Shown here: piece after piece, positions 1-51,427 of the stretch | Layout of the letters: every line of letters starts with the position of its first letter | Numbering within the stretch: position 1 is the stretch's first letter | Source: Hyphomicrobiales bacterium | GTDB taxonomy: Bacteria > Pseudomonadota > Alphaproteobacteria > Rhizobiales > Methyloligellaceae | Reading direction: 5' to 3' | DNA length: 51,427 nucleotides | Assembly (NCBI GenBank): GCA_021775575.1 | Contig: JAJFHO010000051.1 | Span: 1-51,427 of the forward strand | Made by a program: the position numbers and the translations under genes | Notes under the pieces: generated by a model | The model's input: only the letters and a program-made list of their open reading frames with translations | Database searches by the model: none | What the model was told of the DNA's origin: nothing

Positions 1-138
1 CTCAAGGGCGAAGAAGCGCTCCGGCATGCGGAGCTTTATATCCAGATACCTGTGGTTTAAGCTTTTGGCCTCAACGGTAAAGGCCTTTCCGGCTATAGAA
101 AAATCGCAACGGCCATAGCCGGTCATGGACTTTAACAT
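1..138 (-). CDS. yicC: YicC/YloC-family protein, N-terminal part (runs off the window)
   Basis: Only the first 46 codons are inside the window. The translation opens MLKSMTGYGR and continues with a FTVEAKSLNHRYLDIKLRMP-type stretch. Together, MTGYG near the N-terminus and SxNHRYLDI about 20 residues later are the signature of the YicC family, which has been reported as an endoribonuclease acting on small RNAs. The ATG at 138 has a GGAG eight bases upstream; the second in-frame ATG at 126 (MTGYG) lacks such a site. It is transcribed away from rfaE1 with about 140 bp between them and has its own candidate promoter. The C-terminal catalytic part is not visible, so activity cannot be judged. Confidence 0.85.
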   Translation of the reverse strand, partial: MLKSMTGYGRCDFSIAGKAFTVEAKSLNHRYLDIKLRMPERFFALE

Positions 139-154
139 GTAACACTCTCCGTAT

Positions 155-183
155 AATATAATCTTAATTCGTTATTCTAGCAA
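155..183 (-). promoter_or_regulatory. Candidate sigma70 promoter for yicC
   Basis: Read on the minus strand, TTGCTA (178-183) is followed after 17 bases by TATATT (155-160). It lies just upstream of the GGAG ribosome site and ATG of yicC. The -10 matches well and the -35 moderately. This is pattern inspection only. Confidence 0.4.
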
Positions 184-278
184 ATTCGCGGGTGAAGTTA
201 AACCACAACATCAACCAAGGGCATTAAAATACGCTCAGGGCGCTTATGGAGACGCGCTTGGAGAGCTCCGGGTTACTC

Positions 279-1283
279 CTACTTCTTCTTGAGGCCGCTC
301 GACACGGCGGCCTTTAGTTCTTCCATCGTCACCGTGGCGGTACCGACCTTGCCGACGACTATCCCGGCGGCGAAGTTAGCCAGAACGGCCGCCTCCCTGA
401 AGTCGGCCCCGGAGGCAAGCGCCAGCCCGAAGACGCCAATCACGGTGTCTCCTGCACCACTCACGTCGTATACCTCTTGAGCGACAGTGGGTATATGCGT
501 TCGCTCTCCCTCCTTCTCAAAGAGGCTCATCCCGTGCTCGCCCCGCGTAATTAGAAGGGCCTCGGCATTGGTCCTCTTTAGAAGTGTTTCGCCTGCGAGG
601 TGGAGGCTGTGATCGTCGGCGATCTCGACCCCGGAAGAACGCGAGGCCTCAAGGTTATTTGGCGTAATGACGGTGACGTCCTTGTAATAACCGAAGTGCT
701 CTACCTTCGGGTCAACGGCCACGGGGACATTCGACTTTGCCGCAAGCGTTGTAATCTCCTCGACCAGCCCCGGCGAGATGAGCCCTTTTGCGTAGTCGGA
801 TATGATTATAAGATCCACTGTCTTTACCGAGCGTTTAATAAACTTCAGGACCTTCTCCAGGGTCGTCCCGTCTATCTTCTTCCTCTTCTCGCGGTCGAAG
901 CGCACCACCTGTTGGCTGTGTGCGATGATTCTCGTCTTAATGGTGGTGGGCCTCCCGGGGTCCACTATGATGCCCCTCGTGGAAATTTTTTTCCCTGAAA
1001 GACTTTTTCTTAACCGTTTTCCGTCGCTATCGTCCCCGACGATGCCCGTTACGACGCAGTTTCCTCCGAGGCTGTGGATATTATTTACGACATTTGCGCT
1101 GCCGCCGAGGAGGATGCTCTCGCTCTTCACGTCGACTACCGGCACAGGGGCCTCGGGAGAAATGCGGCTCACGTCGCCCCATATAAAATGATCCATTATG
1201 AGGTCTCCGACAATGAGAACGCGAGCGCCCTTGAACTTGTCTATTATGTAGAGAGCCCTCTTCTGCTTAATTATATCCTTCAA
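279..1283 (-). CDS. rfaE1: D-glycero-beta-D-manno-heptose-7-phosphate kinase (HldE kinase domain, stand-alone)
   Basis: This is a 334-aa PfkB/ribokinase-fold kinase of the HldE/RfaE domain I type. It phosphorylates heptose 7-phosphate at C1 on the way to ADP-heptose for the LPS core. Visible signatures are VGDLIMDHFIWG at 25-36 followed by SRISPEAPVPVV, the GGSANVV substrate-binding motif at 60-66, and DVSGAGDT at 273-280 with catalytic Asp279. The length matches the kinase domain alone. There is no C-terminal cytidylyltransferase domain, so adenylylation must be encoded elsewhere. The start is TTG, supported by GGAGGA seven bases upstream; no ATG is better placed. It is the last gene of the LPS locus, about 100 bp beyond the FkbM-like gene. 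gmhB (15874-16443) supplies the next pathway step. Confidence 0.9.
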   Translation of the reverse strand: MKDIIKQKRALYIIDKFKGARVLIVGDLIMDHFIWGDVSRISPEAPVPVVDVKSESILLGGSANVVNNIHSLGGNCVVTGIVGDDSDGKRLRKSLSGKKISTRGIIVDPGRPTTIKTRIIAHSQQVVRFDREKRKKIDGTTLEKVLKFIKRSVKTVDLIIISDYAKGLISPGLVEEITTLAAKSNVPVAVDPKVEHFGYYKDVTVITPNNLEASRSSGVEIADDHSLHLAGETLLKRTNAEALLITRGEHGMSLFEKEGERTHIPTVAQEVYDVSGAGDTVIGVFGLALASGADFREAAVLANFAAGIVVGKVGTATVTMEELKAAVSSGLKKK

Positions 1284-1383
1284 ATACTCTTCCTCCGACG
1301 GTATCTCAAACTCGGTAACACTATTAAATTTATAACGTGAAAATTTATTCTATCAAATATTTTTTTAAATGCACATAATAAAT

Positions 1384-2217
1384 CTAGACGTCCATCCCCA
1401 TCTTCCTTATCTGGCGAGCGACCTCCGGTGAGGGGCCGATAAACTTTTTCTTCCTCTTTACGGCTGACGAGACCCTGTATTTGAGGCGCGTTAGAAACTT
1501 CACCGCCGCACCGGTCTTGCGTGAAAAGACGGGGTATTTATTCCTGTCCTCCCCGGTAAAGACTATCCCCGGCGTGATGTCGCTATAGTCGAATAGCTCC
1601 GAGACGGTAGCGTCTGGGAATTTCGAGGCGTCGAAGAACTCTTCCTTAACGAAGATGGAGTTAGTCCTGGTGCAGCATACGAGCCTGAACCCCTTCTCCC
1701 TGCCGAGGGTTTCGAGCGCCGCAGCCGAACACTTCAGGTAGACCGAGCCTTCGGGGTCGTAGTACTCGATATCCGGCGGGATATTCTGATTATGCTCAAC
1801 GACTACAACCTGCGGGTCAACAAAACCGGTATGCTTCCAGACGTGATAGTCGAATGAGTCTATATCTATCGACAGCACGCCAATGGCCGGATCAAAACCT
1901 TCGGATTTAAATATTCCGTCTAGAGAGTCCTTGCCTTGTATGGAGATGAAGCGCTCGATGGCGACCGCGTTAAACCCTTTTATATTCTCCCTCAACCCCG
2001 TTACCTTCTCCGGAGCTCCCTCTATTAGTATCGCCTTCCAGCCGTGATCGTGCCAGAGCGTATAGGCGTTCGAGGATACGATTCCGTCCCATGCGCCGAA
2101 CTCGCATACGGTCCTGATGACGCTATCGCCTAGAGTCTCGATAATATAGGCGAGGATGCCGTCTTCGCCGTGCTGGCTTGTGACGTTTTTTGCGTATTTA
2201 TTCAGTTTATTTGTCAT
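1384..2217 (-). CDS. FkbM-like / Rossmann methyltransferase-like protein in LPS locus
   Basis: A 277-aa soluble protein. It has SQHGEDG at 14-20, CEFGAWDG at 38-45 (resembling a SAM-binding glycine loop), LIEG at 64-67, and an acidic LSIDIDSFDYHVW stretch from about residue 115. This arrangement is typical of FkbM-like or related methyltransferase-fold proteins found in surface-polysaccharide clusters. The target is unknown; a sugar hydroxyl or amino group in the LPS core would fit the context. The C-terminus is strongly basic (RKKKF region). It lies 24 bp after the upstream GT9 gene, so it is probably co-transcribed. No clear ribosome site precedes the ATG. Family membership is moderate confidence and enzymatic role is inferred. 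Confidence 0.55.
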   Translation of the reverse strand: MTNKLNKYAKNVTSQHGEDGILAYIIETLGDSVIRTVCEFGAWDGIVSSNAYTLWHDHGWKAILIEGAPEKVTGLRENIKGFNAVAIERFISIQGKDSLDGIFKSEGFDPAIGVLSIDIDSFDYHVWKHTGFVDPQVVVVEHNQNIPPDIEYYDPEGSVYLKCSAAALETLGREKGFRLVCCTRTNSIFVKEEFFDASKFPDATVSELFDYSDITPGIVFTGEDRNKYPVFSRKTGAAVKFLTRLKYRVSSAVKRKKKFIGPSPEVARQIRKMGMDV

Positions 2218-2241
2218 AAATTTTATAGACCGGAAGCCCCG

Positions 2242-3276
2242 TTACGATACGGAGCACTTCTTTCTCTCCACCCTGGCCTCTTTTGAAATATCAAACTCGC
2301 GCTCCTCGGCGAGAAGGTCTTTATCGAATAGCTCGCTCATGCAAAGCGGCTCCCTGCAGGAATCAATAATGCAGTAAATGCCGTCGAGCCTTTTGTCCCT
2401 TAACGCCAGGACGGAGTTGCCGTAGTCGAGAATCGTCTCCGGCGAGGTCATGCTGAAGACCCCTACGGAGGGGATGCCGAGGAGGTCGGCCAGGTGAAGG
2501 GGGCCTGCGTCAACGCCGATAAAGAGCTCCGTGGTGTCGAGGAGCGAGAGGAACTCTTTACTCTTCTTCGCGGACTTACCGAAGGTAAAGCGCAAAACCC
2601 CTTCAGGGAGAGCCATGGTATCGCCCTCAAGGAGGGCGACCGTTATATCAGGGTCGCCGAAGCTTTTTCTGACCTCGCGGACGAGCTTCTCGACGAGCTC
2701 CGGGGCCATGCTCTTCAAGACATTCGACGACGACGGGGCTATAAGGACCCTTGTTACCTCTCCAAGCTTGAGCTTCTTATGAAGCCCCCCCTCACCCGCG
2801 CTCTTCATCTGCAGGTAGTCCCGTACTATCTTGTAGAGGTTCGTGGTAACGGTATACTCCTTCACCCCTCTGAACGGGTAGGAGTTCCTTGTAAGGCCAA
2901 TGAAGTACTCGGAGTCCTCGCCAAGGCTGAAGGGGTTAAAGCCCATATCTATATCTTCAGCCTTAAGCCTCTTCTTTACCTTGAGGAGCCTTACCGGGTT
3001 CTTCTTCTTATTCAGGCCGAATATCTCCGCTCTGCCTCTAAATATCCTCTCGGCATAGGGGTGGAGCTGGTTCGATGTAACGATAAAAAACTTCTTACCG
3101 GGGTGAGAGTCGATAAACTCGCTTATCACCTTGAAGCTAAGGACGGCGTCGCCGTAACGCGAGAAGACGGAGAAGAGAATCTTTTCCGCCCGGATTATAT
3201 CCTCCGGAGTAACACTCGGGCTTGAAGATTCACCTGAGGCCATGGCGCCCGCTCCCTTCTTTATATCCTTAAGCAT
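2242..3276 (-). CDS. GT9-family (ADP-heptose:LPS heptosyltransferase-like) protein, divergent
   Basis: 344 aa, the most divergent of the six GT9-like proteins here. The C-terminal half retains the nucleotide-sugar motif FIGVDAGPLHLADLLGIP, equivalent to the xTDSGPMHIA motif of WaaC/WaaF. A short Cys-containing tail (CIIDSCREPLC) resembles the Cys clusters seen after that motif in its neighbours. The usual N-terminal IGD motif is replaced by FSRYGDAVLSFKVI around residue 38. It follows the preceding GT9 gene by 3 bp. It probably adds a heptose or another sugar to the outer core, but donor and acceptor cannot be read from sequence. Confidence 0.7.
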   Translation of the reverse strand: MLKDIKKGAGAMASGESSSPSVTPEDIIRAEKILFSVFSRYGDAVLSFKVISEFIDSHPGKKFFIVTSNQLHPYAERIFRGRAEIFGLNKKKNPVRLLKVKKRLKAEDIDMGFNPFSLGEDSEYFIGLTRNSYPFRGVKEYTVTTNLYKIVRDYLQMKSAGEGGLHKKLKLGEVTRVLIAPSSSNVLKSMAPELVEKLVREVRKSFGDPDITVALLEGDTMALPEGVLRFTFGKSAKKSKEFLSLLDTTELFIGVDAGPLHLADLLGIPSVGVFSMTSPETILDYGNSVLALRDKRLDGIYCIIDSCREPLCMSELFDKDLLAEEREFDISKEARVERKKCSVS

Positions 3277-3279
3277 AAA

Positions 3280-4320
3280 CTACCTGGCCTTCTTTATACC
3301 CTTCTCATCAAGGATAAAATGGACGGCTTCGGCCACCTCTAAAACGCTAATAAGCCTCATACAGGTATCGTCCCCAAGCTCGCAGTCCTTTGAATGGCCG
3401 CACGGGCTGCACTCGATATCCTTTGCAAATACGAAATGCGCGTCCCCTACCGGGTGCCACCTCCTGAAGTCCGTAGGCCCGAAGAGCGCGATGGTGACGG
3501 TCTTCACGGTGTAGGAGATATGCATGGGGGCCGAGTCGTTACCCACGAAGAAGACCGCACCCTTTATGACAGCGGCAAGCTCCCTTATCGAAGTCCTCCC
3601 GGCGAGGTTAAGGGCCTTACCCTTCATGAGTGAAATGATCTTCGATGCATTTTCGATATCGTTCTCACCTCCGGCGATAACCACCTCCACACCGCTTTCG
3701 ATTATCTCGTCGGCAAGCTCGGCGAAACGCTCCATGGGCCAGCTCTTGTACCAGCGCCTGGCCCCAGGATGTATAACAGCGTACGGCGAGCCCTTTATCT
3801 CCGAGGTAAGCTCACTACCCCTCAAAAGCTCGTCATCGGTCAGATTCAGCACCAGCTCATCGGTGAGCCTCCTTAACCCGAGCCTCTTGGCAATGAGGAG
3901 GTTTCTTTCCACCTCGTGAATAATATCTTCGGGGATATCGATCAGCATATTGTAGAGGTGTTTATTCCGAAACGACTTCGCCCCCTTTATGCCCACCCTG
4001 TCGTAAGCGCCCGAGAAGCGCGCTATCCACGCGCTCCTGTCCGAGTTGCTTAAGTCTATGACCGTCTGAAAATTCTTCTTCTTCAACCCGCGCGTGAAGG
4101 AGTACTGGGCGAGCTTGCCCATCTCCCGGTCGAAGGGGATCACCCCGTCTATATGCGGGTTATTTAAGAGCACGTCTTCTGTGCCCTTATTTACGACAAC
4201 CTCTATATGCGCCCCCGGAAAGCCCTTCCTAAGGGCCCTTAGAAAGGGGGTGATAAGGAGCACGTCGCCGATATAGCGCATCTTCGCGACGAGTATCCTG
4301 TCTCTTCCGCTAAATCTCAT
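3280..4320 (-). CDS. Putative LPS heptosyltransferase III-type (WaaQ-like) GT9
   Basis: 346 aa. The N-terminus reads RILVAKMRYIGDVLLITP, matching the KLRxIGDVLL opening of WaaQ-type heptosyltransferases. A VIDLSNSDRSAW stretch resembles the DLTxGDRS signature of that subgroup. Later come an IHPGARRWYKSWP phosphate-binding segment and GNDSAPMHIS. The tail has a Cys-rich ECSPCGHSKDCELGDDTC segment. WaaQ enzymes add a branching heptose to HepII of the inner core, and by analogy this gene may do so. Its ATG directly abuts the stop of the next GT9 gene (0 bp), implying translational coupling. Exact acceptor specificity is inferred. Confidence 0.75.
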   Translation of the reverse strand: MRFSGRDRILVAKMRYIGDVLLITPFLRALRKGFPGAHIEVVVNKGTEDVLLNNPHIDGVIPFDREMGKLAQYSFTRGLKKKNFQTVIDLSNSDRSAWIARFSGAYDRVGIKGAKSFRNKHLYNMLIDIPEDIIHEVERNLLIAKRLGLRRLTDELVLNLTDDELLRGSELTSEIKGSPYAVIHPGARRWYKSWPMERFAELADEIIESGVEVVIAGGENDIENASKIISLMKGKALNLAGRTSIRELAAVIKGAVFFVGNDSAPMHISYTVKTVTIALFGPTDFRRWHPVGDAHFVFAKDIECSPCGHSKDCELGDDTCMRLISVLEVAEAVHFILDEKGIKKAR

Positions 4321-5412
4321 CTACTTAACCTCCAGGTCCGGCACCTTACGTCCGGCAAGCATTCCACGGGCGGCTTTAAGCACGTCCTCCGCTGTCACGA
4401 GGGAAGCGAGCGCTCCCCTCTTAAGTGTTACGTTACCTTCTCCCCAGGGTCTCCAGGTAACGGTTGAAGTATCTCCGAATATCGCAAGCGTCGGCGTCCC
4501 GGCGGCGGCCCCGATATGCATGGAGCCGCCCTCGAGCGTAATAAGAAGATCCGAGAGGCTTAAAAACGCCGCAAAACCCTTTAGCGACGACGCCTCGAAT
4601 ACCCGGGGCCTCGTCTTTACCTTCTTTATGATCTCCGAAGCCGCCATATCGTCCTTCTTCATCCAGTTCATCACCAGATCGACTCCGGGCATGGCCATTA
4701 GCCCGTCCACGACCCTTACGTAGCTCTCAATAGGCCATTCCCGGTTATGCTCAGGACGTGAGGTGATATGGAGGGTTACGAGTTTATTTGAGCCTTTTTT
4801 TAAATTATTCTCCGCTATGAATGCGCCGGCCGATGAAAGCTCCTCAGGCGGAATATGCATGGACAAGCGCCTGCGCTTGATGTCGGCGCCGACCCTCCTT
4901 ACGACGTTAAGGGAGCGCTCCACCTCGTGAAGCTCTTCGGTCTCGTCAGGGACGAATATATTGTAATAGCTCGAACTGACCGACCCGCAGCCGCCCGGCG
5001 GGATATGCCCGACCCTTTTAGGCGCGCCACTTGCAAATACTAGCCATGCGTGCGACTTGGTAAACCTTGAGCGAATGCCTATGGCCAGGTCAAAACGCTC
5101 ACGCCTTACTTCGCCCATGACCTTGGCCTGCCGGTACCATGAGGCGAACTTACCGGACTTTGAGTGCTTGGCCTTCTCGTAGGAGTATACCCTGTCTATA
5201 AAGGGAAGCCCGGTAAGGGCCTCCTTCGTATAGTCGGCGACGAGAACGCCAATGAAGGCCTCCGGAAATGTCTCCCTCAGGGCGCGAAGCGCCGGCGTGG
5301 TACATATAACGTCGCCGAGGTTATCGTTTCTGACAACGAGTATCTTCTTTACGGAGCCTGCGTCAAAACCGGCGTCTTTGCCTCCGGCGGCGGCATTAAT
5401 ACTGGAAGCCAT
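4321..5412 (-). CDS. GT9-family heptosyltransferase-like protein
   Basis: 363 aa. KKILVVRNDNLGDVICTTPA begins at residue 22, the nucleotide-binding opening of GT9 enzymes. A TLEGGSMHIGAAAGTP segment follows in the C-terminal domain. It has an N-terminal extension of about 20 residues rich in Ala and Gly. The codon before KK is GTA, so a shorter start is not available and ATG 5412 is kept. No Shine-Dalgarno is evident, but an AT-rich GATAAT lies about 9 bases before the ATG, so a promoter or near-leaderless start is possible. The 81-bp tandem repeat lies just upstream. It starts a tightly packed block of three GT9 genes and the FkbM-like gene. Confidence 0.75.
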   Translation of the reverse strand: MASSINAAAGGKDAGFDAGSVKKILVVRNDNLGDVICTTPALRALRETFPEAFIGVLVADYTKEALTGLPFIDRVYSYEKAKHSKSGKFASWYRQAKVMGEVRRERFDLAIGIRSRFTKSHAWLVFASGAPKRVGHIPPGGCGSVSSSYYNIFVPDETEELHEVERSLNVVRRVGADIKRRRLSMHIPPEELSSAGAFIAENNLKKGSNKLVTLHITSRPEHNREWPIESYVRVVDGLMAMPGVDLVMNWMKKDDMAASEIIKKVKTRPRVFEASSLKGFAAFLSLSDLLITLEGGSMHIGAAAGTPTLAIFGDTSTVTWRPWGEGNVTLKRGALASLVTAEDVLKAARGMLAGRKVPDLEVK

Positions 5413-5440
5413 TGTAATTATTATCGGTATTGAATTCTGT

Positions 5441-5623
5441 CATTTAAAAATCCTTGCAGTCGATATTAACTACGACGGTTATAATAAATAAAATCTAAAA
5501 CTGCACCGGTGGTGAACGAGACCATTAAAAACCCTTATAGTCGATGTCGATTGTGACGGTTATAATAAATAAAGTCTAAAACTGCACCGGTGGTGAACGA
5601 GACCATTAAAAACCCTTATAGTC
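5441..5623. repeat. 81-bp tandem repeat, two near-perfect units plus a degenerate partial unit
   Basis: Positions 5474-5542 and 5555-5623 are 69-bp segments differing at one base (A/G within AAATCT versus AAGTCT), giving a period of 81 bp. A third, degenerate part-copy starts at 5441. The unit contains the last codons of the kinase gene (encoding DYKGF and its stop) plus 3' flank, so the gene's 3' end has been tandemly duplicated downstream. Each unit carries an 8-bp palindrome, CACCGGTG. The near identity suggests recent amplification or an ongoing array. Confidence 0.85.
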
Positions 5624-6418
5624 TTTTCTCGCGCCCTTGATGCGCTGCCTCAGGTCGTTAATGGTGATGTTATCGTTCCAGACGGTTACGTCCCTGCCGT
5701 AGCTGGTGAGCATCACATTCACCTCGGCCTTTGTAATATCCTCAATGCTTTCTATGAAGCGCATGATGTCGTTTATGCGTTCCTTCTTCCCTACCTTCTT
5801 AGAGAAGCTCACATCTTCGAAATCGATAAGGTAGACGCGCTTCTCGTTGCCGCCGCCTTTAACGAGGAAATTGGTCGCCTTCATATCCCCGTGGACGCAT
5901 CCAAGGTCGTGAACCTTCCTCATGATGCTTCCGGACTCGACGATGAGCGACTCCCTGTCGGTATGTTCCTTTACCGCGTCCCTAAGGAGAACGGCCCCCT
6001 CTATATACTCCATGAAGAAATACCCCTTCTTGAAGGCCCCCATGGAGCGTTTCTCTATATAGGCTATCGGCTCCGGGACGAGGACAAAGCCGTCGAGGAG
6101 CATATTCGCCGCCTCCCACCCTTTAAGCCCCCTCGAACGCTTAAAGGCGTATTTTACCGATTTGGAGGCCTTAAAGGAGCGTGTGAAGTCGTCCTGCTTG
6201 AGCATGAGCTTTCTCGGCCCGCCGTTAAAAGGCGCATCCACCGTCGTCACCATCCTGTCGGTGGGTGCCGCAAAATCCTTATAGTGGCGCGCCTCGACCT
6301 CTTTTACATGCTCGTCTATACCGGCGAGATATGTAAGGAAAGGCACTTGATCGTAACCACGCCTTACAAAACCCTTATAGCCGTTCTTATTATATTCTAT
6401 TAAGTCTGTCGATGCCAT
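5606..6418 (-). CDS. LPS kinase-like protein (Kdo/WaaP family)
   Basis: 270-aa protein-kinase-fold enzyme of the lipopolysaccharide kinase family. The catalytic loop reads HGDMKATNF at 176-184 and the Mg-binding segment reads LIDFED at 197-202. The Lys-containing LMLKQD near 71-76 could be the ATP-anchoring strand. Family members phosphorylate Kdo or heptose of the inner core on the cytoplasmic side. The stop codon lies inside the last unit of the 81-bp repeat, and the segment encoding the C-terminal DYKGF is what has been duplicated; a similar YKGF occurs at residues 14-17. It follows the methyltransferase gene by 22 bp. Whether the substrate is Kdo or heptose is not decidable from sequence. 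Confidence 0.75.
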   Translation of the reverse strand: MASTDLIEYNKNGYKGFVRRGYDQVPFLTYLAGIDEHVKEVEARHYKDFAAPTDRMVTTVDAPFNGGPRKLMLKQDDFTRSFKASKSVKYAFKRSRGLKGWEAANMLLDGFVLVPEPIAYIEKRSMGAFKKGYFFMEYIEGAVLLRDAVKEHTDRESLIVESGSIMRKVHDLGCVHGDMKATNFLVKGGGNEKRVYLIDFEDVSFSKKVGKKERINDIMRFIESIEDITKAEVNVMLTSYGRDVTVWNDNITINDLRQRIKGARKDYKGF

Positions 6419-6440
6419 CTAGTCTTCTATCCTTTTTTCA

Positions 6441-7292
6441 TCATTTCGTGGCTATCATGCATAACGAGAGGAGGTCTTTAAAGAGTAGTCCCCTTGCTAC
6501 CGTGCGCCTTATACCGTAAGGAAGCCATCCCAGGGGGAGCTCCAGGGCCAATATTAAAAACGCAGGTACTTGAAAATAAAAGCCGCCTATATGGCGAAGC
6601 GCCGAAACACCTGAGAACCCGGCCTTTTTAAGGATATCGTAGAGTTCGCCGTTCGTATACTCTTTAAGGTGCAGCCCCTTGGACTCGTCGTCGTAATAGC
6701 GTGAAATATCGTGCGGCCCCATATGCCTGTTGGGTGTAACACATATATACATGCCTCCCGGGGCAAGGACCCTGTAGATATTCTTCAGCTGTTCGAAGGC
6801 GTCATCCGGGTGGAGGTGCTCCATCAGCTGATTGCTATATGCTATATCCACGCTCCCCGGCGGGAGGTTCACGCCGACGCCGTCCGAGATTATATGCTCG
6901 AAATTCGAAGGGGCCTTTTCAGCGCGGGGCTGCTCGCTTGAGACATCGACGGCATAGACCTTCTTCACATGCTCGGCGACCGAATAGGCAAGGTGACAGT
7001 CCCCCGGCCCTATCTCAAGGTACACCTTCTCCTTACCGAGAAAGCCCCGGAGCCTTTTTAGCTGTTTTTCGGTCTTCTCCGACTGCCTCTTCTTATCTTT
7101 CGTCCTCTGCAGGAGCGGCTGGTGCGGTATTCTCCTGAAGAGTTCGTCATAGAGTACCGGGTAGAGCCCCTTTCGCTCCTCGGGGGTGGCGTTTTTAAGC
7201 CTGTCGGCGATCTCCCTCTCTATCTTGTAGTGTTCGTAGAGTTGATCGTCTGTCTGGTAGGCAGACTTTGGTCTCCCTTTCTTTGGTAACAT
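6441..7292 (-). CDS. Class I SAM-dependent methyltransferase (type 11) in LPS locus
   Basis: 283 aa. Motif I is EIGPGDC at 93-99, the acidic adenosine-binding strand is YAVDVSS at 113-119, the catalytic-core segment is SNQLMEHLHP at 153-162, and LAPGG (176-180) precedes the CVTPN strand. The first 85 residues are charged and helical with no recognised domain. The C-terminus has a hydrophobic stretch near 238-262, suggesting membrane association. It is likely a methylase of an LPS sugar, lipid carrier or small metabolite. It sits 35 bp downstream of a GT9 gene in the operon. The substrate is unknown. Confidence 0.7.
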   Translation of the reverse strand: MLPKKGRPKSAYQTDDQLYEHYKIEREIADRLKNATPEERKGLYPVLYDELFRRIPHQPLLQRTKDKKRQSEKTEKQLKRLRGFLGKEKVYLEIGPGDCHLAYSVAEHVKKVYAVDVSSEQPRAEKAPSNFEHIISDGVGVNLPPGSVDIAYSNQLMEHLHPDDAFEQLKNIYRVLAPGGMYICVTPNRHMGPHDISRYYDDESKGLHLKEYTNGELYDILKKAGFSGVSALRHIGGFYFQVPAFLILALELPLGWLPYGIRRTVARGLLFKDLLSLCMIATK

Positions 7293-7327
7293 AATCTCTA
7301 TATCCAGTTATCCTGAAAAGACTTTGC

Positions 7328-8425
7328 CTATTTATTCAAGATGCGCCCAACCGTATCTATCACAAGGTCGGGTGAAAGCGACCTGATACATGAGATATGC
7401 TCACAGTTGTAGAATTTGCACGGGCGTTTAGCAACGCAGGCTTCAGGTTTTTGAAGGACCACGGCGTTATCCTCCACCGGTCCGGTCGTCTTCCAGTTGG
7501 TTGATCCTATAAGAGCTATAGTCGGCACTCTGAAGGCCTGAGCGATATGGAGCGGCCCGGAGTCCGTCGTTATCACCATCTTGCTCTTCTTTATAACGGC
7601 CGAGGCTATGCGGAGCCCAAGCCTGCCGCCCGTACAGAGCGGCTCGCTCTTCATCTCTGAAGCTATCCTTCGTATAGCCCCTGCCTCACTTGGCCCTCCT
7701 ATAAGAACCGTCCTGAGGGAGAACCTGTCAAATAAAGCGTCGGCGAGCTCAGCGCAGTACTCCTCTGGCCACTGCTTATTCCTCTTACTGCCGAAGGGGT
7801 GTATCGATACGATATCCCCTGCGCCTTCCAGAAAGCGCTCCGCCTCACGCTCCTCCCCGGAGGTCAAAAACATCTCCATCCGTGTATCCGAGGCTTTTAT
7901 GCCGATAGCAGTAAGGGCCTTTAGCTTCTCCCTTACAATGTGCCCTTCGATAGAAGAGGGCCTGTAATGGGTAAGAAGGTCAGGGAAATCCGTCCTCACG
8001 GTGCCGAGCCTTATGGGCGCGCCCGAGAGATAGGCTATCGGCACTGCGTCCGGGTCGTTACCGTAGAGGACGGCGGCGAGATCGAAACGCTCCCTCTTAA
8101 GGCGTTTTATTAAACCCGGAAATTTAAGAAGGTAGCCTATGTTCATCCTTCCGGGGTGATCTAGGAGCTCGTCAATATGAGGGTTATTTTCCAGAACTTC
8201 CCGCGCTGCACTACCCACGAGAGCGGTTATTGAGGCCTTTGGGAAGGCTTTTTTTATCGCCCTTATCGCAGGGGTGCATATAAGCGTATCCCCTATCGCC
8301 GTTGTGTTGATAACGAGTATCTTCTTTACATCCTTAAGCGCGCACGCCTCGCGCTCGTCCCTCATAAGACTTGCGGCCTTCAGATAGGCCTTTAAAAGCC
8401 CCCGTTTAATGGGTTTTAAAGACAC
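7328..8425 (-). CDS. GT9-family heptosyltransferase-like protein
   Basis: 365 aa. The N-terminal domain has KKILVINTTAIGDTLICTPA and the C-terminal domain has MVITTDSGPLHIAQAFRVP, the conserved donor-binding motif. A Cys-rich tail (CVAKRPCKFYNCEHISC) resembles the clusters in WaaC/WaaF homologues of this locus and could bind a metal or stabilise the fold. IHPFGSKRNKQWPEEY matches the phosphate-loop region. The start is GTG with AGG six bases upstream, 3 bp after the upstream methyltransferase gene. It most likely extends the core with heptose, but the acceptor is unknown. Confidence 0.75.
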   Translation of the reverse strand: MSLKPIKRGLLKAYLKAASLMRDEREACALKDVKKILVINTTAIGDTLICTPAIRAIKKAFPKASITALVGSAAREVLENNPHIDELLDHPGRMNIGYLLKFPGLIKRLKRERFDLAAVLYGNDPDAVPIAYLSGAPIRLGTVRTDFPDLLTHYRPSSIEGHIVREKLKALTAIGIKASDTRMEMFLTSGEEREAERFLEGAGDIVSIHPFGSKRNKQWPEEYCAELADALFDRFSLRTVLIGGPSEAGAIRRIASEMKSEPLCTGGRLGLRIASAVIKKSKMVITTDSGPLHIAQAFRVPTIALIGSTNWKTTGPVEDNAVVLQKPEACVAKRPCKFYNCEHISCIRSLSPDLVIDTVGRILNK

Positions 8426-8428
8426 CGG

Positions 8429-9127
8429 TTACCTGTTGTCCTTACGGGCCACGACCGACCACGAGTATACGTCCTTCTTGGCAAGAGGAGCGAGCAGGAC
8501 CGCCAGTAGATATAGTACCATAGAGACCGGCCATGAAACGAGCACCACGAGAAAGAACCTCGGCGTGCGCGGTAGTATCATGAAGAGCTTATTTAAGGCG
8601 TTATAGAAGAACTCCCCGAACCTTGTAAATACATAGCTGAATATGCTGCCGATGGGTTCTATCCCATTCACCTTGAGGCCGCTTTTGGTGACGAGTTCGT
8701 TTAGGCCGTACTTCGTGAACCTGAAGAAATCATACGGCTCGTAGTGGAGGCACCAGAGCATGGGGGCGGTAATATATACGTGCCCGCCGGGGCGCATCAC
8801 CCTCTCTATCTCCCTTAAGGCCAGAAGCGGGTCAGGGACGTGCTCAAGGACCTCGGTACAGAGGACCGAATCAAAGGAAGCATTCTTAAACGGGAGCGCA
8901 AGGCACGAGCCGAGCGCATCCGGCCCCCTTTTGGCGTTATAATCTATCGAGATTATCCTTACGTCGTCTCCCATGGCCTTATGGAATGGCCCCCTGCCGG
9001 AGCCTACATCCAAGACGTCGCCCTTCATGTGCGGGAGGCCGTGCTTTAAGAAACTCTTCTTATAGAGTTTTTTACTGATAAGGAACTTAAAGTAATTCGA
9101 CCAGTCTGATATCTTCTTCTTGTCCAC
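8429..9127 (-). CDS. SAM-dependent methyltransferase with C-terminal membrane segment
   Basis: 232 aa. VLDVGSGRGPF at 38-48 is motif I and ISIDYNAKR near 59-67 is the ribose-binding acidic strand. SVLCTEVLEHVPDP at 87-100 and MRPGGHVYITAP follow, typical of Methyltransf_11. A hydrophobic segment of about 25 residues near 191-216 probably anchors it to the inner membrane, consistent with acting on a lipid-linked sugar. The start is GTG; a GGAG lies about 12 bases upstream, so the start is moderately sure. The gene lies between GT4 and GT9 genes with short gaps (19 and 3 bp). Confidence 0.7.
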   Translation of the reverse strand: MDKKKISDWSNYFKFLISKKLYKKSFLKHGLPHMKGDVLDVGSGRGPFHKAMGDDVRIISIDYNAKRGPDALGSCLALPFKNASFDSVLCTEVLEHVPDPLLALREIERVMRPGGHVYITAPMLWCLHYEPYDFFRFTKYGLNELVTKSGLKVNGIEPIGSIFSYVFTRFGEFFYNALNKLFMILPRTPRFFLVVLVSWPVSMVLYLLAVLLAPLAKKDVYSWSVVARKDNR

Positions 9128-9146
9128 TCTTTATATCTTCTCCGGC

Positions 9147-10265
9147 CTAGGCCCTGCCACCGGCAATTTCCAAATATAGTTTTGTAAGGGAACGCACCAT
9201 GGCCCCTGCTGAGAAGACCTCTTCTGCGCGAATCTTACCGCGCGCGCCGAAGGCGCGCGCCCTGTCCTTATCCAAAAGAAGCTTGCTTATGGAGTCGGCG
9301 AGAGAGGCCTCGTCCCCGGGCTTTACGACGTACCCGGTCCTGTCGTCTTCGACGACCTCAACCAGGCCCCCTGCTGATGAGACGACCACCGGAAGCCCGG
9401 ATGCCATCGCCTCTATTACCGCTATGCCGAGCCCCTCCCATAGGGACGGGAGCACGTACAGGTCCAGAGCCCTTAATACCACGGGTATATCGCGCCTCTG
9501 GCCGAGAAAACACACCTTGCCGGCGAAAGATAGGCTTCTAACCTCTTCTTTCAGCTCTTCTGCGAGAGGGCCGTCGCCAACGATTACAAGTGTCGCCAGC
9601 GGCACCTCTTCCAAGACCGACTTGAAGGCACGGATTAAGTGCTTAACCCCCTTCTGCTCCGAAAGGCGGCAGACGCTCCCGACCACGGGGCCGTCATCGT
9701 CGATGCCGATGGTGCGCCTCGCCTCCAACTGCTCCATATCTATATCGAAACGCTCGGTTTCAATACCATTATATATCACTTCGAACTTCGAAGGGTCTAT
9801 GGAGTCGCGCTCTGAAACGTAATCCATAACAGCCTTCGATACCGCTACGATGCGCGAAGTCTTCTTCGCCAGGAGCCGGTTTACGAGGCTCCTCTTGAGC
9901 TTATAACTGAGGTAGACGTTATGCTCAGTCGTAACCACCGGCACTCCGGCCACAAAGGCAGCCACCCTGCCGTACAGACAGGCATGGTAGAGGTGGGTGT
10001 GCACCAGGTCTATCGAACGGGTCTTTATTATATCCTTTATGAGCCCCGGTATAGCAGTATCGAAGCTCTTCTTCACCATCCTGCCGAGGCTTATAACCTC
10101 GAAGCCCATGGCCTCAATCTCAGCACCGATAGCGCCCTTCTCGCCTATGCAGCAGACAGTCGGCCTGAAGGTTGAAAGATCGATATTTTTGAGGACCGTT
10201 CTTAAGTGCTCCTCGGCGCCGCCAACCGGAAGCGTAGCGAAGACATAAAGAATATTCAAATCCAC
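9147..10265 (-). CDS. Glycosyltransferase family 4 (GT-B fold)
   Basis: 372 aa. The N-terminal domain has the glycine-rich acceptor loop PVGGAEEHLR near 13-22. The C-terminal donor domain has RLSEQKG at 200-206 and the E-x7-E motif EGLGIAVIE at 277-285, followed by AMASGLPVV. These are standard for retaining GT4 enzymes that build LPS core or O-antigen. The first possible start is GTG 10265. A GGAG sits five bases before TTG 10259, and translation from there gives MNILYVFATLPVGG, the more family-like N-terminus, so 10259 may be the true start. It lies right beside the foldback element at 10273-10399. Sugar specificity is unknown. Confidence 0.8.
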   Translation of the reverse strand: MDLNILYVFATLPVGGAEEHLRTVLKNIDLSTFRPTVCCIGEKGAIGAEIEAMGFEVISLGRMVKKSFDTAIPGLIKDIIKTRSIDLVHTHLYHACLYGRVAAFVAGVPVVTTEHNVYLSYKLKRSLVNRLLAKKTSRIVAVSKAVMDYVSERDSIDPSKFEVIYNGIETERFDIDMEQLEARRTIGIDDDGPVVGSVCRLSEQKGVKHLIRAFKSVLEEVPLATLVIVGDGPLAEELKEEVRSLSFAGKVCFLGQRRDIPVVLRALDLYVLPSLWEGLGIAVIEAMASGLPVVVSSAGGLVEVVEDDRTGYVVKPGDEASLADSISKLLLDKDRARAFGARGKIRAEEVFSAGAMVRSLTKLYLEIAGGRA

Positions 10266-10272
10266 TCCAGGA

Positions 10273-10399
10273 TATAGATACCCTGTGGCTTGAAACTATA
10301 GCCACGCCTTCTAAGGATAATCCGATTATTGCTTATTTGAAGCGTAAAGAGAGAAAACCACTCTGATTCTTATAAATTTAAAGCCACAGGGTATTATAT
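10273..10399. repeat. 127-bp AT-rich foldback element with terminal inverted repeats (MITE-like)
   Basis: A 13-bp perfect inverted repeat (TACCCTGTGGCTT at 10279-10291 against AAGCCACAGGGTA at 10381-10393) extends to about 19 bp on each side with one indel (ATATAGATACC versus ATATAATACC). The interior is AT-rich and has no open frame. I could not find a convincing target duplication. It sits in the only large gap of the LPS locus (10266-10536). The rest of that gap (10400-10536) shows no gene; only a short CCCC...GGGG pairing near 10480-10500 is visible. Confidence 0.5.
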
Positions 10400-10536
10400 G
10401 AAATTATAAAAAAATAATCAAATCATAGATTTCGATGAGGCGGTTACTTGGATGTGAATGGAGGGTTAAAGCTTAGGCGCCCCTTGTTTATCTTTCGGGG
10501 AATATGTGTGGCGGGGGGGCTTCGTCAAAGATGACA

Positions 10537-11421
10537 TTACCTCTCAAGTAGGCCTTTCTTCTTACGTTCCTCCCTTTTTTTGTACATCTTAACCGTATGC
10601 TCCGCTATTCGTTCAGTCTTCTTAAGCACTTTTGCGATAAAGGACCGGTCATCCTTTGTTATATCCCCCCCTCTATAGGTCTTAAAGAAGCGGAGCCTGT
10701 CGGCCCTCGTAAAAACTTCCTTCGGAGACGAATAATTAAGGGCCGCGATATCCTTAACGAGCCAGCGCCCCCTGAAACGGCTCCTCTCTTCGCATCTCTG
10801 GAGGTCTATGAGCTTAAGCGACCAAGAGCCTCCTAATAAACCCTCTCCCCCCGTTTCCCCGTCAGCGTCCCATCTGGCCATTATGTGTGTTAGATAGAGG
10901 TCGCGGTGGTTAAAACCCTCGTCGTGGAGCTTCTTTACGAGCCTGGCCGTCGCCTCTATAAGAGCCCTCTTCTTCATGATCATCATCTTCGATAGCGGCG
11001 GGGCAAAGTCGTGAACAAGGGTTTCGAGCTGCGTGAAGTCGTCAAGGGCGACGGTGACGAGAAAGGCCTCCTGCGTGGATTTGCTCGAAAAACGCTCACC
11101 GTAGGCCGCGGCTTCGAGCGCCGGCACTCCGGCCCTTTTAAACGCCTCTATCGCATCCCACTCTCTTTTCGCTTCACTTGAGGCGCGCCCCAGACGCGCC
11201 TTCCGGCGGTCGCCGAAACCGGCCTTCTGGGTGTGGCGCTTCAGGTAAAAACCCCGCTCCCCGCCTCCCGGAAGCGGGAGTGTAAACCTCGTTATGGAGC
11301 GAAGAGTGATGCGCTTTCTTACCTCGCCGCCTTCGAAGTCCATAAAGGAGTCGAATGAATCGAGGCCGTGCTCCCTGAAGATCTCCCTGAAATCGTCATT
11401 TATCTCCATCTCACCCGCCAA
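10537..11421 (-). CDS. LPS core heptose kinase-like protein (WaaP/RfaP family)
   Basis: 294 aa, kinase fold. FYLKRH near 58-63 holds the probable ATP-anchoring Lys. HRDLYLTHI at 172-180 is the catalytic loop, and LIDLQR at 204-209 replaces the DFG-type Mg site as in WaaP. WaaP phosphorylates O-4 of HepI, a modification that strengthens the outer membrane. The N-terminal lobe includes the KAGFGDRRKARLG region common in WaaP relatives. The first start is TTG 11421, overlapping the upstream GT4 stop by 11 bp; ATG 11409 is an equally plausible start. This is the second kinase of the locus and differs from the 5606-6418 protein. Confidence 0.75.
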   Translation of the reverse strand: MAGEMEINDDFREIFREHGLDSFDSFMDFEGGEVRKRITLRSITRFTLPLPGGGERGFYLKRHTQKAGFGDRRKARLGRASSEAKREWDAIEAFKRAGVPALEAAAYGERFSSKSTQEAFLVTVALDDFTQLETLVHDFAPPLSKMMIMKKRALIEATARLVKKLHDEGFNHRDLYLTHIMARWDADGETGGEGLLGGSWSLKLIDLQRCEERSRFRGRWLVKDIAALNYSSPKEVFTRADRLRFFKTYRGGDITKDDRSFIAKVLKKTERIAEHTVKMYKKREERKKKGLLER

Positions 11422-12589
11422 CTCTCCCGGTGGAGATATTTACGACCTTCTCCTCTCCGGCAAGCCCCCTGCAAACTTCGAGCGTATGTGAGATATTCTT
11501 CTCTATCGTAAAGCCCGAGGCCTTCTTTGCGGCCTCCTCCGATACTGCGCCGTCTTCGGCATTCATCTCAAGGAGTGATCTTATCCTGTCGGCCATGATA
11601 TGCGTACTTGACGGGTCTTCTATTACAAAACCGTCAACGCCTTCGGTTATCACTTCACTTGCGCCGTTCTTTCCCGTGGTTATGACGGGGAGCCCGCAGG
11701 CCATCGCCTCAAGGCAGGCATTCGCAAACGGGTCGTAGAGGGTCGGAAGGACGAATATATCCGCTGTGCCGTAGTACCTCTCCATATCGCCGACCCTGCC
11801 CGTAAAGATCACCTCGCCTCCGAGCCCCATTGAGGAGGCGAGCCTTCGGTATCTCTCTATATCCCCCCTGCCGCCGCTCCCTGTCACCATTAGCTTTACG
11901 AAGGTGCCATCATTTTTCAAGACCGACATGGCTTCCAGAAGATAGTCGAGTCCCTTTCTCTTGAAATCGTTTGCGCTAAAGAGAATTATCGGTTCGCTCC
12001 CGCTAATGGAGTATTCCCTTCTTACCTCATCTCTGTAGGCCCTCTTCTCCGGGTTGAACCTAGCCGAATCGTAGCCGTTATATATGACGTGCACCTTTGA
12101 GTCGTCTACATCGTATAGGCTAATAACGCGCTCCTTCAGCATTCTTGAGTTGGTTATTATCTTCCTGAAATTGCCGTTTGAGAAGAGACGTTTTTCCATA
12201 CGGAGTATAAGCAGGTGCTTGGGATTTAAATACCTGAGGAACCTTCTTAAGGGGTTTGGGAATCTGGCGCGTAGAACGTCGGCGTGAAGCCCCTCGCCCA
12301 CCCTGTAGATATCGAGAGGATAGAAGGGCGTAAGTCCGTACACCAGGTCGAAGGTGGTCTTCTTTAAGTGGCGGTTCAAGTTTCTTGGGAATGTTATGAC
12401 CTTGAGGAGGGAAAGCCACTTGACGTAAGGCACGTAATGGAAGATCAGACCTGGCTCTTCGTCCCAGGCTGCGGCATAGACATGGACCTCGTGACCCGCG
12501 CGGGCGAGCCCCCTCGTAAGGTTCACGGCATATCTCTCAAGCCCGCCCTTTCCTTCCTGGTGCTCTTTTACGACGACGGCTATCTTCAT
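11411..12589 (-). CDS. Glycosyltransferase family 4, WaaG-like
   Basis: 392 aa. It opens MKIAVVVKEHQEGKGGLERYAVNL, in which KGGLERY is the GT4 acceptor glycine loop typical of WaaG-like glucosyltransferases. NDFKRKG near 207-213 and the E-x7-E-type segment DPFANACLE at 286-294, followed by AMACGLPV, complete the donor site. WaaG adds glucose to HepII; neighbouring waaF, waaC and the WaaP-like gene support an inner/outer core junction role. It overlaps the downstream kinase gene and begins 12 bp after the Trm112 gene, indicating one transcript. The sugar donor is inferred from family resemblance only. Confidence 0.75.
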   Translation of the reverse strand: MKIAVVVKEHQEGKGGLERYAVNLTRGLARAGHEVHVYAAAWDEEPGLIFHYVPYVKWLSLLKVITFPRNLNRHLKKTTFDLVYGLTPFYPLDIYRVGEGLHADVLRARFPNPLRRFLRYLNPKHLLILRMEKRLFSNGNFRKIITNSRMLKERVISLYDVDDSKVHVIYNGYDSARFNPEKRAYRDEVRREYSISGSEPIILFSANDFKRKGLDYLLEAMSVLKNDGTFVKLMVTGSGGRGDIERYRRLASSMGLGGEVIFTGRVGDMERYYGTADIFVLPTLYDPFANACLEAMACGLPVITTGKNGASEVITEGVDGFVIEDPSSTHIMADRIRSLLEMNAEDGAVSEEAAKKASGFTIEKNISHTLEVCRGLAGEEKVVNISTGRVGG

Positions 12590-12601
12590 ACGATTACCGG
12601 C

Positions 12602-12778
12602 CTATTCAGACTTATACTCGCTCGCCTCTTCTATAAGCATCACCGGTATATCGTCCTCGACCGGATAGACGAGGGAGCAGGTAGCGCAGTATAAGCCAGA
12701 CGCTTCTTCGGTGAGGGTCACCTCGCCCTTACACTTCGGACAGGCCAGTACGCTCAGCAAATCACTCGATATAGCCAT
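12602..12778 (-). CDS. Trm112-family small zinc-binding protein (YcaR-like)
   Basis: 58 aa. It opens MAISSDLLSVLACPKCKGEV and has a second pair, YCATCSLVYPVEDDIPVML, so Cys13/16 and Cys31/34 form a zinc ribbon. It ends MLIEEASEYKSE. This is the full Trm112/YcaR pattern (LLxxLxCPxCKG... CxxCxxxYPIxDGIPVML). Trm112 proteins activate partner methyltransferases in eukaryotes and archaea; bacterial YcaR is often found in LPS gene neighbourhoods. The ATG is preceded by GGGAGGAATAA, an excellent ribosome site. It lies between the membrane-protein gene and the GT4 gene. A partner among the methyltransferases of this locus is possible but speculative. Confidence 0.9.
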   Translation of the reverse strand: MAISSDLLSVLACPKCKGEVTLTEEASGLYCATCSLVYPVEDDIPVMLIEEASEYKSE

Positions 12779-12810
12779 TTATTCCTCCCGGTTGGAACTA
12801 TTTCAGTATA

Positions 12811-13785
12811 TTAAGATTGTACGGCTTCCTTTGTACCCTCGTCCATCTCCTTCTTTCCGCCGAGGCGCACATAAATGACGCCACCGACGAGACTGACCAT
12901 AACGGTTACGAAGAAGAAGAGAAGAGAGAGGCCGAGGGCCTCTTCCTGCGCCACGCCTACCTTGGTGAACGTATATACGAAGACACCTTCCCTTACTCCA
13001 AGTCCCGCAAGGGATAGCGGGAGCATGGATATCACGGTAGCGAGTGGAACGAAGACGAAGAAATATGTCATCGAAATATCTATGCCGAGACCGCGTCCCA
13101 ACATAAAATATATCACAATCACGCCCCCCTGCACAAAGAAAGAACAGAGGAAGGCCTTGAAGATAATCATCGGGCTAGACTTATAGCTCATGAGGACGGT
13201 ATAGAATTTGTCTATCTTGTCGTTTATGCCGTAAAAATGTATGCGCGCCATTATATTCATGGCCCAGCGGTGAAGGAGATCCACCCATATCACAAGGCTT
13301 GCCGTTGTAAATCCGGCTATGATGAAGAGCAAGACGCTTGAAATACCCAGGCCGACGAGGAGACTCTGTCCGGTTACGACCGCGACAAAGGCGATCACCA
13401 TAAGGGCCGCCAGCCCCGTGTACCTGTCCAGAAAGACCGAGGCTACTGCGAGCCCGCCCTTGCCCGAGGCCTTATAGAGGTAATAACCCTTTATGACGTC
13501 GCCGCCGACGATGGTCGGCAGGAAATTATTAAAGAACATACCGACGAGATAGATCCCCATGAGCTTTATATAAGGGATCTCGGCGTCCTTTTTAAGTATT
13601 ATCGACCACCTGAGTATAGAGACGAACTGGATGCATATGAGTACTGCTATGGAAGCGAAGAAGAGCGTCTTATCCATCGACAGAATCGTATCCTTAAAGT
13701 CATTGAGGTCCATCCCCCTGAAGAGGATGATCATTATGGTGACGCTTATGCCTATTTTAATTATCGTAAAAAGGTGCTTTCTCAC
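12811..13785 (-). CDS. UPF0104 / lysylphosphatidylglycerol synthase TM-region family membrane protein
   Basis: 324 aa with about eight hydrophobic helices. Conserved segments include GMFFNNFLPTIVGGDVIKGYYLY, where the NxxLPxxxGGDxxR-like motif is the family hallmark, and LPLSLAGLGVREGVF near the C-terminus. The family (AglD/MprF N-terminal type) is thought to move or handle lipid-linked substrates. Beside a GT2 polyprenyl-phosphate glycosyltransferase it plausibly flips a polyprenyl-P-sugar. The GTG start overlaps the GT2 stop by 4 bp (GTGA), so translation is coupled. It ends with a short charged tail. Transport function is inferred from family and context. Confidence 0.8.
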   Translation of the reverse strand: MRKHLFTIIKIGISVTIMIILFRGMDLNDFKDTILSMDKTLFFASIAVLICIQFVSILRWSIILKKDAEIPYIKLMGIYLVGMFFNNFLPTIVGGDVIKGYYLYKASGKGGLAVASVFLDRYTGLAALMVIAFVAVVTGQSLLVGLGISSVLLFIIAGFTTASLVIWVDLLHRWAMNIMARIHFYGINDKIDKFYTVLMSYKSSPMIIFKAFLCSFFVQGGVIVIYFMLGRGLGIDISMTYFFVFVPLATVISMLPLSLAGLGVREGVFVYTFTKVGVAQEEALGLSLLFFFVTVMVSLVGGVIYVRLGGKKEMDEGTKEAVQS

Positions 13786-14729
13786 TTTTTCCCCAGTACT
13801 TTCTTTACCACAAAGATGGGTTTATCCTGCGATTCGTGGTACACCCTTGCTAACATCTCTCCAAGAAGGCCCAGGATAATCAACTGCACGCCGAGTATAA
13901 TGCATAGTATGGATAAGAGCAGTAAGGGCCTTGCGCCGATGGAGGCCCCGGTAAATACCTTTAAATACGTAAGGTAGAGGCCCATAATGAACCCTACCGC
14001 CCCCAGGAACAGGCCCACCGGCCCGAAGGCGTGTATGGGGCGTGTCGAGAAGCTCTGTAAGAATTTAACGGTAATAAGGTCGAGGATTACCTTAAAGGTC
14101 CTCATGATACCGTATTTGGAGACGCCGTACTTCCTCGGATGGTGGTTCGTCTCCACCTCTATTATATCGGCACCAACCCAGCTAGCTATAGCCGGAATAA
14201 AACGGTGCATCTCCCCGTAGAGGCGGATGTTGTCTATGACCTCTTTTCTGTACGCCTTTAGCGTACAGCCGTAGTCGTGTAGCTTAACCCCCGTAACGCG
14301 CCCTATGAGCCAGTTTGCGATCTTAGAGGGGAGTTTCCTCGATAAGAACTTATCCTTCCTGTGCTTCCTCCAGCCGCTTACTATATCCGCATCCTTTATC
14401 TTCTCAATAAGGAGGGGAATGTCTGCCGGGTCGTTCTGGAGGTCCGCGTCCATCGTTATATAGACGTCTCCCCTGGCGTAATGGAAGCCCGCGGCCATCG
14501 CCGGCGTCTGGCCAAAGTTTCTCCTGAAGCTTACGACGACGACTTTCGAGTCTTTCTTCTGAATACCCTCAAGGACACCAAGGCTTCCATCCCTGCTGCC
14601 GTCGTCAACAAAGACGAACTCGTAGGGGTTTTTGACCTTCTTCATTGCGTCTTTAAGGGCCTTATATAGATGAGGAAGGCTCTCTTCCTCATTATAGACC
14701 GGAACTATTATGGATATGAACTCTGCCAA
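13782..14729 (-). CDS. GT2 glycosyltransferase, polyprenyl-phosphate type (ArnC/DPM1-like)
   Basis: 315 aa. VDDGSRDGS at 41-49 and MDADLQNDP at 93-101 give the metal/UDP site of GT-A enzymes. The C-terminus has two membrane helices at about 235-257 and 267-291, the layout of ArnC-, GtrB- and DPM1-like enzymes that charge undecaprenyl phosphate with a sugar. The start is TTG with GAGG five bases upstream. Coupled to the AglD-like membrane protein, it likely supplies a lipid-linked sugar for periplasmic modification of lipid A or core. The identity of the sugar is not apparent. Confidence 0.8.
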   Translation of the reverse strand: MAEFISIIVPVYNEEESLPHLYKALKDAMKKVKNPYEFVFVDDGSRDGSLGVLEGIQKKDSKVVVVSFRRNFGQTPAMAAGFHYARGDVYITMDADLQNDPADIPLLIEKIKDADIVSGWRKHRKDKFLSRKLPSKIANWLIGRVTGVKLHDYGCTLKAYRKEVIDNIRLYGEMHRFIPAIASWVGADIIEVETNHHPRKYGVSKYGIMRTFKVILDLITVKFLQSFSTRPIHAFGPVGLFLGAVGFIMGLYLTYLKVFTGASIGARPLLLLSILCIILGVQLIILGLLGEMLARVYHESQDKPIFVVKKVLGKK

Positions 14730-14792
14730 TTAAGCCTCTATCTATATTTTGCCGTTATAAATGCCTTGCCCCATGTTATCAAACTGTAAGGC

Positions 14793-14810
14793 TCGGGGAA
14801 ACGTCCCCGA
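14793..14810. other. Stem-loop in the waaC-GT2 intergenic gap
   Basis: TCGGGGA and TCCCCGA pair perfectly (7 bp) around the loop AACG. It sits between the waaC stop and the GT2 start on the minus strand and has no U-tract, so it is more likely an RNA-processing or partial attenuation element than a strong terminator. The operon may be weakly split here. Confidence 0.4.
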
Positions 14811-14830
14811 AAGTGGCATTGTCGAATGAT

Positions 14831-15877
14831 CTAAGCGTTAACTCTCGCGCCCTTACTCTCCCCCTCACCTCCGATTACCTCGCCGATGGCGTCGAGGACC
14901 TCTTCAGGGGTTATATCCAACATGCACTCGTTATCGGCCGGGCACACCCTCTTAAAGCACGGGCTGCACGAAAGGGGCTTTCTTATGACAACGTGATTAT
15001 CTCCGTAGGGCCCCGTGCGCCACGGCGCGGTCGGGCCGAAGAGCGCCACCACGGGCGTACCGACAGCGGAGGCTATGTGCATTGGGCCGGTATCAACGGT
15101 CACGGCGAGGCGTGCGAGCCTCAGGAGAAGAGCGAGTTCCATAAGCCCCGTCTTGCCGGTAAGGTCCACAGCACCACTGCCGGCGGCCTTGATTATCCTA
15201 CTCAGGTATTCTCTATCTTCAGGGGCACCTGCAAATACTGCCTTCACGGCGAATCTCTTCATAACGCCGCGCGTAACCTCTGAAAAGCCCTCTACCGTCC
15301 AGAGCTTCGTAGCCCACCTCGCCACTGGAAAGAGCATAACAAAGGACTCCCCCGGAGAGATGCCGGCCTCTTTTAAAAGAGTAGCGGCCCTCGCCTCGGC
15401 GGCACCGTCGATATGCACCGGAAAGACGACTTCCCCGCCGTAGCCCGAAACGTAGTTGGCAAGCGCCATATACCTGTCGACAGCATGCATATCCGGGTCG
15501 TAGGCCATAGGCTTCTCGTTAAGGAAGATCGGACTAAGCTCCCTCGCGTTCGAGAAGCCTATCTTCCTCTTCCCCCCGGAAAGGAGGACCCATAGAGCGC
15601 TCTTCAAGAGCCCCTGGAAGTCGATTACGATATCATAATTTTTATCTTTAAGATACCTTGAGATGGAGAGGTTATAGGCGAAGTTTTTTCTCCAGCCGCG
15701 CCTTGATACTATAACCTCGTCTATCAGCGGGTGCCCTTTTAATATCGAACTCGCCGCCTCTTCCACAAGCCAGTCAATACTTAGTTCTTCCGTAATGCCG
15801 CTCCGAAGCCCGTGGAGCACCGGAAGCGTATGCACGCAGTCGCCTATGGAAGAAAGCTTTATGATAAGAATCTTCAT
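14831..15877 (-). CDS. waaC: LPS heptosyltransferase I (WaaC/RfaC-like)
   Basis: 348-aa GT9 enzyme. KLSSIGDCVHTLP at 7-19 and IDWLVEE at 34-40 match heptosyltransferase I, as does DFQGLLKSAL at 86-95. VDTGPMHIA at 261-269 with AVGTPVVALFGPT is the ADP-heptose site. The tail carries CSPCFKRVCPADNECML. WaaC transfers the first L-glycero-D-manno-heptose onto Kdo2-lipid A. The ATG overlaps the gmhB stop by 4 bp (ATGA), so it is coupled to synthesis of its precursor. Among the six GT9 genes this is the best WaaC match. Confidence 0.85.
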   Translation of the reverse strand: MKILIIKLSSIGDCVHTLPVLHGLRSGITEELSIDWLVEEAASSILKGHPLIDEVIVSRRGWRKNFAYNLSISRYLKDKNYDIVIDFQGLLKSALWVLLSGGKRKIGFSNARELSPIFLNEKPMAYDPDMHAVDRYMALANYVSGYGGEVVFPVHIDGAAEARAATLLKEAGISPGESFVMLFPVARWATKLWTVEGFSEVTRGVMKRFAVKAVFAGAPEDREYLSRIIKAAGSGAVDLTGKTGLMELALLLRLARLAVTVDTGPMHIASAVGTPVVALFGPTAPWRTGPYGDNHVVIRKPLSCSPCFKRVCPADNECMLDITPEEVLDAIGEVIGGEGESKGARVNA

Positions 15878-16443
15878 CCATGGCCCTTCTGGTAGTCCTC
15901 TTCTATCCAGCGGGCCGCACTAAGCAGGTCCGCGGCTATATGGTCCGGGGCGATGGTCAGCTCGTCTTTCGTCTTAGCACCTAAACCGGTGGTAACGAGG
16001 ACCGAGACAGCCTTGATATTTCTGGCAAGCTCCATATCCGAGGCCTTGTCTCCAACGACATAGCTCTTCTCCATATCGAGGAAAAATTCGGAGGCGGCAT
16101 CGCTCACCATGCCTGTGGCCGGCTTCCTGCATCCGCACCCCTCATCCGGCCTGTGCGGGCAGAAGTAGAGAGCGTCTACGAACGCCCCCCCCTCTTCAAG
16201 GAGTTCCGTCAGGCGGTCGTTTACGGCTCGAAGCGCCTCCTCGGTAAAATATCCCCTGCCGATGCCCGACTGGTTAGAGACTATGATAACGCGCATTCCG
16301 AGCGAGTTGAAGGTCTCTATCGCCTCGGCTGCGCCGTCAAAGAGCTTAACCTTCTCCGGGTCCGAGAGGTAGCCAGGATCAACGTTTATCGTACCGTCCC
16401 TGTCGAGGAAGACGACGGCGAGGCTTTGCCTAGAGAGAACCAC
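15874..16443 (-). CDS. gmhB: D-glycero-beta-D-manno-heptose-1,7-bisphosphate 7-phosphatase
   Basis: 189-aa HAD phosphatase. FLDRDGTIN at 12-20 holds the nucleophile and acid/base Asp pair, SNQSGIGRG at 56-64 is motif II, and GDKASD at 131-136 is motif IV. The zinc loop CPHRPDEGCGCRKP (Cys95, His97, Cys103, Cys105) is specific to GmhB/HisB-type members. It removes the 7-phosphate of heptose bisphosphate made by the kinase encoded at 279-1283. The GTG start has GGGGAG about nine bases upstream and overlaps the waaF stop by 14 bp. Confidence 0.92.
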   Translation of the reverse strand: MVLSRQSLAVVFLDRDGTINVDPGYLSDPEKVKLFDGAAEAIETFNSLGMRVIIVSNQSGIGRGYFTEEALRAVNDRLTELLEEGGAFVDALYFCPHRPDEGCGCRKPATGMVSDAASEFFLDMEKSYVVGDKASDMELARNIKAVSVLVTTGLGAKTKDELTIAPDHIAADLLSAARWIEEDYQKGHG

Positions 16444-17494
16444 TTGAGTCGCTCCCCACTGTCATCTCCCCTGATAGCTCGAGTGCCGCCTGGAGCACAT
16501 CCTCCGGGGTCACGCCGCTGAAGCAGTCGTAAGTTCCAGTCATGCACTCCCTCTTGAAGCAAGGCACGCAGTGTATCTTTCTCTGTATAACCCTGACGGA
16601 TGGGCCGATGGGGCCGGTCAGCTCAGGTGAAGTAGAGCCAAAGACCGCTACCGTCGGCACGCCAAGGGCCGCCCCTATATGCATCGGGCCGGAGTCGTTC
16701 GTAATAAATGCGTTAAGCCCGGAGGCTATTGCCATAAACTCCCTAAGATCGATCTTGCCGGTAAGGTTAAAGTGCTTTACCGAGAGTTCATCAGAGACGC
16801 TCGCCGAAGCCTCCGCGTCGTCCGGCCCGCCGAATAAGAGAGGCACGGCCCCGGTCTCCAAAGAATAGCCGTCGAGAACGGCAGCGAACTTCTCCGCCGG
16901 CCACATCTTCGCCGGGCCGTAGCTAGCCCCCGGAGAGGCGCCTATGAGCTTAGTACCCTCTCCGATGCCGAGTCCTCTCAGGTACTTATCGGCCTTCGAT
17001 CGTTCTTCGGTTGATATCAATATTTTTGGAACCGGGTTATCGGTCGTCTCGCCGCCGAGTTCCTTAATGATATTAAGGTAGTAGAGGGACTGGTGGACTT
17101 CGAGAATTTCCGTGGAAGACGGTATGGCTTTCGTAAGGAACGGCGAGCGCAGGTCTCTGGCGTAGCCGACGCGCTCCGGCACCCTCGCAAGGAACGCGAT
17201 GAGAGCCGCTTCAAAGGCGTTCTGGAAGAGGACGGCGAGGCTGAAATCCATCTTCTTAAGTTCACCGGCAAGCCGCATGCGCCCCTTAAAACCCTTATGG
17301 CGGCCGGAGGAGTCGTACTCAACGGTGCCCGATACGGCCGGATGCCCGGTAAAGACAGGGATGACGCGCCCCTTGGCGAGGACCGTTATCTCTGAGGCCG
17401 GATAAAGGGATTTAAGCGCATCAAGGGCCGGTAGCGTCATGACCGCGTCGCCTATCCAGTTCGGAACTCTCAAAAGAATCTTATCTGTTTTCAC
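16430..17494 (-). CDS. waaF: LPS heptosyltransferase II (WaaF/RfaF-like)
   Basis: 354-aa GT9 enzyme. RVPNWIGDAVMTLPAL at 9-24 is the classic WaaF N-terminus, and SPGASYGPAKMWPAEKFA near 187 is the WaaF phosphate-binding region. NDSGPMHIGAALGVP forms the ADP-heptose site. The tail has CVPCFKRECMTGTYDC. WaaF adds the second heptose. The start is GTG with AAGGG six bases upstream. It is the first gene of the LPS operon, about 50 bases downstream of the predicted transcription start of the promoter at 17553-17583. Confidence 0.88.
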   Translation of the reverse strand: MKTDKILLRVPNWIGDAVMTLPALDALKSLYPASEITVLAKGRVIPVFTGHPAVSGTVEYDSSGRHKGFKGRMRLAGELKKMDFSLAVLFQNAFEAALIAFLARVPERVGYARDLRSPFLTKAIPSSTEILEVHQSLYYLNIIKELGGETTDNPVPKILISTEERSKADKYLRGLGIGEGTKLIGASPGASYGPAKMWPAEKFAAVLDGYSLETGAVPLLFGGPDDAEASASVSDELSVKHFNLTGKIDLREFMAIASGLNAFITNDSGPMHIGAALGVPTVAVFGSTSPELTGPIGPSVRVIQRKIHCVPCFKRECMTGTYDCFSGVTPEDVLQAALELSGEMTVGSDSSGSL

Positions 17495-17552
17495 GAAAAA
17501 CCCTTAAATTACGTTAAATTAATAACATCAAATCACTACCTTATAACGATAT

Positions 17553-17583
17553 ATTATAGTACGAACCCATACCCTCTTGTCAA
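17553..17583 (-). promoter_or_regulatory. Sigma70-like promoter for the LPS core operon
   Basis: On the minus strand a perfect TTGACA (17578-17583) and a perfect TATAAT (17553-17558) are separated by 19 bases; TACTAT gives an alternative -10 at 16 bases. It is correctly placed for waaF. The rest of this 259-bp divergent gap (17584-17718) shows no open frame or strong structure. Confidence 0.65.
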
Positions 17584-17718
17584 GCAAACCAACCGAATCA
17601 TATACATATCAAACCCCTAGCCGATGTGTACTCCTTTAACGTCCGCCTAAGTGCCGCCGTTCGCATTCGCCGAAGATATAGACCGGTTGCCATAAGAAAT
17701 CGTTACGGCTTCGGCCAA

Positions 17719-17747
17719 TTGACAAAAACAGATCGCGGTGCTATCTT
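17719..17747 (+). promoter_or_regulatory. Sigma70-like promoter giving a leaderless YjbQ transcript
   Basis: TTGACA (17719-17724), a 17-base spacer and TATCTT (17742-17747). The ATG of the YjbQ gene begins only 6 bases after the -10 box, where transcription would be expected to start, and no Shine-Dalgarno is present. Confidence 0.6.
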
Positions 17748-17753
17748 CTAATA

Positions 17754-18170
17754 ATGACTTTTACCTCCAGGATAGCGGTCACGACCCGTGGCTTCTCAGA
17801 TGTCATAGATATCACCGAGAGCGTAGAGGCGATCATCGCTGAGTGCGGCATAATGGACGGCCTCGTTTGCGTCTTTGTCCCCGGCTCCACCGCCTCGATC
17901 ACCACAATAGAGTACGAGGACGGGGCCATCCACGATCTTAAAGAAGCGATCGAAGAGATCGCGCCCTATGACAAACCCTACAGACATGACAAGCGGTGGG
18001 GAGACGGAAACGGATTCTCCCACGTCCGGGCCGCCCTCTTAAAACCCGGCATCACGGTCCCTCTCCTGAAGGGCAAGATGACGCTCGGAGCCTGGCAGCA
18101 GATAATCCTCATAGACTTCGATAACAACAAAAGGAAGAGGAGCATCGTCGTTCAAATTCTCGGAGAGTAA
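17754..18170 (+). CDS. YjbQ/UPF0047 family protein (secondary thiamine-phosphate synthase-like)
   Basis: 138 aa, full length for the family. The opening matches the R-GFxDVIDIT pattern and CVFVPGSTASITTIEYEDG follows. HVRAALLKPGITVPLLKGKM and LGAWQQIILIDFDN then give the conserved His and the GxWQ-xxxxD signature. YjbQ proteins have weak thiamine-phosphate synthase activity in complementation tests; their main role is unresolved. Start ATG 17754 gives the expected N-terminus, although it has no ribosome site and lies 6 bases from a -10 box. It is divergent from the LPS operon and 40 bp upstream of the sugar kinase gene. Confidence 0.85.
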   Translation: MTFTSRIAVTTRGFSDVIDITESVEAIIAECGIMDGLVCVFVPGSTASITTIEYEDGAIHDLKEAIEEIAPYDKPYRHDKRWGDGNGFSHVRAALLKPGITVPLLKGKMTLGAWQQIILIDFDNNKRKRSIVVQILGE

Positions 18171-18210
18171 CCCTAAGCGCCTTCCCCTCGCAGGGTTTTC
18201 AATTAAAACC

Positions 18211-19116
18211 ATGAATAAAACCATAACCGGCCTCGGACAGGCCTCCTACGACTATATCGCCATTACGGACTCATACCCGCCGGAAGATACGAAGCAGGAA
18301 ATTCTCGAATGGACCGAATGCGGGGGCGGCCCCGTGGCGACGGCGCTCGTCTCCTTAAGCCGCCTTGGCGTAAAGACACGCTTTATGGGGCGCGTCTCTA
18401 ACGACCGCTCCGGGAGGCTTATCCGCGCGGGGCTAAGGCATGAAGGCGTAGATACCCGTGGGCTTAAGACCTTAAAGGGGGGAAAGAGCCAGACGGCATT
18501 TATAGTGGTCAGCCAGAAGACCGGCGGGAAGAGGACGATATTCTGGCAACGGCCTACGGTAGCCCCTCTCGGCCCGGATGAAATAAGTGCAGCTAAGATA
18601 AAAACAAGCGACATGCTTTTACTGGACGGCTTGATGAAGGAGGCCTCCATAAGGGCGGCATGTACTGCGAAGGAGGCCGGGGTGCCCGTCGTCTTCGACG
18701 CTGGCACTGTGCGTGACGGCACACTTGAGCTCCTGGGACTTTCTGACTACATCGTAGCGTCTGAGAAGTTCGCCCGCTCCTTTGCCGGAGGGCCGAAGAA
18801 GGCTTTAAAGAAATTCAGAAGCTTTAACCCAAAGGCCGCTACAGTAACGCTCGGCGCTAAAGGCTCTGTAACATCGGCCGGAGGCGGGACCTTCGCCACA
18901 CCTGCCTTTAAGGTCGCGGCCGTTGACACCACCGGAGCAGGGGACGTATTTCACGGCGGGTATATCTACGGGCTCATCTCCGGCTTCGATATACGCCGCA
19001 CAGTGGAGTTCGCCTCGGCCTTCGCAGCGCTAAAATGCCTTAAGCCCGGCGGAAGGGACGGCATCCCGACACTCGGCGAAACCCTTAAACTTATGAAGGA
19101 CGGAAAGAAGAGATGA
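18211..19116 (+). CDS. PfkB-family carbohydrate kinase
   Basis: 301 aa, ribokinase fold. GGGPVATAL at 38-46 is the PfkB substrate-side motif. DTTGAGDVFHGGY at 239-251, with catalytic Asp245, is the second signature. It phosphorylates a sugar or nucleoside hydroxyl; a DSYPPEDTKQE region near 20-30 and an aromatic/Gly-rich pocket do not allow naming the substrate. There is no strong Shine-Dalgarno before ATG 18211. It ends in an ATGA overlap with the methyltransferase gene, so the two are coupled. Confidence 0.8.
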   Translation: MNKTITGLGQASYDYIAITDSYPPEDTKQEILEWTECGGGPVATALVSLSRLGVKTRFMGRVSNDRSGRLIRAGLRHEGVDTRGLKTLKGGKSQTAFIVVSQKTGGKRTIFWQRPTVAPLGPDEISAAKIKTSDMLLLDGLMKEASIRAACTAKEAGVPVVFDAGTVRDGTLELLGLSDYIVASEKFARSFAGGPKKALKKFRSFNPKAATVTLGAKGSVTSAGGGTFATPAFKVAAVDTTGAGDVFHGGYIYGLISGFDIRRTVEFASAFAALKCLKPGGRDGIPTLGETLKLMKDGKKR

Positions 19117-19838
19117 GCGGATTTGATGAGACGAAATGGAATGATAAGGATTTCTCAAAAGAATTCAGGGACGCGGCCGACGCCTTCATCCCCGAAAGAA
19201 AGAGACATCTGGAGACTGCCGTCTCTTACTATAAATATTTCCTTCAGGGTAATGCCGGGAAAAACATTCTGGACCTCGGCTGCGGAGACGGCTCTCTAAC
19301 CGCCGCACTCATGGAGGAGGAGAGCGCGATTACTGCGACGCTCACAGACGCATCCGCCGATATGCTAACAGCCGCAAAGGAGAGGTTTTCAGATCATAAA
19401 GGAATTGAATTCATAAACGCCACCTTCGAGGATATGGTCAAGGAGGAGTTACTCGGAGACAGGAGATTCGACTTCGCGGTCTCGTCGCTTGCGATCCATC
19501 ACATGTCGTTTGAAGGTAAAAAGGCGCTATTCAGCTACGTCTTCGATCATATAAATACAGGCGGGGCTTTCTACCTGATAGACGTAGTCCTCCCCCCCAC
19601 CGAACGCTTAGAAGAGTGGTACCTCCACATGTGGACCGAATGGCTTAAGACCAAGCCCGCAGGCGATAAGGGTAAGGAGAGTATAACCTTCGACGCCTCG
19701 AAGAAATATAAAGACAACCCCGGCAACACCCCCGACACACTCCAGGCCCAGCTCTCGGCCCTAGAAGAGATCGGCTTTACAGAGGTGGACTGTTTTTATA
19801 AGTCCGGGATATTTACGGCGTTCGGGGGAAGGAAGTAA
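19113..19838 (+). CDS. Class I SAM-dependent methyltransferase
   Basis: 241 aa. NILDLGCGDGS at 51-61 is motif I. TATLTDASADML follows as the acidic loop, and FDFAVSSLAIHHMSFEGK is the post-II segment. A LYxIDVVLPPTE-like strand precedes the C-terminal cap. It resembles small-molecule methylases of the Methyltransf_12/25 groups; the substrate is unknown. The start overlaps the PfkB kinase stop by 4 bp. The next gene, 7 bp downstream, has a sharply different base composition, so the original operon probably ended here. Confidence 0.75.
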   Translation: MSGFDETKWNDKDFSKEFRDAADAFIPERKRHLETAVSYYKYFLQGNAGKNILDLGCGDGSLTAALMEEESAITATLTDASADMLTAAKERFSDHKGIEFINATFEDMVKEELLGDRRFDFAVSSLAIHHMSFEGKKALFSYVFDHINTGGAFYLIDVVLPPTERLEEWYLHMWTEWLKTKPAGDKGKESITFDASKKYKDNPGNTPDTLQAQLSALEEIGFTEVDCFYKSGIFTAFGGRK

Positions 19839-19845
19839 GTGGCAC

Positions 19846-20481
19846 ATGAGAAGGTATAATTCTCAAGAACTCAATATAAAACATGCACTTTCTCCTAGAG
19901 ACTGGAGAATTCTTGAAATATTTAAGCGAAGAGTTCATATGTATCATGAATATTGGAACGACCTTGAATTAGGTGAAATAATAGTGGCAAAGTTCAACAG
20001 AGTAACGAATGGTAAAACTTCTGGTAAAATTACTGGTCTCCCAAACTTCAACAGACTAAAAGGATTATATGTAGATTTCAGACCTTTCTTTCAGACAAGT
20101 GATCCAACTTCTTTCATAAAAATAGCAACTATGATTAACGAAAGGGTGGAGAGTCCTTTATACTGTAAATTTATAGAATTTATTGAAAAACAATGGAATG
20201 ATAATTTATCTATCCCTGGTAGCTTTAAATGGAATGACAAACCGCTGATTGTGTCTGAAGTTTTGAATATTTTCTTTAATGGCTATATTTTCCATTCAGA
20301 TAATGAGAAATATAATAAACTTCTCGACTTACTAAATTCTTTTGAAGAGGAAACCATACAATCTCTCCTTTTTTGTGCAGTACAAGGTTGTTTTATGGCA
20401 GTTAATAACCTTTACCGCTCCATCAGTGAATTAACACCTGAAAATCTAAAAGTAACTTTTCCTCTTGAATTTATAGATTAG
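19846..20481 (+). CDS. Orphan hypothetical protein, AT-rich, probably acquired
   Basis: 211 aa; I do not recognise a named family. A sampled 60-base stretch is about one third G+C, against clearly higher values in all neighbouring genes, and codon choice is A/T-ending. The protein is rich in aromatic and basic residues (LSPRDWRILEIFKRRVHMYH near the N-terminus, GLYVDFRPFFQTSDPTSF near 72-90) with no signal peptide or clear membrane helix. It appears predominantly alpha-helical. It follows the methyltransferase by 7 bp with only a distant GGAAGG upstream. Two 210-bp direct repeats lie immediately downstream. It could be cargo of a mobile segment; no function is assigned. Confidence 0.6.
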   Translation: MRRYNSQELNIKHALSPRDWRILEIFKRRVHMYHEYWNDLELGEIIVAKFNRVTNGKTSGKITGLPNFNRLKGLYVDFRPFFQTSDPTSFIKIATMINERVESPLYCKFIEFIEKQWNDNLSIPGSFKWNDKPLIVSEVLNIFFNGYIFHSDNEKYNKLLDLLNSFEEETIQSLLFCAVQGCFMAVNNLYRSISELTPENLKVTFPLEFID

Positions 20482-20514
20482 TTCAATGCGATATTCCCCT
20501 TCTATCTAGGGAAG

Positions 20515-20724
20515 GGAGTTTCTTATATTTTGTCTTTGTCCTTCATAAACAAGGGTGCGGGGTCAGCGACCATAAGACGGGGTCAATTTACGGAGCGGAG
20601 TTTTACCCCGCGACTAAATTGAGGTTTTTGGGGAGAAGGGAGCTGCACCCCTCACCCAAAAGCGCCACAAGCGCAAGGTTCGTCGCCGTTAAGAAAGGCA
20701 AAACTTCCGTCCGTAAGGACGGCC
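20515..20724. repeat. 210-bp direct repeat, copy 1
   Basis: Aligns without net indels to 20874-21083 (offset 359) with about 11 differences by eye, roughly 95% identity. It contains several hairpins: GGTC-AGC-GACC; TCAATTTA pairing with TAAATTGA around an inner GCGG/CCGC; GCGC-CACAA-GCGC; and CCGT-AAGG-ACGG. No open frame in it is convincing. Dense small hairpins recall palindromic (REP-like) non-coding elements. Confidence 0.85.
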
Positions 20725-20780
20725 CGTAACTTCTACCAATAAGGGATTGTCGCGTCGCGATGCTCATCGCAAAGACAACG

Positions 20781-20802
20781 ACTTCCGGGCGTAAGCGCGG
20801 CC
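20781..20802. repeat. 22-bp hairpin-type motif, one of three copies
   Basis: A 22-bp pattern beginning ACTTC and ending CGGCC with a central CGTAAG occurs at 20703-20724, 20781-20802 and 21062-21083. The outer two belong to the 210-bp repeats and this one is in the spacer. The spacer also has a stem-loop, TTGTC...GACAA, enclosing GCGAT/ATCGC near 20748-20780. The 685-bp region 20482-21166 otherwise shows no gene. Confidence 0.55.
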
Positions 20803-20873
20803 CAAAGCGATATTGTGGAAACGAAGAAGATAGCTTCCATCCTCCCCATTACCCCCTCCCGCCAATGGAAGAT

Positions 20874-21083
20874 GGAGTTTCTTATATTTTGTCCTTGTCC
20901 TTAATAAACAAGGGTGCGGGGTCAGCGACCATAAGATGGGATCAATTTACGGAGCGGAGTTTTACCCCGCGACTAAATTGAGGTATTTGGGGAGAAGGGA
21001 GCTGCACCTCGCACCCAAAAGCGCCACAAGCGCAAGGTTCGTCGCCGTTAAGAAATGCAAAACTTCAGGACGTAAGGACGGCC
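20874..21083. repeat. 210-bp direct repeat, copy 2
   Basis: Second copy of the element at 20515-20724, in the same orientation. Substitutions cluster toward the 3' end (the CCGTCC versus CAGGAC block). The near identity suggests recent duplication or movement rather than an old paralogous gene. It ends about 30 bp before the terminator shared with csp. Confidence 0.85.
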
Positions 21084-21113
21084 TCAGCAAAAGCACTTTT
21101 TTCTTATTTAAAC

Positions 21114-21158
21114 AAAAAAAAGCCCCCCATCTTTCGATAGGGGGCTTTTTAGTTTTTT
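21114..21158. terminator. Bidirectional intrinsic terminator
   Basis: An 11-bp stem with one mismatch (AGCCCCCCATC, loop TTTC, GATAGGGGGCT at 21121-21145) is flanked by an A-tract on the left and a T-tract on the right, so it can stop transcription from both directions. It ends the csp transcript on the minus strand and anything read through the repeat region on the plus strand. Confidence 0.9.
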
Positions 21159-21166
21159 TAGCGATT

Positions 21167-21367
21167 TTACTTAGGGAATACGTTTGAAGCCTGAGCGCCC
21201 TTGGGGCCCTGGGTTACTTCGAACTCTACAGCCTGGCCGTCGCTTAAAGTCTTAAAGCCCTCGCCCTGAATTTCGGCGTAATGAACAAAGACGTCTTCAC
21301 CGGATTCCTGCTCGATAAAGCCATAGCCCTTGGACTCGTTGAACCACTTTACTGTTCCTGTTGCCAT
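21167..21367 (-). CDS. Cold-shock domain protein (CspA family)
   Basis: 66 aa, a complete cold-shock domain. [10 protein letters not shown] begins the first strand. RNP1 is KGYGFIEQ at 13-20 and RNP2 is DVFVHY at 25-30, and the end motif is [13 protein letters not shown]. It binds single-stranded RNA or DNA and acts as an RNA chaperone. Its ATG has GGAG nine bases upstream. A promoter at 21488-21516 implies a 5' leader of roughly 110 bases, a length typical of cold-regulated csp mRNAs. A strong terminator follows the stop. It is monocistronic. Confidence 0.95.
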
Positions 21368-21487
21368 AATATCAATCTCCTTTCTACAAATTTTTCATAA
21401 GAGATTGCGGCTTTGTCCAATCATATAAAGATGGTCCGTAAGGCTGGGCCTGATCTTCAAATACTGCTTCCTTCTTATTATCTATAC

Positions 21488-21516
21488 ATACTAAAGTAAA
21501 ATATAGAATATGTCAA
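21488..21516 (-). promoter_or_regulatory. Sigma70-like promoter for csp
   Basis: On the minus strand, TTGACA (21511-21516), a 17-base spacer and TAGTAT (21488-21493). The predicted start leaves an untranslated leader of about 110 bases before the csp ATG. Confidence 0.75.
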
Positions 21517-21747
21517 CTATTTTATTCATTACACTGAAAAAAGATTAAATGGTAGTCGCTACTAATAGACTACTATACACATACATAGTAGAGCAGTACA
21601 AGCGTCATCATAAGTATGTGTCTTTAAATACGCCTACGCGCCATAAGCGCAAGACTCACTTCGTTAGACACTGCAAAATTCCGATCGTCAGAGCTGAGCA
21701 CAGCGAAATCAGTTCATATCATAGGATTAGGAGATGGGCAACACCCA
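21517..21747. other. Intergenic stretch between csp promoter and arsS stop
   Basis: About 230 bp without a supported gene; AT-rich at the csp end. One perfect 7-bp stem (CTACTAT/ATAGTAG, 8-base loop) lies at 21570-21591. It lacks a T-tract on the arsS side, so it is only a weak candidate for ending the arsS transcript. Confidence 0.4.
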
Positions 21748-22719
21748 CTACTTCACCACCTCGCCATTACAGCTCGACCCACGGCCCGCTGTGCAGCCGT
21801 AGCAGTGTGCGCCGGTAGCGATGGTACGCAAGTCTTCAAGCTCAATGTCGAAGTCCTGGATATAGGCCCCCTTTCTGCCGGAGCACGAGAGGCCGATGAC
21901 CTGGTTAAAGTCGCAGTCGAATAGAGCGCCGTCCCACCTGACGGAGAGCGTCTCTCTGCACATGACACTCTTTGCGGCGTCTGTGTTGAATGCAGACTGA
22001 AGGAGGGCCATATATTCTTCAAAGCCGCCTTCTTCCAAGAGCCTTTTCTTAAATCTCCCGATAGGCATATTGGTGATCGTAAAGAGCCTTGTAAAACTTA
22101 TGCCGTACTTCTCCATGAGCTCCTTCTTGTAGGCCGGCTCAAGCTCCTCCTCAGGAGGAGGCAGTGTCGGACCCGAAGGGTTATAGACGAGAAAAAGGTC
22201 CAGGCCTGTATGCTCTTTGCCGTAGCCTACGGCGTTAAGCCTCTTTAACGCTTCGATGGAAGCCTCAAATACGCCCTCGCCCCTCTGGGCGTCCACCGTC
22301 TCCTCGGTATAACAGGGCAGTGATGCCACTACCTGCACGCCCATCTCCGCCAGGAACTCCGGGAGGTCCGTATAGCCCTCGTCCAAGAGTACGGTGAGAT
22401 TTGTGCGCGTCATTACCTTAACGCCAAGGTCCGTAATCTCTTCGACGAACCACCTGTAGCTAGGATTCATCTCCGGGGCCCCTCCGGTGATATCGACGGT
22501 ACCGATGCCTGAGGACCTCACCACATCGAGGCACGCCTCCATGGTGGAGCGCTCCATGGCAGTCTCGTTATCCGGCGCGCCCTCCACGTGGCAATGCGCG
22601 CAAGTCTGGTTACAGAGGTAGCCGAGATTAACCTGCAAAATATTTATGCTACTTGAGGTCAGGGGCTTTAGCCCCTTCGCTTCAAGGGTATTATCGAATG
22701 GAGCTATCTTATCCGGCAT
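21748..22719 (-). CDS. arsS: Arsenosugar biosynthesis radical SAM protein ArsS
   Basis: 323 aa. The radical SAM cluster motif is CNQTCAHC at 36-43, followed by DITGGAPEMNP, the GGxPE-like SAM contact. VMTRTNLTVLLDEGY and SLPCYTEETVDAQRG match the ArsS family. The C-terminal domain (DUF3641 type) carries additional cysteines, including CRETLSV, DCDFNQ and CYGCTAGRGSSC, for auxiliary metal or substrate binding. ArsS transfers a 5'-deoxyadenosyl group to methylated arsenic, giving arsenosugar precursors. The ATG has AGAGGAG eight bases upstream. No arsM, arsR or arsenical efflux gene is nearby, which is unusual. Family call is confident; physiological role here is inferred. Confidence 0.88.
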   Translation of the reverse strand: MPDKIAPFDNTLEAKGLKPLTSSSINILQVNLGYLCNQTCAHCHVEGAPDNETAMERSTMEACLDVVRSSGIGTVDITGGAPEMNPSYRWFVEEITDLGVKVMTRTNLTVLLDEGYTDLPEFLAEMGVQVVASLPCYTEETVDAQRGEGVFEASIEALKRLNAVGYGKEHTGLDLFLVYNPSGPTLPPPEEELEPAYKKELMEKYGISFTRLFTITNMPIGRFKKRLLEEGGFEEYMALLQSAFNTDAAKSVMCRETLSVRWDGALFDCDFNQVIGLSCSGRKGAYIQDFDIELEDLRTIATGAHCYGCTAGRGSSCNGEVVK

Positions 22720-22870
22720 TAGGGGAACTCCTCTTTTGTTAAGGGAATTTCATATGGAAATGATGTGTCTTGATATGTAATTTTAACACGTTTTGCCGGT
22801 CCAGCGAGTAAAAAATCCGACAGGGAGAGGTATGGGGTGAGGGAGCTTCAGAGTAAGGGAAAAGCGCGCC

Positions 22871-23085
22871 CTAGTCGCCTTTAAAGAGCGTACGCCTGAC
22901 CTGGCAGAGCCACTCCTCGATATTAGCGCACCTTACCTGGTTAAAGTACTCTCTACACTCGAGCGGGCCGTCCGTAAAGAACGTATCCCCGTTTGTAGCA
23001 GGCGCTTTCGGGCTTAAGAAGAGACGGCCCCGTAAAGAGGGTTAATTGCAGAGTTACCGTCAGAGCATATGGGCTTGAGCTTCAT
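22871..23085 (-). pseudogene. Possible frameshifted remnant of a small Cys-containing protein
   Basis: In the 410-bp gap 22720-23129, one minus-strand frame (23041 to 22871) encodes a protein-like end, with DGPLECREYFNQVRCANIEE then EWLCQVRRTLFKGD and a stop, but has no start codon. The preceding stretch in another frame starts ATG at 23085 (MKLKPICSDGNSAINPLYG) and stops at 23014. A single frameshift would join them into a protein of about 70 residues. There is no ribosome site. It may be a decayed gene or chance; I recognise no family. Nothing else is evident in the gap. Confidence 0.25.
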
Positions 23086-23129
23086 TTGCACTGTATAGAA
23101 AAGACTGGTAACGGCTAAGGCCGGGCGCA

Positions 23130-24194
23130 TTAAAAGAGAGACAGCCCCGGGTCGCGCTCATCCTCTCCGCCGTCGCCCCGGTTTGTTTCTTCGGCATCGG
23201 AGGCCGGTGGGGCTTCGGAGGCGGGTTCCTCCGCTGAAAGTTCTTCGCCCGGAGGGAAGCCTTTAAATATATAGCGCTCCAACATCCTATTATAGGCGGT
23301 CCAGTTGCCTTCGTTTAGATCGTTTTCAAGTAAGGTTTGAACGGCCTTTACCTTGGCGTCTACATCGTCGATAAAAGATAAGAGTATCGCCTCTACCGTC
23401 TTCGGACGTTTTGGGGAGCCGTACTCGTAGATGCCGTGGTGGCTAAGGACTAAGTGTTTTACGAGTATGGACTTCTCTCTCGGGAAGTGGCCAAGCGCGC
23501 GTACCGCCTCTTCTATCATCTCGACACCTATCGTAATATGCCCGATAAGCTTACCCCTGTCGGTATAGTCTATGCCGCGTTTGTAGGATAGCTCGTAGAT
23601 CTTTCCGATATCGTGGAGCATGACGCCCGCCAGCAGCATGTCTCCGTCCACGCCCTCGTAGTGGGTGCTAACGAAACGCGCAAGCCCGCATACGGAGAGG
23701 ACGTGCTCTATAAGCCCGCCGAGATACGGGTGGTGCATGGCCTTGGCAGCCGGGGCAAGCTTATATAGCTCCCTTATCTCGCCTCCTTCTTTAAACATCT
23801 CCTGGAGGAGGGCTTTTATATCCTTATCCGTCATAGAGGCGATTATGGAGTCTAATTCCTTAATCATCTCCTCGGGGTCGCGCTCGGAAGACGGTAGAAA
23901 GTCGCGGAGATCGTAACGCCCCTCGGGTATGGAGGCAATTTGAGAGACGTTTATCTGGAGCTTCCCCTGGTATGATACGACGAAACCCTTTACGCGGCAG
24001 ACGTCGCTCTTAGCAAAGCCTTCGGATAGAATGTCGGCGTTATCCCATCCCCTGGCCTCGACCTCACCTGTAGAGTCCATTAGCCGTAACGCCAGGTATG
24101 GTTTACCGGTCTTTCCTACGGCAAGATCTTTCTTGGTGACGAGAAAGTTACCCTCTACCGGGCGTTTCTCCTGAAGTTCGTTTATCTTAAGCAC
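23130..24194 (-). CDS. YhaM-like OB-fold/HD-domain 3'-5' exoribonuclease
   Basis: 354 aa. An N-terminal OB-fold (about 14-90, with GKTGKPYLALRLMDSTGEVE) precedes an HD phosphohydrolase domain. The metal ligands are visible as HHPYLGGLIEH at 154-164, LHDIGK at 193-198, GHI near 219 and SHHG at 251-254. This is the architecture of YhaM/CBF1, which degrades RNA and DNA from the 3' end. A low-complexity acidic tail (about 318-350, Glu/Ala/Asp-rich) is extra. The start is GTG with AGGA five to six bases upstream, overlapping the epimerase stop by 8 bp. Nuclease activity is by family analogy. Confidence 0.82.
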   Translation of the reverse strand: MLKINELQEKRPVEGNFLVTKKDLAVGKTGKPYLALRLMDSTGEVEARGWDNADILSEGFAKSDVCRVKGFVVSYQGKLQINVSQIASIPEGRYDLRDFLPSSERDPEEMIKELDSIIASMTDKDIKALLQEMFKEGGEIRELYKLAPAAKAMHHPYLGGLIEHVLSVCGLARFVSTHYEGVDGDMLLAGVMLHDIGKIYELSYKRGIDYTDRGKLIGHITIGVEMIEEAVRALGHFPREKSILVKHLVLSHHGIYEYGSPKRPKTVEAILLSFIDDVDAKVKAVQTLLENDLNEGNWTAYNRMLERYIFKGFPPGEELSAEEPASEAPPASDAEETNRGDGGEDERDPGLSLF

Positions 24195-25146
24195 TTCTTT
24201 CCTCTCTCTTTAAAAACCACTCGACGTAGCGGGCTATACCCTCTTCTATGCGGACCTTCGGCTCGAAACCAAGGAGCCTCTTCGCCTTTGATACGTCGGC
24301 GTATGTTATGGGTACGTCGCCTGGAGCGGCGTCAAGATACTTTATTTTAGCTTTCTTACCAAGAACCCCCTCGATCACCTCTATGAGGTAACCCACCTCC
24401 ACGGTCCTGGAGCCTCCTATATTTATTATCTCATAATCAAATGGCGTGTAGACGGACTTAATTACGCCGTCTATTATATCGCCTACGTAGGTGAAATCCC
24501 TGAGGGCCCTTCCGTCTCCGTAGACCTCTATCTCTTTACCGTCGTAGATAAGGCGCGTAAACTTCCCTACTGCCATCTCCGGCCTTCCGGCCTCCCCGTA
24601 GACGGTAAAGAAACGGAGGCTCGTAACCGGAATGTTATAGAGGTGCGAATAGGTATAGCACTGGAGCTCGCAAGCCCTCTTCGTAGAGGCGTACGGGGAT
24701 ATCGGTTTGGTTATGGGGTCGTCTTCCGAAAAGGGGACCTTGCTGTTTAAGCCGTATACAGATGACGACCCGGCGAAGACGAAGTTCTTTAGATTCGCTC
24801 CCCTTGAGGCTTCGAGCATATTGAGGGTCCCAAGGGAATTTACCTCCTCATAGAGGATAGGCTCTTCGATCGAAGGCCTTACGCCCGCTCTTGCTGCGAG
24901 GTGGCATACGACATCAGGCTCGACCTCGCCAAAGATCCTCTTTATGGCCGCGCCGTCCCTGATATCCTCTTCATAGAGCGAAAAGTTGCCGTCGCCCGCG
25001 AAGGCTGCGACATTCTCCCTCTTCAAGGCAGGGTCGTAAAAGTCGTTAAAGTCGTCTATTACCGCGACCTTCTCGCCGCGTTCAAGGAGGGCCCGGGTAA
25101 GATTGGACCCTATAAATCCGGCTCCGCCGGTTACAATTATATTCAT
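24187..25146 (-). CDS. NAD-dependent nucleotide-sugar epimerase (UDP-glucuronate 4-epimerase-like)
   Basis: 319-aa extended SDR. The NAD-binding loop is GGAGFIGS at 7-14, the Ser/Tyr/Lys catalytic set is SSSVYG at 127-132 and YASTK at 152-156, and the substrate end shows RFFTVYG at 178-184 then GRPEMAVGKF. FNDFYDPALKREN near residues 33-45 and the RFFTVYGxxGRPxMA segment favour UDP-glucuronate 4-epimerases over GalE. The product could feed the LPS or another glycan. It is transcribed with the YhaM-like gene. The exact substrate (UDP-GlcA, UDP-Glc or UDP-GlcNAc) needs testing. Confidence 0.8.
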   Translation of the reverse strand: MNIIVTGGAGFIGSNLTRALLERGEKVAVIDDFNDFYDPALKRENVAAFAGDGNFSLYEEDIRDGAAIKRIFGEVEPDVVCHLAARAGVRPSIEEPILYEEVNSLGTLNMLEASRGANLKNFVFAGSSSVYGLNSKVPFSEDDPITKPISPYASTKRACELQCYTYSHLYNIPVTSLRFFTVYGEAGRPEMAVGKFTRLIYDGKEIEVYGDGRALRDFTYVGDIIDGVIKSVYTPFDYEIINIGGSRTVEVGYLIEVIEGVLGKKAKIKYLDAAPGDVPITYADVSKAKRLLGFEPKVRIEEGIARYVEWFLKREERSA

Positions 25147-25302
25147 GCGGATAACCTAACATGTATAAAGAAAGAAGGTCAAGGTCTAAGAGACCTGCTT
25201 CAGAAGAGGATAGAATATAATAAAACGAGGCACGCGGCGGCGGGGAAAGGTTGTTCCAATTACCTTAAAAAAATCCATGCGCAAGCTTTACAAGGAATAA
25301 TA

Positions 25303-25330
25303 TTGTAATAATAACTAAAGATGCTACAAT
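25303..25330 (+). promoter_or_regulatory. Sigma70-like promoter giving a leaderless archease-rtcB transcript
   Basis: TTGTAA (25303-25308), a 16-base spacer and TACAAT (25325-25330). The archease ATG starts at 25336, 5 bases after the -10 box, with no Shine-Dalgarno. The rest of the 189-bp divergent gap is AT-rich with no gene. Confidence 0.55.
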
Positions 25331-25335
25331 AATAT

Positions 25336-25761
25336 ATGACATACAGATATCTTGAACATATGGCCGATATGGGCATTGAATCCGAGGGTGATAGCCTCTG
25401 CTCTGCCATCGAAGACGGCGCCCTTGCCGTACTGAATCTCTTCTTTGATCTGAATACCATTACGGAAAAATCGAGCATAACCGTAAGGGCGAGAGCCGGG
25501 AGCATTGAGGCGCTCTTCGTCGAAGTCTTAAATGAACTCATATCCTTACGGGATAGGGACCAGATGGCGTTAAAACGGCTTATAACCACTGAATTTACGG
25601 AGGAGGAAGGTTCTTTCAGCTACCGCGGAGAGGCTTACGGCGAGCCCTTCGACATGGAGAATCACGCAGTCAAAAGCGAGGTAAAGGCAGCTACATACTC
25701 CGGACTCAGATACGAAGAGGTTAACGGCAGACATATCCTAAGGTGCCTCCTTGATATGTAA
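25336..25761 (+). CDS. Archease (RtcB activator)
   Basis: 141 aa, full length. HMADMGIE at 8-15, an acidic E-L-F-V-E-L-N-E-L-I helix near 59-69, EVKAATYSGL at 115-124 and the C-terminal RCLLDM with Asp140 reproduce the archease signature, including the metal-binding acidic residues. Archease promotes guanylylation and multiple turnover of the RNA ligase RtcB. The rtcB gene follows 28 bp downstream, making the pairing certain by context. Translation appears to start at the 5' end of the mRNA. Confidence 0.93.
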   Translation: MTYRYLEHMADMGIESEGDSLCSAIEDGALAVLNLFFDLNTITEKSSITVRARAGSIEALFVEVLNELISLRDRDQMALKRLITTEFTEEEGSFSYRGEAYGEPFDMENHAVKSEVKAATYSGLRYEEVNGRHILRCLLDM

Positions 25762-25789
25762 GGCGCACAGACTAAACGGATAAGCAACG

Positions 25790-27253
25790 ATGAATACGGA
25801 GTTCAAGAAAATCAGCGATTCGCTATGGGAGCTCCCCCGCACGGGGGATATGGTCGTCCCGGCGCGCATATACTGCGACGAAAATATGCTCAAGGGGCTT
25901 AAGCGCGACAGGGATGAGATGAAGAAAGGCTCCTTCACCCCGGCGCTCGACCAGGTGATAAACGTAGCGAGCCTCCCCGGAATAGTAAACGCTTCGCTCG
26001 CCATGGCCGATATCCACCCCGGCTACGGCTTCCCGATAGGCGGGGTCGGGGCCTTTGATATGGACTCCGGTGTAATAAGTGTAGCCGGAGTCGGCTTCGA
26101 CATCAACTGCGGGGTAAGGGTACTTAGAACTCCTCTAAAGAGAGAAGAAGTGGAGGGGCGGAAGGATCTCTTCGCGGATACGCTATTTAGAAACGTTCCC
26201 GCCGGTGTGGGCTCCACGGGAAAGCTTGTGCTGAGCGTAAGCGAGATAGATAAACTCCTCACCCGGGGCGCCAGGTACGTAATTGAGAAGGGCTACGGGC
26301 TGCCCGAGGATCTGGAGTATATGGAAGAGGGCGGCGCCATAGGAGGGGCCGACCCGGGGGCGGTAAGCCTGAGGGCAAAAGAGCGTCAGGCCAGACAGGT
26401 AGGCACTCTCGGTTCGGGAAACCATTACCTTGAGGTGCAGTACGTCGAAAAGATCTACGACCGGGACGCAGCCCTGGCCTTTGGCATAGAAAAAGGCGAC
26501 GTGATGGTCGCCATTCACTGCGGCAGCAGGGCAATGGGGCACCAGATAGGCACAGACTACCTGAAGACCCTTGAGGAAGCCAGCAGAAAATACGGCATAC
26601 CGATACTGGACCGTGAGCTCGTCTGCGCCCCGATAAGGAGCAAGGAAGGGCGCGAGTACCTCTCTGCCGTAAACGCCGCGATAAACTGCGCCTTTGCTAA
26701 CCGCGAGGTCATAACACACCTTCTTCGCCAGAGTACAAAGGAGGTCTTCGGTATAAGCCCCCGTGACATAGAGCTCCTGTACGATGTCGGTCACAATACC
26801 TGCAAGATCGAGGAACACGTCGTTGACGGCACTTTAAAAAGCCTGCTAGTCCACAGGAAAGGCTCAACGCGCGCCTTCGGGCCGGGAAGAAAAGAAGTGC
26901 CGGAGCGCTACAGGAAGATCGGCCAGCCGCTCCTCGTCGGAGGCTCCATGGGCACGGCATCCTATATACTAAGCGGAACGGAACTTGGCATGGAAGAGAG
27001 TTTCGGGTCGGCGATACACGGCGCTGGAAGGCTTTTATCCAGGATGAAGGCAAAGAAGCTCTGGCGCGGAAAGAAGATCATAAGCGACCTCGGGAAGGAA
27101 GGAATAAGCATCCGTTCAAGGAGTATGAGCGGAATCGCCGAAGAGGCTCCGGGGGCGTATAAGGATATAGACGCCGTGGTGGATATAATGGCGAGGGCCG
27201 GAGTAAACAGGAAGGTAGCTCGCCTTAAACCGCTTGCCTGCATCAAGGGATAA
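25790..27253 (+). CDS. rtcB: RNA-splicing ligase RtcB
   Basis: 487 aa. Mn/GTP-site residues are visible: DINCGVRVL at 104-112 (Cys107), GSGNHYLE around 208-215, HCGSRAMGHQIG from His243, YDVGHNTCK with His335, and SAIHGAGR with His410, the guanylylated histidine. GGSMGTASYIL near 384-394 is also conserved. RtcB joins RNA 2',3'-cyclic phosphate or 3'-phosphate ends to 5'-OH ends, acting in tRNA splicing or RNA repair. It lies directly downstream of archease. No rtcA or sigma54 activator rtcR is adjacent, so regulation differs from E. coli. The ribosome site is weak (GGATAA). Confidence 0.96.
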   Translation: MNTEFKKISDSLWELPRTGDMVVPARIYCDENMLKGLKRDRDEMKKGSFTPALDQVINVASLPGIVNASLAMADIHPGYGFPIGGVGAFDMDSGVISVAGVGFDINCGVRVLRTPLKREEVEGRKDLFADTLFRNVPAGVGSTGKLVLSVSEIDKLLTRGARYVIEKGYGLPEDLEYMEEGGAIGGADPGAVSLRAKERQARQVGTLGSGNHYLEVQYVEKIYDRDAALAFGIEKGDVMVAIHCGSRAMGHQIGTDYLKTLEEASRKYGIPILDRELVCAPIRSKEGREYLSAVNAAINCAFANREVITHLLRQSTKEVFGISPRDIELLYDVGHNTCKIEEHVVDGTLKSLLVHRKGSTRAFGPGRKEVPERYRKIGQPLLVGGSMGTASYILSGTELGMEESFGSAIHGAGRLLSRMKAKKLWRGKKIISDLGKEGISIRSRSMSGIAEEAPGAYKDIDAVVDIMARAGVNRKVARLKPLACIKG

Positions 27254-27345
27254 TCAGTAGCCCCGGATAACGCCACACAGGATAAAAGCCCCGCTCTTTC
27301 ATTCAGAATATAAGTAAGCGGGAAGAGTGTAAAAGCGTATCGCTC

Positions 27346-27519
27346 TTAACCGTAATCCTCGTCAAGGTAGAAGTCGTCGCGGTCCCACGCGTCGCTCTTC
27401 TTCTTTAGCTTTAAAGAGGCGAGGCAGCAGGCACAGAAGAGTTCATCGCCTATCTTATCTTCCTGTGATACGGGCACATCCGCATCGCAGAGCGGACACT
27501 CAAGGTAACCTTCGAACAT
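27346..27519 (-). CDS. Small zinc-ribbon protein with acidic DEDYG tail
   Basis: 57 aa from ATG 27519, which has GGAG six bases upstream; an in-frame ATG at 27582 lacks a good site and would add an unlikely basic leader. Cys8/Cys11 (CPLC) and Cys29/31/32 (CACC) form a probable zinc ribbon. The C-terminus is strongly acidic, ending DFYLDEDYG. The layout (two CxxC-like knuckles then an acidic tail ending near EDxG) loosely recalls LysW-type amino-group carrier proteins, but no lysine or arginine biosynthesis genes are near. It lies about 85 bp after gpmI in the same direction. Function unknown. Confidence 0.65.
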   Translation of the reverse strand: MFEGYLECPLCDADVPVSQEDKIGDELFCACCLASLKLKKKSDAWDRDDFYLDEDYG

Positions 27520-27604
27520 ATCTCGCTCCGGTAAGTATAGATAAATACGCCTGGCGGCTAATAAACTTCTATGGAGTGACACATTAAAACAAACCGTAAC
27601 AATC

Positions 27605-29128
27605 TCAGATAAGAGAAGCTCCGTCCATCTCTTCGGGCTTCTCTATCTCCATGATCTTCAAAATCGTTGGGGCTATATCCTTTAGCCCGCCGTCGTCCCT
27701 GAGCTTTACACCGGCCATCTTATCGTCAACGAGAATGAAAGGCACGGGCCGTATGCTATGCGCGGTGACGGCCTCATCCCGCTCGTTTATCATCTCCTCG
27801 GCATTGCCGTGGTCGGCTGTTATAAGCACTGCATAACCCTTCTCGCGGGCGGCGCTTGCGACAATCCCTACGGCCTCGTCAACCGCCTCGCACGACTCCA
27901 CCGCGGCCTTGAGGTTACCGGTATGGCCGACCATGTCTCCGTTTGCGAAGTTAAGCATTACAAAACCGAAGCCGCCTTCTTTTATCTTCTCTTCGGCGCC
28001 CCTGGCTATCTCAATGGCGCGCATGCGGGGGGCGAGGTCGTATGTGGGCACATCCCTTACGGAGTCGATGAGCTCGCGCTCCTCGCCCGGGAAAGGCTCC
28101 TCGCGTCCGCCGTTAAAGAAGAATGTCACATGGGCGTACTTCTCTGTCTCGGTTATGCGAAACTGCCTTATACCACGTTCGCTAAGCACCTCCGCGAGAA
28201 TCCTGCGGGGCATATCTTTATGAAAGAGGAGCGGAAGTTGAAGTGCCTTATCGTACTCGGTCATGCAGACGAAGCTTTTAAGCTCCGGCCTCGGGCTCCT
28301 ATCAAAACCGTCGAAGCTCTCTTTGGTAAATACCGATGCAATCTCTCTAGCGCGGTCGGCCCGGAAGTTAAAGAAGATGACCGAGTCGCCGGTTGAGAGT
28401 GCGCCTTCACCCTCCGGGCCTATCATCGTAGGGAGGACGAACTCGTCGTTCTCGCCGCGTTCGTATGATTCGGTGACGGCGTCAGTGGCGGTAGCCGCTC
28501 TTAGCCCGCCCCTGGCGGTGATGGCCAGGTAAGCCTTTTCCACCCTGTCCCATCGCTTATCCCTGTCCATTGCGTAGTAGCGGCCGCTTACCGTAGCTAT
28601 CCTGCCCACGCCGATCTCTTTAATTGCCGCCTCAAGGTCTTTAATGTAGCCGAGTCCGCTCTTCGGAGGGGTATCCCTGCCGTCAAGGAAGGCGTGGACA
28701 AATACCCTGGTAAGCCCTTCTTTCGCGGCGGCCTTTATAAGGGCCGTAAGGTGATCGAGATGGCTGTGAACGCCGCCGTCGGAGACGAGCCCCATCAGGT
28801 GAAGAGCGCCGCCGGATTCCTTAATGGCTCCCAGGGTCGCGGTAAGGAGAGTGTTAGCGAAGAAAGAGCCGTCGTCGATGGCCCTCGATATCCTCGAAAG
28901 CTCCTGGTATACTACCCTTCCGGCCCCTATCGTCAGGTGTCCGACCTCGCTATTACCCATCTGCCCCTCGGGGAGACCGACGCTCATGCCGCTGGGTATG
29001 AGCGATGTCGTGGGGTACGAGGCTTTTAACGCGTCGAGCTTCGGGGTAGCGGCAATGGCCGTGGCGTTACCGTCGAACGCTTCATTAACGCCCCAGCCGT
29101 CCATTATAATCAGGCAAACGGGTCTCAT
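27605..29128 (-). CDS. gpmI: 2,3-bisphosphoglycerate-independent phosphoglycerate mutase
   Basis: 507 aa, standard length for iPGM. It opens MRPVCLIIMDGWGVNE, with metal ligand Asp10, and has GQMGNSEVGHLTIGAG, in which Ser60 is the phosphoserine nucleophile. ADHGNAEEM near the C-terminus completes the alkaline-phosphatase-superfamily metal site. It interconverts 3- and 2-phosphoglycerate. A longer in-frame start at 29185 would add 19 basic residues overlapping the upstream gene; ATG 29128, four bases after the LapB stop, fits the family. It is co-transcribed with lapAB. Confidence 0.96.
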   Translation of the reverse strand: MRPVCLIIMDGWGVNEAFDGNATAIAATPKLDALKASYPTTSLIPSGMSVGLPEGQMGNSEVGHLTIGAGRVVYQELSRISRAIDDGSFFANTLLTATLGAIKESGGALHLMGLVSDGGVHSHLDHLTALIKAAAKEGLTRVFVHAFLDGRDTPPKSGLGYIKDLEAAIKEIGVGRIATVSGRYYAMDRDKRWDRVEKAYLAITARGGLRAATATDAVTESYERGENDEFVLPTMIGPEGEGALSTGDSVIFFNFRADRAREIASVFTKESFDGFDRSPRPELKSFVCMTEYDKALQLPLLFHKDMPRRILAEVLSERGIRQFRITETEKYAHVTFFFNGGREEPFPGEERELIDSVRDVPTYDLAPRMRAIEIARGAEEKIKEGGFGFVMLNFANGDMVGHTGNLKAAVESCEAVDEAVGIVASAAREKGYAVLITADHGNAEEMINERDEAVTAHSIRPVPFILVDDKMAGVKLRDDGGLKDIAPTILKIMEIEKPEEMDGASLI

Positions 29129-29132
29129 GGTT

Positions 29133-30500
29133 TCATACCAGCGCCAGGTTTGGTTGCGGCTGCTCCGCCTTTGGTCCCGGAGCAAGGCGGTTAAGCTTCA
29201 TGGTATTCCACTTCCGGCACTCCCGGCACCTTCCGGACCACCCAGAGGCTGTAACACCGCAGCTTGAACAGATATAAGGCGGCGGGAGGTCGCGCACTAT
29301 GCCAAGGGCCTTACTGAATATTTCGGAAGCGCTGTCGGTTCTCCCCCTCCTCAGATAGGCCTCGCCGAGGAGCAGGTCGAGGTAGTAGTTCTCCTCGACA
29401 TTATTCTTCACCCTCTCAAGCTCTTCAATCGCATCGTCCACCATCTCTATCCTGAGATAAAAACGCCCGAGGAGGAGCGCAAGCTCAACGTCCTGGGGCC
29501 TGTCCATAGCGGCCTGCCTGTACTCGTCCAGGATCTTCTCCGGCTCGGACTTCTTTAGCCACGCGTCTTCGAGCTTTACGAAAAATACCGGGTCCGGGTG
29601 CGCCTCGAAGGCCCTCCGCCAGATACGTATCGCGCTATCGATATCACCACTTGCCTCGTATATCTCACCGAGGAGGATGCTTGCCGGGATAAAGGAGTCC
29701 GAAAGCTTAAGTATCTCCTTTATAGCGGAGGTAGCCCCGTCGCTGTCTTCGGCTTCGGAGCAGAAGACGGCTTTCTCGTAGAGGAGCCCCTTAAGCAGCT
29801 CCCCTTCACTGGCGAGGAGTTCCGTATTGTCCACTCCCCTCGTGCCCTTGATGGTAGCGATAAGCTTCTTTTGAAGCTCCAGGGCTTCGCTTAAATCCCC
29901 GGAGCTGACTTTGAAATCCCTGAGGCGCGCCAGGGCGTAGCGGTTACCTGAGTCGAACTTAATGATATCCCTCCATGCCTTCTCCGCTCTGGAGTTATCA
30001 CCGGCGTCAGCCGATAAGTCGGCGAGCTTCAAGAGAAGCTCCATCGAAGCCGGGATCTTCATGAGGCCGCGCTCCAGTATCTCGACTGCGGCCTGAAGCT
30101 CTCCGGCGGCCTTATGAGCGTCGGCCAGGCGAAGATAAATATCAAGGTCCACGGGGTCGTACTCAAGGGCTTTAGTAAAGTAAGAGAGAGCCTTCGTTGG
30201 GTTACCCTGATGGAGGGCGGATACCCCGGAACGGTAATTTATCACCGCCGACTCGCGCCTCTTCCGCTCACGCGACACCCCGAGGTCCTTAATGAACCTT
30301 CTGATATCCGCGACGAGAGAGTTTAAGACCGAGAGGATTATGCCCAGGACGAAGCCTGCGATTAGCAGATAGGTTGCCGGGACGTTATAGCGGTAGGTCT
30401 CGTTAAATATGAGATCCACATTCGCCGGATTAAGGGTATGGAGGTAGAAGAAGGCGCCGGCTATGGCGATTATAAGGACCAGGAGAATCTTATAGTGCAT
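29133..30500 (-). CDS. lapB: Fused LapA-LapB-type LPS assembly regulator (TM domain, TPRs, rubredoxin-like zinc ribbon)
   Basis: 455 aa. Two membrane helices (about 5-21 and 43-62) with NPANVDLIFNxxYRYNVPATYLL between them match the LapA/DUF1049 domain. About nine TPR-like repeats follow (roughly 85-400). The C-terminus is a zinc ribbon with Cys411/414 and Cys425/428 (CSSCG...CREC), the LapB/YciM hallmark. In E. coli LapB guides FtsH to degrade LpxC and coordinates LPS supply; lpxC is in this window at 44031-44963. Here LapA and LapB domains appear in one polypeptide. The ATG has GGGGA five bases upstream. It is upstream of gpmI, 4 bp apart. Confidence 0.85.
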   Translation of the reverse strand: MHYKILLVLIIAIAGAFFYLHTLNPANVDLIFNETYRYNVPATYLLIAGFVLGIILSVLNSLVADIRRFIKDLGVSRERKRRESAVINYRSGVSALHQGNPTKALSYFTKALEYDPVDLDIYLRLADAHKAAGELQAAVEILERGLMKIPASMELLLKLADLSADAGDNSRAEKAWRDIIKFDSGNRYALARLRDFKVSSGDLSEALELQKKLIATIKGTRGVDNTELLASEGELLKGLLYEKAVFCSEAEDSDGATSAIKEILKLSDSFIPASILLGEIYEASGDIDSAIRIWRRAFEAHPDPVFFVKLEDAWLKKSEPEKILDEYRQAAMDRPQDVELALLLGRFYLRIEMVDDAIEELERVKNNVEENYYLDLLLGEAYLRRGRTDSASEIFSKALGIVRDLPPPYICSSCGVTASGWSGRCRECRKWNTMKLNRLAPGPKAEQPQPNLALV

Positions 30501-30542
30501 ATCGTCCCCGTAAGAGATTAACCTGCGTGATAAGATACGGCA

Positions 30543-30559
30543 CGGGGCTCAAAGCCCCG
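30543..30559. other. Stem-loop between rlmH and lapB
   Basis: CGGGGCT pairs with AGCCCCG (7 bp) around a 3-base loop, 25 bases after the rlmH stop on the minus strand. There is no U-tract, so it is a weak terminator or processing hairpin. Confidence 0.4.
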
Positions 30560-30584
30560 CAGCCACGAAAAGACTTATGGAGAT

Positions 30585-31064
30585 TCAGTGTGAGTAGGGC
30601 TCGCCCTTCATGATGGTAAAGGCCCTGTAGACCTGTTCAGCGCATACGAGTCTCGCCAACTCGTGCGGAAGCGTCATCGGCGAGAGCGACCAGACGAGGT
30701 CGGCCCTCTTCTTTACGTCCCCAGAGAGGCCAAAAGCCCCTCCGATTATAAAAACAATCCTGCTCTTCTCGCCAGACAAGGCCCCTTCAAAGACATTTGC
30801 GAATGGATGCGAGGCGAAGGTAGTGCCCTCTTCGGAGAGAGCTATGACATAATCGCCGCCTCCAAGGGGTTTAAGAAGCTTCTCCGCCTCCTTCTCCATC
30901 ACTGCGGTCGGGGTGGCCTTCCCCCCTCTCCCCCCGGCGGAGCCGTCCTTTACCTCTACTATATCAACCGATGCGTAACGGCCTATCCTCTTTAGATATT
31001 CTTCTACGGCATCCTTAAAGTACGGCCTTTTGATGCGTCCGACGAAGATGAAGAGGATCTTCAC
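30585..31064 (-). CDS. rlmH: 23S rRNA pseudouridine-1915 N3-methyltransferase RlmH
   Basis: 159 aa, a full-length SPOUT methyltransferase. IVFIIGGAFGLSGDV and LSLSPMTLPHELARLVCAEQVYRA form the trefoil-knot SAM site. The C-terminus ends PYSH, the conserved RlmH tail (YHH/YSH). It methylates pseudouridine 1915 in helix 69 of 23S rRNA on assembled 70S ribosomes. It lies 17 bp after rsfS, in the common rsfS-rlmH arrangement. Confidence 0.95.
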   Translation of the reverse strand: MKILFIFVGRIKRPYFKDAVEEYLKRIGRYASVDIVEVKDGSAGGRGGKATPTAVMEKEAEKLLKPLGGGDYVIALSEEGTTFASHPFANVFEGALSGEKSRIVFIIGGAFGLSGDVKKRADLVWSLSPMTLPHELARLVCAEQVYRAFTIMKGEPYSH

Positions 31065-31081
31065 TTAAGGCACACTTCAGC

Positions 31082-31516
31082 CTAAACCCCGGCCTTCCCT
31101 GCGGAGGAGCCAACGCCTTCGAACGGAACCCTCGGAGCGTCTGCCCAAAGGCCTTCGATATCGAAGTTCTCGCGTACGGGCTCGTGGAATACATGGACGA
31201 CTACGTCGCCGTAGTCTATAAGTACCCAGCGGGCCGTCTCCATGCCTTCCACCCCAAGCGGCCTTGCGTCCATGCCCTTCATCTCGTCAATGATGAAGTC
31301 GGCAGTGGCCTTTACCTGCCTGTCGGATGCGCCGTCACAGACGACAATGTAGTCGGCGACGGAAGATAATGCCCCTATATATATTACCGTAACGTTACCG
31401 GCGTGCTTCTCATCGGCAAAGGCCGCGGCTGAAAGCGCCCTCGCCTTTGAGCCGTCCGGGCTCTCCTTGCCGGTGGTCTTACCCAAACCCTCTTCCACTA
31501 GATTCTCTTCAGTCAT
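31082..31516 (-). CDS. rsfS: Ribosomal silencing factor RsfS
   Basis: 144 aa from ATG 31516 (GTG 31519 directly before it is an alternative start). DYIVVCDGASDRQVKATADF, WVLIDYGDVVVHVFHEPVRENFDIEGLW and the final WADAP region are the RsfS/Iojap pattern. It binds L14 and prevents subunit joining under nutrient limitation. The N-terminus has an extra 35-residue segment rich in Glu, Ala and Lys. It sits between nadD and rlmH, the usual conserved order. The ribosome site is weak, which may reflect coupling to nadD 12 bp upstream. Confidence 0.92.
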   Translation of the reverse strand: MTEENLVEEGLGKTTGKESPDGSKARALSAAAFADEKHAGNVTVIYIGALSSVADYIVVCDGASDRQVKATADFIIDEMKGMDARPLGVEGMETARWVLIDYGDVVVHVFHEPVRENFDIEGLWADAPRVPFEGVGSSAGKAGV

Positions 31517-31528
31517 CACTCGGTCTAT

Positions 31529-32185
31529 TCAAACCTCTTCGGCGGCGTAGAGCCGCTCATTTAAGATTATATCAATAACGCCATGCGGGACGATATAGCC
31601 GAGGCTCCTCCCGGCGCAAGCCATCTTCCTTATGGCAGTTGATGATATGTCAAGCAGCGTTGAATCCAGAAAAATCAATTTCTTTCCGCTTGAATTCGTA
31701 TAATAACCCTTTACCAAATCATAACAAAAGTCGTCCGCTAATTCAACAGGAAGGGCCTCTCCCGGCTCCTTTGCGGGCACGCCCGGCCTCTTAAATACAG
31801 CTATAGACGCTATGGAGACTATCTCCTTTATCTTAAACCAGCTTCTAAGCTCGTTAAAAGAATCGCTCCCTATGATGAGCGTCAGCTCAGCTGCCTCCCC
31901 GTGGAGCGCCATTAACTCCCTTAGCGTATCTATCGTATAGGAGCGCCCCCCGCGCTTTATCTCTATATCCGAGACATCAAAGAGGGGGTTCCTCTTGACC
32001 GCCTCCCCGAGCATCCTTAGCCTCGCTCCGGCCGGGGCCAGCGCGCCAGGCGTTTTATGGGGCGGAAGGGCCGTTGGAATAAAGAGGACTTTATCCGCCG
32101 AGAGCTCTTCGCGCGCCTCTTCTGCACCCCTCAGGTGGCCGTAGTGTACGGGGTTGAATGTCCCTCCGAGAATAGCTATATGCAT
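31529..32185 (-). CDS. nadD: Nicotinate-nucleotide adenylyltransferase
   Basis: 218 aa. GGTFNPVHYGHLRGAE at 7-22 is the T/HxGH nucleotidyltransferase motif. IGSDSFNELRSWFKIKEI is the mid-domain signature, and DISSTAIRKMACAG is the ISSTxIR motif. It makes deamido-NAD from nicotinate mononucleotide and ATP. It heads the nadD-rsfS-rlmH operon, divergent from rarA with a 155-bp gap between them. Confidence 0.95.
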   Translation of the reverse strand: MHIAILGGTFNPVHYGHLRGAEEAREELSADKVLFIPTALPPHKTPGALAPAGARLRMLGEAVKRNPLFDVSDIEIKRGGRSYTIDTLRELMALHGEAAELTLIIGSDSFNELRSWFKIKEIVSIASIAVFKRPGVPAKEPGEALPVELADDFCYDLVKGYYTNSSGKKLIFLDSTLLDISSTAIRKMACAGRSLGYIVPHGVIDIILNERLYAAEEV

Positions 32186-32300
32186 AAAAAATCCTTTAAA
32201 TCATTTACAAAACAACATGTTGCAGGCTGGAGAGCGTATAAGAGCCGAGCCTCCGGATATCTAAGCTTATTACAGCACACCTGGGGTGTCAACGCCTATA

Positions 32301-32328
32301 TTGGTTGTCATTTTGATACCCATATAGT
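32301..32328 (+). promoter_or_regulatory. Candidate promoter for rarA with near-leaderless start
   Basis: TTGGTT (32301-32306), 16 bases, TATAGT (32323-32328); the rarA ATG begins 12 bases after the -10, leaving a leader of about six bases without a Shine-Dalgarno (TTTCCTCC precedes the ATG). Confidence 0.4.
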
Positions 32329-32340
32329 AAAATTTCCTCC

Positions 32341-33672
32341 ATGGAGCTATTCGACGACATAAAAGGGAACCCGAAGAGGCCGGAAGGTCCGCTTGCCGAC
32401 AGGATGCGGCCGAATTCGATAGATGAGGTGGTCGGGCAGGAGCACCTCCTGAGCGGCGACAGGTTCCTTAGCCGTTCGCTAAAAGGCGGCTCGCTCCCCT
32501 CTCTCATTCTCTGGGGACCTCCGGGGAGCGGCAAGACGACGCTCGGTAAGATCCTCGCCGAAAGCTCGGGGGCGGATTTCGTAACCTTCTCCGCCGTGCT
32601 ATCGGGCGTTAAGGAGGTTCGCGAGGTAATAAAATCCGCCAGGCAGGCGGAGAGGCTGGGTAAGAAGACGCTCCTCTTCGTTGACGAGATCCACCGCTTC
32701 AACAAGGCCCAGCAGGACGCCTTCCTGCACCACGTGGAGGACGGCACCATAACCCTCATCGGCGCCACCACGGAGAACCCCTCTTTCGAGGTAAACGCCC
32801 CGCTCCTTTCAAGGTGCAGCGTGCTGGTGCTGGAAAAGCTAGGCCCAAGCGACATAACAAAGCTCCTTAAGCGAGCGCTTGCCGATAGCGAACGGGGACT
32901 TGGAGAGTCTGGAGCGGTACTGGAAGACGGAGTCCTCGAATTCCTCGCCGAGAGCTCGGACGGGGACGCGAGACACGCGCTAAACACCCTGGAGACGGCC
33001 GTAATGATGACCGCTCCGGGCGAGGACGGTAAGAGGCATATATGCCTTAAGGACGCGGAAGAGGCGCTCCAGAAGAAGGCTATCATATACGACAAGGGCG
33101 GCGAAGAGCACTACAATATCATCTCCGCCTTTATTAAATCCATGCGCGGGAGCGACCCGGACGCGGCCCTTTACTGGCTTGCGCGCATGGTCGAGGCCGG
33201 TGAGGACGCGCTCTTTATCGCGAGGAGGATGGTAATATTCGCATCCGAAGATATCGGGAACGCCGACCCGAGGGCCATAACCGTTGCCCTTGGCGTTAAG
33301 GACGCCGTTCACTTCGTCGGCATGCCCGAGGGGTTTATCCCGCTTGCCCAGGGGGCAACGTTTCTCGCTACCGCGCCCAAGAGCAATGCCTCGTACGCAG
33401 GGTACAAAAGGGCCTTAAAGGACGTTAAAAAAAAGGGTGCGCTCCCGGTGCCCTTACATATAAGGAACGCGCCGACGAAACTTATGAAAGATCTCGGATA
33501 CGGAAAAGACTACCAATATCCGCATAACTACGAGGACGCGGTCGTTACCGCCGACTACCTGCCTGACGAACTTACAAATAGAAGATACTATGAACCCACC
33601 GGGAGGGGTTACGAGAAACGGATCAAGGAATTTATGCTGGATAAGAAGAAAGGGACGAGGGATAAGCCATGA
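32341..33672 (+). CDS. rarA: Replication-associated recombination protein A (RarA/MgsA, AAA+)
   Basis: 443 aa. GPPGSGKTT at 59-67 is Walker A, DEIH at 115-118 is Walker B and GATTENPSFE at 141-150 is sensor 1. LSRCSVLVLEKL then gives the arginine-finger region, and GSDPDAALYWLARM marks the MgsA C-terminal tetramerisation domain. It opens with RPNSIDEVVGQEHLL as in RarA/WRNIP1 and acts at stalled forks with SSB. It is monocistronic and convergent with the pyrophosphatase gene, the two stops being only 3 bp apart. Confidence 0.95.
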   Translation: MELFDDIKGNPKRPEGPLADRMRPNSIDEVVGQEHLLSGDRFLSRSLKGGSLPSLILWGPPGSGKTTLGKILAESSGADFVTFSAVLSGVKEVREVIKSARQAERLGKKTLLFVDEIHRFNKAQQDAFLHHVEDGTITLIGATTENPSFEVNAPLLSRCSVLVLEKLGPSDITKLLKRALADSERGLGESGAVLEDGVLEFLAESSDGDARHALNTLETAVMMTAPGEDGKRHICLKDAEEALQKKAIIYDKGGEEHYNIISAFIKSMRGSDPDAALYWLARMVEAGEDALFIARRMVIFASEDIGNADPRAITVALGVKDAVHFVGMPEGFIPLAQGATFLATAPKSNASYAGYKRALKDVKKKGALPVPLHIRNAPTKLMKDLGYGKDYQYPHNYEDAVVTADYLPDELTNRRYYEPTGRGYEKRIKEFMLDKKKGTRDKP

Positions 33673-33675
33673 GGG

Positions 33676-35322
33676 CTAGTATATGTCGTTAAATACGCTA
33701 AGGATATGCGGCACTACCTGCTTTTTTCTGGATATTACATTTTTTAGCTCAAAGACGTTATCCTCAAGCATTGGGTAGCCGAGCTGGTAGATGACCTTCT
33801 TTTCTCCGGTGGCGAGCAGAAGGGACGTTCCGTGGACGATATCGGTAATGAGGACAGCCGACAATTCAAGTCTCTTCTCTTTCTTGACGGTTAAGAGTTC
33901 GGCGGTGAGTCCGTCCTTCTCCTCATAGAACTCGTTAAAACCTATCGTCTCCACCTGCCCTATTCCGAATTTTTTACCCTTTATCTCGAATACCTTGTGG
34001 TCCCCGCCGACAACCTTCTTCGGCCCCCTCTTCTTTATGCTCGAAGTCGCGGCGAATATCTCCTCACCGAATTTTCTGTGCGAAAGCCCGCTCTTCTCTT
34101 CAAGCCATGAGACAATATCCCTATCCCGGTCCGTCGTCGTCGGGCTCTTGAGTATAACCGTGTCGGATAGTACACCGCCGAGGAGCAGGCCTGCGGTCTT
34201 CTTACTTACGGGCTTCCCGCTATTCTTATAGAGTTCGCTAACGAGGGTGCTCGTGGCGCCTACCGGGTCGCAGATAAAGGGTATCGCTTGGGCCGAGTTG
34301 AAGTTGCCGATCCTGTGATGGTCCACAACCCCTACGATGCTTACGTCTTCGGCGCCGTCCACGGCCTGCGAGAGCTCGTTATGGTCGACGAGGATCAGCC
34401 TGGTCTTCGACGGCTTAAGGAGATTGCTCTTGGTAATTATACCGAGTATACGGCCGTCGTCGTCGAGGATGAGCATGCCGTTAGAGTTTGTGAGCCTGTA
34501 GCTAAGGTCTTCTACGAGCTCGTCCGGCTCTGCCCGGTTAAAGCTCTGGCAGGATACCCTGTGCGCCGGGGTGCTAAGCCTTACGAGGAGCGCCGTGGTG
34601 GCCGAGTCGAATGGCGAGACGATGAGGCTTACCTTATTCTTCCGGGCGATCTCTATTATCTCGTCGTCCACCTCGAAGCCGCCCGAGATAATAAGGAGCG
34701 CTATCCCGTCTTCGGCGGCCTTCTTTTGAATCGCCCTTCTGTCTCCGACTATGACCGCGCTCTCTGCGGGCTCCGAAGCGCCGAGTATCTTCGAGAAGGA
34801 ATCCTTACTCATAGCCCCGACGTAAATGCCGAGCCTGCGCTCCTCATCGCCCAGGAAATCGAGTTTAACCTTCGCTCCAAGCGTCTCTCTTATGCCGTCG
34901 ATCGTCGCGTAGACATCCCTTGCCCACCCGTCCTCGACAGCCGCCATGTAACGTTTGGCGAGGTCCATGAGCGTTAGTACGCCCTTAAAGGCGCCACCTT
35001 CGTTTACCACAGGCACAAAACGTATCTTATTGGAGCGCATAAGGTCCATGACCTTAATAAGAGGGGTATCTCCGGTGACCGAGAGGATATCCCTCGTCAT
35101 TATATCCCTTGCCCTCGGAAATACATTGGAGAGGTAGCGCGGAGGCTCCATATCGAAGTAGCCGAGTATAAAGGCCGTTTGCGGGTTAATATCGCCGGCC
35201 CTCGCCGGAAAGACATTCTCGTGTCCCTCGGCGCTCCTCAATTCGGCAAGCGCGATAGCCGAGCATATGGAGTCCGTATCCGGGTTCTTGTGGCCTATTA
35301 CGTATGTTATCTCGCTACTCAT
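33676..35322 (-). CDS. Manganese-dependent inorganic pyrophosphatase with CBS and DRTGG regulatory domains
   Basis: 548-aa family II PPase with regulatory insert. GHKNPDTDS at 10-18 is DHH motif I. CBS1 lies at about 72-127, the DRTGG domain at about 140-250 and CBS2 at about 255-303. DHNE at 313-316 and DHHRIGN at 334-340 resume the catalytic core, and DHHA2 occupies about 420-548 with RGPKKVVGGDHK-type residues. In characterised homologues AMP/ADP inhibit and Ap4A activates through the CBS pair. It hydrolyses PPi to drive biosynthesis. ATG 35322 gives MSSEITYVIGHKNPDTDS, the family N-terminus. Confidence 0.93.
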   Translation of the reverse strand: MSSEITYVIGHKNPDTDSICSAIALAELRSAEGHENVFPARAGDINPQTAFILGYFDMEPPRYLSNVFPRARDIMTRDILSVTGDTPLIKVMDLMRSNKIRFVPVVNEGGAFKGVLTLMDLAKRYMAAVEDGWARDVYATIDGIRETLGAKVKLDFLGDEERRLGIYVGAMSKDSFSKILGASEPAESAVIVGDRRAIQKKAAEDGIALLIISGGFEVDDEIIEIARKNKVSLIVSPFDSATTALLVRLSTPAHRVSCQSFNRAEPDELVEDLSYRLTNSNGMLILDDDGRILGIITKSNLLKPSKTRLILVDHNELSQAVDGAEDVSIVGVVDHHRIGNFNSAQAIPFICDPVGATSTLVSELYKNSGKPVSKKTAGLLLGGVLSDTVILKSPTTTDRDRDIVSWLEEKSGLSHRKFGEEIFAATSSIKKRGPKKVVGGDHKVFEIKGKKFGIGQVETIGFNEFYEEKDGLTAELLTVKKEKRLELSAVLITDIVHGTSLLLATGEKKVIYQLGYPMLEDNVFELKNVISRKKQVVPHILSVFNDIY

Positions 35323-35363
35323 CAGAATCTGAAAAAATACCTCATATAAGCCCGAATAGAGGG

Positions 35364-36149
35364 CTAGTTGCCGTGCTTGCCTAACTTACGGTACTTGTAA
35401 AAGAAGGCCATCGAAATAATGGGTATGGCGAATGTGAGATACAAGGCGCCGGACTGGCCGTCCCTGAAGGCCGGGGACCATATCGAAGAGACCGAGACTA
35501 TATTTAGCGCGAGCTTACCGCTAGTCCAGTTCAGGCTGATGTTTCCTATGCCAGGAATCATGGCAACGAGCCAGACCCACTTCATATGCCAGGTAGAGTT
35601 ATAACAGAGGTATAATGTATAGAGGACGAAGAGCGGTATACCGATAACAAAGATGAGCATGGCGTAGTGGCGGATGGTTTTCCCCTTTAACGTAAAGGCG
35701 TTGATCTCGCTTAGCGGGCCGGGAATCGGTTCGATGTACATCCCCTGGATCACCATCTTGCCCATTTCGCTCCCCACGGCTATATTCGACACGTAATAGC
35801 CCGTACCGGCCTTTATCTCGTAGGTGAACTGCGCCTTTATATTCTCGCCGATAATGGACTTTACCCGGCTGTGCCGTACGAGATGTACCTCATCGACTCC
35901 GGCGGCCTTAAGCTGTGCGGATACATCTACGAACTTCTCGTGGAGTTGCTTATTTAAGGGCACCATCGGGTCCATGAGATCTTCGGCGGCCTCTACCTCG
36001 CCCTTCTGTAATTTTAAGATGAAATCCCTGGCAAACCGCTCCAGGGTTTCGGGCACCGATTTATCAAAGTAGGTCTCCGGGCTGCAGCCGCCTATCGCCG
36101 TAAGCATGCCGAGCGCCAGAATAAAGACGAAGAATCTTTTAATTCTCAT
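35364..36149 (-). CDS. Lipoprotein with C-terminal membrane helices, unknown function
   Basis: 261 aa. A basic N-terminus and hydrophobic core end in TAIGGC (Cys22), a lipobox. Residues 23-155 form a soluble domain with a VEAAEDLMDPMVPLN helix and a beta-rich part resembling DUF4864/NTF2-like accessory folds, by impression only. Three hydrophobic segments follow at about 161-183, 190-206 and 234-251. A diacylated N-terminus combined with C-terminal membrane helices implies a periplasmic domain tethered at both ends to the inner membrane. It lies 42 bp after the ion channel gene and probably shares its transcript. No family recognised. Confidence 0.6.
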   Translation of the reverse strand: MRIKRFFVFILALGMLTAIGGCSPETYFDKSVPETLERFARDFILKLQKGEVEAAEDLMDPMVPLNKQLHEKFVDVSAQLKAAGVDEVHLVRHSRVKSIIGENIKAQFTYEIKAGTGYYVSNIAVGSEMGKMVIQGMYIEPIPGPLSEINAFTLKGKTIRHYAMLIFVIGIPLFVLYTLYLCYNSTWHMKWVWLVAMIPGIGNISLNWTSGKLALNIVSVSSIWSPAFRDGQSGALYLTFAIPIISMAFFYKYRKLGKHGN

Positions 36150-36191
36150 TATCTCTCCAGAAATCTTTTTATTTTAAAACAGTAAAAAAAC

Positions 36192-37031
36192 TTAATCGAG
36201 CTTCGCCCCGCACTTCTTGCAGTATACGGCGTCCACGTCATGGTGTTCCGCAAGGCACTCGAAACACACCTGCGTGGAGACCCTCTCCTGCCTCATGACA
36301 TTCGCCACCTCGGCGGTAACGATGCCGGTCGGCACGGCTATGATACCGTAACCTAGTATCATGACAACCGAGGCGAGCATCCTGCCAAATACAGTCTGCG
36401 GAAGGATATCTCCGTAACCGACGGTCGTGAGGGTTACGACAGCCCAGTAGATACTATCGGGGATGCTCTTAAAACCGTTCTCATCGCCCTCTATCAGGTA
36501 CATCAGGGAACCAAGTATAACCACCAGAGCGGAAACTGTAAAGAGAAATACGGTAATCTTCCTGCGGCTCGCCTTTAGAGCCCTGGTGAGCATATCGGCT
36601 TCATTCAGGTACTTGACGAACTTGAGTATCCTGAATACCCGTAGTACCCTTATGATCCTTACGACGATGAGGAACTGGCTCCCGGGCATAAAGAGGCTCA
36701 GATATGTTGGAACTATAGCCAGAAGGTCTACCACGCCGAAAAAACTTGTCATGTACTTATAGGCGCGGGCCACACTTATGAGCCTAAGGACGTACTCCAC
36801 CGTAAAGACAATGGTAAAGAACCACTCTACAATGTGGAGTTCGTCTTCGTAATCGGCCCTTATGCCCGCGACGCTTTCGAGCATGACGGCGAGTACGCTA
36901 AGGAGGATACAGACTATAAGGAGCTCGTCGAAGAGCTTGCCCATAGGGGTATCCGCCTCGAAGATGACCTTATGTATCTTCACCCTCAAGCTGTTGCCGT
37001 TATCAGGTTTTGAATTCCAATTGTCCTTCAT
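36192..37031 (-). CDS. Voltage-gated potassium channel with C-terminal zinc ribbon
   Basis: 279 aa, six-helix ion channel. The S4 sensor has regularly spaced Arg125/128/131/134 (RIIRVLRVFRILKF). The pore has TLTTVGYGD (filter TVGYGD at 203-208) and S6 reads MILGYGIIAVPTGIVTAEV. Residues 256-274 form a zinc ribbon (CFEC...CKKC), probably a cytoplasmic regulatory or assembly element. This resembles KvAP-like bacterial Kv channels. It is coupled with the lipoprotein gene 42 bp downstream, which is a candidate partner. K+ selectivity is well supported by the filter. Confidence 0.9.
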   Translation of the reverse strand: MKDNWNSKPDNGNSLRVKIHKVIFEADTPMGKLFDELLIVCILLSVLAVMLESVAGIRADYEDELHIVEWFFTIVFTVEYVLRLISVARAYKYMTSFFGVVDLLAIVPTYLSLFMPGSQFLIVVRIIRVLRVFRILKFVKYLNEADMLTRALKASRRKITVFLFTVSALVVILGSLMYLIEGDENGFKSIPDSIYWAVVTLTTVGYGDILPQTVFGRMLASVVMILGYGIIAVPTGIVTAEVANVMRQERVSTQVCFECLAEHHDVDAVYCKKCGAKLD

Positions 37032-37068
37032 CTAAAGCCTTTATTCTCGTCCACCTGAAGGAGGTGGG

Positions 37069-38170
37069 TCAAGTAGCAGGTGAACTCATGAGATAGGCCT
37101 CTATGAAACCGTTTATGTCTCCGTCCAGAACCGCGTCGACGTTACCTGTCTCAACACTTGTCCTGTGGTCCTTCACCATCCTGTACGGATGGAGCACGTA
37201 AGAGCGTATCTGGCTACCCCAGGCGATCTCGCGGTTTTCCTTGCGCATCTCCTGCATCTTCTCGTCCTCCTCCTTGAGTTTTTGCTCGTAGAGGCGGCTC
37301 TTAAGGACCTTCATGGCCGTAGCCTTATTCTTGTGCTGGCTCCGTTCATTCTGACACTGAACGACTATGCCGGTCGGGAGGTGTGTTATCCTGACGGCCG
37401 AGTCGGTCTTATTGACGTGCTGGCCGCCGGCTCCGCCCGCCCTGTAGGTATCTATCTTAAGGTCACCTTCATTAATCTCTATATCGACGTCTTCGACGAC
37501 CTCCGGGTAGACAAATACCGACGCAAACGAAGTGTGACGCCTCTTACTGGCATCGTAGGGAGAGATTCTAACGAGCCGGTGCACACCGACCTCGGCCTTC
37601 AGGAGGCCGTATGCGAATGTCCCCTTCACGAGGAATGTCGCCCCCTTGAGCCCCGCCTCCTCGCCGTCCTGGTAGTCGAGTATTTCAGTATCAAAGCCCT
37701 TCTTCTCGGCGAAGCGGAGATACATCCGAAAAAGCATATCGGCCCAGTCCTGGGCCTCGGTGCCCCCGGCACCCGGGTTAAGCGAGACGATTGCGTTTAG
37801 CCTGTCGTTTCTCCCGCCAAGCATCCTCTGTACCTCGGCGGTCGTTATCGCTTCGGTAGCCGTAGCAAGCATTTCGCCAGCTTCAGCCGCAACCTCTTCG
37901 TCCAATTCCTCAAGGGCCATCTGGAGGAGTATCTCCGCCTCTTCCAGAGGGGTCTCGATATTCTTTGATATCGACACTTCGGCGATAAGCTCGCTCTTCC
38001 TCTGCATAAGGGCCTTGGCGCGCTCCTGGTCCTCCCAGAGAGAGGGGTCGGCGGCCTCTATCTCTATAATTCCTAATTCATTTATTCTGCTCTCCGGGTC
38101 AAAGATAACCTCTGAGTGCGTTATACCTCTCTCTTACTGCCTTTACCTCTTCTCTAAGCTCGTCAAACAT
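37069..38170 (-). CDS. prfB: Peptide chain release factor 2, with programmed +1 frameshift
   Basis: Two frames encode one 366-aa RF2. From ATG 38170 (GGAGGT upstream), 23 codons (MFDELREEVKAVRERYNALR then GYL) lead to an in-frame TGA at 38099-38101. Translation resumes in the +1 frame at GAC, giving DPESRINELGIIEIEAADPS, and runs to 37069. GGQ is present in RAGGAGGQHVNKTDSAV. The stop-recognition tripeptide, SPF in standard RF2, reads SPY here (RISPYDASKRRHTS). RF2 reads UAA and UGA, and slow UGA decoding at low RF2 promotes the shift. It lies downstream of lnt and upstream of the channel gene. Confidence 0.95.
38098..38113 (-). promoter_or_regulatory. prfB programmed frameshift site
   Basis: The minus strand reads AGAGGTTATCTTTGAC. 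The slippery CTT TGA C is exactly conserved. The internal Shine-Dalgarno-like stimulator is AGAGG four bases before CTT, rather than the canonical AGGGGG three bases before it, so stimulation may be weaker. Confidence 0.9.
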
Positions 38171-38192
38171 TACTACCTCCGACTTTAATGAA

Positions 38193-39773
38193 TCAGGCTC
38201 TACGCCTCATGAATACGTAACACAAAACTACAGCGGAAAAAACAATGGTAACCGCCGGAAGCGGCCACGGATAACGCGTATAAAATGTAAGCGGCCCCTC
38301 TCTTATGCCTACCTTCGCCGTTATGACATCTTCAGTAAAGAGGGCGGTCTTCCGGGTTACCCTCCCAAGCGGGTCGATCACGCCGCTTATCCCGGTATTG
38401 GCGCTCCTCAGCACGTAAACCCTGCCCTCAACGGCCCTCAAGACGGCCTTATCGAAGTGCTGGTACGGGGCGCTGGTTCGGCCGAACCAGCCGTCGTTCG
38501 TAATCACCGCTAAAAGGCCGGCGCCGCTTCTGATCGACGCCCCGGCTATATCCGGAAATACCGACTCGAAGCATATAAGCACCCCTATGGACCCGCCGTT
38601 AAAGTCGATCGGACTGGGGCCCGGGCCTGGCGTAAAGTCGCCGATGCCGACGGTGAGTTTTTTTATGAAGAAGAGAATCTTATTTAGAGGCACGTATTCT
38701 CCGAAGGGTACAAGTTTTATCTTATCATATCTGCCGCTTATAGTTCCAGAGGTGGATATGAGAAAAGCGCTGTTAAAATATAGTGGAGTAGTGCCGTCAA
38801 ACTCGTAGTGCGGGCTCCCCGTAAGGATGCTCGCTCCGGCCTCCGTGGCCGCTCCGAGGACCCTGGGGGAAAGGAGCCTGTCCTTTGCCAGATAGAATGG
38901 GACCGATGTCTCGGGCCAGATGATAAGTTCCACTTCACTGCCTTCAACGGCCTTCAGGCTAAGCCTCCTGTAGATATCGACCGTCTTCTCCGCGTACGAC
39001 GGATCCCACTTTACGGACTGGTTTATATTACCCTGCGCGACGGCCGCCTCAATCTTCTTCCACCCCGAAACCCTCTCCCCTACAGAGCCTAAAGTAACTA
39101 CACCGTATATAATTGTAAACCCGAGAAGCAGGGCCGAAACAAAAACCGGCGTTACAGGAGTTGCTCCGGCTTCCGTGCCTTCTTCCTGCACGGCAAACCT
39201 GGAACGAAGCGCCAGGTAGATGGCGGTATTTACGCTTAGTATGGTAAAGCCAATACCGTAGACTCCGAAGAGATCGGCGGTCTGAATAAGAAGGGGGTGA
39301 TTTGCCTGAGAGTAACCGGCGAGCACCCACGGAAATCCGGTGAAGAGATAACCCCTTAACCACTCAAGGGCCACCCACAGCGAGGGGATGAAGAATATCC
39401 TGAGTACCGGGCTAAGCGCGCGTGTGAAGCAAAACCCCACGGCGAAGAGCGCCGGGTAGACGGAGAGGTAGAGGACCATTAAAAGCATCACTCCGATGCT
39501 TACGACTATCGGCACTCCGCCGAAGTTGTACATGGAGTTCACCACCCAGTAGACGGTAAGCAGGAAGAAGGTCATACCGAAGGCCAGGCCCGTAACGACT
39601 ACGCGCTTAAGGGCTCCCCCGGTACCATGCAAAACCCTCTCAAGGGAGATGAAGAGAGGGACGAAGGCTATCCAGGCGAGTATTGAGAGCCCGACGGGCG
39701 CAAACGACGCCGCAAGCATCACTGCGGAGACTATGGCCGGGAGCATGGAGGTAACGGAAAATCTATTCATCAT
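38193..39773 (-). CDS. lnt: Apolipoprotein N-acyltransferase
   Basis: About 526 aa. An N-terminal multi-helix membrane domain (roughly 10-235) is followed by a nitrilase domain with the Glu-Lys-Cys triad: WPETS (Glu about 288), DKIKLVPFGEYVPL (Lys about 353) and ICFESVFPD (Cys about 401). A final helix (about 505-523) ends in basic residues. It N-acylates the terminal Cys of lipoproteins, which confirms a diderm envelope; the lipoprotein at 35364 is a possible client. The ATG overlaps the upstream DgkA-PAP2 stop (TGATG), so translation is coupled. Confidence 0.93.
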   Translation of the reverse strand: MMNRFSVTSMLPAIVSAVMLAASFAPVGLSILAWIAFVPLFISLERVLHGTGGALKRVVVTGLAFGMTFFLLTVYWVVNSMYNFGGVPIVVSIGVMLLMVLYLSVYPALFAVGFCFTRALSPVLRIFFIPSLWVALEWLRGYLFTGFPWVLAGYSQANHPLLIQTADLFGVYGIGFTILSVNTAIYLALRSRFAVQEEGTEAGATPVTPVFVSALLLGFTIIYGVVTLGSVGERVSGWKKIEAAVAQGNINQSVKWDPSYAEKTVDIYRRLSLKAVEGSEVELIIWPETSVPFYLAKDRLLSPRVLGAATEAGASILTGSPHYEFDGTTPLYFNSAFLISTSGTISGRYDKIKLVPFGEYVPLNKILFFIKKLTVGIGDFTPGPGPSPIDFNGGSIGVLICFESVFPDIAGASIRSGAGLLAVITNDGWFGRTSAPYQHFDKAVLRAVEGRVYVLRSANTGISGVIDPLGRVTRKTALFTEDVITAKVGIREGPLTFYTRYPWPLPAVTIVFSAVVLCYVFMRRRA

Positions 39774-40516
39774 CAAAGGAACGTATAATAAATGGAATAT
39801 AGATAGAAAGCCAAGAAGGTAAAGCCGGCGCCGAGGAGCGCTCCGAGGAAGATCTCGAATGTCGTATGGATATTCCCGATAAGGCGCGAGTGGCTTACGA
39901 GTATCGCCATTGCGAGCGTCATGAGCACCACCTTCGGGTCAAGGGATATGAGGCTCACAGATGTCCAGAGCGAAAAAGATACCGCCGCGTGGCCGCTCGG
40001 GAGACCGCCGTGGAGGGGCTTACCCTTGCCGTAGAAGGCCTTCACCACCACGACGAGTATAAGGACGAGAAGGAGCGAGATGAATGCCAGGTGCCCGGTA
40101 TGCTCACTGGCCTCGATGAGAAGTTTTGCGAATGGTTCGTAGAGGTATTTACTCATAATCATATAGGCCATTATTATGACGCCCAAGGAGGATATCAGCA
40201 CCGCGCCTGCGCTTATATCCTTGGCGTTCTTCGCAAACTCGCTATAGGTGTCGCCGACGACGAGGTTCACCACCTCTTCAAGGGCCGTATTTACCATCTC
40301 GGCGAATAGAAGTATCACAACCGATATGGCGAAGAGCGCGAACTCGACCGTCGGAAGCTTCAGGAGAAGGCTCAGTATCAACGCCCCGGCCGCGATGATG
40401 AAATGATACCTTATATGCTTCTCATGTTTGAAGGCGTAGATTATACCTTCGACACAAAAGTTAAGGCTATCGAGCGAGCCCTTGGGCTTGGGTATCTCTC
40501 TATCGTCATCAGACAT
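39773..40516 (-). CDS. DgkA-type lipid kinase fused to PAP2 phosphatase
   Basis: 247 aa. Residues 1-125 form a DgkA/undecaprenol-kinase domain: AEMVNTALEEVVN at 72-84 and AKNAKDISAGAVL at 95-107 are its active-site signatures, with three helices. Residues 130-247 form a PAP2 phosphatase: PSGHA at 173-177 and SRLIGNIHTTFE at 210-221, the SR-x5-H catalytic histidine being His217, with Glu where Asp is usual. Both domains have hallmark residues. A kinase and a phosphatase for lipid alcohols in one chain may cycle undecaprenol or diacylglycerol. It lies upstream of lnt with overlapping stop and start. Confidence 0.85.
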   Translation of the reverse strand: MSDDDREIPKPKGSLDSLNFCVEGIIYAFKHEKHIRYHFIIAAGALILSLLLKLPTVEFALFAISVVILLFAEMVNTALEEVVNLVVGDTYSEFAKNAKDISAGAVLISSLGVIIMAYMIMSKYLYEPFAKLLIEASEHTGHLAFISLLLVLILVVVVKAFYGKGKPLHGGLPSGHAAVSFSLWTSVSLISLDPKVVLMTLAMAILVSHSRLIGNIHTTFEIFLGALLGAGFTFLAFYLYSIYYTFL

Positions 40517-40619
40517 CCAGAACCTTCCACTCGTTGGGTCCGCTTACCGTCTCACTCCACTGAGTTTGCCGGTCTATTGATTCTTTTCGGATTAAAGCAT
40601 AATCGTGAATTTAAATCTC

Positions 40620-41066
40620 TTAAAAAAACCCCTCTTCCTTAAGGAGGGCCATAAGCTCCGTTTCTCTTCTCTTCATCTTCGCGGCCTGGCGGCCGCCGTT
40701 TACGTGGTCGTAGCCAAGGAGATGGAGTATGCCGTGCACGAGCAATCTTGAAAGCTCTTCATCCCGCGTTACCCCGTAGCTCCCGGCCTGGGCGGCGGTC
40801 GTCTCAAGGGATATTACCACGTCGCCCATCAGCACCGGGTCGTCCATCGGAAAGCTAAGGACGTCGGTCGGGCGGTCTTTACCCCTGTAGTTTGCGTTAA
40901 GCTCGCGAATGGTATCGTTATCCGTTAAGAGGAGGCTGAGTTCTACCTCACCGCACCCCAAGCCTTTTAAGAGCCTCGCGGCTATCCGCCTTACCTTCCC
41001 CCTCGCCCCCTTCCAGGGAGCCATCGCCTCCTTCAGGCCCTTCTCCTCTATCAGAACCTTCGTCAT
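40620..41066 (-). CDS. ybeY: Endoribonuclease YbeY
   Basis: 148 aa. HGILHLLGYDH at 111-121 provides the three zinc-binding histidines, and LNANYRGKDRPTDVLSFPM is the preceding family signature. YbeY matures 16S rRNA 3' ends and takes part in ribosome quality control. The first 40 codons overlap the 3' end of the 7TM-HD gene in another frame (119 bp). The next in-frame ATG (41024) would still overlap, so the overlap is real. A phoH-HD-ybeY order is common and supports the assignment. Confidence 0.93.
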   Translation of the reverse strand: MTKVLIEEKGLKEAMAPWKGARGKVRRIAARLLKGLGCGEVELSLLLTDNDTIRELNANYRGKDRPTDVLSFPMDDPVLMGDVVISLETTAAQAGSYGVTRDEELSRLLVHGILHLLGYDHVNGGRQAAKMKRRETELMALLKEEGFF

Positions 41067-42744
41067 CTGAGTCCTTCTTTCGCGTTATATAGGCGGGCTC
41101 CGGGTAATCGATCCTCTGGTGGAATATGCCCTCAAATACCTTATTGAAGCTCTGTGAGATAAGGTGCAGGTCCTTGAGGGTAAGCTCGCACTCGTCGAGC
41201 TGGCCGTCTGTAAAAAACCTGTTTACGACCGTCTGCGTCATGCCCTGTATCTTATCCGGCGTCGGGTCGGGTATGGTTTTACTCGCGGCCTCGAGCGCGT
41301 CGGCGAGCATTACAAGCCCTGCCTCGCGTGTCTGAGGCTTCGGCCCGGGGTAACGGAAATCGCTCTCCTTAACCTCTGCGCCGCCGTTCTCCGCCTCCTG
41401 GGCCTTGGCCTTCTCATAGAAGAATTTAATGAGCGAGGTGCCGTGGTGCTCCTGGATAATATCGGTTATTTCGCGCCCGAGACCGTGCGAAGCCGCCATC
41501 TCGACGCCTTCCTTAACGTGGTTGGAGATGATAAGCGCGCTCATCGAGGGCTGGAGCGTATCGTGCTTGTTAACGTCCCGGTTATTCTCGACGAAATACC
41601 TCGGCTTCGAAGCCTTCCCAACATCGTGATAATAGGCGGCGACGCGCGCAAGGAGGGGGTCTGCGTCTATGGCGACGGCGGCGCTCTCCACGAGTGAACC
41701 GATGGAGATGGAGTGATGATAAGTTCCGGGGGCCTCCTCGGCGAGGAGCTTTAGAAGCGGATGGTCGAGCCTCGATAGCTCAAGGAGTTTGATGCTCGTC
41801 GTATACTTGAAGAGGCTTTCGATTACGGGGCCAAGCCCTACGGCGAGGATCGCAGTTATGACGCCGTTTAGAAGGCCGGAGATTACAAGGAGGATCAGGG
41901 CGGAGATAGCCACCTCGCCCCCGCTGTTCATCGCAGTAAGCGAGAGGAGGGCCAGGGCGTTCACGACACCGAGCACCAGGCCGGCCTTAATGACCGTAGC
42001 GCGCTGCGAACAGTACCTTACGCCCATGGCAGCCGCGACCGAGCCGATAAAAAAGTAGGCCGTAGCGTCGAGCCTGCCACCGAGTATCAGCCCCGCCACT
42101 ATGGAGGCCACTGCTGCGTAGACAAATGCGATATCAGACCTGAGGAAAAGTGTCACGAGTATCGGCCCGAGGGCGAGCGGGACCATAAAGATATAGAAAG
42201 AGTCGGGGACGGCCGGGAATACAGACTCCAAACCCCTTGAGGCGATGGCGATAAAAGCCGTTGCAAGAACGCCGCTGATAAATAAAATTGCGACGAGGAG
42301 GAGGTCCTTATGCCTCACCGCAGAGGCTTTTTTGGTATTTGCGGTGGCAAAAATGTATGTAATCGTCGTTAGCATCAGGGTGAAAAAGAAGATACCGAAA
42401 GCGCTAATCCTCAGCCTCTTCGCCGAGAGTTCGGATCTTATGACGGCGAACTTCGCGATATGGGGGGCGGTAGCGGGCTCACCCGCCTTGATGATAAGCT
42501 CACCCTTCGAAACCCCTGCGTCGGCGCCGACTACCTCGGCGGAGACGTTTACCGGGGAGACGATATCCTCAAAGGCAATCTCTCCAGCCTTCATATCAAA
42601 GCCCGTCACCGCCGAAAGACCGGGGCTAAAGACCGTGGCCGTAACAACGGATATGACCAGAAGTGCGAAGAGACGCTTGAAATCGAGTCCGCTCCTCCTT
42701 ATCAATCCGAATGCCGTATTTACTTCGCCGACTATGGTAGCCAC
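40948..42744 (-). CDS. 7TM-HD family membrane phosphohydrolase (PgpH-like)
   Basis: 598 aa. A signal-anchor helix near 25-45 and a short extracytoplasmic segment (to about 110) are followed by seven helices (about 113-315). The cytoplasmic HD domain has GTYHHS at 340-345, the HD doublet at 373-374 (YYHDVGK) and later HHG/HGT metal ligands. Listeria PgpH of this family hydrolyses c-di-AMP. The extracellular domain is short compared with Gram-positive PgpH. The acidic Gly/Glu-rich C-terminus is encoded by sequence shared with ybeY in another frame. The start is GTG with GGGAGG seven bases upstream. Substrate inferred from family only. Confidence 0.85.
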   Translation of the reverse strand: MATIVGEVNTAFGLIRRSGLDFKRLFALLVISVVTATVFSPGLSAVTGFDMKAGEIAFEDIVSPVNVSAEVVGADAGVSKGELIIKAGEPATAPHIAKFAVIRSELSAKRLRISAFGIFFFTLMLTTITYIFATANTKKASAVRHKDLLLVAILFISGVLATAFIAIASRGLESVFPAVPDSFYIFMVPLALGPILVTLFLRSDIAFVYAAVASIVAGLILGGRLDATAYFFIGSVAAAMGVRYCSQRATVIKAGLVLGVVNALALLSLTAMNSGGEVAISALILLVISGLLNGVITAILAVGLGPVIESLFKYTTSIKLLELSRLDHPLLKLLAEEAPGTYHHSISIGSLVESAAVAIDADPLLARVAAYYHDVGKASKPRYFVENNRDVNKHDTLQPSMSALIISNHVKEGVEMAASHGLGREITDIIQEHHGTSLIKFFYEKAKAQEAENGGAEVKESDFRYPGPKPQTREAGLVMLADALEAASKTIPDPTPDKIQGMTQTVVNRFFTDGQLDECELTLKDLHLISQSFNKVFEGIFHQRIDYPEPAYITRKKDSDDEGSDRGEGPEGGDGSLEGGEGEGKADSREALKRLGVR

Positions 42745-42802
42745 GGGGCCGCCTCCCTATTACCTGGAGCAGAGCCAACATTAAGCTTTGAAATTATAAG
42801 AT

Positions 42803-43795
42803 TCATATCTCCTCTATTATTGGCACGGCTTTCCTACGCTCGGCCTTCTCGAAGGCCTTTATGACCTCCTGAACGAGCGGGTGCCTCACCACATCCACAT
42901 CGCTAAAATTAATAAAGCACAGGCTCTTTACATTCCTGAGAATATTTTGAGATGCTACGAGCCCCGAAGGTTTGGCCAGCGGCAGGTCTATCTGGGTTAT
43001 ATCCCCAGTAACAACCGCCTTGGAGCCGAAGCCGAGCCTCGTTAGAAACATCTTCATCTGCTCTATCGTCGTATTCTGGGCCTCATCGAGAATCACAAAG
43101 GAATCGTCGAGCGTCCTGCCCCTCATAAAGGCGAGCGGGGCGACCTCAATGGTCCCCCTCTCCATTAGCCTCTGGACCTGCTCGGGGTCCATCATTACGT
43201 TAAGGGCGTCAAAGAGGGGCCTCAGGTACGGATCGACCTTCGCTACCAGGTCGCCCGGGAGAAAGCCTAACTTCTCGCCAGCCTCCACGGCGGGGCGCGT
43301 AAGTATTATCCTGTCCACCTCTTTCGCCGAAAGGGCCGCAACCGCGCTCGCTATCGCAAGATACGTCTTCCCGGTGCCGGCTGGGCCTATGCCGAATACG
43401 ACGTCGTACTTCTTGATAGAATCAAGGTACTTCTTCTGCATAACGCTCTTAGGCGAAATGTTTTTGTTTTTGTAGGAGGTATATACGGCATCCATAAAGA
43501 TCTTGGATAGTTCGGTCTCAGGGTTCGCCGAGAGTATGCTTGCGGCGTAATTCAAGTCCTGCGCCGTAAGGGGGTAACCCTTCTCAAGCAGAGAGTAAAG
43601 CTCTGTCAGGAGGCGTTCTGCAAAGGCGACCTTACCCTCACTGCCCTGGAGAATAACGACCGAGCCCCTGGTATCGGCTTTAACGCCGGTGAGAGCCTCT
43701 ATCTTCTTGATATTCTCGCTGCCTTTACCAAAAAGGCGGCTCGCTAAAGCGTTATCGGCAAGCGACAGTTGTCTTATACTCTCGGGACTCTCCAA
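42803..43795 (-). CDS. PhoH-family ATPase (YbeZ-like)
   Basis: 330 aa. An N-terminal KH-like region (LFGKGSENIKKIEALTGVKA, 21-40) precedes the ATPase domain with GIGPAGTGKT at 135-144. LTRPAVEAGEKLGFLPGDL follows, then FVILDEAQNTT (Walker B) and VVTGDITQIDLP. This is the YbeZ type of PhoH protein, which works with YbeY in RNA metabolism. The start is TTG with a weak GGA upstream. It begins the phoH-HD-ybeY set. About 170 bp separate it from the lpxC terminator; that gap has two copies of GAGGGAGTAT but no gene. Confidence 0.92.
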   Translation of the reverse strand: MESPESIRQLSLADNALASRLFGKGSENIKKIEALTGVKADTRGSVVILQGSEGKVAFAERLLTELYSLLEKGYPLTAQDLNYAASILSANPETELSKIFMDAVYTSYKNKNISPKSVMQKKYLDSIKKYDVVFGIGPAGTGKTYLAIASAVAALSAKEVDRIILTRPAVEAGEKLGFLPGDLVAKVDPYLRPLFDALNVMMDPEQVQRLMERGTIEVAPLAFMRGRTLDDSFVILDEAQNTTIEQMKMFLTRLGFGSKAVVTGDITQIDLPLAKPSGLVASQNILRNVKSLCFINFSDVDVVRHPLVQEVIKAFEKAERRKAVPIIEEI

Positions 43796-43960
43796 ATAAA
43801 GATCCGTATTATTAGCTGGTTAATTTAAAGAAACCTATTCAAAAATCTTACCATAGTGAGGGAGTATTAGCAATTTATTGTTACAGAATACCTGGTTGAG
43901 GGAGTATCGATAAGTGCGGAGAGAGGGGCCTAGGCCAAGTGTTAAGCGCACGGATGGTGA

Positions 43961-44002
43961 ATAAAAAAAGAGCGCTTGATACGTACCGTATCAAGCGCTC
44001 TT
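43961..44002 (-). terminator. Strong intrinsic terminator of lpxC
   Basis: A 16-bp perfect stem (43968-43983 with 43987-44002, the arm beginning AAGAGCGCTTGATACG) with a 3-base loop is followed on the minus strand by a run of T residues (43962-43969 region). It lies about 30 bp after the lpxC stop. Confidence 0.95.
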
Positions 44003-44030
44003 GAAGATCAAAAACAATTATTTCATATAG

Positions 44031-44963
44031 CTATGCCGTAACAGCGCCACCGACATAGGCAGGTACGCCCGGCTTTACAACATAGACCGAACCACCCTTC
44101 TTACGCCCGGTCGTCGAGAACTCGAAGCGCCCCTGGCTCTTTAAGAGCTTTACGGCTAGGCGATGATTCATGTTGTGCCCGGAACGGTAGGCCTCGAAAC
44201 GCCCGATAATATGATGGCCGAGGAGCGCGATATCACCCATGAAATCCAGCACTTTGTGACGGACAAACTCATCGGGGAATCTCAAACCCTCTTCGTTAAG
44301 GATATCGTCGTCGCCTATGACGACGGCGTTATTTAGGCCGCCACCCCTGGCAAGACCGTTCGCCTTAAGCATCTCGACATCCTTCAGGAAGCCGAATGTC
44401 CTCGCCCTTACTACTTCGCGTCTGAAGACATCCTTAGAGAAAGGACTTGAAAAAGACTGTTTGGCGAGGAAGGGATGAGCGAAATCAATCCTGTAGTCTA
44501 TGCTCATCTCCATATTCTCAGACGGGTAGAGATATATATGCTTATCACCCTCGGAGACCTTGATGGGCTTCTTTATGACAATATATTTCCTTGCGGCGTC
44601 TAGCTTACGTATACCGACATCGTCGATTAGTTCAGTGAAGGCGACAGCGCTTCCGTCAAGAATGGGTATTTCGGGACCGTTTACCATGACTACGGCGTTG
44701 TCCACACCCATTCCGTAAAGGGCTGCCATTAGATGCTCGACGGTCGCAACCGTTACCCCGTCCACCCCGAGAGTAGTCGCGTAGCTCGTTGCTACGACAC
44801 TTGATGTAAGGGCCGGAATATGCGGGCTACCCGCAATATCAGAGCGAATAAATACTATGCCGGTATCCTCGCCTGAGGGTTTAACAGTGACCGTAGTATC
44901 GAGACCCGAGTGGAGCGCTATGCCTGAAATCGAAAAGCTTTTATTTATCGTAGTTTGTTTCAT
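44031..44963 (-). CDS. lpxC: UDP-3-O-acyl-N-acetylglucosamine deacetylase
   Basis: 310 aa. Zinc ligands are visible: His77 in TVEHLMAALYG, then His236 and Asp240 in RHKVLDFMGD; catalytic His263 lies in SGHNMNH. EIPILDGSA is also conserved. LpxC catalyses the committed step of lipid A synthesis and is controlled by LapB/FtsH proteolysis in enterics; a LapB homologue is in this window. The gene appears monocistronic: its own upstream region and a strong terminator bracket it. The C-terminal sequence ends in a Val/Gly-rich tail of the kind that can act as a degron (VYVVKPGVPAYVGGAVTA). Confidence 0.96.
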   Translation of the reverse strand: MKQTTINKSFSISGIALHSGLDTTVTVKPSGEDTGIVFIRSDIAGSPHIPALTSSVVATSYATTLGVDGVTVATVEHLMAALYGMGVDNAVVMVNGPEIPILDGSAVAFTELIDDVGIRKLDAARKYIVIKKPIKVSEGDKHIYLYPSENMEMSIDYRIDFAHPFLAKQSFSSPFSKDVFRREVVRARTFGFLKDVEMLKANGLARGGGLNNAVVIGDDDILNEEGLRFPDEFVRHKVLDFMGDIALLGHHIIGRFEAYRSGHNMNHRLAVKLLKSQGRFEFSTTGRKKGGSVYVVKPGVPAYVGGAVTA

Positions 44964-44979
44964 AACGACACTAAGCTAG

Positions 44980-44995
44980 TGCAACATACATGCCA
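44980..44995 (-). promoter_or_regulatory. Candidate sigma54-type promoter upstream of lpxC
   Basis: The minus strand reads TGGCATGTATGTTGCA, one mismatch from the -24/-12 consensus TGGCACG-N4-TTGCW. Its predicted start lies about six bases before the lpxC ATG. No activator site was identified, so this may be a chance match. Confidence 0.3.
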
Positions 44996-45123
44996 AAAAA
45001 TAAAGCTCTATAAATCAACAACTTACAGGCATGGCCGTTATAATTTCTGTATCATTTTCGCGAATACAACAGTCTTTTTCGCACTTTTGCAACACTTTTC
45101 ATAGCAGGTAGGAAGGCTTCGGC

Positions 45124-46335
45124 TTAGATAAGGAGACCGGCAACAGTGGCGGTCATAAACCCGGCCATGACACCGGCGAGCAGGGCTTTTAAGCTAAGGC
45201 GCGCGACCTCCTTCTTACGCTCCGGGGCTATGCCGCCTATCCCGCCTATGAGAATGGCGATGGAGCCGAAGTTCGCAAAGCTACAAAGCGCGTAAGTGGC
45301 TATCACCACGGAGCGTGGGCTAAGAGAGCCCGAGTCCACCAGCCCCTTTAGCTTGCCGTACGAGATGAACTCGTTAAAGATGACCTTTATCCCGAGTAGC
45401 TTCCCGACCTCATGGCAGTCGGCCCACGGCACGCCCATGATAAACGCCACGGGGCTCATCACATAACCGGAGAGCCCCTCAAAAGAGCTTCCGGTGAATT
45501 TCAGAAGGTAGTCGGCCATCCCGATAAGGGCCACGAATGCCAGGAGCATAGCCCCGATGGTCGCAGCCAGCCTCATCCCCTGGTAGGCCCCGTTCGCTGC
45601 GGCCTCGATGATATTTACGTCATCGCTCTTAAAGGCCTCCTTGACGTCAGGGACTTCGGCCTCGTCTCCGTTACCATTCGTCCCGCCGGACGGCACCATT
45701 ATCTTCGATATCACGATGGCGGCGGGGGCGCTCATTACGGAGGCGGCGAGGAGGTGGCCGGCGCTCGCGCCAAAACTCACATAGGCGGCCATAACGCTCC
45801 CGGCTATAGTTGACATAAAGCACGTCATAAGGGTAAAGAGCTCGCTCCTGCTCATGCGTTTTATGTACTCTCCGACGGCCGTTACCGCCTCTATACCCAT
45901 AAAGACGAATGAGGCAGAAAGAAAAGCCTCGGCCCCTGAGACCTTCATGGAGCGCTCCATAACGAAGCCAATAGCCTTCACTATCCTCTGAATAATACCA
46001 AGGTAGAAGAGGATGCTCATAAGTGAAGATACAAATATTATAGTCGGGAGTACCTTGAAGGCGATTATAGCGCCTACGGAGAAGTCCGTAGCAAGTGTGC
46101 CGAAGATAAATGTCGCGCCGAACTCGGTAAAATCCAGAAGGCGCGTCATTACGACACGAGCGGCGTCGAAGACGAGCTTACCGGGGGCTGTCTTTAGTAT
46201 AAGTACGGCGAATATGAACTGAAGCGCCAACCCCCATATGACCACCCTTGGGCTTATGCGTTTCCTATCCTCGGATATCGCCAAAGCGATACCCATAAAG
46301 ATAAGAAGACCCAGCAGGCCTATAAGCTTTTCCAT
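45124..46335 (-). CDS. nupC: NupC-family concentrative nucleoside transporter
   Basis: 403 aa, with about 8-10 helices in the CNT arrangement. Characteristic segments are GATFIFGTLATDFSVGAIIAFKVLPTIIF-type (split here only for position, about 73-100) and GIEAVTAVGEYIKRMSRSEL. FMSTIAGSVMAAYVSFGA forms the conserved nucleoside-binding hairpin. The C-terminal part has CSFANFGSIAILIGGIGG. It imports nucleosides with Na+ or H+. The ATG has GAGGAA upstream. It is upstream of lpxC but separated by 160 bp and lpxC's own promoter region, so it is probably a separate unit. Confidence 0.92.
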   Translation of the reverse strand: MEKLIGLLGLLIFMGIALAISEDRKRISPRVVIWGLALQFIFAVLILKTAPGKLVFDAARVVMTRLLDFTEFGATFIFGTLATDFSVGAIIAFKVLPTIIFVSSLMSILFYLGIIQRIVKAIGFVMERSMKVSGAEAFLSASFVFMGIEAVTAVGEYIKRMSRSELFTLMTCFMSTIAGSVMAAYVSFGASAGHLLAASVMSAPAAIVISKIMVPSGGTNGNGDEAEVPDVKEAFKSDDVNIIEAAANGAYQGMRLAATIGAMLLAFVALIGMADYLLKFTGSSFEGLSGYVMSPVAFIMGVPWADCHEVGKLLGIKVIFNEFISYGKLKGLVDSGSLSPRSVVIATYALCSFANFGSIAILIGGIGGIAPERKKEVARLSLKALLAGVMAGFMTATVAGLLI

Positions 46336-46466
46336 CTATTCCTCTTCCGGTTTTATTGTTATTCTCTAAATATTCGGCAAGACAGACTTTAACACAAGTT
46401 CCGGGCGGGGGTCAATCCGCTGCGGAGCTACTATTTCATTGCATTAACTTCTATTATATTCGGTGC

Positions 46467-46484
46467 GGGGGGGGGTGGGGTGGG
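46467..46484 (+). other. G-quadruplex-capable G-tract
   Basis: Nine G, T, four G, T, three G in 18 bases on the plus strand, 15 bases beyond the stop of the HD-GYP gene (C-rich in its mRNA). At least four GGG runs with single-base loops are possible. The rest of the gap 46336-46498 shows no gene. Confidence 0.6.
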
Positions 46485-46498
46485 TTAGGCGAGGTTTT

Positions 46499-49138
46499 TC
46501 AGGAGGCCTTCTCCGTACCGGTTGGCGTACTTATGAGTATGGACTTGCCGGCCTCATAGACCCTTAAGAAGGCGTCCACTACCTCCGGGTCGAATTGACC
46601 GCCCGAGCATCTCATAAGCTCCGATATAACGGCTTCCGAGGGCATACCCGGCCTGTAGGGCCTATCGGCCACCATTGAGTCGATGGTATCTGCGACGGCT
46701 ATTATACGCGCGTAGAAAGGTATCTCACTACCGCTAAGCCCATCGGGGTATCCGGTGCCGTCGTAACTCTCCTGATGTGCCCTTATGGAAGGAAGTACGT
46801 CCTCTAATTGCTTGATATGCGCGAGTATCTCAGCGCCCTTTACTGCATGGAGGCGCATTATCTTAAATTCATCGTCCGTTAGCTTCTCCGGCTTATTCAG
46901 TATGGATTCGTAAGTGCCAATCTTACCGATATCGTGCAGGTGTGCCGCTATCTCAAGGCGCTTAAGGCTCTCTCTACCTAACCCCATCTCCTCGCCGATG
47001 GACTTGGCGGTAAGGGTAACGCGCTTGGAATGCCCGGCGGTCCACTTGCACTTTGCATCTATGACCTCGGTTAGCGAGCTTATGGTGCCAATGAAGAGAT
47101 CTTCAAGATCCTTAAGGAGCCTCGCGTTCTCAAGACCTATGGCCATCTGACCGGCGAGCTTCTCAAGGGTGTAAAGGTCGTCCGATGTATATGCTGCTGC
47201 CCTTTTTGCTCCAACGCTCAAAAACCCTATCGGCTCTCCTTTTAAAATGAGCGGCACCCTTACAAACGAGAGAATGCCGCTGTCGAGAAACGCGCGTTCG
47301 AGCGGGAGGAGCGTACTAACCTCCCTCAGGTCGGCTACGAACTCCGGCTTGGCGGAGCTAAGTACATCTAAAGCCGTGGTATCAGCTAATGAGATCTCCT
47401 CACCTTTGACGATGCCCTCCACGCCAAAACCTGCGGCATAGGTAAAGCTCTTCGTCTCCTTACCGGAGAGGCCGACGACAACGCAATCCGAGGGGACGAG
47501 CCTTACCGCCATCCTTGAAGCCGTCTCCAGAATATCGTTTATATCAAGACTTGAAAGAATCGCCCTGTCTATTTCGTAGAGTACCTGGATCGTTTCAATC
47601 CTGCGGCTAAGCTCCATTGAGTTACCGAGAGACTCCCTGTAGAGACGAGCCTCGCTTAGTGCAACGGATATCTGTGATGCCATACCGTCCATGAGAAGTA
47701 TCTCGCGCGGTTTAAAACTCCTCTCCTTTAGAAAACCTATGACATTTATCCCCAACCGCTTGTCCATTGATACGAGTGGTATGATGGCAAAAGTCTTAAT
47801 CTCCGGGAACTCGTTAAAGACCCCCTCCCCGTGCCGTATTACAGCCTCGCTTGAGAGCCCGTCCAGCATATGGTCGTCTCCGGTGAGCACTGTCGAACGG
47901 AATAAGGGCTGGTGCCGTGCTGGCAGGCCGTAAGCCTGCGCCGGGGTATATGCCTGTCTCTCGGTGTCCCACAGGTAGATTAAAGAATAATCCGATGCCA
48001 TGATATTCGATGAACACTCGGCCACCCTGGAGAGGAGCCTATCCATGTCGGTGGTTACGAAAGAGGCCCTTGAAAGGGTCAGGAGATTCTCCGTAAGCTC
48101 CGTCTCTTCCTTGACCCTCTTCTCGGAGTCGTTGATATCGCTTAGGAATTGAGAATTTCTGATTGCAGAGGAGACGTGGTTTGTAAAACTTTTCAGGAAG
48201 TCTATATCGCTCGCCGGGAAGTCGTCACTGGAGTTGAAGACGACGAGTACGCCGATAGCATCGTCGAAGTCCATCATCGGTAATGCCGCAAGCGAATGGC
48301 AACCCTTACCTTCCGGGGCCTTTCGCCACGACTCTACCCCGGAGTGAGTGTTAAGGTCATTAACCACTACGACTTCTTTCGTGCAGACGGCCCTGGCGGC
48401 CGGTCCAAGGCTTGGCATAGCCCCAACCTCCGGGAGAATGCCGCCATCCCGACAAAAGTGCGCCCTTACTAATATGCCATTGTCATTACCGTCGAGTGAA
48501 CCGGCCCATGCCATAGTATAACCGAGCTTTACGGCATACTTGCATGCCGCCATGAATCTAAAATCAAGGTTCATATTGGCGCTGAGTCTTCGGTTTAATT
48601 CCAGGAGCGCGCTTGTTCTATCATAAGCAAGGCTTTGATCGGTTATATCCTCCAGGATATGAACGGTACTAACTCCGGCGCCGTCTTCGGCGGCCAGCGG
48701 GAAGCACCTGACCTTAAAGACCTTCTCCATCTCCGGGACGGATATCACAGTCTCATCCACGATATCCAAAGTGACACCTTCGTCGCTACAGCTATTTAAC
48801 GCTCCATCCATGACCGGGAAGATATTGTAGAAATATCTCCCGATGATCCTGGAAAACGGCAGACCCGCAGCCTCAATATAGGCCCGGTTTACCCTGAGGA
48901 GCCTCCTCTCGCTGTCGCTTATGAATATCGGGTCGGAGATGGCATTGAATGTAGTCTCCCACTGCCTCCTGCTTCTATCTATCGCCACGGTCGTCACGTT
49001 AAGGTCTTCCGGCATATCGCGCCCATCCAAACGATTAGCCTCGGAGTACTTCTCGCCGAGCTCCTTATCCCTGAGCTCATCCCTAAGGCGCGTTATCTCG
49101 CCCTCAAGCGCCGATATGTAACTATCCTTATCTTCCAT
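46499..49138 (-). CDS. PAS/GAF sensor protein with HD-GYP domain (putative c-di-GMP phosphodiesterase)
   Basis: 879 aa, cytoplasmic. A short coiled coil (1-35) precedes a PAS domain (about 60-170, FNAISDPIFISDSERRLLRVN). Three GAF-like domains follow (about 180-330, 360-500, 520-675), then HD-GYP (about 690-865) with AAHLHDIGKIG, HAVKGAEIL, HQESYDGTGYPDGLSGSEIP and ADTIDSMVADRPYRP. The GYP triad and HD ligands are intact, so c-di-GMP hydrolysis is likely, gated by small-ligand or redox sensing. It is monocistronic with GAGGT seven bases before ATG and a structured leader upstream. Confidence 0.9.
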   Translation of the reverse strand: MEDKDSYISALEGEITRLRDELRDKELGEKYSEANRLDGRDMPEDLNVTTVAIDRSRRQWETTFNAISDPIFISDSERRLLRVNRAYIEAAGLPFSRIIGRYFYNIFPVMDGALNSCSDEGVTLDIVDETVISVPEMEKVFKVRCFPLAAEDGAGVSTVHILEDITDQSLAYDRTSALLELNRRLSANMNLDFRFMAACKYAVKLGYTMAWAGSLDGNDNGILVRAHFCRDGGILPEVGAMPSLGPAARAVCTKEVVVVNDLNTHSGVESWRKAPEGKGCHSLAALPMMDFDDAIGVLVVFNSSDDFPASDIDFLKSFTNHVSSAIRNSQFLSDINDSEKRVKEETELTENLLTLSRASFVTTDMDRLLSRVAECSSNIMASDYSLIYLWDTERQAYTPAQAYGLPARHQPLFRSTVLTGDDHMLDGLSSEAVIRHGEGVFNEFPEIKTFAIIPLVSMDKRLGINVIGFLKERSFKPREILLMDGMASQISVALSEARLYRESLGNSMELSRRIETIQVLYEIDRAILSSLDINDILETASRMAVRLVPSDCVVVGLSGKETKSFTYAAGFGVEGIVKGEEISLADTTALDVLSSAKPEFVADLREVSTLLPLERAFLDSGILSFVRVPLILKGEPIGFLSVGAKRAAAYTSDDLYTLEKLAGQMAIGLENARLLKDLEDLFIGTISSLTEVIDAKCKWTAGHSKRVTLTAKSIGEEMGLGRESLKRLEIAAHLHDIGKIGTYESILNKPEKLTDDEFKIMRLHAVKGAEILAHIKQLEDVLPSIRAHQESYDGTGYPDGLSGSEIPFYARIIAVADTIDSMVADRPYRPGMPSEAVISELMRCSGGQFDPEVVDAFLRVYEAGKSILISTPTGTEKAS

Positions 49139-49162
49139 ATATTTACCTCAATATATTTAACA

Positions 49163-49202
49163 GAAGAGCGCCCGGCTTGCAGCCATCCGGACTTCACTCT
49201 TC
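49163..49202 (-). promoter_or_regulatory. Structured 5' leader hairpin of the HD-GYP gene
   Basis: An 8-bp outer stem (GAAGAGTG with CGCTCTTC, one G-U) encloses an inner GGCT-GCA-AGCC hairpin, ending about 25 bases before the start codon. It does not match the c-di-GMP class I (GEMM) core as I recall it. The rest of the gap to mogA (49203-49412) is AT-rich with a duplicated TTACYTGATAT-like motif and no gene. Confidence 0.35.
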
Positions 49203-49412
49203 GGTGTACGGCTTTATAGCTCATTCGGCAAAAACTTCCGTATCTTCTGTAATCTATTAAGAGCATTAATAGTTAACGCAAAAGTGGTGCCACTATAGCC
49301 CTGAAACCATATCAAGTAAGGAGTTATCTATAAGTATTACCCGAAAAGATATCAGGTAAGAAGACCCTATACCGTATTTAGAGAGAAGTCGGGGTAGAGC
49401 GAGAAGAATGGA

Positions 49413-49961
49413 TTATTTGGTGTGGGGCGTATGAGGGCGGTAAACGTTAATAAGGGATTTATCAACCTGTAAGTCCGGGGCGCCGATTAGATCCATGCAG
49501 TCGGTAACTGCGGGGAAGACGGCGTCGAGAGATTCGGCGATGGCCGCAGGCTTTCCCGGTAGGTTTATTATAAGTGTCGAGCCGCGAAGCCCGGCGGTCT
49601 GGCGTGATAGTATAGCGGTCGGAACCTTCTGTAGACCAACGGCGCGCATCAGCTCGCCGAAGCCCGGAAGCTCCTTTTCGATTACATTCTTTGTGGCGTC
49701 TACGGTTATGTCGCGCGGTGCAGGGCCGGTGCCTCCTGTAGTGATAACAATAGAGGCGCCTTCTTCGTCGCAGAGTGAACGAAGCACCTCTTCAAGCCCC
49801 TCCCTCTCGTCGGGCACCACTCGCGTGAGCACCTCCCACTCAGAGGTAATTATATTTTCGAGCCACTCCCTTATGGCGGGGCCGCCCCGGTCCTCGTACT
49901 CGCCTCTACTTGCCCTATCCGAGACGGTTACTATGCCTATGCGAAGTATTTCTTCAGACAT
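49413..49961 (-). CDS. mogA: Molybdopterin adenylyltransferase MogA
   Basis: 182 aa from ATG 49961, overlapping the moeA stop by one base (TGATG); GTG 49964 is an alternative, and AAGGGGG lies five bases before the ATG. TVSDRASRGEYEDRGGPAI, TTGGTGPAPRDITVDAT and TLIINLPGKPAAIAESL are the MogA/MoaB signatures. It adenylylates molybdopterin before Mo insertion by MoeA, encoded just upstream. The C-terminal HTPHTK tail is short. Confidence 0.93.
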   Translation of the reverse strand: MSEEILRIGIVTVSDRASRGEYEDRGGPAIREWLENIITSEWEVLTRVVPDEREGLEEVLRSLCDEEGASIVITTGGTGPAPRDITVDATKNVIEKELPGFGELMRAVGLQKVPTAILSRQTAGLRGSTLIINLPGKPAAIAESLDAVFPAVTDCMDLIGAPDLQVDKSLINVYRPHTPHTK

Positions 49962-51214
49962 CACTCCCCCTTAAAGCCGGGCTCGCTCTGGTAAAATATA
50001 TCATTTAGCGGCTGAACGGTGACAACTTCTCCCTCTTCAAGGCTTGCGCGCGAAGCGGGTACGACCATCAGGGCGTCGGCCTCGACCATGCTCATGAGTA
50101 TGCCGCTCCCCTGAGAACCGGTGCTCCTTACGACCCTTCCCTCGGGCGTATTCTCCACCTTCACCCTCATGAAATGGAGCCGCCCCTCTCTGTCCTTTAC
50201 CGAAGCTCCGAGGCGGGCCTCAAATGTACCTCTGTAAAGATTACCCTTACCCATCATCTTCCTTAAGGCCGGTACGATGAACTGGACGCAGCAGACCATG
50301 CTGGAGACCGGGTTACCGGGGAGGCCGAAGACGAGCGTAGAGTTCTCTCCTTCTCCAGCTCCAAAAGCAAAGGGGTGTCCGGGCCTCAAGGCCACTCTCC
50401 AGAAGAGCATTCTTATGCCAAGCTCTTCTAGGCATGGCCTGACAAAATCGTGGTGTCCGACGGAGACGCCCCCCGAGACGATGAGCACGTCATACTCCAT
50501 GCCCTCTCTTAGCTTCTCTGCCAACTCTTCTCTGGTGTCTCTCGCTATACCAAGGAGCGTTGCGTCTATGCCAAGGGCTTTTAGTTCAGCCATTACAGTG
50601 TAGCTATTGGCGTCCGGGATCTTCGTCTCGTCGAAGGGTTCGCCGAGGGCCTCAAGCTCGTCGCCTGTCGAAAGTATTGCAACGGTTGGCCTTCTAAAGA
50701 CCGGCACCTCTGCGTACTTTACCATTGCGAGCGTACCGAGGGCTGCTGGAGTTATCTCGGTTCCGGCTTTGAGGAGCTTATCGTCTACCTTTAAGTTTTC
50801 ACCGAGGAGTCTTATGTTAGCCCCTTCCCCGGAAGGGACGAGTATCTTTACATTCTCACCGGAGCCGGATGTATCCTCGACTCGTATTACGGTGTCTGCC
50901 CCGTCCGGTACCGGGGCCCCTGTCATTATGCGGGAGGCTTCTCCACTACCGACCGAAACACTTGGCATAGTACCGGCCCTTATGTCGTCAACGACCTTTA
51001 GTATTACCGGCTCGTCTCTCGTTGCGCCGTCGATGTCGGCGAACTTTAACGCGTAGCCGTCCATCGCCGAAATATCGTAGGGCGGGTGATTACGGTTCGA
51101 ATGGACATCTTCGGCAAGGACGCGTCCAAGCGACTCTGTTACCGGCACCTGCTCAACTACCGAGAGATCGATTCTGTCAAGTATAATATCCTGCGCTTCT
51201 ATTACAGTCTTCAT
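49961..51214 (-). CDS. moeA: Molybdopterin molybdenumtransferase MoeA
   Basis: 417 aa. SAMDGYALKFAD near 49-60 and MTGAPVPDGADTVIRVED are domain I/II signatures. ILSTGDELEALGEP, IVSGGVSVGHHDFV and GLPGNPVSSMVCCVQF define the MoeA catalytic domain. It inserts molybdate into adenylylated molybdopterin. Domain IV (C-terminal beta-barrel, GEVVTVQPL) is complete. The start follows the mobA stop by 6 bp and the stop overlaps mogA, so mobA-moeA-mogA form one operon. Confidence 0.95.
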   Translation of the reverse strand: MKTVIEAQDIILDRIDLSVVEQVPVTESLGRVLAEDVHSNRNHPPYDISAMDGYALKFADIDGATRDEPVILKVVDDIRAGTMPSVSVGSGEASRIMTGAPVPDGADTVIRVEDTSGSGENVKILVPSGEGANIRLLGENLKVDDKLLKAGTEITPAALGTLAMVKYAEVPVFRRPTVAILSTGDELEALGEPFDETKIPDANSYTVMAELKALGIDATLLGIARDTREELAEKLREGMEYDVLIVSGGVSVGHHDFVRPCLEELGIRMLFWRVALRPGHPFAFGAGEGENSTLVFGLPGNPVSSMVCCVQFIVPALRKMMGKGNLYRGTFEARLGASVKDREGRLHFMRVKVENTPEGRVVRSTGSQGSGILMSMVEADALMVVPASRASLEEGEVVTVQPLNDIFYQSEPGFKGE

Positions 51215-51220
51215 TACGGC

Positions 51221-51427
51221 TTACTTCTCCTTAATAAATTTTTCGACACCAAGGAGATCTTCCGGGGTGTCGATATCAGTAAAACTAAGTAGTCCCGGGT
51301 CGGCCTTCTTAAGCTCCTCCCCGTCTGCGTAGCGAATATTTAGCCCTTTGGCCTCAGCCTCCTTAAGGAAGTAGGAGAGCCCCCTCTTTCCTTCGAGCAC
51401 GCTCTCCTTTAAGGGCGTAAGGAGGGT
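51221..51427 (-). CDS. mobA: Molybdenum cofactor guanylyltransferase (MobA-like), C-terminal end only
   Basis: 68 residues before a TAA at 51221. The segment LSFTDIDTPEDLLGVEKFIKE is diagnostic of the end of MobA/NTP-transferase proteins (F-x-DIxTPEDL). It immediately precedes moeA (6 bp), whose ribosome site AAGGAG is formed by the last codons of this gene. The N-terminal GTP-binding motif lies outside the window, so the assignment to MobA rather than another NTP transferase relies on this tail and context. Confidence 0.75.
   Translation of the reverse strand, partial: TLLTPLKESVLEGKRGLSYFLKEAEAKGLNIRYADGEELKKADPGLLSFTDIDTPEDLLGVEKFIKEK

Follow-up and report, generated by a model that had tools for sequence, protein, structure and literature searches.

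Tandem copies of a candidate modular intergenic repeat with a folded core next to a cold-shock gene

The repeat locus and its modules

We analyzed a 51,427-nt stretch of DNA (hereafter, the window). A repeat search of the window located two 210-nt sequences in direct orientation, copy A (20515-20724) and copy B (20874-21083), which share 95% identity and differ by 11 substitutions and no indels. The initial annotation had described direct repeats of this length, orientation and approximate identity, and it was correct on each point. Its distance of 359 bp holds as the start-to-start spacing of the two copies; as a gap it does not, since the intervening DNA is 149 bp long. Gapped extension enlarged the pair to 20496-20724 and 20853-21083, with 92% identity. 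The features of the locus are as follows.

19846..20481, + strand: low-GC orphan ORF of 211 aa (~32% GC), directly 5′ of copy A
20496..20806, + strand: copy A, full composite element of ~311 bp (hairpin and T-tract, core, two-hairpin tail, REP-like hairpin); aligns to OFTM298 copies with 79-82% identity over 270-280 bp
20497..20516, + strand: P0 of copy A, terminator-like hairpin CCCTTC/GAAGGG, followed by a T-rich stretch
20551..20658, + strand: structured core M1 of copy A (covariation; fold z -4.3; model match E 2e-29)
20553-20562 / 20648-20657, + strand: P1 arms of copy A
20583-20590 / 20615-20622, + strand: P2 of copy A, TCAATTTA / TAAATTGA
20595-20598 / 20608-20611, + strand: P3 of copy A, GCGG / CCGC
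20662..20724, + strand: tail M2 of copy A, comprising the two hairpins below
20662-20674, + strand: GCGC CACAA GCGC hairpin of M2, copy A
20707-20722, + strand: CCGTCC GTAA GGACGG hairpin of M2, copy A
20745..20787, + strand: REP-like module M3 (GATTGTCGCGTCGC..CATCGCAAAGAC)
20853..21083, + strand: copy B, in tandem with A, 3′-truncated and without the REP-like module
20910..21017, + strand: structured core M1 of copy B (covariance-model match; fold z -5.3)
21021..21083, + strand: tail M2 of copy B
21117..21150, - strand: intrinsic terminator of the cold-shock gene
21167..21367, - strand: cold-shock protein gene (cspA), convergent to the repeats (Pfam CSD, E 3e-29)
21637..21694, + strand: degenerate solitary M2 copy, a third piece of the tail module, on the far side of cspA

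The unit is usually ordered as P0 with its T-rich tract, the core M1, the tail M2 and, often, the REP-like module M3. Hairpins equivalent to P0, such as CCTCCC..GGGAGG, lie 5′ of many copies in the metagenome-assembled genome (MAG) OFTM298, introduced below. The core is 107 nt long and consists of several helices: a closing helix (P1), P2 with a G- and A-rich internal loop, and a short apical P3. The arms TCAATTTA/TAAATTGA around GCGG/CCGC, to which the initial annotation had drawn attention, were found in both window copies together with further hairpins, including GGGTG../..CACCC. M2 follows M1 in 22 of the 23 copies, and its second hairpin generally has the form CCG..CGG with a GTNA loop. 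M3 adjoins M2 in 11 of 13 places and resembles widespread short palindromic repeats. Two copies of subtype II (L126:11032-11190 and L124:12032-12227) have in common an insert of ~100 nt, which adds two or three hairpins within the closing helix of the core. The GC content of the core is mostly 53-60%. Candidate terminal inverted repeats, GTCTTTG near the 5′ end and CAAAGAC near the 3′ end, are weak (two of 300 shuffles scored as well), and the ends vary too much among copies to be defined.

Copy B ends just ahead of the cspA terminator, and A and B may have become tandem through local duplication of a single inserted copy. The two window copies share one open frame; a coding origin of the family was rejected, no frame being open across all copies. 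The orphan ORF has a methyltransferase gene on one side and the repeats on the other. It had no match in Pfam, PADLOC or NCBIfam and no homologue among plasmids or viral contigs, and it was likely acquired recently. The initial annotation had suggested that the repeats may mark the boundary of an insertion carrying this ORF. Its position beside copy A would fit this, as would the accessory genes next to other copies, but the opposite side of the ORF has no copy of the element. Instead, the repeats may just build up at sites that tolerate foreign genes.

Host assignment and dispersal of the family

The tetranucleotide usage of the window contig correlated with that of the MAG Deltaproteobacteria bacterium OFTM298 (G101) at r 0.94, and with that of the nominal assembly (G000) at r 0.48. 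GC content was 53% in the window, 60% in the sample of the nominal assembly and 51% in that of OFTM298. Furthermore, positions 2-19089 of the window were colinear with contig C49 of OFTM298 over ~19 kb (85.4% nucleotide identity), and the encoded proteins were 78-97% identical. Based on the composition and this colinear DNA, the whole contig (window 1-51427, G000:C228) most likely derives from a congener of OFTM298 and was misbinned in the nominal assembly. Any inference on the host genome of this contig that relied on the nominal assembly would be mistaken.

No further close copies were present in the nominal assembly or in 100 of its relatives; given the misbinning of the window contig in this assembly, the negative result carries no information. 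Three weak model matches among these relatives (L093-L095, 18-23 bits) were treated as chance; the two alignments inspected covered nothing beyond the closing helix and the GCGC hairpin. As a side observation on the OFTM298 MAG, two pairs of ATP synthase b/delta subunit genes lie on different contigs (L174:18784-20000 and L242:9282-10831) and are 87-88% identical, which indicates either a duplicated operon or a strain mixture.

OFTM298 was found by scanning 84,980 genomes with a degenerate pattern, which gave a true match at L056. The pattern was too narrow, as it matched a single place in OFTM298, and its silence on other genera means little. With a covariance model, 23 matches were obtained for OFTM298 at E ≤ 0.001; the copies in the DNA that was read, about half of OFTM298 together with the window, number 23, two in the window and 21 in OFTM298. 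A further 1.08 Mb of OFTM298 DNA contained no copies by this model, and 116 relatives of OFTM298 gave no match under stricter filters. Within the reach of these searches, the family is restricted to a single uncultured deltaproteobacterial genus. Collections of phage, plasmid and viral sequences gave no real match to the element; the only viral pattern match (L271) was due to chance and apparently lies inside a coding sequence.

The copies fall into two subtypes, I (n = 14) and II (n = 8), which are 86-89% alike within and 66% alike between subtypes. Single copies are mostly 80-95% alike within their subtype, and a recent burst is not visible. The earlier reading of the pair as an element was thus borne out by about 21 dispersed intergenic copies in the congeneric OFTM298. 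The observations named in advance as counting against it were an absence of other copies and a loss of hairpin pairing in homologues; we found the OFTM298 copies, and their pairing is kept by compensatory change.

No copy interrupts a real gene on contigs that are 83% coding, the sole overlap being with one spurious ORF. For 14 of 17 copies, the 3′ neighbor is a convergent gene; copies within clusters are not independent in this count. The neighbors range from housekeeping to accessory genes, and no gene family consistently adjoins the copies. Accessory neighbors in OFTM298 (L130, L125, L127, L129 and L131) include NACHT/SNaCT13, AbiU2 HEPN and RES domain genes and unknown ORFs, and these loci are possible defense-gene hotspots. 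The locus orthologous to that of the window (methyltransferase, cspA and radical SAM genes) is absent from the OFTM298 assembly; therefore, no empty site can be read there, and the search yielded no further congener.

Selection on the fold of the core

The predicted fold of the 107-nt core is much more stable than those of shuffled sequences, with z mostly between -3 and -6. The whole 261-nt stretch folds unremarkably (z -1.05 as RNA and -1.66 as DNA). After the alignment had been refitted to the manually built structure, paired cells made up 92.6%, compared with at most 49% in slid controls. Changes on both sides of a pair occurred in 58 cells against 20 ± 5 in shuffles, and 11 pairs had both sides changed against 7.8 in shuffles. 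The unfitted alignment agreed, with 90.7% of cells paired and 35 double-change cells against 13.5 in shuffles. Kinship of the copies inflates these double-change counts; the recurrent changes within subtypes and the G·U bias are independent of a single split.

Compensatory changes were found in all three helices. In P1, U-A to A-U, C-G to A-U and G-C to C-G changes separate the subtypes. In P2, A-U changed to G-C at two pairs, both inside subtype I and between subtypes, and in P3, subtype I shows a change from G-C to C-G. Nine copies, almost all belonging to subtype II, have tandem G-A pairs in place of the two outer Watson-Crick pairs of P2. The internal loops ACGGAG/GCGACTAA and CATAAG are strongly conserved in both subtypes.

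Deviations from Watson-Crick pairing in the helices comprised 26 G·U and three A·C, and in each of the 23 copies the + strand folded more stably than the complementary strand, which indicates that one strand matters. Judged from the aligned copies, the core fold is under selection on that strand, as RNA or as single-stranded DNA.

Interpretation and comparison with known systems

Copies A and B are probably tandem members of a non-autonomous, modular and intergenic family of structured repeats, BOX/ERIC-like in type, which is, within the reach of the searches, specific to a genus and is spread in trans. As the best reading, the element of ~300 bp was previously unlisted and represents a new family. 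We infer that it moves. An enzyme supplied in trans would recognize the single strand in its folded form, or the corresponding RNA, and spread copies, which would settle chiefly at gene 3′ ends, where their presence is tolerated. Upon read-through, the element would fold in the transcript and could affect 3′-end formation or stability of the neighboring mRNA.

Alternatively, the core could be an undescribed functional structured RNA, such as a host or phage-derived sRNA, a ribozyme or a regulatory RNA, that is multicopy since each copy works. The favoring of only one strand is consistent with such a function, as are the internal loops strongly conserved across subtypes, the tandem G-A pairs that substitute for two Watson-Crick pairs in subtype II, and the peripheral helix inserts in two copies. 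However, neither strict nor loose thresholds gave a convincing match to the Rfam 15 covariance models, and no promoter-like site was seen in the window copies. The copies are tandem, clustered and truncated, they lack a consistent neighboring gene family, and the core is nearly always accompanied by generic palindromic modules. We consider this explanation unlikely. It is also rather improbable that the core forms a new class of structured RNA, carried as a repeat in two subtypes with optional extra helices, that drives its own spread or acts as a catalyst or guide.

The initial annotation had proposed a link to a Y1/REP-associated transposase, and a REP/BIME element moved by a Y1 (RAYT) enzyme would agree with copies that are intergenic, clustered and rich in hairpins, and with the look of M3, which is that of widespread short palindromic repeats. 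This origin is very unlikely, and the proposed link was not supported: an ORF with the NHxH-type Y1 motif was found neither in 1.24 Mb of OFTM298 (about half) nor in the window, the GTAG/CGTC tag was not seen at the foot of the core, and the core has 107 nt and several helices instead of a 20-40 bp single stem-loop. Scanning for paralogues of a partner IS in the readable half of OFTM298 gave IS481-like and tyrosine recombinase fragments with no link to the element.

Integron attC sites are conserved in structure above sequence and can lie after accessory genes. Each copy could accordingly be read as a recombination site after a cassette gene, here the orphan ORF. The fold is conserved beyond sequence, and copies lie directly 3′ of same-strand accessory genes at several loci (the window orphan, NACHT, AbiU2 and unknown 235- and 325-aa ORFs). 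Unlike attC, the element has no paired core sites: RYYYAAC and GTTRRRY were never paired in the 23 copies, which largely refutes this reading. Moreover, many copies lie next to housekeeping genes, and no integron integrase was seen in the readable half of OFTM298, where the two tyrosine recombinases tested scored 70-73 bits against the integron-integrase model, far under its cut-off of 265. We regard an attC origin as highly improbable. A purely local intergenic tandem duplication without an element, which the nominal genome with only two close copies would fit, is ruled out, as that genome is the wrong one and the congener has about 21 dispersed copies.

Separately, OFTM298 carries related tyrosine recombinases at L143:3409-4488, L214:1367-2572 and L240:8768-9052, and relatives of an ORF at L143:1-1845 occur in L178 and L207. 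Based on these relationships, an integrative element seems to be present several times in this genome.

Most of what is known about small structured repeats such as BOX and ERIC comes from well-studied pathogens, and the structured repeat family favored here belongs to an uncultured deltaproteobacterial genus. If its core is transcribed, or recognized as a folded single strand, it would offer a clean case for learning what structured interspersed repeats are selected for, with transposition, mRNA 3′ ends and RNA function as the candidate roles to be separated.

REP sequences associated with RAYT are defined as single hairpins of 20-40 bp with a GTAG or CGTC foot (PMC3733652). The present element resembles REP/BIME in its extragenic palindromic modules, which form clustered mosaics, and in the similar look of M3 (PMC3733652); it differs in its 107-nt multi-helix core without a GTAG/CGTC foot, and no RAYT gene was found in about half of OFTM298 or in the window. 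As in the SPRITE terminator-like repeats, a terminator-like hairpin is included and lies near gene 3′ ends, whereas here it is just the 5′ module of a larger unit (PMC3049150).

In ERIC and MITE-type elements, terminal inverted repeats are clear, target duplications occur and the sequence is AT-rich, in contrast to the weak terminal repeats and the mostly 53-60% GC of the core observed here (PMC10969869). The present element shares with them a size of ~100-300 bp, a non-coding and mostly intergenic nature, a frequent position at gene 3′ ends, and stable stem-loop transcripts, which are predicted in our case (PMC10969869). BOX of Streptococcus pneumoniae has terminal inverted repeats and target-site duplications and is linked to an IS (PMC3049150). 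The present element has weak terminal repeats, its IS partner was not recognized in the readable half of OFTM298, and the likeness to BOX is one of organization, with no sequence relation claimed. Like BOX, it is a modular composite intergenic repeat with tens of copies, a tightly folded predicted RNA and solitary modules, occurs in one genus or a few close species, and clusters with other small repeats (PMC3049150).
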